DNA from: Aotearoamyces nothofagi
Lineage: Eukaryota; Ascomycota; Leotiomycetes; Leotiales; Tympanidaceae
Direction: 5' to 3'
Assembly (NCBI GenBank): GCA_015345905.1
Contig: JADDTR010000035.1
Coordinates: 1-64,000 of the forward strand
Length of the DNA: 64,000 nucleotides
The notes beneath the pieces are model-generated. The model saw nothing but the letters and a program-made list of their open reading frames with translations. It had not been told where the DNA came from and did not search any database. The stretch's first letter is position 1, and the number at the start of each line of letters is the position of its first letter. The position numbers and the translations under genes were made by a program. This document shows positions 1-64,000 of the stretch, piece by piece.

Positions 1-431
1 CCTATACTTCTAGGAATTGGGACCCTATACTCCTAGGAATTGGGTGTATATACTCCTGGGAATTGAGTATATACACTCCTAAGAATTGGGTTCCTATACT
101 TCTAGAAATTGGGTCCTTACACTCTTAGGAATTGAGTGCCTGTACTCCTAGGAATTGGGTTCCTGTACTCCTGGAAATTGGGTCTCTACACTCCTATAAA
201 TTGGGTTCCTATACTCCTATAAATTGGGTCTCTACACTCCTATAAATTGGGTCCCTACACTCCTGGGAATTGGGTCCCTACACTTCTAGGAATTGGGTCC
301 CTATACTTCTAGGAATTGGGTTCCTACACTCCTAGGAATTGGGTTTCTACACTCCTAGGAATTGGGTGAATTGGGTATATACTGCTTCCTAGGAATTGGA
401 TATATATACTCTCTAGGAATTGGGTACCTAT
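1..431. repeat. 23-bp minisatellite, about 18 copies
   Basis: Head-to-tail copies of a unit close to CCTACACTCCTAGGAATTGG plus GTN run from the first base of the window to about 431. The period is 23 bp, with a few longer units near the end. Copies differ at several positions, mostly C/T or A/G, so the array is old or has been mutated by a C-to-T process such as RIP. The array continues upstream of the window. There are no unique spacers between units, so it is not CRISPR-like. Confidence 0.95.
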
Positions 432-1416
432 ATACTCAGGCAACCCCATTCGGGAATTCGGTATATACACTTGGTAGTATATACAACCAAAGAACAGGCA
501 ATTCCAGGAACTAAATATATAAATAACTCAACAACCACTACAGATATACTAATTCTGAGAGCGGCAATGAAACTGTACAATTGAGTATATTCAGGCCCTA
601 AATTCTAGGGCCTATAGGACCACGTTGAAATTCTTAGGGTTATTGGTATTATAGTATAATATCGATAGGTGCCTATATAGACTATATCTTAAATCTCCTA
701 TAGTAAAAAATTGGTATTACAGTGTAATACTAGAGCACTAGTGTTAGGGTGTTACTTAGGCAAATTAGGTAGATTTGGATATATATACCTCCTTTGAATT
801 TCATGTACCTGATAAGTGCCAAGACCTTTGTATTACCTTATAGTAACTTACTATAGCATTTGTATACAGATCCGACGTGATATACTAGCGGCTGTATACA
901 CACCAACATTTTTTGTATAGGCCTTAGTGCAGATTATATATAATCCACTAGGTTATAGAGATAGGTCAGATCGGGAGTTGATACTATATAGGTAGCTTGT
1001 TCTAAGAGTCACTAATATACATACTAATACATAGGCAGTAGAAGGCGGAATGTTATAGAATCTTGTAGAAATATACACTAGCCAGCTGAAAACCACTGAA
1101 AATCACTGAAAATCACTGAAAACCACTGAAAACTACTGAAAACTACTGAAAACTGCTTGAACTTATATGACAACAACTTTCTAAAGGAAATTTGTTTCTG
1201 TTGATCCTACCTCGGTTGTTTGTAGTACAACCTACAGAAATCTACATTAATCTTTGATTTCACTCAGTACACTTCCTATCTACCCTGAAAGATGCAATTT
1301 ACTTTGATTTTTGCGCTATTGAGAGCTGGCACATCGATACACTACAATAATTCACCTTTCAATCAATACAAATACAAAGGGTCATTTCAATACACGACTG
1401 CTAGAATAAGCCTCCA
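432..1416. other. AT-rich non-coding stretch
   Basis: No coding signal is visible. The sequence is AT-rich, full of TATA-type words and short broken frames. It joins the minisatellite to the broken gene at 1417 and contains the 10-bp tandem repeat annotated separately. Confidence 0.7.
1087..1155. repeat. 10-bp tandem repeat, about 7 copies
   Basis: Seven consecutive units of the form AAYYACTGAA, varying only at the pyrimidine positions. Confidence 0.9.
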
Positions 1417-2244
1417 ATGTATCCACATGATTCTCTCAAAATCGGCGATGGCGTCAAAATGTCAGTGCATCTAATCGCTCTTACAAAAAATCAAGAGAGA
1501 TTTTTTGGTCCAAAGTACAAAGAGCTACCAAAGAAGAAGTTGACGAGCCTTAAGAAATGGTTGGATTGGGCAAATGAGGATAATCGGAGATACTCAGTAG
1601 AGAGAGCCGTCTACTTTATAGGAGAAGTCGAGCGTTGTATCTCTGGCGAACTCAGACTTCTACTTGAAATGAGCAGCGAAGAACTACCAGAAAAATTGTT
1701 TTCCCGGTTTGATGAAGACGATATACCAGATCTCCAAGCGTACTAGAACGACAGAGTTCGTCCAGAGGGGCTGAAAGAGACGTATACTCGTTTCAAAGAA
1801 GGAAAGTTGGACCTGCCAGAAAGGGAGGATGTGGTAGATCAGACTAGCTCTGGTATGTTTTCCTATATTCTGCTTGCACTCCAAGTTAATATTTCTAGAA
1901 CGACTGAAAAAGCGAGCAAGAAAGCAGAAATCGTCTACAGATGTCATTTCGGAGCCCGAAGCTGGTATGAATATTTTAATCTTGGGATCCTCTTTTAATG
2001 AAGTATGCTAATGATTTGAGAAGTTTCAGCGACATTAGATACGGAACGTCTATTGCACTTCCTGTCGGATTACCCAGGACGATATCCAAGTGCGGTTATG
2101 ATATGTCCCATCTGCAGAGAAGCTCCCTCATCCGTCGAGATCAAGTACCAAATTCCAAATTCAATCTGCTTTGAATCTGTTAAGATAACATTTTCCCCCG
2201 GATTATGTACCAATATTATAGAGCATCACTGTAGAAATAACTGA
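1417..2244 (+). pseudogene. Three-exon gene of unknown function interrupted by one in-frame TAG
   Basis: I do not recognise the family. Exons 1417-1852, 1899-1964 and 2030-2244 join through two introns with good fungal signals (GTATGT...CTAG and GTATGA...TTTCAG). The joined length is 717 nt, exactly 239 codons in one frame, closed only by the final TGA. The single defect is a TAG at 1744-1746 (codon 110). The frame is protein-like on both sides: charged and helix-rich before it, and after it a basic KKRARKQK patch and a CPICRE segment resembling half of a zinc-binding site. Either this is a host gene recently lost by one nonsense change, or the exon model is missing a splice site around the TAG. 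A 40-nt intron ending at that TAG was considered, but it breaks the frame. The start ATG is uncertain. Confidence 0.5.
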
Positions 2245-2259
2245 AATTAGAACTATATT

Positions 2260-2665
2260 TTACTTATGACGACGGAAGAGCCAATATGTAGGCCGCTTCC
2301 ATATAGACACCTTCTCATTCTCTCCCACCGGAACGAGTGAATAAGATTTGCTTTCTTTTGGACCGGTTGGTACTTGCTCAGGATTCCCTCCGCCAGTGAC
2401 CCATACCGCTCCAACATCACTCTGTTTCTGAACTAGCACGCCACATACTAGGAGGCTTTTGTCTATAATAACAACGTCCTCTCCTTCCCCTTGTTGCACT
2501 TTATCCAAGTATACATTGCTCGCATCGATTTTGATCTGCATACCAGTTAGCGCATAATTCGCACGTCTGTCCATCTTGCAAGCCGGTAAGCCCTACCACA
2601 AAGGCAATCTTGTCAATGAGTTCTTGCGTGTTTTCCACAATTGTTGTAACATCCTGCTTCTTCAT
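2260..2665 (-). CDS. Hypothetical protein, two exons, N-terminus unresolved
   Basis: Exons 2665-2597 and 2535-2260 are joined by a 61-nt intron (GTAGGG donor, GCTAAC branch point, GCAG acceptor). From the ATG at 2665 this encodes 114 aa. The frame stays open upstream to about 2755, so the true start may lie in an earlier exon. One candidate is the open stretch around 2833-2895, but no splice consistent with reading phase was found. The protein begins with an amphipathic segment (VTTIVENTQELIDKI) and continues as a soluble, valine-rich domain with no membrane segment or signal peptide. No family is recognised. Confidence 0.4.
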
Positions 2666-3730
2666 GTCTCGATATTGTCCCGAGCCTTCTTCACTTTTGC
2701 GTGCCGCAGAAAGGGTATCGTGATAGTGTTGCAAGATATATTGGTTACTGGATGGTCAACTGGTGAGCATTTTGCAGAGGAGGATAAGGATAGCGAGGGC
2801 TGCAAAAGGCTGCAAGGCAAGCATGACTCACTGATGAGTTGTTCGTGGCAGACGATCATGGGTTCAGAGGTTGTCGTGTCCGTTGCGATAAACATAGTAT
2901 CATGTGGTTGATGTTGCGCGGTATGATGGAGCCCAACGCGGAAAATCTTGATGCGATCAAGCCTAAGCGTTGTCGTGACTCGGCCGGAGTATATTATCGC
3001 CGATCAAGTCTTGAGGCTCTTGCCACTGACTACCACTCGCGAGGGGCGAGCTTTATACATCATCTTGCCACCTCCGAATATACTCTCTTCTCAATACTGA
3101 GAGGCGGTGTCTCGGGAGAGACCGCGTCACGTACACAGGTTCGGATTATACGGGGCGTATAGGTAAGCCCATTGACGGCCGCAGTGAGTTCTGCGGCCCC
3201 ACTTACATTACGAGTCGAATTCGTCACACCCCGACAAGCACGATATCAGCTTGAGTTAGGTACCGGGCAGGCCCCGTGACTAGTGTAAATGAAGGCAAAA
3301 GAACTTTAACGATGATGTTATACTGTACGCTCAGGGTTTCTCCCGCCGTCGCTTCGCAACTGCCGCGTCCTACTGGGGCGGGCCTATTGCTTGATTTCCC
3401 CATATAATAGACACTGCACTATCCCAATTAGAGATTGCAGGACTTCATATACGCAATCATAAGAGACCTTCTTGCCTCGGTCAGTGACGGTTGGGACTGG
3501 GCCAAGGTTAGCACTGCAGCATTTCGCGTATATTGAAACAATGACCTCAGCGATCATGAAAAGCAGGTACGTATACTATGGTGCATGTTCTTTGTCATTG
3601 TATCCGTCGTCTTGTACATATAGGACAGCTCTCTACCCACCGATGTCAGTTTTCATCCAGCAGCCTTTGTTTCACTGGCTTACTACACTCTGTCGATACT
3701 CCAAACATAGTTTTCTTCCCTTTTGTTAGT
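2666..3730. other. Intergenic, upstream of the carboxylesterase
   Basis: Only short overlapping frames on both strands, none with splice signals or protein-like composition. The last few hundred bases serve as the promoter of the esterase at 3731. Confidence 0.5.
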
Positions 3731-5362
3731 ATGGTACCCCTTTCCCTCCTAGCCGCTCTTGTGGCCAGCCCAATTGCTTTGGGGGAAGTAGTACGCGCTC
3801 GCTCCACTCAACAAGTGACCACCTCTTACGGCACGGTTCAAGGCGCTACATCCGACCTCAACGATGCCGTTAACGTATATAAGGGTATCCCGTTTGCGAC
3901 GCCTCCTGTTGACGACCTCAGATGGACTGCGCCTACGGCGCCATCCAACTGGTCTGGTGTTCTTAATGCTACGTCCTTTGGAGCAGACTGCGCACAATCC
4001 TATTCAGCTCTTGGCCTTTTCGCATCTGGAAACACCGACATTTCTGAGGACTGCCTGTACATGAACATTTGGTCGCCAAAAAATGCCACGTCGACCTCAA
4101 ACCTGCCAGTCTATGTCTGGATCTACGGTGGACGTTTCGAGGCCGGTGCTGGTAGTGTACCAACTTATGACGGCTCTCATCTTGCCTCTAAGGGCATCGT
4201 AGTTGTCAACTTCAATTACCGCATGGGCCCTTTTGGTTTCCTTGCCCACCCAGATCTCTCTGCGGAGTCTGGCCACAATGCGTCTGGAAACTATGGTCTC
4301 CTCGACCAAATACAAGCTCTGACATTCCTTCAGTCGGAGGTGGCTGCATTTGGTGGAAACCCTGACCATATGACTGTAGGTGGTCAATCCGCTGGTTCAG
4401 CGAGTGCTCTGGACATGATGTATAGCCCTCTATCAAATGGCAAGATTGCTGGAGTTATCGCCGAAAGTGGTGCTCGTGGCCCTCACGACCCTGAGACGTA
4501 CACTTTGGCTACTAGCCATCGTACAAAGGCAGCAGCTGAGGCTGATGGTGTTGCTTTCTTGGTTGAAATGAACGTTACAACTATTGCTGAGCTCCGCAAT
4601 GTATCGACGGATGATCTCCTTGTATACGATTCTGCCGCTGACACTACTCTTGTTGGAACTGACTTCGTAAATGTAAGCGCTTTTATGGAACCGCCTATAT
4701 GGCGCCCTGTTATTGATGGCTACGTTCTTCCTCACAACTATGGAGAATCGCTCAGTCTGGATGCTCACGGCGATGTCCCTATTCTGACGGGAAACAACAA
4801 GGACGAGTCTGGTGCAAGCCCCGACCCTGGACTTACCCTTGAGACATACGAGGAGCAGTATACTGAGATGTTTGCTAACATTTCGTCTACCTTCTTCGAC
4901 CTGTATCCTGCTGATAGTGACACGGCTGCGAACAATGCCAGTAATGACATGTTCCGTGACCTGAGTCGGGTCTCAACGTGGGATTGGGCGAGTGCATGGT
5001 ATGCGGGCGGAGCTAAAAGCGATGTCTTCGTTTACTATTTCACCCACGCACCACCCAACCAGACATCTGGTGCATATCACGGATCAGAGCTATGGTATGC
5101 CTTCGGCAATATCCCTACCTACTATAATCTCACCTGGACTGCGCAAGACTACGCTCTACAGGCACAGCTCTCCCAGTACTGGGCCAACTTCATCAAGACT
5201 GGTAACCCCAACGGTGGTAATCTCACCGAGTTCTCCGTCACCACCCAAAATGCTACCCAGGTCATGTGGTTGGGTGACTCGACCGGCACTTCTTATATTG
5301 CCGAGACTACCGCCAAGTTCAACTTCATGCAGCAGTTCTTCTCGTATCAAATCCAATTTTAG
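3731..5362 (+). CDS. Secreted type-B carboxylesterase/lipase
   Basis: Single-exon gene of 543 aa, within the 500-580 aa usual for the family. Residues 1-18 form a cleavable signal peptide (VPLSLLAALVASPIALG), so the product is probably secreted. The frame is open 51 codons upstream, but 3731 is the ATG that places the signal peptide at the N-terminus. The catalytic triad is visible: Ser220 in GGQSAGSAS, Glu359 in NKDESG and His450 in YHGSELW. The nucleophile elbow has Gln where GESAGG is usual, and the oxyanion region reads YGGRFEAG. Both variants are known in fungal members. The many NxS/T sites fit an extracellular glycoprotein. Substrate cannot be told from sequence. The next gene downstream converges on it with a 292-bp gap. 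Confidence 0.95.
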   Translation: MVPLSLLAALVASPIALGEVVRARSTQQVTTSYGTVQGATSDLNDAVNVYKGIPFATPPVDDLRWTAPTAPSNWSGVLNATSFGADCAQSYSALGLFASGNTDISEDCLYMNIWSPKNATSTSNLPVYVWIYGGRFEAGAGSVPTYDGSHLASKGIVVVNFNYRMGPFGFLAHPDLSAESGHNASGNYGLLDQIQALTFLQSEVAAFGGNPDHMTVGGQSAGSASALDMMYSPLSNGKIAGVIAESGARGPHDPETYTLATSHRTKAAAEADGVAFLVEMNVTTIAELRNVSTDDLLVYDSAADTTLVGTDFVNVSAFMEPPIWRPVIDGYVLPHNYGESLSLDAHGDVPILTGNNKDESGASPDPGLTLETYEEQYTEMFANISSTFFDLYPADSDTAANNASNDMFRDLSRVSTWDWASAWYAGGAKSDVFVYYFTHAPPNQTSGAYHGSELWYAFGNIPTYYNLTWTAQDYALQAQLSQYWANFIKTGNPNGGNLTEFSVTTQNATQVMWLGDSTGTSYIAETTAKFNFMQQFFSYQIQF

Positions 5363-5654
5363 GCGATGGATGTCATTCAAATTTCTCGATATAAGGATTT
5401 ATGATTTTTCATTGTCCATCGTATATGTACGCACCCTGTCTGCCTAGAATGAAGATCCTTAGGGTGTACTAGATTACAGAAATGATATCTGTAATGATGC
5501 CGACATATTTCAGATTACATTAGTCTCTGTGACCCAATTGCAAGAATATTCATCGAGATATTTGGCGGTACATGTTTGTACCAGGCGTCTGATACAGTAT
5601 ATGAAAGCCATCTCCTTGATAACTACTATTTATTGGTAGAATTAGAAAGCCCTT

Positions 5655-7676
5655 TCATTGGAGGTCGTCATTGTAAACGTAGAGCGGCATAGAATCCTCC
5701 CACATGCTGTCAGTAAGCATAGTCTTGTTTGAGCCATCGACGTTCATAATTATGATCTGGCCGTAAGGCTGGAACGCACTATCATAGATGGCAGATTCGT
5801 CACGGAAGCCGTACATGCCGCTGCTGTACTGGATGCGGCCGTCAGCGGTCCAGACAGCATGCGCGTCGTTGGCACCGCTCGTGGTGAGCTGTGTAAGACC
5901 CGTTCCGTTAGGAAAGATTGTGTACACGTCATAGCTATCTGTGGCCGAAAGGTCCTCCACGTCTAGACGGTTCCGTCGAGTGAAAACGATCCTATCTCCG
6001 TCTGGCGACCAGCCTGGAGTGTTATCCCAGGTATTGGTCAGGTTGGTAATGGTCATATCGGTGAGGTTCATGAGGCGGAGACCAAGACCCAGCTCAGAGC
6101 CGAAGTCTCGGTACACGAGCATGGTGCCATCTGGGCTGAATGAAGGGAATCCAGAATTGACCTCTCCAGGCGTGCCAAAGGTGAGCTGCTCGTAGTATGA
6201 CCCATTCGAGGTGGCCCTATAGATCCATCCACCGAGGATGGAGCGCTCGAAGAACCAGTTCCCTAGACCGAAGGCGATCCATTCGCCGTTGGATGACCAT
6301 GTAGGCTGGAAAGCACCGGCTAAGCCCTCGGAATTCAATGTAGAATCGATCTGGTTCGTGGTGAATGCATCAAAGACAAGCGACAGGTCTGTCCCATTAG
6401 GATTCATGGTCACTATAGACGAGTTGCCGAGCTGTTTTTGCGTAATAGCGAGAATACCTTGGCTTGACAGCGTTGGGAATACGTCGGTGGAACGGTATTC
6501 CCACTCGCTGTCAAAGCTATAGAGCGGCGCCTCCATAGGGCGGTTGGGCGTGAATAGCGGTCTCTCGTAGATGACTTTCGAGCCATCTGGCGACCACGAC
6601 GGATTGCGCATTGAACCCAACACTGGGGCATAATTTGAGCTGTAGGAGGTGTAGTTGAGCCCTTCGCCATCGCCCCCCTTGATGTCGTAGCCAATGACAT
6701 CCGTCGTCACCCATTGCGCAGAAATCTTGCATCCGTCACCCGAGGTATGGTAGGTATAATTGGCCCCAGTGGCAACATCAACAGATGCAATCTGCGAGAC
6801 CGTGTCGTTCACCGATGTCGTGTGGGCATTATAGGTTCCGTCTCTTGTCATCTCATAGAAGAGAATACGCGTGCCATCTGGGGACCACTTGGGGCTTCCG
6901 AGGGAGTAGCCATCCTTGCTAGCAACAAGTCGAAAGTCGGATCCGTTGGGCTTTATAATATAAACAGAAAGGGTTTGCGTGTGCTCCCAGCCGGTGCCGT
7001 TGCTATGCCCGGTCCAGTTGGTATTGCGGTCAGAAGAGAACGCGATCCATTCTCCGTCTGGCGACCAGCTGGGGCGGAAATGGCCATCCGGCGCGGTATT
7101 AATGCCTGCAGTCGATGCTGTATTCGTCAGATTGAAAGCCGTTCCTGTTGCAATATCCTTCACCCATATATTGGCCGTATAGTTGCCCTCCGTGGAAACA
7201 TAAGCAAGTGTTTTCCCGTCAGGGGAGAGTGCACCGGCATCCTCAAAGGACGGCGTCGCAACCAGTTTCTCCAAATCAGAGCCATTTGTGCGAACGCGGT
7301 AGATATCTGACTGGCCATCTCCGGCTCGCTCGCTTGTAAAAGTAATCCAATTTCCGTCTGGGGAGAACGAACCATGATACTCGATCGCGGAGGTGTTGCT
7401 ACCCGTCGCCAGCTCTTGCTCGTTGCTGCCATCCGCGTCGGCCAAATACAAACGCGAACTCGAGGGGCCGATTCGATTCATGAACATGACGCCCAACTTT
7501 CCCGGAGCAGAAGCACGAGTCGAGGAAGCCCTTAGCGTCTTACCAGAGTGATCTTTCTGCGTGTGAGGGCAGCTACTCTCCTTGTTGAGAGTAGAGGCAT
7601 AAGGGCAGGCGGCGAGGGATTGGCCCACAACGAGGCCGAGCAGGGACACTATGGACAGACGCATTTTCTTCTTCAT
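5655..7676 (-). CDS. Secreted TolB/WD40-like beta-propeller protein
   Basis: Single exon of 673 aa. The ATG at 7676 gives a signal peptide (RLSIVSLLGLVVGQSLA); the frame is open another 98 codons upstream, but that stretch lies over the promoter. From about residue 50 to the end the protein is built of repeated blades, each carrying SPDG or a close variant followed by a beta-strand (FSPDGNW, LSPDGKT, WSPDGEW, WSPDGTR, WSPDGSK, WSSNGEW, FSPDGTM, WSPDGDR). This is the signature of PD40/TolB-type propellers. At eight or more blades it could form one large or two stacked propellers. No peptidase or other catalytic domain follows. Numerous NxS/T sites fit secretion. The role is unknown; binding to polysaccharide or protein outside the cell is a guess. 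Confidence 0.88.
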   Translation of the reverse strand: MKKKMRLSIVSLLGLVVGQSLAACPYASTLNKESSCPHTQKDHSGKTLRASSTRASAPGKLGVMFMNRIGPSSSRLYLADADGSNEQELATGSNTSAIEYHGSFSPDGNWITFTSERAGDGQSDIYRVRTNGSDLEKLVATPSFEDAGALSPDGKTLAYVSTEGNYTANIWVKDIATGTAFNLTNTASTAGINTAPDGHFRPSWSPDGEWIAFSSDRNTNWTGHSNGTGWEHTQTLSVYIIKPNGSDFRLVASKDGYSLGSPKWSPDGTRILFYEMTRDGTYNAHTTSVNDTVSQIASVDVATGANYTYHTSGDGCKISAQWVTTDVIGYDIKGGDGEGLNYTSYSSNYAPVLGSMRNPSWSPDGSKVIYERPLFTPNRPMEAPLYSFDSEWEYRSTDVFPTLSSQGILAITQKQLGNSSIVTMNPNGTDLSLVFDAFTTNQIDSTLNSEGLAGAFQPTWSSNGEWIAFGLGNWFFERSILGGWIYRATSNGSYYEQLTFGTPGEVNSGFPSFSPDGTMLVYRDFGSELGLGLRLMNLTDMTITNLTNTWDNTPGWSPDGDRIVFTRRNRLDVEDLSATDSYDVYTIFPNGTGLTQLTTSGANDAHAVWTADGRIQYSSGMYGFRDESAIYDSAFQPYGQIIIMNVDGSNKTMLTDSMWEDSMPLYVYNDDLQ

Positions 7677-9586
7677 TTCTTGGTAAGAAGGTGAAAGAAC
7701 AGTGTGGCAGTAACGAAGACAGTGAGGGCTGCCAGAAGCCAATCTTATATCAATCTTTATAAGTACTGTCCCCCCTAAATAATCTTGAACCCGGGGGATT
7801 GTCCAAGATAGAAGAATCAAGGCCACGACCAGGACATACTGTAGACTGGGGCTTGAGCCAGTGACATTGCTCGTATTATTGTAGATGGAAGGATTGGGAA
7901 GTAGTACCCAGTCTCGTGAGGGCCCGTGAGAGTGCCGATATCCAAAAAGGCATGTAGCTTCATGTACCATTTTGATATGATTGATCGAGATCCATTAGTA
8001 CGTACAGTCTCTAAACGCCAAGGCTGAAGGCCCGGCAAAATCGGGAGTGTCTATATGAGGAAATCTAGCTTGATCTTAGCCCTTCAGTTGGCGATATATC
8101 GTCATGGGCACCCATGCGTTACTGTTCTAACAAGCCTCGGGCCTTCCGTCTTGGCAGTCAGAGATACAGTAAAGTACTAATATCCTTGCTCTGCTAGAAT
8201 GCCACTCGCCTCTAAGCGTAAACCTGAAAGGTGCAAAGAATTTCCAAGCCCTTCGTGGACCGGCGGGGGCGGCGGAACGTGCTATTTGGTGGGTGAGGTG
8301 CGCGGCAAACGTAGATCCCAAGACGCGATAAAATACCGGTTTTCAACAAAGGATAGAATACTACTACTATCCTCCTCTAGGTTTAATCTGGTATTATTTG
8401 TTTGCGATCCTACTAAGATAACGCAAGATTGTTCCGGGGGGGAAAGGGATACTACCATCCCCCCTGAATAATCATGTAATTCCATATTAGGCAGATCGAC
8501 AGTTACCCTTGATGCTATAACGCAATTGGCTAATATATCCACTTGATTCCCTCGCCGATGACCTTGAAACCCCCCCTGGTTCACAAGATTACTGTATTTA
8601 GGGGGTGGTGGGGATGGTACTGTATAAAGGCATGGATGACTCCAGATACAATACGTAGCGCGAGGCAGATTTTTTGCGTTCTGAAGAATTTAGCCGAGGT
8701 TAAATGGTATACAAGCGCATCAAACGCGTCATCCTATGGCCGATACGGGGGAATAAACAAGATTCCATATACTGCGCCTACACCACTTGAATACGATAGT
8801 GAAGTAGAAGAGACAGAATGCAACGTGGAATAGACCTCTTGAGCAGGAATGAATCCCTACATAGATGATTGAAGTGCTATATTTAGCATTCTTTGATGCC
8901 TCGTCTTTCTGAAGACGCAAGACGCAAGATGCAAAACGCAAAAGGTACAAGGACATATTAGCATCTTCGATGCAAGAGGATTCAAAGCCAATGCCTAATG
9001 TCCAATCCCAGGGTAGTTGATTGCAGCTACTAAAATATATAGATCGATATGCTAATAGAAAAAAATAGCGGTTCAACAGTACCCTTCCGCAACAAATACC
9101 TTGTCTATACACCTTCCTAGAGCTTACGTTGCAATGTTAAATAAAGCCCTAGAGTCGAAACTTATTCTGCCTTCTCTTACAAATAACTCAGTAATACAGA
9201 TATATCGACTTGGAAATATGGAGTACTTGTCTATACTTATTACCTATAAATACCCCTTCGGCCTATAGGTGTTCGGCACTGTAGCTATTATATGCAGTAC
9301 TCGAGACTTCGTTGACTTCCACAGCCCGATTATTTAGGAAAAGAACGAAATCAGTGATATGACTAGGCGTATATTTGAAACTTGAATTTACTATCATAAT
9401 ACTTAGCTATATATTCTATCATAATACTTGGCTGGATATTGCTAATCTAAAATATAATATTCCGAGCCGACCTAACTCCAATCCGCTAAATACGCTCAAT
9501 ATACCGACATGCTAAATCTTGTTCTTATATGTGTACTGGAAAATTTAGTAGCATATTTTGCTTGAAATACGACCAGAGATTTTTCT
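7677..9586. other. Intergenic region upstream of the propeller gene
   Basis: Holds the promoter of the propeller gene (TATA-like TTATAAG near 7757) and the repeated C-rich motif annotated separately. A GCAAGACGCAAGATGC-type short repeat lies at about 8916-8945. The part from 8,900 to 9,586 is AT-rich. No supported gene. Confidence 0.5.
7755..8630. repeat. C-rich motif in three copies, two of them inverted
   Basis: Copy A (7755-7792, + strand) and copy C (8578-8630, - strand) share, in order, the blocks CTTTATA, AGTA, CCCCCTAAATA, ATCTTG and AACC, with small insertions. Copy B (8450-8483, + strand) has TACCATCCCCCCTGAATAATC. A and C are therefore imperfect inverted repeats about 790 bp apart, as at the ends of a small non-autonomous DNA element. 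I see no convincing target-site duplication. Confidence 0.45.
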
Positions 9587-11301
9587 TCATGCGATCCAGG
9601 CTAGTATTCTGCCCCAAATAGAAGTTGGGACCTTGATACTCCACACAGTATCATCGTATTCGGAGCAGCCTGTAACAATATCCGCCTCTGATGCCTTCAC
9701 AAAGCTCGTCTTCTTTATAATCTTGTGACCTACGTACAACAGTACAAATAGGATCAAGCTAATATAGTTGACAAAGAAACTTGATGTATCCCATGGAATA
9801 AATGACGTGAACCCTTGCGTGAGGATAATCAACACGTTAAAGAATAGACCATAATATGAGAGGAATGGCTGCCATATCGCTTTATATGGGAGCGTGCTGC
9901 GAGGAATATTGCGCTGGGAGAGGGCGCGCATGAATGCTATATGGCAGCCATTGATGCATGCCCAAGTAATAAATCCTGCAACTCCTGAAATGTCGAGGAA
10001 CCAGTTAAACACGGTTCCACCGCTGTTGGAAAGGTTCAGGAAGGCGAGGAGACCAAATAAAGCCGTGAAAGCAACAGCAGGATATGGGACTCCTTTCTTG
10101 GTAGTCCTGAGAAATATGGCAGGCGCAGAGCCATCTTGTGCGAGACCCAGGAGAACACGGCTACCAGAGTATACGTTGGAGTTTGCAGCCGAAGACACGA
10201 CGAAGAGAAGGACCGCATTTATGAGACCTGGGAGAGTTTTAACACCAGCAAGGTTCGCAGCGATGACGAAGGGCGACGCGGTAGCGTCAGACGCAGACGA
10301 CAAGAGCTGATCGTTTGTGTAAGGAATTAGGAGGCCAATGAAGAATATGGTGAAGACGAAGAATAGCAAGATACGATAAAATGTCTTCCGGATAGCAGAT
10401 GGCACGTTCTTGCGAGGGTTCTCAGTCTCTCCCGCCGCAAGTCCTACTAATTCGGTACCCTGGTACGAAAACCCCGCCTGAATTAGCACAGCCCAGAACC
10501 CAACAAACTTGGCAAGAGGGCCGGTGGAGTCTAGAAGATATGGTGCGAAGGCGCCGGGATTTGACCAGGTTTTGAATCCAAGATACCCCTCCTGGCCTGC
10601 TCCAGCATCAATACAAATGCCGAAAATGAGGAATCCAACGATAGTGATAACCTTGATGGATGAGAACCAAAATTCCAGCTCGCCGTAGAAGCTGACCGGC
10701 AGGAAGTTGACAGCAGTAATGACGACCCAGAAGACGGAAATAAATATTCCTATTGACAGATTTGGGGCCCAATATTGGATAATCAAACCCGTGGCAGTGA
10801 GCTCCAAGGCATAGGTAAAGGCCCAAGAGAAGAAGTATATCCATCCCATCGCGAAGCCCAGGCTGGGGTCGACAAATCGTGTGGCATACGAGGTAAAGGC
10901 TCCGGAAATTGGGATATAGGAGGCCATCTCTCCGAGAGCAACCATAACAGAAAAGACAATTGTTCCAACGAAGGCATAGGCAATGAGGGCTCCTGCCGGG
11001 CCAGACTTTGAGAGCGCTCCACCGCTACCGATGAAGAGACCTGTGCCGATTGTGCCACCTTGGGATAATTAGCATACATCCTCTCAAGAACGAGAAACTG
11101 GCATGGAGACACACCGATTGCGATCATCTGCAAGTGTCTGCTCTTCAGCCTCCGCTGCAAGTCTGGGAATTGGCTGACGCCCTTCTCGGCATCTGGTGCA
11201 GAAGAGTCATAGTCGGCGCCGTGCGCACCGGAGTATCGCGCAGTGATCACATCGACATCTGGCGAGGCTACAGCCTTGTCGGTCGCAACATGCCGAGCCA
11301 T
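9587..11301 (-). CDS. Amino-acid permease of the YAT (APC) family
   Basis: Plasma-membrane transporter that would import amino acids by proton symport. Exons 11301-11115 and 11058-9587, with a 56-nt intron (GTGTGT...CCCAAG), give 552 aa. The intron splits the first conserved loop, and splicing restores IGGTIGTG, the substrate-backbone-binding motif of TM1, at about residues 62-69. The following sequence contains about twelve hydrophobic segments. The family signature is strong in TELVGLAAGETENPRKNVP. The acidic hydrophilic N-terminal tail (about 50 aa) is usual. The next in-frame codon upstream of 11301 that opens the frame is not ATG, so 11301 is chosen. It may border the terpenoid cluster; amino-acid substrate cannot be read from sequence. 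Confidence 0.93.
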
Positions 11302-12542
11302 GGAGGGGCAGTTGTGAGGTGAAGGATCAAGAGAACTGGAACAGCTCGTCGTCGATGCTGGCACTCGAGGAGAAGAGTCGAGTCGTCGGCAGAGGTCCAG
11401 TGGCCGAAGGATACGGGAATGGAGAGGGAGTAGTGTAGCTCCATCGGGTTCTTATTTATAATAGCCCTGAGCTGTTGAGTTAGGGTGAGAAGAAAGAAAA
11501 AGTTGGGACTCCGGTCGGGGCAGTGGCGGGACTACGGCAGTTCGGGGCGCACCATTACCGCCACTGACGCCAAACCTCTCAAATACACGCCCGGCGACCA
11601 CACAACCGCCATATCGACGACGACATCGAGTCTCATTGTTGAGGAATTGCCGCGATCCTACACTGTGCCACTGCCTGCCAGCTTGGCAGCTGGGCATTAC
11701 CGGAGGCCCAGCCTGCCTCTCCTCGAACGGCCTCATCGATGAGGACGCTTGCCTGGGCCACAATGTCTTTGTGTGTGGGATGCGCGCGCAGCCGGCAGAG
11801 CTGGGTATGTCCTCGACGAGACGGACAATGCTCGACTCTGTTCCCCCGGCCGTGTTCTCTCGACTCTATCCGCTCTCGTCTCTTGTATCACGCGCATTGC
11901 TATCACGTGGCCGTCTCGTGTTGCCGCCGTTGTCGCTGGCTGCGGTCGCCGCCGACGCTCGGCCGCGCTGTTACATGAGGATATTAAATCATCGTCAGGA
12001 CTGACTGCTACACTACTGGTACTGTATGGTGTGTGGTACTGCACCGTGTGTATGCAGGCCCGACATATTAGATCTAACAATCACTGGATATTTAGACACT
12101 TCTAACCTAGATGCTCCTAGTGCTTGTATTGATTCACATCCAACGCTTCGGCACAATATTAGATGTACAGTACATTTTTAGGTCGTTGAGGTTGGCGCTT
12201 AGGGGTAACACTCTTCTCTATGCAGACCTTAGAGGTAGACTAGTCTCATAGCTTTTGGTCAGGCACTGCATTGATGAGGTAGTGTGCGTCCTGGCCACTC
12301 GGATTCCTCCGGGGTAGCTAGACTTTAGTAACCCTAAGCCCACATCTCCACAGGAATACCATCAATTCTTGGCAACATCATCTACTGCGAAATGCTTCCA
12401 GAAGACCTCACTTAGAATAGACACCATTTCATAAGTGTACGCCACGATAACCCAAGACAGAAATCGTAGCTTAATTAATCTAATTGTCTGCACCAATTTG
12501 CGGCAAAAGTCTTGTCCTCTGATGGATACCTGTAGATAGCTT
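11302..12542. other. Intergenic, permease promoter and P450 3' flank
   Basis: GC-rich to about 12,000 with several overlapping open frames on both strands, which looks like base composition and not coding; then AT-rich. No splice-consistent gene found. Confidence 0.5.
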
Positions 12543-14769
12543 CTATGAAGACTGCGACATCAACCCAATCCGATCTAGAGATCGTGGGGCTATTGAGCAA
12601 TCATAATGCTCTAGATGACTGGGGCGTTTGGGTTAGTAGCGCTATATACAGACAGAGCTGCGATGTAGTGGTGCTTACTTCACAATGCCAGTAATAACCT
12701 GCGGATCAGGCGTGATCTCGGTGCCATCTGCCCTCTTGGCCTTCGTAAGGTTAAATGCCCAGAGAAGAGTCGTCACTGCAAGCCATACGGTGCCTCTACC
12801 AACATGCTGACCTGGGCATGCTCTGTTATGGGTTAGTATATAAGGTTGATAGTGTAGAGAAGTCTCTTGCCTGCGTCCTAGTCCAAAGTGGCTTATAGGC
12901 AATGGTTCACCGAGTCCACCTTCGCTAACTGGAGTATATCGGTCGGGATTGAAAATGTTGGGGTTGGTATATACTGTCTCGTCGTGTAGGATTGCGTGGG
13001 CATTGAGGAGGACTGTAGCTCTGTTTGGTGGCATTAGTATTGCGCTTGACTGGATTTGATTTTGTCAAGCAGCCTACCCTACAGAGTTATCAGTATGCAC
13101 ATTTTCACAGACTGCGAAACGCGATTCGCCATACCTTTAGGAATAAACATTCCGTTATAAACATCATCCTGCAAACACAAGTGTGGAGCCCCTGTTTATC
13201 GTCAGTATATCCATTCATGTTCTTAGCGTTGAGGGACGGCTATACCGAGGGGTGCTACCGGAACCCATCTGCTTTTCACATTAGAATTGTTTTATCGTGA
13301 AATATGTATAACTTGCCTCATAGATTCCTGAATAATCTTCTCCACGAAAGGGAGTTGATCCCGATGACTGAAGTTTGGAACAGTGTGCTTATCGATAACT
13401 CGGTCGACCTCAGCTTGTGCCTCGGCTTGAATGTCCGGGTTGTTCACCATCGCAAGCATGAAAGTTTTAATGGTTTGGAGTATCTAACGGTAGACTAGAT
13501 TAATAATTGGGAAGTTTCAGCTCCTACGATTGAACTCACTGTATCTTGACCTCCAACATACATAGTAGCCGCTGCTCCTTTGATGTCTTCATCTGTCATC
13601 ATTGGATCTGCTTTCCCGTTCTCCTTGAGTTCCAGCTGGCTCTTTAAAAAAGAAGTTCTTGCTTCTCCTTTAGCCTTAAGATAATAGTTAGTAGCAACTT
13701 TCTCATGGATAAAAGAGGATTGTACCATTGCTTCCTTGACTGCATCGTAAGGGACATTGCACATATTCCGAACATGGATTTGGCCCGAGCGGCAAATTCT
13801 GAGGGCTTTGATGAATTTTACGCTGTGCGGTAGCCGCCGAACTTAGAAATGCATTAGCAGAATCAACCAAAGAGGCTCAGACTATTGAGACTTACGAATT
13901 GGAAAGACATCGACGAGTGTTGCACCGGGAGTGCCACCACACTCGAGAGATTTCGCAACTGAATCTGCGAGATTGATGTAGGGATCATCATCTCTTGTAA
14001 TATCAAACCCGTATGTGATGGTTAGAATAGTGGCGGTAGCATACCTATGTATTCATCAGCAGGTTACTACAGTTGATAAGAGCTCTTGAAGGGGTAACTA
14101 ACCAGGAGAGCGACCGGTCCCAGTCTTGAGGATTTGCTGAAAGACGGGTAGCGAATCTTCTAATTTGTAACTCTTGAACGTGATGGTAGTTGATACACAC
14201 CGATGGTGACAATGCATTTTTTATCATCTTACGATGCATGCGAAAGACAGGACCAGCAGTAATGAATGGGAGCGATTTTTTCCAACCCTGTCTGCTCGAT
14301 CCATCAGCAAACTTGCTCGGTATACCACAATAGATTTACAAACTCCTCGAAGTAAGGAACGACCGGTCTTCCACAATACAGAGACCCTCTTCTCTCCAAT
14401 AGTTCGTGGCCTGCTGTGGCCGTATTCACGACAATAAAAGGCTGGCCCAAGAAGTGGACGTATATGAGATCGGAATCTGCAGCTATTAGCACTTTGGAGT
14501 TACACTGGCTTCGACTACTCGCTGTATTCCTTTGACCATTTTTTGAAGGTAAGCTCGGGTCTGTTGAGAGGGACGTAGCGGACATGGCCAATGATAGGAT
14601 CACCAGGTGGGCCTGGTGGCAATGGCAAAGCTGAAGACCTCTTGGAATTGCGACGGTACGAAGTAATTGCTAGCCCTATGAACAGAACAATAGATAAAAG
14701 AATGAAGCCGCTGCGTCCGAAGGGCTGTGGTTGTGTCTCCAGCAACCGATTCATCGAAAGCGACGGCAT
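12543..14769 (-). CDS. Cytochrome P450 monooxygenase, ER-anchored, 11 exons
   Basis: Heme-thiolate monooxygenase, probably oxidising the terpene made by the neighbouring synthase. Exons are 14769-14523, 14476-14340, 14287-14103, 14044-13896, 13841-13540, 13483-13317, 13268-13246, 13191-13135, 13018-12871, 12822-12679 and 12618-12543, giving 544 aa with reading phase closing at every junction. An N-terminal membrane anchor (GFILLSIVLFIGLAI) is followed by the proline hinge LPLPPGPPG. The I-helix region reads MYVGGQDTILQT, with Gln in place of the usual acidic residue before the Thr. The K-helix ExxR is E393-R396 (ESMRW). The heme loop is FGLGRRACPG with Cys474. The C-terminus CSIAPRS is typical of fungal P450s. 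Introns 1, 6 and 9 start with GC (GCGAGT, GCAAGT, GCAAGA). It is divergently placed to the terpene synthase. Confidence 0.93.
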
Positions 14770-16564
14770 CTTGGGAGAGGTGAACCCGGCTGGCAAATTG
14801 GCGGGCAGAGAGGACAGAAGGGTATTGGAATTGGCAGACAGATCCAGCAAGTCTGTAAGCTTAAGCTATGGACATGCTATATATATGCCATATACATGCC
14901 ATGTGAATACCCCAATCCGCTTGGAAGCGTGTCGTCCTGTAAACGGCAATTCTCATCAAGCAACGATACCTCGCGGGCCCGCACCCCATTATTCGGGGCT
15001 CCACATTATTGTTGCATATGCACACTGCAGCTCTTTTGCCAACGCAGACAGAATCCCGCGATCTGCAACGCAGACCGAGGAGGGCATGCCAAAACCAGGG
15101 AGCAAGCCCGGCCAGTGGAGTGCAGATACTGACGGAATGACGGAATCAAAGCACCATTCTCGCATGCAGCATGCAGGTATGGTATCGATGATAACGTTGC
15201 CCCTGCCCCTCCCTCCGCCCGTGCCGCTCTCTGCACCGTCGGTGCAGTGCGAGGCATGCCATCTGTGATCTCTACAATATCTACAAACCCTTGCTGTTCT
15301 CTTCTATCAGAGTAAGCAAGAGCACGTCAAGTCAGCGCCTCAACAGAAGAGTGTATGTGGTGTGTAGTATGCTTATTATCTTATCCCCTATCCCTTATCC
15401 CTTATCTCTTATCCGAGGCGCGTATCCTTCCCTTACCCGCAAATCAGATATGCCGCCGCTAGCCGATTTCGGGATTCTCAAGACTCCAGGATTCTACTCC
15501 GTAGGAACCCTTGATCCCACGATGGCCTCTTCGACTCTTCCTTCCTACCAATATGCTAGAAGGCTTTGCTAACTGAGCTGTCCAGTCCAGGTATGCTACC
15601 CCTAACCCTGCAGACCGGCTCCTACTCCTCTACAACCCGCCCCCCATGGTGCTCCACCATGACAGCACACTTAATGCACCCAGTGCTCCTGGATGCGAGA
15701 TGCTAGATGTGAGATGCTTCACAGGTGGATTCTGGCTACTCATGGTCCTGGCCTCCGCTCACTTCTTCCCGTGACGATCATCTCCTGGGTTACCTAATCC
15801 CTGGCCTGTATTGGATGCCATTTACTTGGACGGGTCCAGAGCCCACGCAAGCCTGGATTGCTGCATTATCCGCCTATGCTCCGTATACTCCATCATCTAG
15901 CAGCCAGTCAGTGGTATTATATGCACTTCCCGTCAACTCCGAAGCATGATTGCGGAGCCATTTCTGTCATTTGTAGCAAATCAATCTTGCTAGCTTCGGT
16001 ATGCCTGACCAAGAACTTGGATTGTGCATTTGAGACTCCACGTTCCTTTCGAGTACACACCATATCATACCACGCTTACGAGAGCATCCCATGAAGCCTT
16101 CGTCCACAGTTCAAAACATACCATGTATCCTCTGGTCCTAGACCGTACACTAAGGCTACTCAGCTACTGGGCTTTTATCTTGAAATCAGACACGATTCCT
16201 TGGCGTTCGAGCTATGTCTCCATTGGTCCAATGCATTGCCAGCGAAGAGGCATGAAGATTTATTGAACAAGGAGCAGATAGCCCTGTTGAGAGAGGGGCG
16301 GATTGGCCTATTTTGCAGGGAAAATGATATCAAGTCCCCAGGGACGGAGGGGCACTTGCTCTTAACACCGAATAAGGCATCATTCTCCACTCTCCTTCTG
16401 CCCGCGGGTATCGCTGTTGGAGATAAGAGAGACTATGCACTGGTCCAAATGCTGTTTGGCTTTAGATGTCTTAATTCCTTATTACTATGCGAAAGGCCAT
16501 CCTTATCCAAGAAAGTTGCTCGTCCCATCCTCGTATCCAGAGAAAACAATAGTCCAGAGTCAAA
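14770..16564. promoter_or_regulatory. Shared upstream region of P450 and terpene synthase
   Basis: 1.8 kb between two divergent genes, so it must hold both promoters. Seen inside: alternating CATGCTATATATATGCCATA-type sequence at about 14,875-14,905 close to the P450 start, and a CCCTTATC-type 8-bp repeat near 15,380-15,415. Short open frames exist but none has splice support. Confidence 0.5.
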
Positions 16565-18127
16565 ATGTTGACCCAACCTTCTTCCGAGCACCACCAGCTC
16601 GCTGCATTATTCAATGGCTTGAATGGCCAGGAACTCATTGTTCCGAGTCTGAAGACCATTCATCCTGGCTGGGCATTGGAGAGGCACTCTGACTACGAGA
16701 AACTGGGCGAAGACCTCAATACGTGGTGTAAAGGGTATACCTTCTGCACATTGGTTCTCTTAGTACTCCCTTGGACACAGATCTGATGCATTGCTTGATT
16801 TAGCTGGTGGACGGACTCGAGAATTCGCGGCATGCTTGAAGCCCTTGATCCAGCACTATGGACTGCTCTGTCGTACCCAAATATCTCATATGACAAGCTT
16901 CTATGCATAGGCAAGTGCTTGGCGTGGGTAAGTAACATAGGCATTGCGTACCTTCAGATTATCATAACTGATATTGCAGATTTTCGTCTGGGATGATGCT
17001 ATTGATGATGGAAAGTTTACGCATGATATCGAGGGAGCACTGAAATATGAACAAGAGACACTGATATTCATGGAAGATTGCTTCAATCCAGAGAAAGACA
17101 CTCTTTCCTTAACCCATGAGGATCCTGCAATCGAATCTTTCAAGGACTTTGCGCATGAAATCCGCGTCACTGGATCTCCTAGTAAGGCTTCCGTTGGAAC
17201 CTTAAGTGTTGTTACTAAGGCAGTTCCCGTTGCAAGCCAACGCTTCCTCGAGGAATGCCGTGACTGGGTCATATCAACGGCCGACTGCCAGAAACAGCGA
17301 GTCAAGACCGATGTGCCACAACTAGACAGTTATCTAAGGCGGAGGTCCCTCAATGTTGGTTTCTATCCATACATTGCATTGATTGAGTGCGTCGGCTTCC
17401 ATTCTTTGATGATTCTGGCTCTATATCTAACACAAGTCAAGATATGCCCATGATATCAGCATCCCGGATAAATGGTGGAAATCCAATGTAGATATGGAGA
17501 TCATATGGTATAACTCTGCTGTATTAGCTTTCATGTAAGTAAATTTTGCATCGATAACCTTACTAAATATCCCTTAGACTAATAATTTATAGCACGAATG
17601 ATATGGTTTCATTGGCGAAGGAGCTGGTAATTATACATTCTCGTCTACTGCCACGGTAATTATTCTAACCTTCAATTAGATTGCCGGACAGTTTGAAAGC
17701 TGGATCCCCCTCACTATGTACCATCGTGGTTTGTCTGTACAAGATGCCATGGATTCAACTGGCCAATTGGTCCTCGACGCATCTACTCATATCGTCGAGG
17801 CTGAGGAGCGCCTCTATAAGGATGTAGATCCAGAGCATCTTGCCGCTTTAAAAACATTCGTGCAAGGCATCAAGCACATTGATGTGTGTTGTCTCCAGCA
17901 TCCGTGAGTATCCCTATAACTCCCTTGACCAGACAATATAACTAATTTTTGCTAGTTATTCCTCGAACCGCTATCTAAAGCATGGTACGGTCCGACCAGA
18001 TGGGTCCATTCTTTTCAAGATGCAAATCAAAGGAGCGAATGAGCCTGTTTCCCAAACTGTGTCCGTTCAATCGACTATCAGCAGGCTACTCCGGCAGCTT
18101 GCAAAGTTCTTAGGATTAAGTATCTGA
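16565..18127 (+). CDS. Class I terpene synthase (fungal sesquiterpene-cyclase type)
   Basis: Ionises a prenyl diphosphate (most likely farnesyl diphosphate) and cyclises it; the probable core enzyme of the cluster. Seven exons (16565-16734, 16804-16927, 16980-17386, 17442-17534, 17593-17626, 17680-17903, 17956-18127) give 407 aa, in the usual single-domain range. Both metal-binding motifs are present: the aspartate-rich WDDAIDD (Asp103, Asp104, Asp107) and the NSE triad NDMVSLAKE (Asn267, Ser271, Glu275). LRRRSLNVGFYP between them matches the Arg-containing diphosphate-sensor helix, and SNRYL near the C-terminus contains the RY pair. All six introns are GT-AG. No prenyltransferase domain is fused. 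The product cannot be predicted, and a diterpene is not excluded. Confidence 0.93.
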
Positions 18128-18768
18128 TCTAACAAAGTTTGGTAGCTGGGGCCTCAAATAACATCTCATAGATACTTAGAAAGGTTAGAAAGTAGTTATG
18201 CTGATATCTATAGCTCATTCCATTGCTGCAAATATGCATTGTAAAGTGCCCAAGAGTGCGGTGATACGGCCCATCTATATATCTGGCTATGTATTATTGA
18301 TACCTTGCTCAGGTGCCTAGTGCTTACCATACTAATGAATAGAGTGTGATATTTCCCACGAGCACATCCAAACCAGTAACATCAGTCCAGAAAATTGATG
18401 TATGTGATACTGCAATCTACCCTCGGTTTAGACATTTTTATTTTTCAGTTTCGCAATAAAGGCTTAATTTGCAGGGCTGGCATTAGTAAATTTGCCAATA
18501 CACATTGCTAAAGAATGCAATACCCTTTTAAAACGCCCCTACTTTTCAACCCTATCCAAAGAAGGCTGGATGAGGGCTTGTTGATGATCGGTTTTTAATA
18601 GGGCGCATAATGTAAGAATATATACCGGAATAGCTTGTATTTCTGACAGAGTAGTAAACAGTATATGCCCCTTATATAGACCGATTGAATGATGCCAAAT
18701 GAAAAAGGCGGAACATTAAGAAATCATAACCAAATTAACTATTCTATATTGCTGTCTTGTATACCTTG
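18128..18768. other. Convergent 3' flank of terpene synthase and GMC oxidoreductase
   Basis: AT-rich, no coding signal. Expected to hold the poly(A) regions of the two converging genes. Confidence 0.6.
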
Positions 18769-20448
18769 CTACAACTGGGATTGGATTGCTATGTCATGAC
18801 CAATCTTCTCCCCAATGACATAGACGGCGGCCTGAATATGAGCAGCGAAGGGAAGTGGGATAATGCTGGCATCCGCTACTCTCAATCCATCAACTCCAAT
18901 TACACGAGCCGACGAGTCCACCACTTTCCCCATGGCACAGGTACCCATAGGATGATCCATCCCTGCGCCGAAGTCACGTACACGAGCTATGATATCTTCG
19001 TCGGAGATATCTGCAGTGATCGGAGTGTATCCGGCCGGAGCCGTCTCTTCTTCAATGATAGATCTACCCGCTACCGTCTCCGCGAGAACACGATGCAGCT
19101 GTCTTACCCCATCAACAAGAATATGGCGATCGATGTCAGTACTAAAAAAGTTGCTGTCAATGACTGGCGGAGACGACGGGTCGGCCGACGAAATGGTTAT
19201 ACTTCCCCGCGACGTAGGAGTCAAGAGAACGACAAGACTCGTCACAACAGAGCCATCAAACGGCGCATCTGTCCCTGTTTTATCTTTACCTAGTGGGGCA
19301 TAGATAACAACCTGCTCCAGATGACAGGCGCTCTTTTGCAGCAGAAGCTTTTCCGTCTCTAGGGTTACGGCATCGCTGCTCGTTTGCAATTTGGTCCTCA
19401 ATGCTTCATTTCGAGCAGACCCGAACCGAATGAAGTCAACGGGCCACCCGTTTAATAGGGCAGGATCAATCTTAAGAGCAGGCGACCCCAGCGAAAGACC
19501 TCGCTCAGCACCTTTCAGTCTCCACGTGCTGAACAAGACCAAGTGATCGGAAAGATTTCGCCCGACTTCCGGATTATGATGCACGAGGGGTATAGAGAGC
19601 TTGTTCAACACTTCTCTGTCGCCAATCCCGGACAGCAATAGAAGCTTGGCTGAACCGAAGGCGCCAGACGATACAATGACCTCTTTCCTGGCAGCTATCT
19701 TCCTCCCGCCAACGAGCTCAACCCCAACGGCTCTTGGCGTTCCAGATCCTGTATCAAAGGTGATCCTATGCACCAGGGTATTGACGAGAAGCGTGACGCC
19801 AGAGAGGTCGTAGAACTTGTTAGGAAACTGTCTCTTCTGTTCCCGAAATAGCTGTGTAAAGTCCGTCAGCCCATTTGGCAGGCCATCATTCCCATCGCCG
19901 ACATATTCGACGCCGGCCTCTTCCCAGGCTTTCTGCAAAATGTCACGGAGAGGCCACCTTGCCTCTCCTTGTGCATCAGCATTCACCCTTATGCTGTGCA
20001 AGGGACCATTGTAGCCATGATTCTTCGCATCTCTCCTTCCTACGTCTTCTGTTTCCGTTAAGCGAAAATATGGGAGGAGGGCCTCGTATTGCCAAGCCTG
20101 GTCTCCGACCATCTCAGCCCAAAGGTCGTAATGGCTTGATGGGCCTCTTGTCCAGGCTCCGCTATTGATGGCAGAAGTGCCACCAAGAGCCTTGCCCACA
20201 TCATAAAGTGCTCGGCGGTTTCCCAGCCCAGGATTGGGTTTAGAGTGGAAGTGCCATGCGTGCCGGCCATGCTGTACTGTACCTATTCCTTGGGAGCTGA
20301 CTGCTTCCGGATCATCCGACGCATCAATGCCGGCCTCAATCACAAGAACGGTCGCATGTGGAAGTTTGTTCTTGAGGCGAGCGGCGATTGTCAATCCAGC
20401 TGTTCCGGCACCAACAACAATATAGTCGAAGGAATCGGGTTCTGTCAT
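18769..20448 (-). CDS. GMC-family FAD oxidoreductase
   Basis: Flavin-dependent alcohol oxidase or dehydrogenase. Single exon of 559 aa, no intron, in the normal family range. The ATG at 20448 puts the Rossmann motif YIVVGAGTAG at residues 9-18; the upstream extension of the frame has no ATG. The second FAD segment GKALGGTSAIN is present. The C-terminal substrate/FAD signature DHPMGTCAMG and the catalytic His in PFAAHIQAA are intact. There is no signal peptide, so it is probably intracellular, unlike secreted aryl-alcohol or glucose oxidases. Its position between the terpene synthase and a methyltransferase suggests it oxidises an alcohol in the terpenoid pathway (inference). Confidence 0.93.
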   Translation of the reverse strand: MTEPDSFDYIVVGAGTAGLTIAARLKNKLPHATVLVIEAGIDASDDPEAVSSQGIGTVQHGRHAWHFHSKPNPGLGNRRALYDVGKALGGTSAINSGAWTRGPSSHYDLWAEMVGDQAWQYEALLPYFRLTETEDVGRRDAKNHGYNGPLHSIRVNADAQGEARWPLRDILQKAWEEAGVEYVGDGNDGLPNGLTDFTQLFREQKRQFPNKFYDLSGVTLLVNTLVHRITFDTGSGTPRAVGVELVGGRKIAARKEVIVSSGAFGSAKLLLLSGIGDREVLNKLSIPLVHHNPEVGRNLSDHLVLFSTWRLKGAERGLSLGSPALKIDPALLNGWPVDFIRFGSARNEALRTKLQTSSDAVTLETEKLLLQKSACHLEQVVIYAPLGKDKTGTDAPFDGSVVTSLVVLLTPTSRGSITISSADPSSPPVIDSNFFSTDIDRHILVDGVRQLHRVLAETVAGRSIIEEETAPAGYTPITADISDEDIIARVRDFGAGMDHPMGTCAMGKVVDSSARVIGVDGLRVADASIIPLPFAAHIQAAVYVIGEKIGHDIAIQSQL

Positions 20449-22290
20449 GACCCTGCGAGAAGTAGCGAGCAAGAGATAGAGGTACGTAGCAGCACTGGTT
20501 GGGCTACAGCGGGAACAACAGAGCACGAATACTGCCTAGGCACGGCGGCGGGTTGGAATTGCACAAGATCATATATTATATATTTACTGATCGCATGATT
20601 ACTCGTGACGTGGCATCCCGAAACACTCAAAATTTCCCGAGATGGGTAAGTGTTGACGATCCCTGAGAGCGGATACTCGAGGACGATTGTGCTTTGGTAT
20701 CAGACCAAAGAAAGGTTGAAAGAGCAAAGATTGAGTTCCCTCGCTTTTGCCTATATAGAAGGAACCGGCGGGTTAAAGAAATGCGTCTGGCTACATTTAC
20801 TCTATTTCAAAACCCCCTTCAACGTTCATTTGGCCGAACATCGCAGGGTTGATTGTCTCTTTTATTCCAGCTCGAGGCTCTTCAGTATGCCGGCCTTTTC
20901 CCCCTTCCAGTTTAGCATCGGTAGGATGCCTCTGTTCTGGCCCTTGTCGCCGATTAGATCAGTTCGTTGACAGGGTATAGGATCTAAGAGTGGGCGAGTA
21001 TTGTGTTAAACTTCCATCGGGGAAGTTCCTGGCATATAATTCCAGACAGAGCACTTCAAAATCAAATCGGCACAAACTATCAAGTACTAAAGCATAAATA
21101 TATGTTCGACGATGCCGTATCTGCCCCCTCGCTCGCTTAACTTGACCTTCCCCAGCTTCTCCTTTCTCCTTATGGCTATGGACTTTATCGATTCTCGAAT
21201 GGGCACAAGGCAGTATCAGTAGACGAGAATACCTGGACACTTAAATTCTGATTCAGAGTAACCTCTCGCCGATACATGACATGATTTTTCTCTCTCTAAC
21301 TTCCAGACACTCAGCAGCATCAATCTACCGTCATTGCATCACAAATTATACCATGTCGTATGGCAGCTCAGACCAGCCAGGTGATAGACTGGTACTACAC
21401 AGCGCTGTAGACTGTTCGTTCAGCCCAGCCTTGAAGATCCAGCTCACCACTAGCGTAGTGCATTAAACGTCAAAGTATTGAAGCGCATGTAAGAGTTCGT
21501 CTAATAGCCAGACAAGGCTTTACAGCGTCTATGATGGGAGAAGAGCACGAGAGCTTCGGTGACCAGGAGATAGAGATGTTAGAAGAGAAATCTTGAGACT
21601 ATTTGGAGAGCTGGCATGAGATAGCTATGCCAGGAAGGTCACAACAGGAGACCGTCTGCGATCACCGGTAGGTGGTTAGTTCTGCCAATTAGTTGTTGGT
21701 CGTGGTGGTAGATACTGCTACTGACTCGGAGATCTCTCTCTCCACGTCAACGATGCCCTCTATCTCTCTCATCGATGCTCAATCTCTAGCCATCTTTAGC
21801 CGCCGGGCGTCTTGAGGCTTCTTGAAACCCCAGCAAGCAGTCCACGACGACCGACACTCAATGGCCTGCATTAATGCTGTACTGCCGTGCACATTAATTA
21901 TCAAGGGGTGCATGCACGTCAAGCAATGACGCGAACCAAAGTGGGGCCTGCATGTTCCGAGGCGAAGGTGCTGGCCTGATCTGGCCTGACCGTCTGATCA
22001 TCGTCGTACCCCGTCTCTCTGCGGAGCTCTTTCCACATCCGTCTTGGGTACGATAACCCGTCTGGCATTTGGGGTAGGCGAGTACAGTTCGGATAGAAAT
22101 GGAATTAACAGTGTACCAGATCATCTAGAAGACCCCCCTCGATTCTGCAGTGCGGGCACTTCGAGGCTCGCTACCAGTCGCCGTCACCATGCACTCTGTA
22201 TACAAGGCTTCTATCAGCCATCGTTCGTAGTAGAATTGTGCCACCTTCGCCAGCCAACCAGCCGTCTATATACCATTTCTATATACCATT
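20449..22290. other. Intergenic, GMC promoter and methyltransferase 3' flank
   Basis: 1.84 kb without a supported gene. Many short frames; the stretch 21,700-21,900 is pyrimidine-rich with ATCTCTCTC-type runs. The first few hundred bases form the GMC promoter. Confidence 0.5.
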
Positions 22291-23634
22291 TCATTCCTTT
22301 GCCGCTAATAAAGGTTTCTGCGCATACACAGCGTAGAACGGGTAATACGAATGAGACTTCCGGTTCCTGATATCTTTCCTCACCCCCGCCAGGAACACAC
22401 TAGTCTTTTCCGCGCTCCAGCCTAGACCCTTCTGGAATACTCTCATGCTTATGCTTTCTAAGTGCATGCACAAATTCTCCTGCTCAAAAGCACCAACGAT
22501 CCGTAAACGCGGATCTTTAGGCCAAGGACTTGTCGGCATCTTGAAAACCTTCTCTGTCACTCCCTCGAATCCCGCAGCCTCGAATGCTGCCGCATATCGC
22601 TCTGGGTCCTCAAGCGGTGTACCGAAAGCTGTTGAAGCCTCGCGCAGGAGTTGGTCGTATTTGCTGAATTGACTATCAGCCATGAGGGTGCCGTCATCAC
22701 AGCTAAGAACCCCGTGGATGCATTGAAATTCGATCCAGCCACCGGGTTGAAGATGTCTATTCAGAATTGTTACTGTTGAACCATATAGGGCTCTGAGGTG
22801 TAGAGAAACCTACTCGAAGCATTCTCTAACCAGGCGAGGCAGGTCTCGAATACAAAGGAGCAGATCACGGGCGAAGATGTAATCGAAACTTTCTCTTTTC
22901 CATGTCCAGGGTTGCTCGATGTCATCAATTTCGAAGTGGCAGTTTGGCGAGGTCCTAGGGAACAGAATGAATTAGCGTCTATAAAAGGCAGCAGAAGTAA
23001 ACCAGCCACTAACCATTTCGGCTGTATAGGAGCAATGTCAACACCAGTTACCTATCGAGAAGTCAGTGTCACGCTAAGCCACTCGACCGAAGGTTGATTT
23101 TTACATCTGCAGACGGATACGCATCAGCAAAGTCAATGCTCCAGATCCCTACAAATGGCGTCAGCATAATGTTTTCTCAGCAAGTGTCCCCAGGAAAGAA
23201 GGAGGCCAAAAACTGACCAGTTCCACAAGCAAGGTCCAGGACTTTCTGCGGGTTCGCGGGAATGGGGGCGAGCAGTCGCTTTTTGTTTAATAGCATGAAG
23301 TATTTCGTATGAGCCATGTCGATTCTGTCCATCTCTTGTTCGTCCATTGGCGCGCCATATTCTTGGTGGTGTTGTCAGTTGCTCTGCCATGAGAGCTGGC
23401 TCCAGGTTGCGTAGACGAACCTTCTCTGCCATACGAAGCGTAAGTTCTCCCATTTTCCTCAACCCCTCGCACGACGCTAGAAGCCAAGGATGTCAGGGAA
23501 CTGTGTCCGTCTCCTACGTCGGCACCCTGATCTGAGTTAGAAGGCGTTCAGTCTTCATGGGCAGGTGGGTAGGGCCGAACCTCGTCGGTAAAAGGCTCAT
23601 CGTCAGCCTCAATAATGTCAACTTGCTCTGCCAT
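22291..23634 (-). CDS. UMTA/LaeA-like SAM-dependent methyltransferase (copy 1)
   Basis: Class I methyltransferase, substrate unknown. Seven exons (23634-23581, 23526-23421, 23361-23218, 23148-23105, 23051-23014, 22954-22814, 22756-22291) give 330 aa in closed phase. The family hallmark ENGRTYASY precedes MDEQEMDRIDMAH. SAM motif I is VLDLACGTGIWSIDFAD, followed by VTGVDIAPIQP. FDYIFARDLLLCI and HLQPGGWIEFQC form the later motifs. The C-terminus YYPFYAVYAQKP is usual. Intron 1 uses a weak GTTCGG donor, so the first 18 residues are the least certain part. Homologues are common in fungal secondary-metabolite clusters and include UstM. It shares an upstream region with the divergent O-methyltransferase. 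Confidence 0.88.
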
Positions 23635-24258
23635 TGCTTTCAGGTGTTCGGCCTTAAAGCATCGTTCGCGGGAAGGGTCTACAGACGTTGCAGCAGGAGG
23701 CAGTGAATGCTGAGCGTATTGTCCAAGAGGTACAGGATCAGGATGTATGTACAGGACAGGACGAGGGATGGATGCACGATGCATGGGACGCGCAGCGGCT
23801 CAGCACAGCGTAAGCGCGCATCACGTGGCACGCAGCCGGGTCGATTTTAGTATGGCTATGGCGGGCCGCGACAGGCCCGCCGCGGAGCGGGCATCGCCCT
23901 TCCGGCTGCTAACAAGACCAGCGTAAACCAGACGAGGAACACTACAGAGTCGCTTAGTGGAAATGGAGGGAATGTGCATCCACCGGCGCTCTTGCCCACT
24001 CAGCCGCTGCAGTAATGTGCCCTTGACATGCCCTGGCCATGCGATGCCTGCATGGACGTACGTCCCTGCTCCGTCCATCACACTCCATCCGGCCACACAC
24101 TCCGCGTGCGGTGGCCGGGGGATTGAGGGTCACGGTGTCCTCGCACTTCTCGATCCTCTCCTGCCATATCGCATATACATTGATAACAAGCCGCGCTGCC
24201 CCTATCCTTCTGCTTCAGAGACCTTTCCGTACTCCCGTCCTGCTTGAAACCTAACGCA
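23635..24258. promoter_or_regulatory. Bidirectional promoter of UMTA copy 1 and O-methyltransferase
   Basis: 624 bp between two divergent methyltransferase start codons, noticeably GC-rich. A shared promoter is implied by the geometry; no specific factor site is identified. Confidence 0.55.
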
Positions 24259-25644
24259 ATGGCACCACCTGCACCACCTCTCGGCCCGAACGCAGAGTTG
24301 ATTGAGGCCGCGAGTGAGTTTGCAGCGGCGGTCAAGGGGTTCCAGGGCGATCATGCTGAGCACCTGCGCCTGTTGAAGCAGGCCGATAAGCTGCGGATTT
24401 TGCTAGAGACCCCGATGGATGTGATTATGAAGCAGTGGGAGTCTAGTATTACCATCGCGGCGATGAATCTGCTGGTCGAAATGGGGGTGTTGGAGGCGAT
24501 GCCGAAAGACGGGTCTATCAGCTCCAAGGAACTAGCTGATATTATTAAAATCGACGAATCTGCTATAGGTGGGGATTTTCACGTGATATGAATGTTCAAG
24601 ACGGCTAACAATGAACCTCACCTAGCACGAGCGCTGAAGCTCATCGTAATTAGTGGTGTTTGTGTTGAGACAGCTCCTAATGTCTTTGCCCTCAATGCCA
24701 ATGCCCACGCATTCCTCAAGGGAGGGGCAGTAGAGTTTTTCAAGTTCTCCATTGATCAGACCGGGCCTTTCTTGAAGCTACCCGAATACTTCCAAACACA
24801 TAAGCAAGAAGATCTCTATGATCTCAAGAAGTCGCCGCATGCATGGGCAGTAGGGCTCGAAGGGTCCACTTACTACGAGGCCATATCTACCGATCCTAGG
24901 ATGCTCCACAACTTCAACTTCACCATGTCGACGTCGGAGAAGGTCACGCCCCTCCTCGGCATGTTCCCTTTTTCCAGCATGAAAGAAGAAGTTGAGGCCG
25001 ACCCCTCTCGGCCATTCGCCGTCGATATCGGAGGTGGGAGAGGTCATTTACTTCTAGCAATCGAGAAGGAAGAAGCACCTAATGGGTTTGGTGCAAAAAT
25101 GATTCTCCAAGATCGGCCAGACGTGATAGATGCGTTGACGGTTGAAGACATTCCAAACATCGAGAAGATGCCTTATGATTTCTTCACTCCCCAGCCCGTC
25201 AAAAGTGTGATCTTTCGCACATTAATGCTCTAATTCGTAGCTAATAATGTCTAGATGCACACCTGTACTTGATACGCCACATCCTTCATGACTTCTATCC
25301 TCCAGTTTGCGTCAAGTTGCTGAAAAATGTAGCTGGAGCAATGGGGCCTTCATCTCGATTGATAATCGCAGACATGGTCATGCCAGAGAAGGTGGAGTTG
25401 GGGACTGAGATAACGCCATACTGGATGGACTTCAACTGTAAGTTGCAGCTTCAAGACTTAGTCTGATTCGTTATCTAAACTAACTCCAAACTCCCCCTCT
25501 CTAGTGATGATGCTGAACGGATCCGAGAAGTCGAAGAAGCAGTTTGAGGAGATTGTAGATGCAGCTGGACTGGAGATCGTGAAGATCTGGCCATTTGCTT
25601 TTGGAACGAACGCAAATATTGAGTGCCGTTTGAAGACTGTCTAA
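24259..25644 (+). CDS. COMT-type O-methyltransferase
   Basis: SAM-dependent O-methyltransferase (methyltransferase_2 family) acting on a hydroxyl of a small molecule. Exons 24259-24568, 24626-25204, 25255-25437 and 25505-25644 give 403 aa. The N-terminal helical dimerisation domain has a winged-helix region (residues about 45-140). The SAM motif is VDIGGGRGHLLLAI (residues 236-249). The catalytic base region is RHILHDFY with His308-Asp309, matching the HD pair of plant and fungal COMTs. The third intron position just after WMDFN and the C-terminal IECRL are usual for fungal members. The gap between exons 1 and 2 carries an in-frame stop and must be spliced (GTGGGG...CCTAG). Probably a tailoring enzyme of the terpenoid cluster. 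Confidence 0.92.
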
Positions 25645-26421
25645 GGCATCGAAGCAAGGAGTCAACATTTCGTGATTGGGCTACGGAAGTTACACCCCGA
25701 ATTTTATAATGTCACGGGGCCTGGTGGGGTATATATGTCTATTTCCGATGCACAAGTAGGAATACTCTCAAGGATTTGCCACCCAAAGGCCTACAGGAAA
25801 AGGAGTTTTCAGGGGTAACAAGTCATGTGCACGCATTTCCATGTTTCCAAGTAGATATCTTTGTATTGCCGAGGCACCGGTGAAACTTCAGTGCAAAACC
25901 TACACTAACCCTTCGGGCTATGCAAATATGATAGCCCAGTAGTAGAACTCTCCCTGGATTCACTTAGCTCAGAGATAGTCTAATCAATAATATATATACC
26001 TCTTAGTAAAGCTTTGGATAATAGTAAACTCCAGAAGTAATTTATTATTTACAAAGACATTATATTAGAGTTTTACATTGATTTTTGACAAATATATATA
26101 TATTATATATATAACTATAAGTTAATCTCATAACTATATAATAATAGTATGAGAAGCACGAGTATACTTTCATCGCGAGTCCCGTTATTTTAGATATTTA
26201 TCCATCCTCTTTTACAAGATTCTAATCGTCTAGACAAACACATAGCTAATAGAGGGGCATTAATGGAGTCATTTTGAAGGCATTTTGCTCACTAACTTCA
26301 TCTACCCTAAATTAAATATGCAAAGATATCATCCAACGCCGATTCCAAATCAAAAACCCGCAATTAGGCCGTTAACACAACATGCTGAACCGTGTGCGAT
26401 AAACCCATGGGACTACTCGAG
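25645..26421. other. AT-rich convergent intergenic region
   Basis: Low-GC stretch with a TATATA tract near 26,088-26,110. No coding signal. Contains the 3' ends of the O-methyltransferase and the dehydrogenase. Confidence 0.6.
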
Positions 26422-27550
26422 CTATGCCTTGTGCTTCATTAAGTGCTTATTCACCGGGCTCAGCGCATCCTCACCCTTCAGTACAGCATTGATATTCTCC
26501 ATCGCCAACCGCTCAAATCCGAAATGGGTCTCCAGCGTTCCTCCTCCATTATGACATGTCAAAGTCACATTCTCCATCTTTGCTAACCGCTCATTCACCA
26601 CTGGCTCATGCTCATGCACGTCTAGCATAGCAGCATGCAGCCGCCCGCCATCTAGTGCATCTGCTAGTGCTTCTTCGTCGACGAGACTGCCCCGCGCGAT
26701 ATTCACGAAGCGTGAACCGTGCTTGAAATTTGAGAGCGTGGAAGCAGAAATGAGCTTGGAGCCATCTGGGGAGCTTGGTGTGGCGAGGATCACACAATCG
26801 CATTCGTTGAGCATCTTTGCTAGATCGTCGTAATATGTCGCATTTACGCACTCCTCGGCTTTTTGGCTTTTCCGTACAACATCATGGTATAGTATCTCCA
26901 TCCCGAATGATGTATATGATTTCTTTGCAACCTGATATCCGATAGTGCCCAACCCAATGATACCGAGAGTATGACCTCGAGGATTGTGTGCCGTAGCGGT
27001 CGCTCTTTCGTGGCAGTCAAGGAATCTTGAAGTCGAGCCGGAGCGTGCAGCTTGTGTTGCCCATGTGAGGTTTCGAAAGGTTGCGAGAATGCCAAACATT
27101 GCGAAGTCTGCCACAGCTTCGGCACAAGCAGATGCGCTGTTGCAGTAGAGGATACCTGGAGGGCTAGTATTAGCATTTACCGTGTCCAGGAATCATAGGG
27201 AGAAGATAACGACCATAGTCCGCAAGAACATCAACATCTGCCCAATCAAATCCAGCACCGGCGCTCGCAAATACCTTGACAGACTCTGGCAGCAACGGGA
27301 CGAGCTCCTTATCCCAGCGGCCCATCTCACCGCCAGTACTCCAGAAAGGCCTGAAGATGGCGGAGAAATCGCCCCATCGTTTCTCCTTCAGTGCTCTGAT
27401 AAACTCGTCTCGCTGTCGTTCTTCAAGAGTAGGGCGTATAATGGTGAAATCGGAGGAGAAGCGCAGGTGCACGTCTGGGTTGTACTTCACCGGGTCACCG
27501 ATATGCAAGACAACTGGCCTCGTATCCTTTGGCGGATTGTGGGATGCCAT
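26422..27550 (-). CDS. D-isomer-specific 2-hydroxyacid dehydrogenase
   Basis: NAD(P)-dependent interconversion of a 2-keto acid and a D-2-hydroxy acid, similar to fungal D-mandelate/glyoxylate-type dehydrogenases. Exons 27550-27214 and 27155-26422 with a 58-nt intron give 356 aa. The substrate domain contains FASAGAGFDWADVD. The nucleotide fold has GIIGLGTIG (GxGxxG type). The catalytic set is present: Arg in IARGSLVDEE, Glu in DVHEHEP and His in CHNGGGT. Splicing gives YGILYCNSAS, a normal junction for the family. It sits between the O-methyltransferase and the second UMTA gene. A role in the pathway is possible, but the enzyme could equally serve primary metabolism. Confidence 0.92.
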
Positions 27551-28938
27551 TGCTGACTTTAGAGACACAAGAGAAAACGGCGGGAGGCTCAAACTGAGGG
27601 CTTAAGAGGTGCTGGTGGAGGTGCAGTGGAGGTGGAGACGGTTCTGCTCGCTGTGGGGTAGTCTAAGCGCCGCTGTCGTGGGCGATCGACGGTTGGTACG
27701 TTAGAATGAATTCATCACGTGTACAGGTCAGTTAATCAATATCAGGTAGGTGGCAGCAAGAACTGGAAACCGGGCAGCGCGGTGGCCGCACACGTATTAC
27801 TGTGCTGTACGTAGCTGAATACGGTACTGTGGCTCGGCGACGGTGAGTGACCGCAGCGGGCGGTGTGCGCGCCGACTGGCATGCCATCCATGAACTGCAG
27901 CAAACCAGTACGGCATTGTTTGGTCCAGATGTCAGGTGACAGCTGTAATGCAATGCTTCTTGTAGGTAGAGTGTTGGAAAATTCGGTGCATAAGTATATA
28001 ATCACTGGAATGCTACAGTACAGGATGCGACAGTATAAGGTGCTGTAGCATAGGGGCAGAAGGAGTAGATTGATACTGATATGATATCAGCCCTCTGCCC
28101 GGAGTAGCCAGCCTTATCTCTTATCTCGTACTAAGTTATAGGGGCCGGCTGGCTGGAGGGCCGTGAGTGCCTGGGGCTCGTAGGCTACAGTCCAGTGGCT
28201 GGCTATGCTGAAGAGGTCTTCGCCTCAGGCATGCCATAGATTGATGGGCTAAGCGCTTGGAGTGCTACCCACGTACTTCCTTGTCTTCTGGCCCAGGACC
28301 CTTCACCCACCTCCACATCTACACCACCACTACACGCCATGCCTCCGTCCTCTTCTGTTTGTGACAATGTAAGCAAGGAGACCCGAGTAAGTATGTTTCA
28401 ATCTTCTGTCCATTATCCCTTACTGCGTTGGGCGCTGCTCGCCGGACGTTGATCCCTGCTGTATAATGCGGCAGTACACAGTACGAAGTATATGCATTGC
28501 TGCCGAGGTAAGCATCAATATACATAGGGATGCTATCATATCTCAGATACGTGCTTCGTCCGCAAAGCGTCAAGATCGGCCATGATTCCTTGTACTCGAT
28601 CGAGGATCGTTCTTATTGTAAAAGGGACGAACCAATTGGAAGAATGCCGTAGCGCCGCACAGGAGCAGGACCAACAGTACGAGCGGGAACTACGGACGGG
28701 GAACGTCAAAGACGATCCGGAGTGTCCACAACTTATCCTGGCGGCTCATACGACAGCCCCGCCAGCTTGCTTTCCCCTCCTCCTTTTTCCGCAGTCCATC
28801 GGGTAGGCGCGTACGTAAAGGCGCCGCATGTACTTACTCTGGAACTCGTGTTACAATCCTACAACTTATCGCTGCAATCCAGCTTCAAAATAACATCTTC
28901 TTCATTATAACCCCGTACAACCTTGCGCCGCAGTATCT
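27551..28938. promoter_or_regulatory. Divergent upstream region of dehydrogenase and UMTA copy 2
   Basis: 1.39 kb holding both promoters. No additional gene has splice support, and no clear transcription-factor palindrome was recognised. Confidence 0.5.
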
Positions 28939-30590
28939 ATGGCCTTGCAACCACCATCGGCGACAAATGCTACACCTACGGCGACAGACGGGACTGACGC
29001 CACAGAAGTCACCACGGAGGCCACTACCGCTACAGGGAATTCGGCTACAGTGTCCACTACCCCAGAAGAACTGGCCGCAAGAGGCCATATAGAAGCAGAT
29101 GTATGCTATCCGATAATATGCACTCGATATCAGATCCAATTTAGATAGTTTACCACTGATGTTGACGTAATTAAACAGACCAATGATGGAGATGATTATT
29201 CTGATTACGAAAGTCAATTTTCTGATAGCACATCCATATCGTCGTCTATATTCAACTACGAGTACGAAAACGGACGACGATACCATGCATACCGTGCTGG
29301 GCAATATGTAAATATTACGATCCATATATCCTGAAGGGTGCTTACGAATCAGCTATTGCCAAACGATGAAACCGAACAAGAACGCTTGGATATGGCGCAT
29401 CATATTTCCACGCTGTACTTGAAGGGAGATTTGTGCGTGACCAAGTTGGAAAACCCGCAGGCGATATTAGATATCGGTACCGGAACAGGCATTTGGGCAA
29501 TCGAGAGTAAGGATGGCGAGTCAATTATGACTGTGAGATCCTGAGGATTAATGCCAATATAGTGGGAGATTTGTACCCGTCTGCAGAAATCACTGGCACG
29601 GATCTCAGTCCTATCCAACCGGGCTGGTGAGATTTCATTGCCCAATTTATAAAATTTATTTTAATTTACTTTAGGGTTCCCCCGAATGTCCATTTCATGA
29701 TAGACGATGCTACTCAAGAATGGTCTTATCCTACTAACTATTTCGATTTTATTCATATCCGTATGCTAGGCGGCAGTATCTCCGATTGGCCCCGTCTCCT
29801 GGCGCAGGCTTATAAGTAAGTCTGATACACACATTGATCAAGCTAGTGGAATACTAAGGATGATGAGGCACCTCAAGACCGGCGGGAAGATTGAGATTGC
29901 AGAGGGCCGTACGCAGTTCTTCTGCGACGATGGCACCTACCCAGAAGACAGTTACGCGAAGAAGTGGCAAGTACGTCTAATTTCCCTCTAATTGTTTTTT
30001 GATTTTCTGCCTTATATTCTTTCCGACATGCGGCTACGCCCTCCTAACATCATAGCAGGTTGAATTCAATCGCCTCGTCGAAAAGATGGGAACAGAGTTC
30101 GACGTAATCCCGAAAATCCCCAAGCTCCTTACTGATATTGGATTTACGTCGGTTAAGCAACACGATAATACTGTACCTGTAGGTATGTATAATCTTTCAT
30201 GAGGTTACAAGCCTATCTACGACAAATTGCACGAGAAACGGAGATGGGAAAACCTCACAGAATGCAGCGCTAAAGTCCGTTCCTCCTCTCAGGAACCTGG
30301 CCTAAAGAGCCCGCCCTCAAACATCTCGGCGCCGTCTTGCGCCTCGTGATCATCGAGTTCGGCCTCGAGGCATACAGCTTGGCGGTGTTCACCCGAAGCG
30401 GCTGGACAGAAGAGGAGACGAAGGTCTTGATTGCGCATGTGAGGCGCGAGCTGAAGAGCAACAAGTTTCATCTCTATACTCTTTTGTGAGTTGGCCCCTG
30501 CCCTGTATAGGGTGTTTTGGAAGTACAGGGCGGAGACTGATGGCGTTTAGCACACACGTTACTGCTACGAGGCCGGAGACGGCGCAGTGA
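28939..30590 (+). CDS. UMTA/LaeA-like SAM-dependent methyltransferase (copy 2)
   Basis: Nine exons (28939-29100, 29179-29307, 29353-29506, 29563-29626, 29675-29815, 29859-29970, 30059-30182, 30293-30485, 30551-30590) give 372 aa in closed phase. The N-terminus is Thr/Ala-rich and probably disordered (about 55 aa). The hallmark YENGRRYHAY is followed by YLLPNDETEQERLDM. SAM motif I is ILDIGTGTGIWAIEMGD, followed by ITGTDLSPIQP. The last intron is optional: if it is retained, the protein stops at a TGA at 30486-30488. The spliced tail THVTATRPE fits the family better. It resembles copy 1 in motif order but is clearly divergent, so the two are not a recent duplication. Confidence 0.88.
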
Positions 30591-31153
30591 GGACCTGTTC
30601 AGGATCGGGTGGTATGCAGGAGCGAACCTGGCTGCATTGGTGTGAGTTTTGAATATGCAAATGGACAGCGGTTATCGCCGCTTCTTTTCTCGAAGACGCA
30701 GATATATGCTCACATAGCTGCATGGATACTAGGGATTTCTTTGTTTACGGAGCAAATAGAACAATTCTCAGTAGCTTTGGCTAATCGGTGAGTTCAACAT
30801 GGAATATAAAATTCTTAGCCTATATATAGATATCTTATACATCTCTGACCCTGTCGATTCAGCAAATGAAATAGAAGCACGCCAACAACACGCCGATGCT
30901 AGACTTGCAAGGGTGTGAAATACTGTAGAGGACACTCGGTATAATTGAGTAGAAACCCCGTCGCCGATGACTGGCAGGACCTTTTGACTCCCTCCTTGGA
31001 CTTCATGGATTTTATTCAGACAGCGAAATGAACAGGGTCGTACAGCAGAGGACCGCGGTGAGATACCGAGACACTCGGAGAGACGCATGAAGACTGGCCG
31101 TCGGTAATCTACTTTGAGCACAAGCAAGACCGACGTCGACAGAAGCGTCCCGT
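30591..31153. other. Convergent 3' flank of UMTA copy 2 and Ppo oxygenase
   Basis: 563 bp, no coding signal on either strand. Confidence 0.55.
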
Positions 31154-34100
31154 CTAGTCCCACTGGATCTTCATCGTCGTGGGGATGGGATAGGCGGCGC
31201 TCCAGTCGGGGGTCAGGTAGGTCGTGTAGCCGTACGGCGCGGGGATCTTCTTGACCTCGCCCTGCGGGCCGGGGGCCCTCCTCAGCCCGTCGAGCTTCAT
31301 GACGGCTTTGAACATGGTGGTCATGGCGATCTTGCTGGCGTCGAGGCCGGCGCATTGGTGCGGGCCCCAGCCGTAGTGGATGTAAGAGTCCAGGTCGCGG
31401 TCGAGCTTGATCTCGGTCGGGTCGGGGAAGGCGAGCGGGTCTGTCGAGGCCTTGACAACGTTGACGAGGAGGCGGTGACCTTTCTTCAGGTGGATGGTTT
31501 GGTCGCCGTCTTGGATTGTGACGTCTTCTGCGGCGTCGCGGAAGAGGCCCGCGGTGGAGCGCAGGCGGGCGCCTTCCATGAAGCTGAGGCATGTTAGCTA
31601 TCGCGCGTCTGTCTAGGAGGAGTCAGCTTACTATCTGAGGATTAATTCGTCGGCTTCTGGGGTATCTAGTTTGGCGAGAGCATTGAGATTTGGGATATAC
31701 TTGGCCCCAGGACCCAGATAGTAGTCTAGAACTTGAGAAAAGAGCTGAGACTGGTTGGCTGCCATTGCTGCCGCGGTAGGAAGCAGTTGTGACCAAACAA
31801 CATCCTTGACACTCAAACCGCTATCTAGGAACCTTTGGATCATATGGGTGCCGTAGTCAGTGAGTCCGGTCTTGGTGTGTAGTTTCGCAATAACATCGGC
31901 GATGACTCCGGTATGCGCGATAGCTTCGACGTTGAACAGAATTAGTTCGCCGAGCTGCGCAGCTAACTGCTTCGCGGCGTTCCGAAGCATAAAGGATTTC
32001 GAGACGTCGATATCATAGAAGATGCTGAAGAAGAGAACCGAAAGGACTTGGAACAGCTCTTGTTCGGTGTATATACCAAGTGGGCATTGTTCTGTCTTGA
32101 GAGGAAGACTGAAGAGGCTCGCTGAGAAGTGTGTATGCGCCAGGTTTGCTACATCTCGGACAATATCGACCTGGTTTACGCCCCCGATCTTGTATGAATA
32201 CTGCTTGAGAAGCTTCGCTGTGATGTTTTCATAAAATTCTTTTACTTCCGTTGTCCATTTCTTGGGGTATAAGGCTTTCATTACCAACTTTCGTGACTCG
32301 GCATTGGCCGGGCCATCTCCAGCAAGACAGTAGTCGAAACCAAAGTGCTGCTTGGGATGTTGAACCAGGTACTCAATTGCTTCACCCCATGTAACCTTGA
32401 ACTTCTGCTTGTCTGCCAAGATCTTTGTGCCAGCCTCGTAGGTGTTGACTATCACTAGGTCTGGGATACGTACCGGTCGTGACCAGTCATACTGATCCGC
32501 TGTTCCTAGATTCTTCTGGATGGCTTCGTTTTCTTCGGGGATAACAAATGGGAAATGAGCATAGATGGAGTTGCCCTTGAAATGGTTGGGGAAAGCATTG
32601 AGGAACAACTTGTACATGACTTGTCCTTGATCGACCGTTAGATCATAATTGACCTCGGTAAATCCCCAATTTGTTAAATTTTTGGGAGTATAGTCGACGG
32701 TATAGAAGCGATCACCCCTGACTAGGGAAACTGCGTCAGAAAGAATGGCTCTGCTTGTTGTGTAGTTAACGCAAAGTCCTGATCCAGGCGACATTGCAGG
32801 CTTCGCTTTCTCAGCTACTAAGCCGGGATATAATTCAACGAAATCCGGCGAGTCATACAAATTCTTGAGCTTCTCAGCAACTGCAGGGTCAGGATTAATA
32901 TCCTCGAAGGTGGTGTGCTTCGTAAGCCCAAAAAATTGGCGGAACTCATTCAAGCTGGCCAAGTTCCACTTTCGCGCCTGGACGATACCAAGGATTTCAA
33001 CAGATCGTAGGATTTCAGGTACCCGATTGGCGCCGAATGAGCCTGCTACATCCTCGACAGATTCCGTGAGGATTTCAACTAGCCCGTCGTCATTGTAGGT
33101 GCCATCTTCTTGACGTTCCAGACCCGCGAATGGTCGTTTCTGTGGATCCACGTCAAGGGCAGCTTCCATCTTACTCAGGCCAGTTATCAAATCATGAATA
33201 CTCACGTCCTTTGGATCCTGGCCAGGGAATAGCTTTTTGTATTCTACTTGAGTCCACTTATCATCTCTCTCGGAGATAGCGGAATGCCACCGGTAGATAA
33301 GGTTAAATTCTGCAGACACCGAATTTCCAACACTGAATACCATTAGTTATCAAAATTAGCAGGGTTCTATAAGAGATGATATTGAATAGTGAATGAATCA
33401 CTTACGCTTCAGGGGCTGGCGTAGCGAACAATGTCTTCTTATCTGTTGCGCGGGGATCCAAGTCCCACGTAGACCCAGTTCGATTTAAGCTGAGAATAGT
33501 TCTAACGTAGTCCTTTAGAATGATGTTTACGTAAAGTCCGCAATTAATCAGACGGCCAGTTTGAAACAGATCGTTATCGTACTTTTCCCAAGCCGACTTT
33601 GCCTTGTCCTCTGGTAGTCCGTCCTTAGGTTTGTCAAAGCGACCATTTTCGTTAATTCTACAATTGTTAGGAAACTAAACGTGCTACTGACGGAAAAAAA
33701 GTAGCAAGAACACTTACAAGGCTAGTTGTGTAACAATATGGTTGTGGAAACGATTAAACATAATGACAAGGACGCCAACGCCTGGTGGAAACCCGAGAAG
33801 TCGTTTCTCAGAGAAGCAATCAGGCTTGATTTTGCCATCCTTGAACGTTCTCATTTCCTTCTGTTCATCCCAGTTGCTACCGTATAAGGGTGCTAGATCA
33901 AGATATGAAGAGGTCTTTGAGTTGTTAAAATCGACATGATCCTATCAGGACAGTTAGCACACCTCTAGTCATACCAATCGACTGGTGCTTTGATTCAAAA
34001 GCATGGAGGCTCAACATACAGTTCTAAAGAGGTCATGGATAATGATAGAAGCTAAGTAGAAGAGCATGCTGCTAATCTTATTCGGATGGGGCTCAAACTT

Positions 34101-34667
34101 GTCGCCCCGAGCCATTAGAGTGTCAAAGACTGTACCGGGGTCTGGAAGAGCGATATTCTGTAGCGCCTGCGGCTTCGCACTTCTCGCATAGGGCATGTTG
34201 GCCTTTCCAAGGTCAGGCAGGGAGATATTATTATAGGATCCGTCTGCTTCACGGTATTTATACTTTGTGCCCAGTGACGCGACAGGTGGATGAGGTAGAG
34301 CGCCCCAGAGCTGATTAACAAAACCGTCCGTCAATGACTTGCCCACTTTCGAGTCGGCGGGCAGTTTCGACAGCAAAGTGACGAGGTGCTCAAGAAGTAG
34401 TGTGTTGTCGTCTTGCACGCCTTGGGCCTGGTCATAGAAAGACTGGAGTAGTGTCTCCACATCCTGAAATCCTATAGACCTGAGATCAGCGAGAAGATTG
34501 CCGTTCGGCGAGGCAGGATCGTTGGACGGTTGGTAAGGGTACTTGGCATGGACTGGACCCATAGCAGCCTTTATTATCTGTCCGATTTGGGAAAAGGATG
34601 TCTCGATTTCCTTGCGGAACAGGCTGTGCTGGCCATTGCCATTGTCGGCGACAGACGGAGAAGCCAT
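31154..34667 (-). CDS. PpoA-type fatty-acid oxygenase (dioxygenase-P450 fusion, linoleate diol synthase family)
   Basis: Would convert linoleic/oleic acid to an 8-hydroperoxide and then isomerise it to a diol, giving psi-factor-type oxylipins. Exons 34667-34020, 33941-33718, 33657-33406, 33332-31632 and 31583-31154 give 1,084 aa, almost the length of Aspergillus PpoA. In the heme-peroxidase domain the distal His is His211 (IIHDLFRT). The catalytic Tyr and proximal His are Tyr388 and His391 (YRWH). In the P450-like domain the ANQSQ motif matches the ANxxQ isomerase motif of 5,8-linoleate diol synthases. The heme thiolate is Cys1019 in GPHQCAG, which PpoC-type enzymes lack. Both halves therefore look catalytically competent. 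The upstream frame beyond 34667 reads into the promoter. Confidence 0.95.
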
Positions 34668-35792
34668 ACTCAGATACTCAGATAGACAGGTATGAAGATA
34701 CCGTCGGGAGATCAGGATAAGAGCGGAGGCCAGGAGGCGTGCTCTTATACCGGTGGGAAACGATACAGAAGAAAGAGGAATCGGCAGGCAGAAGAAATTT
34801 GCTGTCAGTGAGACCTCGGTGACAGTTTGACAGATGAGGCTGAAACAAAAGTCTTGGCACGAAGTCAATTGAACCAGAAATGTGCGCCCGTGTTCTTAAA
34901 TAATTACTCAGAAACACGACCGAGGAGGACGACAACGAACATAAGAGACGGCACAATGGCGGGGCTCACGCAGATTATGTACTCACACAGACTCTATACT
35001 CACGTCAGACGGCAGCGCCGCACGGTGTAGAGTTGGGATAAGGGTCAGGCTGAGGTGAGGCTGGAGGCAGAGCTGAAATACCGCGCAGCTGTGCCGCTGC
35101 AAGGGTTGGCGACGTGAGAACTCCAGGATGACCGGGCGTAAGCAGGAACGGCCTAGCACAGCCTCCCGCGGCCCTGCGGACATGGGTGCCCAGAGGAGCG
35201 GCCACTGGGCATTTAGAGCCCCGTTGCAAGGGGAGTTCGGTCCTTGGGGATGGCTGAATGGCTGGATTGTAGGGATGGGGGGAATCTGGGCTGTGTGGAG
35301 CGACGAGCTGGGCTGGCAGACAGAGACAGCCATTCAGCTGAACATAAGCGCCATCAAGCGCCATGACGGATCTGAAATGGCAGCCTTGCCGAGCCTGGGG
35401 CATCTCTTAGCGGCTGCATCCTACTGGTTGGGGCGGCTGAGCCGATGTCAGCAACGGCCCAGGGAGGAATCTGCCGTGAGAGGGTCGTGGCCAATCAACG
35501 CCGGAGGATTTGACATCATCCTCGAGATGTTGCTGACTCGGGCCGAGAACAGAACATACGTCGCCATCGTATTCTATGAACGGCTGCGTGAGAGACGTCT
35601 ACTCGGTTGATTTGGTTTGTTTGTTGCCTACGAGGCAGCGAATGGAAAACACCCGAGCAGGATTAAACATTTGTATAAGCTATATAGAAGCTATGTTACA
35701 TTAGCCATTAGATTAGCAATACTACCCGTCTCAACTACTTGGCTATTGCCCCCTATTCCACACACCTGCCTCTGCATTCTTTTTAACATTCT
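34668..35792. other. Intergenic, Ppo promoter and transporter 3' flank
   Basis: 1.1 kb; an open frame on the + strand around 35,128-35,610 lacks family resemblance and splice context and is not called. Confidence 0.5.
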
Positions 35793-38362
35793 CTAGCATG
35801 AAAGCATGGGGCAACCAACTTGGGTACCGAGAGTATCACCAGAGACACCACCAAGCTGCAGGCAAGCACCAATAACACCGCCCATCCCCTCGCCGGCAAT
35901 GAAACCAGCAGCAATAGCGTAGCCATAAGTCTCAAACTGCTTCGGCTTGTACTTGGTCCAGATCGCAGCAATGATGGCACCAATCAAGGTAGCGTTGGTG
36001 AAGACCGGAGATGGAATAACAAAGGACAGGGCAATGGCTCCCCAGTTGGGAAGATATGCGCGGTACTTCTCTCTTGGGCCGACTAGGTAATAGTGCCGGA
36101 AGACAACCTGGAGCATACTGAAAACGCCCATGACAATAGCGAAGATGCCTGCCTTCAGTGGGATGCTCACGGTGGGATCCGTCACAGCTTCAGCAACAGC
36201 GGCCCATGCGGCGACCGAAGGAGCGGAGAAAGTGCACGTATCATAATCATCAGGGTGGAGGATACATGGGTACGCCGTGGTGAACAGGACAAACATGCCA
36301 GGGGCCAGCCAGACTGCGATGAATGTGCCAAAGGCCTGAGCGATCCATTGCTTGATCGGTGGTGTGCGGAGGAGGAAACCGGTGCGGAAATCGCCAGTAA
36401 GAGAAGTAGCGACGTCAGCTGCGCCAGAGGCAATACTACCAGCAACGAGATTGATCTTCTGCGCTTCGGCAATCGTGTATCCGCTGTTGCTTGTAGCACC
36501 ACCGAAAACAAGCTGACTAGCCTTGGATGCAGCAGTAAGAGGAGTCTGATCTGTAACGGCTCCGATCTGAATGCAGAGGAAGGCGAAGAGGAAGCCAAGG
36601 ACGCATGCGAGAATAGTTAATCCGGGATTTATTTGCTAGAGAATTTGTAAGCTTTGTGGTCATGGCTAGATCTGCGTCTTCACTCACCCATTGTAGCTGG
36701 CAGATGATCATGGCAAAGACTATCGTGACTACAAGGCCCACCATCCACATCCAGTTCTTCACCTGATCTTCAGGGAGTGCCGGATCTTCAACAACATTGG
36801 CTGAATCTACCTGTTCGGCATGCTTGGCAAAGAATGGCGAAACTCGCTTGCCGCGCTTCTCTTGCCAGTGCGCAACGCTCGCGGACGCTTGATGGAAGGT
36901 GGCTTTGAATGCGATGTAGATGATCTTATATTGAATCAATAGCTCGGCCATAGAAGAACAGACCATAATCATGACTCCACTATTGAGATATTAGCAATTT
37001 ATACAGACGTCTGTCTGAGCAGAGAAACCTACGGCCAGAGTAACCAGTATCGCGGAGAGGGCGTCGTCTTGCCAAGATTACTGAGCGATGAAAAGCTGTA
37101 GACGCAGTCCCATTTGGGGTCATCAGGAGCCGACTGGATTCCTACACACTCTCCATAATGGACCAGAAGGGGGCCAATAACGCCCCATGCAAGGAATGAG
37201 CCGGCGAACATGGAGAGGGCGGAATTGAGACCGATAAGCATACCACTACCAATGAAGGCAGGAGTCAATTCGATATACCAGCCCCAGTTGTCGATGTTCT
37301 GTGCCCAGTTGTGGTAGCCACTCCAAATGTAGAACCTAGAGCGATCAGTATATACCAAGGTCGGGATGGGAAGGCTTCAACCAACCAGGTGAAGACGTGC
37401 CAATCGTATAATATACCAACGGCATAGTACGAACCGACACGCTGGGAAATCGCTAGACCAAAGGCCCAGGCCAGTGCCTTGAGCTTTCTAACTGCCTCCT
37501 TCCCTCCAGTACCAACGACATGCATGGAACGGATGGTCAGTGCAGTAGCGGTTGCTATTGGGTGAGTCAATAAGGATCGGGGGCTGATAAAAGAGGATCT
37601 TTACTTACGAGTTGGGAACAGCATCTTCAGATCTCTTGCGACCTGGATGACAAAGAATCTTCGTAGCGGCGTTACGAAGAACAAGCCGAAGAATGAGCAA
37701 ACCAGAGTTATGGTGAAGATCCTTCCAATATCATGGATCGGGGTATCGAGCAAGTCAAGGCGGTACATTGCTGGCAGGCCAGCAACAAAAAGACCAGCAA
37801 TGCCACCTGCGCCAGTTGCTGCTGCTTGGATAATGCTGTTCTCTTGGGGACCGAAAGAGCCTCCGAGGACTGGGATGCCCTTGAACCATCTCGACATGGA
37901 CTTTACGATACCATATCCGAAGATGGCACCGAACATGGAAGCGCCGAAGGTGAAGCCGGTTTTCAGGCCTGTAGAAATATTAGCACCAAAGACTGGACGA
38001 GGACAGTATAGCGACTCACCAAGGTACAGATTGGAAGCATTGACGAGACAGCCGAGAATGATTCCAGTAATGATAGCACGGAGAGTAAGGATATGATCTT
38101 CAAACGGCACGGTATCATCGATTGGAAATGGCTGGTATAGATCAAGGATTTCCTCCTCGATTATTTCCTCCTTGAGAGAGGATTGGTATTTTTCACCGCG
38201 AGGGGCCGGGTTCATTGGGAACTCGCCAATGTTGATGTTATGGCTTGCAGCGTCATATGGCTCATGATCCGTGGCAGAGGCGATTTTCTCGTCTGTGCTC
38301 TCTGGAGCATGGCTGCTGTTCACCTCGTCGGTGTGGGCGTCGGCGATCTTTTCGCTCGGCAT
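35793..38362 (-). CDS. OPT-family oligopeptide/small-molecule transporter
   Basis: Polytopic membrane transporter of the OPT family (yellow-stripe/Isp4-like relatives). Five short introns are needed. Examples are GTGAGT...CTACAG after [13 protein letters not shown]...CAATAG after LFPT, and GTGAGT...CTCTAG after CQLQW, giving about 770 aa. The long acidic N-terminal tail (about 85 aa) is followed by the first membrane segment [16 protein letters not shown]. The family-like core includes [22 protein letters not shown], a position equivalent to the OPT SFGPQE motif, and later [16 protein letters not shown] and [16 protein letters not shown]. The ATG at 38362 starts the hydrophilic tail. Substrate is not predictable: peptides, siderophores and glutathione conjugates are all known. 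It could export or import a cluster-related compound, but that is not shown. Confidence 0.9.
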
Positions 38363-39459
38363 GGTCGTCGTCTCCGAGGTTGTTCTTGCACCGTACAACG
38401 TGTTGGATAGCGAGCAAGGACGTCCCTTACGAGACACGACATGGCAGTTTAAGTATTGCGGTGACGGCTCCGTGTGGCAGTCTCCTGCCACGCCACCTGT
38501 CGCTGCGAATGGGGTGCTTCCGAAAGTGAAGCAGCTGCCAAGAGATAAGTTATCGAGGTTTGTTAACCCTAAGGATGCTCTCCAACATCTGGCCCGGCGA
38601 ATTGATTAGGATCAACGCTACACGGTGTGGATAGACGAGGGTGGTGATTTCGCCAGCCAGCGACGGCGGCCATGCCCCAGCCGCATTAGGCAGCTCGCTG
38701 GAGGCATCTGATACCACAGGACTGGTAGCAGCACAGCGCTGCGGCGGCTATACCAAGTAGTGCAGGACGCAGCGGTAGTGTTCCGGGACCAGAGCTAGAG
38801 ATTGTGAAGTTATCCGGCTCCACGATAGCAGAATGGGCAGGACTTCAGGGCTGAGGGGGGACTGCAGAGACCGCGCTCCCCATCTGCGCTCTGGCTCTGG
38901 CTTCGGGGAGGGCCGTCCGTGCAGGGCGAGGCATGACTGGCCCCCTTACCTAAGCGGCGAGCGCAGCCCAATCGATGGCCAGCAGCCGCCGGCGTCCATC
39001 GTGCGTTGCTGGAGCGTTGGATACGCACGGCCACGAGACAGACGAGCCGGCCGTGTCACGGGACCGCGGTGACTGCTTGATCGGTCCAGCTGTTCCTGCG
39101 CCGGCCAGGCCCAGCCGAAAGCCGCCTCGATGGAGAAGGTGCTCCCTTTGAATATACAGTACTTGACAAACAGACGTGCTCACCTACTACACTACCGTGC
39201 CTGGCCGGTTCGAGGACTCAACTCCAGAGCCATGCTCGCCGGACACTGGCACGGCCCTTGGGGTTGGGCTTGCTGTAACGTAATAATAGACCTACCTGCC
39301 TGCCTCGGTCTCACTGGCAACGCGGTAGGGCACTCGCAGTGGCTCGCAGGCGTGGTAGCGTGTACAGACATGAGAAAAAAGGATACAGCTGGCACCGCTG
39401 TCGGGCTCGACACCCAGAAAAGATGGCGGGTAGACACGGCGTCTGGCCCGATAGGAGGA

Positions 39460-39505
39460 GGGAGACGGGAGACGGGAGATGGGAGATGGGAGATGGGACA
39501 CGGGG
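39460..39505. repeat. 7-bp GGGAGAY tandem repeat
   Basis: Six to seven units of GGGAGAC/GGGAGAT in an almost pure purine run on the + strand. Confidence 0.85.
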
Positions 39506-40729
39506 TTTGGATCCCGTGGGTCGGGTAATGCTACTGTACTGTACTTACTCTACCACATCATGCAATGCAAGCGCAATGCCCGCACAGGAGAGCAGCGATT
39601 AGGACAGCCCCCGTCGGGACTATACCGTATGTACCAGCGGAGGACCGAAGAGGACAGGAAGGAAGTGGCATGAACCCACCCACGAGGCGCTTCCAGATGG
39701 CCTTGGCCGAGCAGAGCAGGGCAGGGCAGAAGGAAGAGGCTGATGGGGATCTGGAAAGGGCAGAATGGACGGTGGAAAATGAAAAAAATAAAAAATGCAA
39801 AATGGAAGATGAGAAATGGCAGCGATGCAGGCCGGGCGGCTTGGCAACGCGTGTGCTGGCTTGGCTGGCCGGGGCCCTGCTTTAGGAAGGTGGCGGCACA
39901 GACAGAAGATAGCGAGCTGGCGAGACAGCACGGCATCTCTGCCCTCAGCCCTCTCTCGTCTCTCGTCTCTCGTTTCTCTCCCAGATCACCGGCGGGCGTG
40001 GCCAGGCGGGACAGGACAAGACAAGACAAGAGAGGCCTTGGCAGCGACCAGGCGACCAGGCGCCCTGGGCACGACAAGACGTCTTGGCAGCGGCAGGATG
40101 GATCACCATCACTTGCCCGTAGTGCACGCCCCTCTGCAGCGAGCGATATCGGCACCCTAGCCCGTCGCCGCCAACTACCGGCGGGGGGGGGGCTGACTAA
40201 TGCCACTTATCTTGCCCATCCTGCTCGTCCTGCTCGTCCTGCTCGTTCGCTATCGCCGCGCGTGGCTGCCCGGTGGCTCCCCCCGGTGGCTCCCCGTCGG
40301 CGCGCCGTTGATGCCGTGGATGCCGTGGATCCCCCGTCGACGCTCCCTGGAGCACACGGCTACTTGATGGGCTTTGCACACGGTGGCCCTGCGAAGCAAG
40401 CATACTCTATAGAGTAGTAGTGATGGGAGGAGCCATGTTCCGGGGCCAGGACTGCACAGCAGCACCGCGGACCAGGCAGAGGCCGTAGTGGCAGGCAGAG
40501 GTGCTCTGGGGACTCATTTGCATTCCTCCCCGTCCTCATCCATCCCTCGCAGGTCCAAACTCGCAGGTCCAGACTCCCTTTTGCTGCCCGTATCGCAGCA
40601 GCAGCAGCCGGCGCCGGGCTAGCTAGTCGGCGCCTCCCACAACGGGAACCAAGCCACGTGCCTAGGCAGGAGTTGCTTTTTTCTCTTAGCGATAGATCTC
40701 TCCTAGCGCCTTGGCCCGCCACGATGGCC

Positions 40730-40770
40730 GAAATCGAGGGAATCGAGGAAATCGAGGGAATCGAGGAATC
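40730..40770. repeat. Tandem ATCGAGGRA repeat
   Basis: Four near-perfect 9-10 bp units of AATCGAGGA/AATCGAGGG. Confidence 0.85.
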
Positions 40771-43150
40771 TGTCGAGCCGTCCGGAGTCGTACGTTCCCA
40801 CGTGCCCACGTGCCCACGGGACCCCGATTGGGCCAGCCGGACGCGGGTTCCCGCCGCGTCGAGCCTCGGCCGGGACGACAGAAACCGTGCGAGGCGTGTG
40901 CTCGCTGTGTGCTGCAGGAGACGCTCGATATCGGCTCGGGCTCTGCTGTGGCCAGACAGAGGGAGATAAGCAGGCCGTGTCGGGCTGCCCCATGCACGCG
41001 CGCGATGGCTGCGGTGGCTGCATTGGCTGCGATGGATGCCGCAGATGTAGATGTAGATGTATCTGGCTTCACGGACAGACAGACCTCCAACCCTCTCTCC
41101 CTCACCGGCGGCTACGGGTTACCAGAGGGGTACAGGAGTATCTCGCGTGCATCAATTCATTGCAGCTATCCACTACATCACGTGCAGCCATTAGGCAAAA
41201 GGCGATAGATCCAATTGGGCCTACCCTCGCTGACCTCCGACCTCCGACCTAAGTCCTCAGGCCTCGATTCCCCGAGGATGTCTCGACCTCCTAGGAGCCG
41301 CCACGGCTGACCTTCCAGACTCAGATCGTGCCTCCTGTACTCAACCCAGCATCTGGCCGCCGTCCCAGGGTGCGCACGGTGCTGTAAACCGCATCAACCT
41401 CGGGACTGCTCTACTCGCTGACGTGCAGGGGCGGGCGAGACCCACAGCAGATTGCTTGCCGGAGCCGGGCATTTGCACTATCTCGAGCAGACGGACGGTC
41501 ACGAGATGAGATGTCCAAGTCCCCCTTTTCTTCGCCCCGTCCCATCCAATATAGCATCCAACACCCAAAGAGCCGACGGTGATTCGGCGTGGGAATCGCA
41601 ACTGGCAAGATCTGCTGCACTGCGAGGCCCAGAGATGGCCCGAGCTTCGAGGAGAACACGTTGTACGCCGTTATATCAGTGAAACTGGTGCTGGTACTGG
41701 TGCTGCTGCTGATGCTGCTCTCAAAGACCAGCTCACCGTGCCTGTAGAGCCGGCACCGTATGTTGAGTCTGCAGCCGCTGCAGTTAGATCTGATGGGATC
41801 TACTCGCCAATTCGGGCAATCTGGCAGCGAATCCGCCCGACTGGACAATCCGTGACGTCTGTGACCTATGATGGACGATACGATATGAAGCCTTCACTCT
41901 TGAAGATACTGTCGCTCTTAAATTTTAGAAGAAGCCTTGTACTACCAGAGAAGCTACCCGGATGGTTTTGTTTAGAAGCGGTCAGTATTGATATCAGAGC
42001 AGTTACCTCGCAATTCCGAGTTCTGCTGGCAGGGCTATGAAGGTTACAGTATCAAAAGCCGTACAGCTGACTAAAGAGCAGGAGACAAGTGCAAGTTTAT
42101 AAAAAGGCAGGGTAGAAATGAGATCAAATAGCAACTGTTACTGAGCCCAGAGTCAAAAGGCCTCGTCGCTTTTCTGGTGATTTCTAGATTGTTTATATTA
42201 TCTTCTGCCGCGTTGACTACCAATTCATTAGGCTGTTCATGATATCCCGAAAATTGGCTAAATCGCTGTGGGATTGGCCAATTTGATCACATCACGTGTA
42301 CAAGTTTATACAGTAGTTATTAGGCGAGAGGCATAGACCCCGATGGCGAGGAGCAGCCCCTCGGCCTCAATTCATCAATGATTCTTGCCACTCTTAGGAT
42401 CTTTCCCCTACAGCAGGAAGAAACACATCGCTGAAGTCCGCCGGAAATTAGCTACGAGAGCCCTATCCTAATTACGGGTTCCAGTAGAACCGGGCATCAC
42501 CATGATTGGGACGAAAGGATAAGCAACGGCGTTGAATGCTGATTGAATATTGGTGAGCCAGAATCCCACCTCGCAGAAACATATAACAGGCATAAGTATG
42601 AGTGCTATTACTTGATCCTTGGCCTCCAACCCTTCCTCTCCAGCTCACTCGAAGCTCTCGACTTCCCAGAAGCCGACTCTTCACGTCGACATCGACACCC
42701 ACCGGGATTCCCACCGGAATATCCACCGGCAGCTTTGTAGACAGCCCCACGGCTCCTGACAACCTGGTGAGATGCTTGCTGATATCCGTCCGGAATAACT
42801 CGCTGCTCTGAGATCACTGCACAGTGACCAAGCTCGGCAACATCTTGAGCTGCAGAAGGCGGGGAAGGCGGAGGTGGAGGTACCTGCATATCCCACAACA
42901 CCCGCCGTCGTCTCCCCGCGTGCCATCAGATGCCGCAGTCAGGACATTGGTGCGCGACAGACCTACCCCTATGATGCAATAAGGAAGATTTTCATCGTCG
43001 GCAGATCGTTTGGTAGAATCCCATGGGGAAATGAATATATATGTAGGTGAGGATCTTCTTTTCTTCGCGAGGTAGCCCGCTCAGAGTCATCTACCATCTG
43101 CAACAAGGTCTGTTTTTTTTAGTTCTATACAGCAGAAAGTTCCAGGCGAG

Positions 43151-44607
43151 ATGAAGTCTTCGCTCTTCACTGTTCTTGTAGCTGTTGTCTCTGTCTCTGC
43201 CACAGTGATTCCTCGGCAGGCGACAGACAACGTTACAGCATACGTCGATCTAAGCAACAACACCGGCCCTCCACAACACCTGGCTTCGGGTTGGATATAC
43301 GGGATACCCGACACGCCAAACCAGATCCCCGACCACTTCTACACCGAGGCCGGCTTCAATTACGCCCGAGCCGGCGGCGCACAGGTCCCCGCGCCCGGCA
43401 GAGGCTGGATCTGGGGCCTGCAAGAGTACGAAACCCGGTTCGCCTCTGCGCTCTCCAACTACCGCACGGCGCGGAAATACAGCGCTCAGTTCATCTTCCT
43501 GATTCATGATCTCTGGGGCGCCGATGGGACGCAGAATTCAACGGCTCCGTATCCAGGAGATGATGGCGACTGGAGCAGCTGGGATGACTATCTCACGCAC
43601 TTCATTGCGGATATCAAGGCGAACGATGCCACGGCGGGGCTGGAGATTGATATCTGGAATGAGCCGGATTTGACCTATTTCTGGAACGCGCCGCAGGAAC
43701 AATGGATCGAGACGTATGGAAGGACCTACCACAGACTGAGGTATACAGTTCATCCCAACACTCCATTACTACCACTAATCAACGGTACAGGGCAGAGCTT
43801 CCCGGCGTTTCTCTCCTCGGGCCAACCTTGGCCGCCGCGCCTTCCCCCTCCTCCACCTGGTGGACAGCCTACCTCGACTTCATCAAGGCCAACGACTCCA
43901 TCCCCGACGCCTACGTCTGGCACCTCGAGTGCAGCACCTGCGGCAGCGCCGACGACATCCAAAACAACATCCCCATCCTCTCCGCCCTGCTCGCCGCGCG
44001 CAGCCTCCCCTCGCGCCCCATCAACATCGACGAGTACGCCGTCTACGACGAGCAGAACCCCGCCGGCGCCGCGTGGTGGATCTCGCGCCTCGAGCGCCAC
44101 AACGCCCACGGCCTGCGCGGCAACTGGCAGAGCGGGTGGGAACTGCACGACTACCTCGCCAACCTGCTCGCCAAGCCTGGCTACCTCTCCGCCAGCTACA
44201 GCGCCACGGGCGCTGGGTACTGGCCCAACGGCGAGTGGCAGGTCTACAAGTACTACGCCACCAACCAGACGGGCCACCGCGTCGCCACAACGGGCACCGG
44301 CGACGCCCTGCTCGACGTCTACGCCACCGTCTCGGACAAGGTGCGCGCCCTCGTCGGCGCCCGCCTCGCGACCGGCACGTGGGAGCTGACGATCGCGTCT
44401 CTCTCGCAGGCCGGCCTGGCGCCGAGCGGATCCGTCGAGATCCAGACGTGGGGATTCCCCTTCACGGGCGGCCACTGGGGCGAGGTGGACGCGCCTGTCG
44501 ATCTGGGAGTCGTGAGCCACGCGTACGACGGCGACAGCGTCACGTTTCCCATCTTCCAGACGGATGACACGACGGCTTATGCGTTTGAGTTTGATGTCGG
44601 CGGGTAG
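43151..44607 (+). CDS. Secreted glycoside hydrolase, GH39-like (clan GH-A)
   Basis: Exons 43151-43740 and 43791-44607 with a 50-nt intron give 468 aa. A signal peptide (SSLFTVLVAVVSVSATV) ends before a probable Kex2-type IPRQ site. The fold is suggested by DIWNEPD at about residue 175, the acid/base Glu motif of clan GH-A, and by INIDEYAV, a plausible nucleophile region after a beta-strand. The C-terminal part is beta-rich, as in GH39 xylosidase accessory domains. The GH39 assignment is my best reading; GH30- or GH79-like families are alternatives. Codon third positions are much more GC-rich in exon 2 than in exon 1, producing long spurious frames on both strands. Confidence 0.8.
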
Positions 44608-44739
44608 AATTGCTTGCGTGCCTGCTTGCTCGTTGGCTACTGGAGCGTGGATGTGGGAGACTTGGGCGGTCCTTGATATGCCGAATACTGTGCCGAGGTA
44701 GCATGTTATATAAGATAAAATACCATCTGGGATTAGGTG

Positions 44740-44868
44740 GCCGAAGGATGCTATTCCAGCGGACGGGGTTACGTAGCAGGCACTACCAATGCCGTATTGT
44801 GCGTATTTATCACACGTATGATAAAACAAATGCCTCCCAGAACCCGGTTGCCGAAGGATGCTATTCCA
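44740..44868. repeat. 19-bp perfect direct repeat, 110 bp apart
   Basis: The word GCCGAAGGATGCTATTCCA occurs at 44740-44758 and again, identically, at 44850-44868. The intervening sequence is unique. Confidence 0.95.
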
Positions 44869-45287
44869 TCACACCTCCCTCTCACCACCGTCCCATCATC
44901 TCTTCTCATCTCTCCTACCATCTCAGACCCCTCGTAATTCCCTCCCCTCCCCTCTAATCTCTCCTAGAGACTTGCCTCGTGCGGATTCTCTCCTCGCGTC
45001 GCGCGGCTTGTAATCTCTGTAGGGCGATGATGCATAGTAAAAGCTGATGACTGTGGTTGCTGTGGCGATGGTCCCTAGTTTAGGAGCGGGGGGTAAGTAG
45101 GCTGTATGCAGTAGTAAAGTATGCAGCAATAAAGTGATTCAGTAATGCAGTAACAAAGCAAAGCAAAGCAAGCCGAAAAGGCGCCAGTCCCGAGCGTCCG
45201 CACGGGATCTACAGGTGCGGAGACGACGAGGGGGCGGGCGCGGGGTTTGGCAGCGGGAGACGGAGGGGATGGCGGGTGGTGGTGGAC

Positions 45288-45310
45288 GGAAGGAAGGAAG
45301 GAAGGAAGGG
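45288..45310. repeat. (GGAA)n microsatellite
   Basis: Five perfect GGAA units plus a partial one, 23 bp. Confidence 0.97.
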
Positions 45311-45411
45311 AGAGGTGTGCGTGCACGCCCTTGGCTCACCGTGTCGTCGGGTCTGCGAGGCCTCTACGGTTGGGTACGTTCGTTCGAGGGATGGAGATGT
45401 ACCAGCGGTGG

Positions 45412-45454
45412 CTATATATAGGTATATATAGATATATATATATATATATATAAA
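45412..45454. repeat. (TA)n-rich microsatellite
   Basis: About 43 bp of TATATA with three interrupting G residues. Confidence 0.95.
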
Positions 45455-45675
45455 AGTGCCTCGGCGTGTTTTTTAATTTATTAACCATGTGTAGCCAGAG
45501 TGGCTGGATCAAGCTACGAGGACCAACGCGCTGCGAGATACAACTTCATGTCCTGAAGGACCCGCATGAATGCGATATTCAGCGCTGCTACCATTCCAGC
45601 AAACAATCTCGACGACCCTACCAACCCGGCATCGAGAAGACCAGTGCAGACTCTACTACGCTAATCCATGACGTC

Positions 45676-47499
45676 TCATTGGATATCTAGGACCTTGGTC
45701 TTGCTCTCCTTGAGTTCCAGCATGCTCTCGACCCAGCGCTCAATCTCCTTGCACGCCTTCTGCGGGCTGCGCTTCCTCTTCAGCAGGAATCCCTGAATCT
45801 CCGCCGGGCTGAACTTGTCGCTGGGGATCTTGGACGAGAAATCTAGCGCGCAGTCTCCTAGGGTTCGCTCTTCTAACCCGAATTCGGCCTTGACCATGGT
45901 CGCTGCACTGGAATTTGGTTTGAGGATGGAAGCTGCGCTTGTGCGGGTGGGAGTCGCCGGAGGGGTTAGGATAGAGGCATCTACCTGCTTTGTTATCGTG
46001 GTTGACTTAGAAGACGTGCTAGCTGCGAGGCGTTTACTACGAGGGGCATCCGAAGTATACATCCGCTCGAAGAGTTCTTTGATCTGGCCCTGAGTTGCAT
46101 TTCCAAAGGCTACTTGCAGATCAACTCGGCCCGGCCTGATGAGGGCATCGTCTAGCTTTTCTGGCTTATTGGTTGTCATGACTAGGACTCTACCTTCGTG
46201 AGATGCGACGCCGTCAATGGCGTTCAGAAGTCCTGAAAGAGAAATTCCTTTCTTTTTGTCTTCTTCAGAAGCTTCGTTGGACTTCTTGAGTGCTCTAGCG
46301 AGATCGGCAATTTTCCACTCACTGTTCTGTTTAGTAGCTGAAGTGGTAGCTGTCGATTCTTCTTTTACTTCATCGGACTTCTCGGAGCGTACGAGACCAG
46401 CTGTATCAATATCTTCGAGGAGAACAACGCAGCGGCGAGGAAGGGAGGTGAAGAGTTGTCCAAGATCTTCTTCCGTTAGAGTTGGCTCAAGAAGACTGAT
46501 GACATAGATGTCAAGGCCAAATACACCAGCCAGTGCAAACGACAACGAAGTCTTTCCAGTTCCGGGAGGACCATGGAATAAATAGCCTCGCCTATATGGA
46601 ATCCCTCGGTTGGCATACCACCGTGGAGTAGCAGGGTGCAAATACTCATTGATATCTGATAGCACTTCCGACTTACGCTTAGAATCGAGGACGACTGTAT
46701 CCATGGGTCTACAAGGGCGATGAGCAATTTGCGTCCAGCAATTCCGGCCTCCCCATCTCCGCATATCCTTTGGTGACGGTCGTCTAATAACAGTCTTCGC
46801 ATTATGATCAAGAAGATAGAAATCCTTGGCATCCTGTAGCAAGTTCTTGAGGGGTAGTGGATTCCTACCAAAGCACGACAGCGTTAAGTCTTCTTTATCA
46901 GCAAAGGTCGCAGAACCTCTGTCCTCCAAGACGGTAGTGTGGGTACGGAAGAGAACGAAGAGGCGGCCTTTGTGCCAAAACTTGTGAGTGCCAAACGCTG
47001 GGATGAACCGTGGTGGCGCTTTTACCTCTTGATTGGAGAAGTTGAGGACCGCCACGTTCTCTATTTCATCGGCTGGACTCTCCTCTAATTCCTCGTCATC
47101 TACCTCCCAGGCGCTCTTATGTGCCGTTTCAGCCATCAGTGATCGAGAGTTCTTGAGACTTGGTTGGTGGGCAAGCCATTTTATGAGGTGATGGTAAATA
47201 TCATCATAATTGCTGATGTTTATCGAAGCCATGTAGTTCTCGGCCACAAGGCAGTAGAGAGTCATGAAGACATAATGGCCAATCTTACAAATGGCCCAGA
47301 CAGTGGCGAAAAACGTTACGAGTATCGTAATGTCGATTCCGAAAGTAAGCAAGATAAACTTGTGAATCGGGCCGTAGCCTGGAATGATAGTCTCGAAGAG
47401 CTGCGTTGGTATGTTGGAAGTGCTTGTCGAATATGTCGTAAATGTATCTGTCATGTTGTAGGTCGGTAGGACATGTTCAGCGAGCTTCTGGAGGAACAT
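45676..47499 (-). CDS. BCS1-like AAA ATPase
   Basis: Single exon, 607 aa. An N-terminal membrane segment (about residues 50-76, ILLTFGIDITILVTFF) is followed by a BCS1-N-like beta domain (about 80-275). The AAA module has Walker A GPPGTGKTS (310-318), Walker B CVVLLEDID (357-365) and a sensor/arginine-finger region ending TTNKPEKLDDALIRPGRVD. An insertion of about 45 charged residues lies between Walker B and sensor 1 (around 372-415), and another low-complexity Ser/Thr-rich insertion lies before the C-terminal helices. True BCS1 (about 450 aa) folds the Rieske protein into complex III; filamentous fungi also carry many longer BCS1-like paralogues of unknown role, and the insertions put this protein in that group. 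A mitochondrial inner-membrane location is likely but not proven. Confidence 0.92.
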   Translation of the reverse strand: MFLQKLAEHVLPTYNMTDTFTTYSTSTSNIPTQLFETIIPGYGPIHKFILLTFGIDITILVTFFATVWAICKIGHYVFMTLYCLVAENYMASINISNYDDIYHHLIKWLAHQPSLKNSRSLMAETAHKSAWEVDDEELEESPADEIENVAVLNFSNQEVKAPPRFIPAFGTHKFWHKGRLFVLFRTHTTVLEDRGSATFADKEDLTLSCFGRNPLPLKNLLQDAKDFYLLDHNAKTVIRRPSPKDMRRWGGRNCWTQIAHRPCRPMDTVVLDSKRKSEVLSDINEYLHPATPRWYANRGIPYRRGYLFHGPPGTGKTSLSFALAGVFGLDIYVISLLEPTLTEEDLGQLFTSLPRRCVVLLEDIDTAGLVRSEKSDEVKEESTATTSATKQNSEWKIADLARALKKSNEASEEDKKKGISLSGLLNAIDGVASHEGRVLVMTTNKPEKLDDALIRPGRVDLQVAFGNATQGQIKELFERMYTSDAPRSKRLAASTSSKSTTITKQVDASILTPPATPTRTSAASILKPNSSAATMVKAEFGLEERTLGDCALDFSSKIPSDKFSPAEIQGFLLKRKRSPQKACKEIERWVESMLELKESKTKVLDIQ

Positions 47500-49429
47500 C
47501 GTTGTTCTTTCTGAGCAGCAGCGTGAGCGCGATGACTAAAGAGAGGATATCTCGTTCTAGACGAACTGTCAATAATACTGCGTGTCACAAGCCGCTTGCC
47601 AACAGAGTATAGGTCAATCTGCGACTAGTGAGGAGACCGAATATCTGGCTCCAACTAACAAGAAATTTAGAGATGGATGAAGCAGAATTTGCGGGAGAAG
47701 TAGAAGAGGAGCGGAGGCATGAGAGAAGTTAAATAATTACCGGCCTTGCTTGATGTAAGCCGTGTTGACTCATACAGCGTGTTTGCTTCAATACTTTTCA
47801 AGGATCGCGATGGGTCAGGGCCACACACAAAGTATATAGACATCACATTTCCACTCACCGTTGGCAACTTCTTCCCCCAGAGTAGGGTCTTGCATAAGCG
47901 TCGCCGTGGACAAGGCAGCATAGACACCAAATCATGCAGCTAGCAGCACAGTCTGGGATCTCAGCCTTGTGACAACAGATTTTCCATATATCACAGGCTG
48001 AGGGGTGGCGGCAACGGCGATAACTTGTCTGTGCTCCCAGGCCGGGCGAATGGGCGCAAGCCCGTGTAAACCCCTAAAACAATCCATATGCGTCGTTGTC
48101 ACCGCTCAATGCGTCGTCAATATGCACAATGCCACGAGGTTTGTGACGGAAGGTGCATCGGTAGGATATCGAGTGCAGGATATTGCTTGGTGGTACAGAG
48201 GAGTCCTGTAACCGTTGAAAAGTGACCTGCAGTACAGTCTGCACTGTTCCAGGTGTCATGCCTTGCTAACCTTGCTGGAACCCCACAGCCAGCAACGGAG
48301 GGTGCTGGCTCCGTATGCTGTGGGTGAGTGAGCGCCTTGCATGCTGCTGTCCTGGCATTCCCTGTCCATGGCAATCGAGAATCCTGGAGTGGGCATGGTG
48401 GCAAGCATGACAGCAAGCAGTTGGGGGTCGAGACCCTGGATGCCGGGTTCTGGGACGCTGTGCGCCTTGTCATTTGCCTTGGGCCCTCCCAGTTGCAACT
48501 GCAGCATTCCTTGTTCCTGCTCCCTCTGCCTTACAGCCGCAAAATCAGGCTGTGAATGCACCCCAAGGCGCATTTTCAGCTTTGCGATGCCCTCATGTCC
48601 CTGTTCGCTACCCAGTAGGCCTTGCGGGTGTGTAGCAGGTGTGGTGGGGCAGGGCTGTCCAGGTATATATTTCCCGCCCCCACAACATATACTCGTCATC
48701 AGTATGACAGTATCTCGGCGATTATGACTCAGAAGGCTTGTGCAGTATATCTCCGGTGACTTGATAATCGACTTCGAGCTCGATATCACGGCTTCGGAAG
48801 GGCGGCGTCGATGACCTCTGGCCCGCGACGATTCTACATTCTACCTTCTTTCGGAGCGGCATGGCGTGCAGTTTGCACTGATCCTACTTCGCTCGCTTCA
48901 AGGTACCAAGCATTGGAGCTGATCGACACAATGAAGAAGAGAAGGACTCCTAGCCTTGACGATGATGAAGATATTTGCGCTGATGATGTGGGTGATGAGG
49001 ACTCTGGCAATGCCGAAGGTCGGCGCTAGCCTGAGGGGGCCCAACACGACGCTCCAGAGTCCAGGTTAAACAATACAACCAACAACTCATCCTTCCATTC
49101 GCATCATTGATCATGGAAAAAAAATTGCCAAGTAATACGGCAGCTGCCGAATATATATCTCAAGTTGAGACAATTCAAAGAGGGGAGATAATCAAGAAGT
49201 GAATTATACAAAATAAGTTATAAATATCAACATGTTTTACAAATACGGCCTTTTCACTCTAATTATACTAATGTAGCATTTATCAAAAAAGTGGCATGAA
49301 ACAGCGACGCCGACCTGGAGACAGTCTAGAAGAAGCTTCTTTTCCTAGGCCTGAATTAAACTCTATTATATCTATACGGTGTACACGCTAGGGTATCAAA
49401 TAAATCACACAACAGAGACTCCTGCCCAT
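47500..49429. other. Intergenic; no supported gene
   Basis: Holds the BCS1-like gene's promoter. The part 48,000-48,700 is rich in TTGC/TGCC words and shows overlapping frames on both strands, the largest on the - strand at 48,256-48,789, without splice or family support. A short acidic frame at 48,811-49,029 is open but too small to judge. Confidence 0.45.
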
Positions 49430-50870
49430 CTACACAAGCTGATCTGCTCTCGATTTCCCATCCGACGCCTCCATATCTCTCGTCTGTTTCAGAATGGCCA
49501 GATCCTCTTCACTGACTGGTATGCCCTCGATCTTCTTGACGCGTTTGCCCTCGACGGCAGTGACGACTCCACCGGCAATAGCAACGATACAGCCTATCGA
49601 TATGAGGAGTCCCGTCACAAACGAGGGGCGGAAGCGGTTGAGACCCCACATGACGCCACACAGAGCAATTTGGATGAAGGTGTTCCATGCATAGCACCAG
49701 ATGTAAAAGTCTAATTTCCAGTATTTGGTCGGCGGTGCGCGCTGGCCTGTTAGAGGCGGATCCGGCGATTTGCAAATCGGGAATGGGAAGACAGATTCGG
49801 AGAGGTCGATTGGAATTGAACCGTCTTTTACATCCAGGTCTACTGGGAGATTTTGTGACCCTTCTAGACGGAACCATTCGCGGTTGATACCGGCAAGACG
49901 ACGGAGTCCGATTTCATCCTTCTGGATGCGCCATCTGAGTAGGTAGTAGAGATCTCGGAAGCGCCAGGGGATGAGACCAAATCCTGTAACGCAGAAGAGA
50001 CCGTTGAGAATTTGGGAATCAATTTCCAACCAGATCTTAGAAGCACTATTGCGGTAGCTACAGCTGTGGGGATGGCACACTGAGTAATGTCAGTACTCAT
50101 GAGCGGTTTGGGGTTGGGATTGTCAACTTACTAGCGGGTGCAGCACCACAAAGAATTAGAAAGAGCATACCTCCCCAAGCTACGACGTTCAGTCCATAGA
50201 ATGTGAGGACAAATCCAAAGGGTGTGAGAAAAAACTTCCAGAATGCTTTCAGACCAATGGCCATGGATTTCCCCAAGCTGTGTTTAGGAGGGAATTGGTA
50301 ACCGTTGTCGTAATGAACCGGGCTATCTCGTTGAGCTGTAACCGCAGCGGCTCCTGTATTGGAGGTGCTTTCATTGGATATAGACTTCTCAGCCTGCAAT
50401 GCAGCTTTTAACTTCTCATTGCATGTAGGAGACTCCGCCTCAGACTCGATCGGAGCTTTGGGTGGTATCTCATTCAACTCGGTCAACGGGCCGTTGGATG
50501 GAGCTGTGAAAGTATTATTTCTCGAAGGCCCCGGTGGCCGATTGTTTACACCCCCAAGATCCGAGTTTCGACGTGCGATACTGTTTCGCCGTTGTCCAGG
50601 TCCCGACCAGCCATCACTAGTATAGCTTCCTGCTTGAATATCGTTTACGGTGGGGAGGTTCGCTGCGATGGTTCCCGTGGCCTGGCAGAAACCCAGCGGC
50701 GGATTCGAGACGGAGAACCTGCGCGCCGTACTGCGCAGGAAGCCATTGCCTGTGATCTCTGAGGTCGACGAATTCCTCCTGCGCTCGGAAGCCGTACTTG
50801 CGCGCGCGCGTGTCGTAGGTAGCGAAGTTGGGACTTGATCAATCTCTAACGGCGGAAAAGTTTCGGTCAT
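49430..50870 (-). CDS. DUF2985-like integral membrane protein
   Basis: Exons 50870-50132 and 50079-49430 with a 52-nt intron (GTAAGT...ACTCAG) give 462 aa. The first 195 residues are Ser/Arg/Pro-rich and probably disordered, including RRRNSS- and RRNS-type sites that suit kinases. Then come membrane segments FFLTPFGFVLTFYGLNVVAW and GGMLFLILCG, the conserved block KIWLEIDSQILNGLFCVTGFG and IPWRFRDLYYLLRWR. A C-terminal pair of membrane segments (FIQIALCGVMWGL, LLISIGCIVAIAGGVVTAV) follows. The EIDSQILN/CVTGFG block is what I associate with the fungal DUF2985 family. Function is unknown. Confidence 0.85.
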
Positions 50871-52570
50871 AATGAGGCTGCTGACGGGGGTGCAGGGCGT
50901 TGCCCGGCAAGGCAGACAGCAGCAAGTGATGGGCCGAGGCACGAAGAACTGCCAGCAGAGCGGCGGCCGATGACAACAGAACGAGGAGAGTCCAGGATGT
51001 ATTGGCGGCGCAGGACGAGGAGCGACAACCAATGCGCAGTCATGAAGATGTCGTTCCTAGCGAAGGGTTGCAATTGTATGTCAAGAAAGGACGGCAGGAG
51101 GGGAGGAGGAAGAAAACCCAGAAAATTGGCATCGCTGGCCGTCCGTAGTGTATGTATCCTGTCCGTTTGTGGCTGTAATCAAGATGTCGGCCGACGGCGA
51201 CAGCAGTGACGACGGTTGCCGCTTAGCGGTGGAGTGCGCAGCGGTTGGGAATGCCCGAGGGTCCCCAGAGATCCCTGGACAGCCCTGGACAGCCCTGGAC
51301 AGCCCTGGACAGCCCTGGAACCCCCCGGCTCGCTGCTCGTTAGGCGTCGCTGGGCCACTTTTACTGACTGGCAGCCACTGGACGGCCACTGGGCTGCCGC
51401 CAACAACCCGCTGGCGCACCCTGGCACTCGCCATCGTGCCGTGGATGCCTGCATCACCATACCCCGTATATACTTTCAGTACGGTATGCACAGTACAGCC
51501 CGAGCATTAAGCTTAAGCTTCGGTACGAGTAACTGCGAGGTTCTCACAGCATCGGCCACTCTGCCAGCCCTTAAACCTGCAAAGCCATAACCCCCAGAAC
51601 CTGTATATAGCATAGGACGGACAGCACAGTACAATGCAGACTCCTCCTCCTCCTCCATACCTGTTTAACGAGGTCGCCGACGATATGAAAACCCCTCCGC
51701 CCTAGTCGGCCCCGTATCGCAAAACGCGCCTCCCCGCCCCGTCGTCACCGGCCGTCGGCGTTTGAAATCTCCGCCTGGCTACCGTAGCCATCGTGGTAGT
51801 GTAGTAGGGCGGCACTACGCAGGCCGACAAGACAGCTATAGCTGCATTCAACCAACCCTCGAGTTGAAGTCGCCAGATTTGGATCAGCAATGGCAATCGA
51901 GTACTCTAATGATGCATCAGGAACAACATTGGCATTTCGAGGCTGAGCTTCAGACCTGGTTTGCGCGCACTATTGACCTCCTTTTAATCTGCAGGTCATA
52001 CAAGACAACTGTCCGTCTCCAGTGTCAAACACGCACGTCATTGGTAATAATTAGACTTATAGCCCAGGTATCGCAGATCGAACTCCCTGATTTCTCCTTC
52101 ATCAGCAACAACATGCCTTACCTAGAAGCTCCCAGTTCTAGCTTAGTTTCTCGAGAGAAAGCGTGTCATGATTCATAAATGCGTAGGCTTTCGAATCTCA
52201 AAGGATTGAATAGAGAGGGATATCAAGATCTAGAGAGTTTAAGATTAAGATACGATATACTTAGAATAGGATAGGATAGCAGATGTTCAATCCGAACCTT
52301 CTATATACTACATAACTAAACAGTTTCGACACGCTGCCACGCTTGATATTGCATATCAACCCATGCGAATATCCGTACTGAGACCACTGGCAACAGCCCC
52401 CGCATCCCGCTTTACAGGCTACGCGAAGCGCTCAAGAGAGACAGCAGAGTCAGCATCATCCAAGCGACAAGGCTGAGCAGCCGCACCTCCAGTTCCGCCT
52501 CGGCATCATGCATCACCTCACCATACCAGCCAGTGCATGAGCTACAGAACAAACAGCAGGTCCCAAGGCC
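50871..52570. other. Intergenic; no supported gene
   Basis: 1.7 kb with a 10-bp tandem repeat (listed separately) and overlapping short frames. The first part is the DUF2985-like gene's promoter. Confidence 0.5.
51272..51319. repeat. 10-bp tandem repeat CCCTGGACAG, five copies
   Basis: Five units, perfect except at the last end. Any protein read from it is an artefact of the repeat. Confidence 0.95.
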
Positions 52571-53047
52571 ATGGAAGGCCTCATGCTTAGCATCGAGCAA
52601 GGCCTCGACGTCTTCCTGGCCGTGACGAAGGCGGAGCATTTCATGCTCTACCTGCCATACGCCAGCCACAGGCTCCTCGAGTTCCTAGACTCGTGCCTGC
52701 ATCGCCGCTTCACAGAACTGGTCAAGAGGCGTGGGTTCTGTGAGGCGGCTGTGTTCACCGAGAGGGAGCGGCGTGGGAGGATATTCGTGCTGCTGAGTCG
52801 GAGCCTGACGGGTTTCGAGCACGCGAACTCTGTAAAGTTGCAGAATTCAGGTGTCTTCAGCGACGCCTTTGGTTTGCCTTTGACGGCGGAATTGCCCTGT
52901 TACATTGTTCCTTCGAATACGCTCTTTGTTGAGCAAGTCGACTTTTATGTTCGAGGCCGCACTGCGCTGCCTGGGTATGGCGACGGGACGGGAGCGGAGT
53001 GGCTGGCTATCTACCAAGCTATCAGAGATGGGTATTACGGTGTGTAG
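52571..53047 (+). CDS. Hypothetical protein, 158 aa
   Basis: Single open frame from an ATG at 52571. The composition is protein-like: mixed hydrophobic and charged, with a balanced helix/strand pattern, no low complexity, no signal peptide and no clear membrane segment. Words such as HFMLYLPYASHRLLEFLDSCLH suggest an amphipathic helical start, and the C-terminal half (CYIVPSNTLFVEQVDFYVRG) looks beta-rich. I do not recognise a family. It runs in the same direction as the next frame, 100 bp downstream. Confidence 0.55.
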   Translation: MEGLMLSIEQGLDVFLAVTKAEHFMLYLPYASHRLLEFLDSCLHRRFTELVKRRGFCEAAVFTERERRGRIFVLLSRSLTGFEHANSVKLQNSGVFSDAFGLPLTAELPCYIVPSNTLFVEQVDFYVRGRTALPGYGDGTGAEWLAIYQAIRDGYYGV

Positions 53048-53146
53048 CATTGTCCACGACACTGGGCCGCGAGATAGCCCTCGTGCTTTCTAATAGCATA
53101 TAGATTTAAGCAAGCAAGGCCTTCGCGACCATTGGCTGCCACACAA

Positions 53147-54215
53147 ATGCAGCGCAAATCGGTGGTGCGAAGCTACAATATCTTTGCGTGGATCCCAAGG
53201 CTCTTCTACATGGCCCGAGCTATTCGTACCGCCTTGGGACAAACCGTCTCTAAGCATTGTGGATCTATATCCCTACCGCATTCTGAACGTCCTCTCTTCC
53301 GAGTTGACTGAGCAATCCTCTCGAGAACCCCGCATTCGACCTCTGCGCGATAAGCCAATTCCAGAGACGCGTATATACCTGAACAGACCTATTACCACCA
53401 AGCCAACAATCCCGCCTGTTGAGATCCAGAACAGACACAACTTGGCCTCTAAAATCGTTAGAACCTTGAATACTACGCCGCCCGACACGAACACTTCGAG
53501 TTTGGCGGATGCCTTGTTCAAACATAGCCTCACAATCCGGAAAAAAGAAGATGAAAGGAAAAAAGAAATGCGTAGAGCAAGTCCCATGATCCATCCTACA
53601 CCCTCTGCGCAAGATTCCATAGCTAGAGACTCTTCAGGGAGCCTGCCCTCCCCCTTCCCAAATAATATCAACCACGAAGACTTCTCCCTAGGCCTCGAAT
53701 ATCACAATCGGTATTTCCCAAATCGATCTCCCTTTGCCGGCGCTGCTTCAGAAGTAGGAGACAGAGATCCTGACAATGCCGGCTCGGGAACAGACTCGGG
53801 TTCTTCAACTGCTCTGCGCAAGGGGTTCGTGTCGCTCGAGTCAGAAGCACTAAAGAACATAATGGGCTCCAGCTACACCGAGAAGTCACCACAAAATTCT
53901 CGCAAACCCAAGGATCCTGGCAGCACCAGCAGCAGCGACAGCTCGGAGGGATCATTTACCACGTCGCGCCCTAGTGCCGTGACAGATCCGAGCCAGCCAG
54001 ACCGCCACAGCCGCGAGCTAATAGCTGGCATAAATGCTGGCCAGATTGCGGAAGCGAGCGGGGCTGATTGCGGGCCGCAGAGCCAAATGGGACGTCGCCG
54101 GAAGGTGAACGACAGGAGGAAGGAGAGGAAGAAGGCGCGCAAGGCGTTGAAGGAAAGAGGTCCCGATACTGCAGAGCATGGGCCGACTCGCGATGCTCCT
54201 GTTATAGCTGGCTGA
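53147..54215 (+). CDS. Hypothetical disordered, basic-tailed protein
   Basis: An open frame of about 343 codons ends at 54215. It has no ATG near its 5' end, so the start probably lies in another exon. One possibility is the ATG at 53147, spliced with GTCTCT...TCCGAG (about 53,247-53,305) into the main frame, but this is tentative. The protein is Ser/Thr/Pro-rich with a central SSSDSSEGS run. It ends in a strongly basic stretch (GRRRKVNDRRKERKKARKALK, about residues 305-325) that looks like a nuclear-localisation or nucleic-acid-binding tail. No globular domain is recognised. Confidence 0.5.
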
Positions 54216-55309
54216 GCTGCGTTGCCGTACTCAAATTTCCGAGACGACGAGGGCTACGAATTAAGTTATGAAATCTTATACCCGTAGATATTTCTTGCCT
54301 TATATTTAGTGGTTAACTTGAGTGAATTGGTTTGGGGTTTCAATGACTCCAGGCGCTGTATTCTTGTTGGATACTGGCCACTGGAAGCACGCGGTGTATG
54401 CAAGCAGTCGAAGTATATGACACCGAGTACTGGCATAACTAGTTGGCAATTTTGAAGTTTTTAGTGTATTTTCTAACTGTCAAAAAGAGATGTGTAACTA
54501 AGACACCTTAGTTCACCATCTTTGCAGCTGCTTCGCATAGCTGGGTTACCCCGTTGCCATATCCAACAAAACAAAAATTGCTATATACACCGGATGTACA
54601 ACATGCACCGGAAAATGGTATCGAAATGGCGTGAACAATATCCTAAACGCTCTGCTTCGACCACTGAAGTCAATACCTCAGAGTTTTGAAGCCTAGAAGC
54701 GCCATGAGACAAGAAAGAAGAAGCAAGACATGACCCAGAACAAAAAGCCCTCGATCTACCGTTATTTACAGCCCATAGCCCAATATAGTGTATACGGTCT
54801 GTGCATCACCGAGGTTTGTAGAGGAGTGTTGCAGGCGAAATTGACTTGCCGTGGTACTCAGAAAGTTCTTGGGTGGAGAAAGTCTTGCTCAGCTGCCAAA
54901 TGGCTACAAAAGACTAATCTCTTCCCAAGCCCTACTAGGAGTACCGAACATCACAATAGCCTGCGTACTTCAATGCCTATCAAATTTTTGATACATCAGT
55001 AGCACACGCAGTCAAAGAAGCATCTGTTCAGCTGTCAAGATAACTCGACTACCATAGATGACTACCCCGGCAGTGTGCTACCGATGGAAGTTCAAATTTT
55101 GTGACGGCTTCGAAGGGACTCTCCTCAGTCCTGGTAGGATGCAACACACTCAACAGACAGTTGGGCGAGGCTGCTAAATCGATTCATCTTCGAGCTTAAC
55201 GCCTGGGACCATCTTGCTTCCACCTCTTCTCATGCGGATCATAGAAACCTAATTTACAGTTATATCTCAAAAGGACCTCCTAAACACCGTAACGCTTCTA
55301 GTGTTTTTC
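54216..55309. other. Intergenic; no supported gene
   Basis: AT-rich; only short frames, the longest on the + strand at 54,730-55,002 without family or splice support. Confidence 0.5.
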
Positions 55310-56052
55310 TTATCGTCCGGCCCAAGGATTATCCTCCGGCTCGGACCTTCCAAATAGCTGGGACTGGCTATCCATTGCTGAGGGGGAAAGAAGGTCTTCC
55401 TCTGATGTCGTGGACGAAGAGATGAGAGATGTCGTGGAAGAGCGCCTTGTAGGTGTTGACTGCGACGTGGTACTCTCGTATTGTGGTAGAATAGGGTGGG
55501 TATCCTCAGGACCAATAATTTGAACGATGGATCTGCGGACCGATGTCCATGGGATTATGGACCAACATTGGCCCATTCCCACACCCACAAATATCCCAAT
55601 CATAGTACACATTGGTACCCAAAGTTGAAGGCTCTCGGAGCCGGTGTGATTCATCGAGTTGAAAAATGCGAGTGTGCCGGCGATACATACGAGGTAGTAT
55701 AAGCACCGTCTGTAATCACACTCAGAATCTCAAATCCCAAAAAATTCGTTGACTCGTGGGTAAGGATGGAATAGTAGATGGGATATACGAACATGATAAA
55801 TGTCGGAGATTTCTCTAGGAAGCTCAGGACAAAAAGACCGAAGGAGACGGCATATGATGTATCTAGGCTAGGAGCGGTCAAGATACGCTCGGGAAGGTAG
55901 TGATTGCAGATGCTGAGCACTTACACTATCAATGGAACCATCCAACCCTCGGCATTTTCTGCTATTGCGCCAACGACAGGAATTCCAACGCTGAACACAA
56001 GAGCGCCCGAGTAAAGCCCCCACCTCCAAGTCGATATCCACTCTCCTGCCAT
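55310..56052 (-). pseudogene. Broken or mis-modelled multi-pass membrane protein
   Basis: From the ATG at 56052 a first exon encodes WGLYSGALVFSVGIPVVGAIA and ends at a GTAAGT donor near 55,922. A good acceptor (CCTAG) opens a second exon with two convincing membrane helices (YAVSFGLFVLSFLE, FIMFVYPIYYSIL). Further down, another frame carries YLVCIAGTLAFFNS and LWVPMCTMIGIFVGVG, then a Ser/Thr-rich tail to the stop at 55310. No GT-AG or GC-AG pair of reasonable length joins the second and third parts in phase, so either one base has been gained or lost near 55,700-55,760 or the gene is decaying. Family not recognised. Confidence 0.45.
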
Positions 56053-57293
56053 CTTAACGATGCTGCAGGCGAGCGACACTCGGCCGATAAGATGGTGTCA
56101 ATATGAAATAATTGTAGAACGGTATTGAGATAGATATGACTGGAGGTAGGGGCTTTCTAGGTAGGCTGGAGCTCCTGTATACGAAGCTTCGTATTACGGT
56201 ATAGCGGGCTCGTGCGAGGCTGAATCTCCTCCTTTGCTACGATAATGCTTCTTCGACCTCGCAATTAAGAGGGGAGGTAGATAAATAGGCTAAGAGTATG
56301 ATATGCTAAAGTGTTGGTGAAGTTTCGAGTCGGAGAAGCTTGCAGAGCACGAACTCGTAAATGGTGTTGGGACGAGAGTGTGCCATGGATCAGCGCTGCG
56401 CTGACGTGCCTGTCAGCTATATGACTAAATCCGGTTAGAAGCACAAGACAGGTCGTCATCCATCCTCAGCCCAAGGCGGTCTGGAGGAGTTTCTGTCTTG
56501 ATATAACTGCTTCATACTTCATCCTATTTATTCAAGCTTTCTCCGGCACTATCATATTGTGCAGCCTTAATACTGGGCGAGACAAGCATATTTCCAGAAG
56601 CTTGTCTCATCTGGGGGCGAGATAGACGAGTACTCTTGGTCGGAACGATAACGATAGAACCAGAGGCTTCGTAATCGGAAGGGTAAACTTCTTGCTCCCG
56701 GCTACGATTAAAAGAGCTAACTATGCCTGTGGCTCTCTTCGCAGTCAATATTTAAATTCATATCTGCGCAGCCTATCTATCGAGCCTTGACACCGTCCAG
56801 GCGCATGGTATACCCGCAAGAGAAGATCCGAAACCCTTCGATCGGCGAGCTGCACGCCCTGAGAGATCCATAAAGTCCGCGTCCAATTTGGCATTACTAT
56901 AGGCCTACGGATACATTTGCATACACAGCTTTACCCTACAAGCGGTACACGACTGAGCCAGCATCGATACAGCAAATATACTGGAAATGGTCGAGCCTGA
57001 GCTCGAGGCAAAGAAAGGTTAGATCCTTCACGGAGAAAGGCTTGATCATAGCATATTTATATTTACAAAATAGAAACCCCATCATTACATCAACAAATTC
57101 CTGCGATCCATCGAACACGATGCTGTCATTACAGCTCAGTCCTTATTGTTGCTTGGATCTCACAAATTGGCATGAGTATATTGTTCTTAAGCCTCCACCT
57201 CGAGGCTCCTAGTCCATTACTGAAACCAATCAGTCGGGTGAGTCTTTATACCTTATTTTGAGGTATATCTACTGATTTTAGTGGGATATCTAG
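56053..57293. other. Degenerate region
   Basis: A - strand frame at 56,524-56,748 encodes 74 residues that look like the cytoplasmic tail of a membrane receptor (charged and Ser-rich). The sequence upstream of it does not continue as membrane segments. Nothing else is supported. Confidence 0.4.
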
Positions 57294-57572
57294 ATTCTCG
57301 GGACAACTCCAGAGCAGTATCCTGTCCTGGTCGTCTCATTCATGGGATGCTCTACTGTCTTCATACTATCTCTCATTGTATGTTACTATGAGCTATACAA
57401 GAAAAGCGTACTTGCTGCCCTGTACTTCTTATGGGTTGCAAGCTCGGCGATATTTTTGGCCAGACTTGGTACTGAGGCTCGAGAGGTTCTATTTATATTT
57501 CTTCCTATTGCCATGAATTTGGGACTGACATCTATGTACCTGGCGGATATTTCATCGCACCGGTTAAATTAG
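57294..57572 (+). pseudogene. Membrane-protein fragment, possible last exon
   Basis: After a plausible acceptor (ATATCTAG) the frame encodes three hydrophobic helices (PVLVVSFMGCSTVFILSLIV, LAALYFLWVASSAIFLA, EVLFIFLPIAMNLGLTSMYL) and stops at a TAG at 57570-57572. A GTGAGT donor sits near 57,238, but the sequence before it gives only a short frame. It is either the end of a gene whose 5' exons are lost or a small unrecognised membrane protein. Confidence 0.35.
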
Positions 57573-58521
57573 TCCACAGGACATTCTATTGCGGAGTTTT
57601 CTGCGTTGAGCCACTCGGTGGCTCAAGGGGTATAGGCATCATAAATTATGTGTATTATGTACATACAGCTTTCAGCCATTTTAGTATTTTATTCCCAAAT
57701 TGCCGCTGCGTCTTTCCATAGGAATTTCAAAGCCTCATAGGAGATTCTGTTTCTAGCTGAATGGCACGTCTCGCCACATTTTTTTGGCTCTGGTCTGTGG
57801 GCATATTTGCAAGGCTGATTGATATATGGGTGCAGATGCGTTTGCAGATTAGCTAGAGTCGAAAGACGCCTTGAATCGTAGAGATAGGGAACAATGAAGC
57901 ATGGCTGCATAGAACCACATCGAAAGAGCCTTCTGAGCAGGCAGGTCGGTATGAATCGGAGGGTTCCGATCTATTGGCCCCCAATTCCGCACGGGTTGCA
58001 CTCAGGATTTCGGTGAGACCGTAGACCAACACAGGCGCAGGTGCAGTTTTGCCGCCCAATATGCGCATTTCAGCCTGTCAGACATCTGCCACCACCAGCA
58101 CTGCCTGTACTACCTGTGCTGCCCTTACAGTCGTGCTGAGCAGGAAGGCGCAGCGCCGCCAAGACCAGAGGGAGGCTTGGGTGGCACGGCGTATTCAGCA
58201 GCTTCAACAGTTTCAGCCACCGGCTGCCTTGAAATGGCCACGGCACCCTATCTCTAGTCGAAAAAGCATTCAGCCCCTCAGGCAGGGCTTCAATCATGCT
58301 TTCCATCATATTCATGTGCGGTGCCACGCATACATATTCCGCCCCAGGCTCATTCTGGGCCATCCCAGACAGGCTAGTCATAACGCAGCCTTGGGTCACA
58401 GATGCTTTGTCGTCGGCCAGACCCATCCTAGAGCCTTACTGTCCAAGACCGTATTTTTGTTGTTTCCTATGCCATCACAATTCTGCACTCTTCACAGCGT
58501 TATCGGCTTCAAATAGAGAAT
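57573..58521. other. Upstream region of the NO VEIN-like gene
   Basis: Promoter side of the gene at 58522. Overlapping frames on both strands at 58,050-58,500 have repeated CCTGTGCTGCC-type words and no family support. Confidence 0.45.
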
Positions 58522-61500
58522 ATGGAGAGACCAACAAGCCCCAAGGCGGCACGTCAGCACATTGATAATATCAGGAGAAATAAAGGGTTTGTAGGGGAAG
58601 TTCAGGTCGGGGGTAATACAGCTGAATTCTCGAGGGTTTTGACTATGTACCCTCCCATACTCAAGCTCTGGCAGAACTGGCCCACTTACTACTAGCTAGT
58701 CTGGGAGAACAACTATACCAAGAGTCTACCCACTTCCTCCTGGAGTTAATACAGAATGCCGATGACAACTCCTACGATCATCGAGTCGTACCGATGCTGG
58801 ACTTTACCCTCGATCATGATTGCCTCCGGATTGATTGCAATGAAACGGGCTTCGGGGCAGGGAACGTCGAAGCTATTTGCAGTGCTGCTTTAAGCACTAA
58901 ATCTGGTAAAGGAAAGTCTCAATTTGTTGGCGAAAAAGGCATTGGATTCAAATCCGTGTTCAAGGTAGCCGACACTGTATCAATCTCATCTGGCCACTAC
59001 TCTTTTGAATTTGACAAAAACAGAGAGCTGGGAACGATTGCACCCATGTGGTGTGACTTTCCCGCAACGAAGATACCAGGCTATACCTCATTCATTCTAA
59101 AACTATCCCAGAATTACAATAAAGCAGAACTCGTACGCGAACTGCACAAGCTTGATCCAAAGAGCATGATATTCCTCCGCAGACTCAGAGTCATGACTGT
59201 AACAATCACTGGGCATGGCGATTGGGATTTGAAGACTACGCTGAAGAGAACGGATACAGTTGGATCGACATTTAACCTGACTACACTCCACAGAGATGTC
59301 GATTCTCAACGATATTTGGTTTACAAGCAATTGGTCAAGGGTTTGCCCCGAGAAGAGAAACGCCCAGGAGCTTCTGAGTCGGAGATTTCACTTGCGTTTC
59401 CGCTGAGCGACAATGATGAACCTGATTTGAGTTCACAGCTCGTTTATGCCTTTCTCCCCATAAGAGAGTACGGTTTCGAGGCAAGTCTCTGAATCAACAT
59501 GACATGAATAGATTGCTGACAGACTCTGTGGATAGTTTCTTCTGAATGGGGACTTTCTACTTACGGCGAATCGCCAAGATCTGGACCGTTCTAGCAGGTG
59601 GAATAATTGTGTTATCTGTGGATTCGGACCTACTATTGTTGAAGCCCTCAGGAGTTTTGCCTCCGGCCCAATAAATGGCCTCGACCTTCGTTATACCTGG
59701 ATTCGCTTCGTCCCACCTAAAGACCGCACGTCAAACGCGTTTGCCGGCCTTAAGAACGAGTTCTGCAAATCACTGGAGAGGACCTCTATTTTCGAAACAG
59801 CTATAAATACAACTGCAATACCAACGTCACTATTTTACATTCCAGCAAAATTTCGAAATGATCAAGGAGTTCCACTCACATTTTGTACCTCGACTGGTGC
59901 AAAATATCTGTCTAGGAAATATAGTGATCATGATTTGAAGTCTCTCTTGAATCTTGGCGTCAAAGAAATGGGGTTTTCAGATTTTATTGCAGACTTGAAA
60001 TGGATGATTAGATTCCATATCAGTGAATTCAATGGGAAAAATAAGAAGGATCATTCCTTGATAGCTGCTATACTCTTGGAGCATGTAGGGTCCAACGAGT
60101 ATGCAGTAGAAATTAGACAACTACCCATCATTAAAGTACGTGGTGGGGAATGGGTCTCAGCTAACAGTGGCCCTATCTTTTTCCAGGGCGAAAAAGGTGG
60201 ACGAGATATTCCTGAAGGAGTTAATGCAATGATTGTGCAATCTAAGTTTGCAAAGGACTCTCAGATCAAACACTTCTATATTGCTTTAGGGGTCACTCAA
60301 CTGGACGACACGGATATCTGTCGACTTATAATTCTGACGCACAAAAACCCAAGCTTCAGGCCCGAAGTAGTCGCTCTCGATGACATTATCTCACATGTTA
60401 TATTCTTGTACGATTCGGGTTTCCAAAGGCGGAGAGAGGCATCGTCTCTTTTTTTAAAGTCAACGACAAAGAATTTCCACAGGGCGTACGAGCTTTACCA
60501 GGATTCTTCATTCCCACACTCTGCAAAGAAATATCTTGGAGGATCCAAGCAATTTCCGTTTCTCGATCCTGCTTACCTAAAAGCAGCAGGCAATCGGGAA
60601 GACTTTCCCAACTGGCTCACCCATCATATGGATATATGGCAGATCCCAAGGCTGGTGCGATTTACTGGAGATAAGAGTTTTGAAATCACGCCGGAGTTTG
60701 CGATGCTTCTCCAGATGGAACCTGCCTCTCGGTTTCTTTTGATTCTCAGGGACTGCTGGAAGATTTACTCTCCCTGGTTCTCTTTCCACGCCAAGGAAGG
60801 TAACACAGAAATCCAGAGGTCTGTGGATACTCTGAGGCAGATAATATCCACTACTCCTGTGAGGTGTCTAGGGGGCTTGATAGTTGCATTATCTCAGGCA
60901 TTCTTGCCTTTTCAAGACTGGGTTGCTCGGAAATTTCCACTACCCTTACTTGATATCCCTGATCCTGATCCTGAAACATGGAAGTGTCTAGAATTATTTG
61001 GAGTCGGTATTCGAAGAAGTGTTCATTCATACCTGCAGTGCCTAGTGAACATTGCCAATACGCAACAGAACGATCCTGAACTCTTCCGTACAGTGTCGTG
61101 GGCATATGATGAAATTCAGTATAGCGTGAATAATGAGGCAAAGTTGGTGCAGTAAGTGGGCTTCACTTCAGATTTAACTTCAAAGCACTCGAGATCACTA
61201 ACTAGCTCTAGGGATACTTTTGCTAGGAATACGCTTGTATATATTCCACGAAAACAAAATGGTGGTGGTCGCTGGCTACCGCTCGATTCTTGTACGTGGG
61301 AAGGTCCAAACCTCAGGCATTTTACCAGTATCCAAAGCTTCTATCCGTCCAACAAGAAATTGTTTTGCGATATTCTTGGGCTCAAGGACCTTGAATATGA
61401 GCATGTCATTCTAGAAATGGAGAACTTTCGACACAATGAAGATCTTAACTACATACAGTATATTTTCGAATTCCTCAATGACTGGTTTAAGAAAACAAGA

Positions 61501-63370
61501 GTAAAATCAAGGCCTACACTTACCGGCCTACAAAAGAAACGTGTGTTTCCCATCTCGACAGATGAGAAGGGTACTGGGACTACACGCCATAAGCTATCTA
61601 CCGCGCAAGAAACTTCATCCTGGCTCATCCCCGACTCTGAAGACCTCCAAAACAGTTTCTCCGGGAAAGTGCCATTCTTGGCATTTGATTTAGACACCGC
61701 TCTCAAGCTGAGGCCACTCCTTGAAGGCATTGGGTTGGCTAAGCGCATGCTATCTCAGGTAGTGAGGGAAAACCCCCAGATAGCAGGGCCCATCCTTTAT
61801 AATGTAAAATATACAAATTTTCTGCGAGGGAAGCTGGACCTTATAATGCGGTAAGCTGCCTAGCCAATCTACATTCATGTTAATAATTCCACAGAGCATT
61901 TTCTAATCTCCCCCAGGCTCATTCCAGAAACCTGCGAAAATCCCAAGGAGATCGTAGAATGCCTGCGAAATATCGAAGTCCACGGTGTTAAGACTCTCCA
62001 TCAGCGCTGGTCTGTACAGCTCCGGGACAGACTAGCATATGGTCGGCCTGCGCCTGCAGTAGCGGCTTCAGAACGCAAGGACGCAATACTACGAATTTAT
62101 CTACTCAGCACGGATCTTCAGTCATCGCACTATAATTTCCAGTTTGACTTAGCAGAGCTACTGGAAATGCATTGCAATGTTGAAGACCGTTTAAAGGGCC
62201 TGTTATATCTAGCTATCACAGAAAGAAATCATCGAGTTGTAACCCAACAGTTTTCGAAGAAAGGAGTGCGAGCGCTTACACGGGAAGAAGAGAGCGAAAA
62301 TACATCATATTTCCAAAACGTGGACTCAAGTGTCATAAACCCTAAGGAAGAGAATGAGTCTCCTCTTTCTCGAGTAAAGCAACTTGCGGAGGGCTATGAA
62401 AGCCTCAAAAAGGTCCGCGTCTTCCCTTCAAGAGGGCGTAACACTGCAAGAAGCAATGGTTCAAGCTCACAAGCGACCTCGAAATCGAGCAATCGATTTT
62501 CAACTTTGTCGGATCTCTTGAGCGATGACGATGACGATGACGATGAAGCGAGAGACTACTATCTAGAACCCAACGATACAGATGAATCTACTGATACAGA
62601 CTCCCACAGCAACGATAGTCAGGCTGATGGTGTAACGGGAAGACTAATGCTTATTACGAAAGGAGCAAAGAAACTGCGGCGCAAAAGGAAACGAGCTCCT
62701 ATTGTAATTGACGAGGAAGTTGCCACAGCTGGCGAGCTCTTTGTACGTTCCAAGTTTCCTTTAAGGCTGAGTTTGTTTGTCTGCAAGACAGTGCTAACTT
62801 CAATAGATGGCTATGTTTCTGTCGCGTGTGCTCCCGGATTTCTACAATCATGAGCAGCATTGGACGAGCGAGCGTCGCCATAGTGCGGGGCACGGAGGTG
62901 TGGCTCTCGCGGATCTCGATGGCTGTACGTCCTCTTTCACCATCCCAGACCAATACGGAGCATTTACGAAGTTTCTCGTCAGCATTGGGCTCGACGAATG
63001 CAAAGCATGGATTGCCAGCCCACCGACTTATCACATCGAGGCAATCGGAACGGAGGAAGGATTGAATGCCTCATTTCCAATGACTAATGAATGGTGGAAG
63101 ATGGTATGAGCCCCATCGTCATTCCACATCTGGTCCTAGATCCACGTATCTAACAGTACTTGACAGGCCAGAAAATACTCATCGCAAGGCTATAAGGAGT
63201 CGAATCGAGCTCGTCGGGATGTTTGCCTGCTGGCGCGAGTTTACAATCTTGGCGACCTTCCGGCGTTGTCGCTCTTCTTGGACCCGTGGGATTACTTCAT
63301 GAAGAATAGACTCAGTATGGAGGCTGACAGCATGTACATGGGTCGAATTCGGAGCCAGATCCAGGCATAG
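58522..63370 (+). CDS. Sacsin/NO VEIN-type protein: HSP90-like ATPase with decayed DUF3883-like C-terminus
   Basis: Exons 58522-58646, 58700-59480, 59536-61151, 61212-61850, 61917-62742, 62807-63103 and 63167-63370 give 1,495 aa in closed phase. The N-terminus carries the GHKL/HSP90-like ATP site of the sacsin type. The N-box is FLLELIQNADD (Glu57, Asn61, Asp64), the G1-equivalent is CNETGF (about 88-93), and the lid/G2 is GEKGIGFKSVF (119-129). A long middle region has no recognised domain. Near 1253-1262 there is an acidic run (SDDDDDDDE), and near 1305 a basic KKLRRKRKR suggesting nuclear import. Residues about 1390-1460 match the plan of DUF3883, an endonuclease-like fold: YHIEAIGTEEG, FPMTNEWWKMA and LLARVYNL correspond to IEVKT, F.LS..EW..A and Y.L.RVYN. 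The Lys of the ExK site is missing. The second intron has a GC donor (GAG|GCAAGT). Function in fungi is unknown. Confidence 0.88.
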
Positions 63371-64000
63371 CTTGGCTGTTTTGGAAAATGGTGTTTATTT
63401 TCTTTGCTGTCTTCAATGCATAACGGAGATTGCCCTGTTTACAATCAGCATCTACGGCAATATACTTAGTCGACGCTACGACTGAGATGCTATATTTTAT
63501 ATTCTATATTTTATATTTTTATATTCAGGGTGATAAATGACATGATTTAATTTGGTTATAGGGATCGAATTATAATAAAATCTAAACTAAACTAAATCAT
63601 TGTAATCATTGAGTACTCCGGCTTTTTGTGATTTAAAGATTATTTCTTAAGTACCTTGTTTATATTTAATATATTATCTCAGGTACTAACTATTAGGAAA
63701 GGTACAAATCGTGCATAGGCTATCCGCTGCTTTTGAGCTATGGTATTTAAACGACCCCTGAGGCAATGGCCTGGGCATCGGAAAATAGCTCCTCCGAGCC
63801 GCCGTTTCCAGACGGTCCCGGTCCCACCGAAGACGTGGATTATGGGATATAGATTGCGACGCCAAGTGTATCCCAAGGAGATGCTGATTTTAAAATACGA
63901 GCATTATATTTCAGGCGCCAAGGGTGCCAACGGAGATAGATTTCACGTGACCAGATCGCGTGACGTCACGTCAGGCCACTTCTATCTCACTCCAGCGCCT
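63371..64000. other. AT-rich 3' flank
   Basis: AT-rich to about 63,700 (repeated TATATTT words near 63,490-63,530), then mixed composition. No supported gene before the window ends. Confidence 0.6.

Follow-up and report, generated by a model that had tools for sequence, protein, structure and literature searches.

Gene content of the locus

We analysed a window of 64,000 nucleotides of Aotearoamyces nothofagi (contig JADDTR010000035.1), in which seven consecutive genes occupy positions 12543-30590. All seven are complete and in frame, with each model ending in a stop codon and free of internal stops, and all seven products score above the curated Pfam cut-offs for their families. From left to right, the genes encode a cytochrome P450 (14769-12543, minus strand; 11 exons, 544 amino acids; PF00067, E = 3.2e-59), a class I terpene synthase (16565-18127, plus strand; 7 exons, 407 amino acids; PF19086, E = 1.9e-30), a GMC oxidoreductase (20448-18769, minus strand; single exon, 559 amino acids; PF00732 and PF05199), a class I SAM methyltransferase (MT1; 23634-22291, minus strand; 7 exons, 330 amino acids; PF13489, E = 4.3e-19), a Methyltransf_2 protein (24259-25644, plus strand; 4 exons, 403 amino acids; PF00891, E = 2.8e-17), a D-2-hydroxyacid dehydrogenase (27550-26422, minus strand; 2 exons, 356 amino acids; PF02826, E = 5.8e-46) and a second class I SAM methyltransferase (MT2; 28939-30590, plus strand; 9 exons, 382 amino acids; PF13489, E = 1.9e-20). 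The outer coordinates are the stop codons of the P450 gene (12543) and of MT2 (30590), and three pairs of neighbours are divergent (P450 and terpene synthase, MT1 and the Methyltransf_2 gene, dehydrogenase and MT2). The first-pass annotation had proposed the complete genes, their families, these limits and the divergent arrangement, and the reanalysis bears it out on each.

Gene models were read by hand from all reading frames, splice sites and homology, and the splice sites were picked to preserve the frame and the family motifs. The six spliced genes contain 34 introns. A GT donor opens 31 of these, and the other 3 are GC-AG introns of the P450 gene. Intron 8 of that gene ends at a poor GAG acceptor, so that the splice site is uncertain with the frame unbroken, and intron 5 of MT2 has two candidate acceptors nine bases apart (382 versus 379 amino acids), either of which keeps the frame.

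The gaps across the span and on to the next gene measure 1795, 641, 1842, 624, 777, 1388 and 563 bp. We scored eight intergenic gaps on both strands with a home-made coding model that gave 33-69 on the seven real genes, and none of the 16 gap scores reached the highest value obtained from up to 12 shuffles of the same gap. The nearest approaches were the plus strand of the gap between the P450 and the terpene synthase (14.9 versus 15.7) and the plus strand of the gap that follows MT2 (6.5 versus 7.2). The gap scans thus give no support for further genes at the locus. The region 12000-31500 contains no direct repeats of at least 22 nt and three weak inverted repeat pairs. Searches for tRNA and Rfam landmarks found none.

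A terpene synthase distant from solved cyclases

Class I cyclases are recognized by an aspartate-rich motif, an NSE triad, a sensor arginine and an RY pair. The terpene synthase carries DDAID at 103 and NDMVSLAKE at 267, confirming the intact motifs that had been reported for it, as well as an RY pair at 356-357 (within SSNRY, 353-357) and a sensor arginine, R220, that aligns with an arginine of TaTC6. It scores 106.6 bits against PF19086 (Terpene_syn_C_2; cut-off 23.7). The best solved relative is 7w5f, Terpene cyclase 6 (E = 4.2e-26, 94.9 bits, residues 19-367), which we take to be TaTC6, the trichobrasilenol synthase; the second-best match is at E = 3.8e-14. The best NCBIfam model is that of isoafricanol synthase, a sesquiterpene cyclase, and the score of 57.5 bits is far under its cut-off of 500.

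In the excerpted account of TaTC6, the enzyme converts farnesyl diphosphate (FPP) to trichobrasilenol, and its authors propose 1,11-cyclization as the first step (PMC7687074). By analogy, the product of the terpene synthase may be a sesquiterpene formed by 1,11-cyclization of FPP. This Trichoderma enzyme is the closest solved cyclase, yet the relation in sequence is remote, and both product and substrate are therefore guesses. No GGPP synthase was recognized among the 30 window proteins and open reading frames (ORFs) scanned. A scan that reaches close relatives only returned 8 pattern matches to the terpene synthase in prokaryote genomes and 2 in viral contigs, none of which was a relative.

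Oxidative enzymes and the dehydrogenase

The P450 has a hydrophobic N-terminal stretch, GGQDT and ESMR motifs, and the heme motif FGLGRRACPG. The GMC oxidase retains stretches for FAD binding and the active-site histidine (GAGTAG, HPMGTCAMG and AAHIQA), and its best solved relative is an alcohol oxidase by name (8rpf, E = 1.7e-58); in viral contigs, the same close-range scan gave 2 pattern matches and 0 relatives.

In the dehydrogenase, the NAD-binding motif GLGTIG (180) is accompanied by stretches of the catalytic set (ARG at 266, HEHEP at 293 and CHNGG at 313). Its best match is the D-mandelate dehydrogenase 2w2k, presumably from Rhodotorula (E = 2.6e-77 over 340 residues), and by this likeness it would belong to a general metabolic type of enzyme. 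A keyword match of open-licence PMC papers found none in which a D-mandelate dehydrogenase occurs together with a fungal terpene gene cluster.

Evidence on a possible shared pathway

Five of the six genes that accompany the cyclase belong to families common in secondary metabolism; the dehydrogenase does not. With six intact genes around a terpene synthase, the terpenoid cluster proposed in the first-pass annotation is a reasonable call. The three divergent pairs also speak for a cluster, and a core of P450, terpene synthase and GMC oxidase has a precedent in print (excerpts of PMC8181146). A survey covering 14 fungal genomes reports, in the available text, that half or more of its terpene cyclases lack obvious tailoring neighbours (PMC8403587), and a cyclase with several of them is thus not the default.

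Other observations speak against a single pathway or are neutral. The six-frame translation of the window contains zero Zn2Cys6 motifs, in line with the earlier statement that there is no cluster-specific regulator, in a scan that is blind to intron-split motifs and to regulators of other classes. No transporter gene was recognized inside 12543-30590. Four promoter regions have no words of eight or more bases in common in a search up to ten-mers, which is a weak test. They share 3 seven-mers (null mean of 14.4, s.d. 19.1) and 0 eight-mers (null mean of 5.5, s.d. 32.7), against a null that is crude and skewed and in which slices can overlap; among CGG/CCG pairs common to the four regions, nothing stands out.

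We infer the substrate, the ring chemistry, the order of the steps and the joint action of the genes as follows. The class I cyclase would ionize FPP and would start, as proposed for TaTC6, by 1,11-cyclization to a humulyl-type cation. The P450 could then hydroxylate the cyclase product, the GMC oxidase could oxidize an alcohol to the aldehyde or the acid, and at least one of the three SAM-dependent proteins may methylate a hydroxyl or carboxyl group. The D-2-hydroxyacid dehydrogenase may reduce an alpha-keto side chain; with similar likelihood, it is an unrelated neighbour that plays no part. We consider it fairly probable that the locus includes a small sesquiterpenoid cluster with at least the cyclase, the P450, the GMC oxidase and one methyltransferase; that exactly these seven genes and no others belong together is doubtful. 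As a whole, the candidate cluster is plausible, and its kind is an ordinary one among fungi.

Extent of the cluster

The left neighbour is an amino-acid permease gene (9587-11068, minus strand; PF00324, E = 4e-138), which is a possible outer boundary. To the right lies a gene for a fusion of a haem dioxygenase and a P450 (31154-34895, minus strand; An_peroxidase, E = 8.6e-15 and 4.7e-08; P450, E = 2.1e-07), for which the coordinates are the limits of the ORFs and the likely ATG is near 34667. We take it to be a Ppo/LDS-type enzyme, one of the fatty-acid dioxygenases of fungi, and it could be a cluster member or a mere neighbour. With gaps of 624 to 1842 bp inside the span and of 563 bp to the next gene, distance marks no border. 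The limits set for the cluster are arbitrary on either side.

Among the alternatives, the one with the most in its favour, which we regard as a lesser possibility that overlaps with the sesquiterpenoid cluster proposed above, is a cluster that comprises only the cyclase, P450 and GMC oxidase genes (12543-20448) and perhaps one methyltransferase, with the remaining genes unrelated to it. These three genes are adjacent, the 1842-bp gap between the GMC oxidase and MT1 is without recognizable coding potential, and the dehydrogenase further along is close to D-mandelate dehydrogenase. A nearly equal gap of 1795 bp lies within the core itself, however, between the P450 and the terpene synthase, and the three methyltransferase-type genes stand near one another, which is in itself suggestive. 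Published systems also speak for the smaller cluster: the excerpts describe neighbouring P450, cyclase and GMC genes in Hypholoma (PMC8181146), three core genes in the bra pathway (PMC8403587) and a TaTC6 gene that is reported not to be clustered (PMC7687074).

The TaTC6 report, and the share of surveyed cyclases without tailoring neighbours, would also suit a chance neighbourhood, in which the cyclase alone gives a volatile or lone terpene and MT1 and MT2 are LaeA-like regulatory proteins or unrelated. The lack of a promoter word common to the four regions agrees with this reading, within the weakness of that test. We nevertheless judge it unlikely, because the genes that share the span with the cyclase come, in five cases out of six, from families common in secondary metabolism.

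Less likely still is a larger cluster that contains the sesquiterpenoid cluster proposed above and adds the dioxygenase-P450 gene (31154-34.7 kb) and perhaps an OPT transporter (35.8-38.6 kb). The stop codon of the dioxygenase gene is 563 bp from that of MT2, and OPT transporter domains are found within 35796-38605. Against this, Ppo/LDS enzymes, which oxidize fatty acids, are often encoded outside clusters, and nothing at the locus connects them to terpene chemistry. The sesquiterpenoid cluster built on the cyclase, the P450, the GMC oxidase and at least one methyltransferase is the reading that we carry forward.

Functions of the methyltransferase-type proteins

The protein encoded at 24259-25644 belongs to a family, Methyltransf_2, that includes both O-methyltransferases and pericyclases of the LepI/ApiI type. 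Its motifs are DIGGGRG and an LHDF that contains H308, and its solved matches are ApiI (E = 8.5e-39), LepI (1.1e-38), 7wuy (4.1e-38) and OxaC (5e-33), of which we take ApiI and 7wuy to be pericyclases and OxaC to be a methyltransferase. The histidine of LHDF is the usual base of O-methyltransferases; ApiI likewise carries LHD, and H308 alone therefore does not decide between a methyltransferase and a pericyclase.

The excerpts on LepI report that the activity of the H133A, R197A and R295A variants is greatly impaired (PMC6533283). In our alignment, for which a LepI numbering offset of 18 was derived from the match coordinates, the columns of H133, R197 and R295 are occupied by F144, K209 and H308, whereas LepI D296 is retained as D309. 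The protein is thus like LepI, ApiI and OxaC-type O-methyltransferases in its domain and differs from LepI in these catalytic residues. The replacements make LepI-type catalysis unlikely and favour ordinary methyl transfer, in a residue check made against LepI alone. The ranking of ApiI, LepI and 7wuy ahead of OxaC is what speaks for a SAM-dependent pericyclase in place of a methyltransferase. We regard this reading, which is independent of how far the cluster extends, as very unlikely: the LepI residues are replaced, and a polyketide-peptide partner (PKS-NRPS) was not seen among the ORFs scanned.

MT1 and MT2, with the motifs LDLACGTG and LDIGTGTG, are paralogues (36% identity over 330 columns). 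A threshold of E = 1e-4 leaves two solved matches for MT1, the better of them at 3.2e-10, and none for MT2. Both had been described as UMTA methyltransferases. The methyltransferase part of this description holds; 'UMTA' is a label of the first-pass annotation only, and the Pfam matches are to general domains (Methyltransf_23/25 and others). There is a precedent in the excerpts of PMC4617483, where putative diterpene clusters of fungi include a gene for a 'UMTAM' SAM-dependent methyltransferase.

The bacterial 2-methylisoborneol and sodorifen pathways make non-canonical terpenes by methylation. It is extremely improbable that MT1 and MT2 likewise methylate the carbon skeleton, or the prenyl diphosphate before cyclization, to give a C16 or C17 terpene on whose enlarged skeleton the dehydrogenase and the GMC oxidase would act; no observation at the locus specifically favours it. 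For one or more of the three genes, methylation of a hydroxyl or carboxyl group on a sesquiterpenoid is the role that we propose.

Relation to described clusters and significance

Two published systems resemble the locus in part. The bra (brasilane) cluster of Hypoxylaceae pairs a cyclase with a P450, as here, and in the excerpted description its third core gene encodes a sugar transferase, an N-acetylglucosaminyltransferase (PMC8403587). The locus instead has three genes of methyltransferase type, along with genes for a GMC oxidase and a dehydrogenase; no glycosyltransferase domain was found in the 30 window proteins and ORFs scanned, a search that could miss a gene of small exons elsewhere in the window. 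The second system, a putative cluster of the mushroom Hypholoma fasciculare, has P450, terpene synthase and GMC oxidoreductase genes in a row, like 12543-20448, with a cyclase predicted to carry out 1,10-cyclization (excerpts of PMC8181146), and is likened here by enzyme type, not by sequence. Its gene list, as given in those excerpts, is without a methyltransferase or a 2-hydroxyacid dehydrogenase, unlike the locus.

The first-pass annotation did not recognize the combination of genes from a described cluster. Keyword matching of open-licence PMC papers likewise returned no matching cluster, and the gene set is not described in the excerpted portions of PMC4617483, PMC8948911, PMC8401308, PMC8181146 and PMC3158057; the P450, terpene synthase and GMC core, however, has been published, in the Hypholoma excerpts cited above. 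In the excerpts of the 14-genome survey, 277 of 375 cluster families are singletons, terpene clusters number 3 to 15 per genome and most cluster families have no known product (PMC8403587). An unmatched combination of genes is thus the usual case in fungi and is weak evidence of interest.

The locus would leave the understanding of fungal terpene biosynthesis unchanged. If the genes form one pathway, they would add a methylated, oxidized sesquiterpenoid and an uncharacterized cyclase that is distant from all solved ones, and this cyclase would be a reasonable target for heterologous expression.

Among the intron models of the candidate terpenoid cluster (12543-30590), all of which were read by hand, three of the ten introns of the cytochrome P450 gene (14769-12543, minus strand) begin with GC (GCGAGT, GCAAGT and GCAAGA, within 12823-14522); a GC start is found in none of the 24 remaining introns modelled across the cluster. 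A GAG 3' splice site is likely in P450 intron 8 (13019-13134) and possible in intron 5 (29816-29867) of methyltransferase 2 (28939-30590, plus strand), where the reading frame or comparison with a paralogue favours an unusual acceptor. Between the Methyltransf_2 gene (24259-25644, plus strand) and the D-2-hydroxyacid dehydrogenase gene (27550-26422, minus strand) lies an AT-rich inverted repeat at 25975-26118.

Further along the window, several long open reading frames follow one another at 58626-62853 and perhaps represent a single gene; the run opens with a sacsin-type domain (PF25794, E = 5.6e-09), and a Pfam search returned no match for its remaining three frames.

The region 38001-46000 is GC-rich, with GC of 0.53-0.61 per 2 kb compared with 0.39-0.55 elsewhere in the window. 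Composition also shifts near the last intron of the haem dioxygenase-P450 fusion gene (31154..34895, minus strand), where the last exon (31154-31597) is markedly GC-rich (GC 0.644, GC3 0.892) in contrast to the gene core (GC 0.475, GC3 0.517). This exon may reflect gene conversion or a patch from another source.
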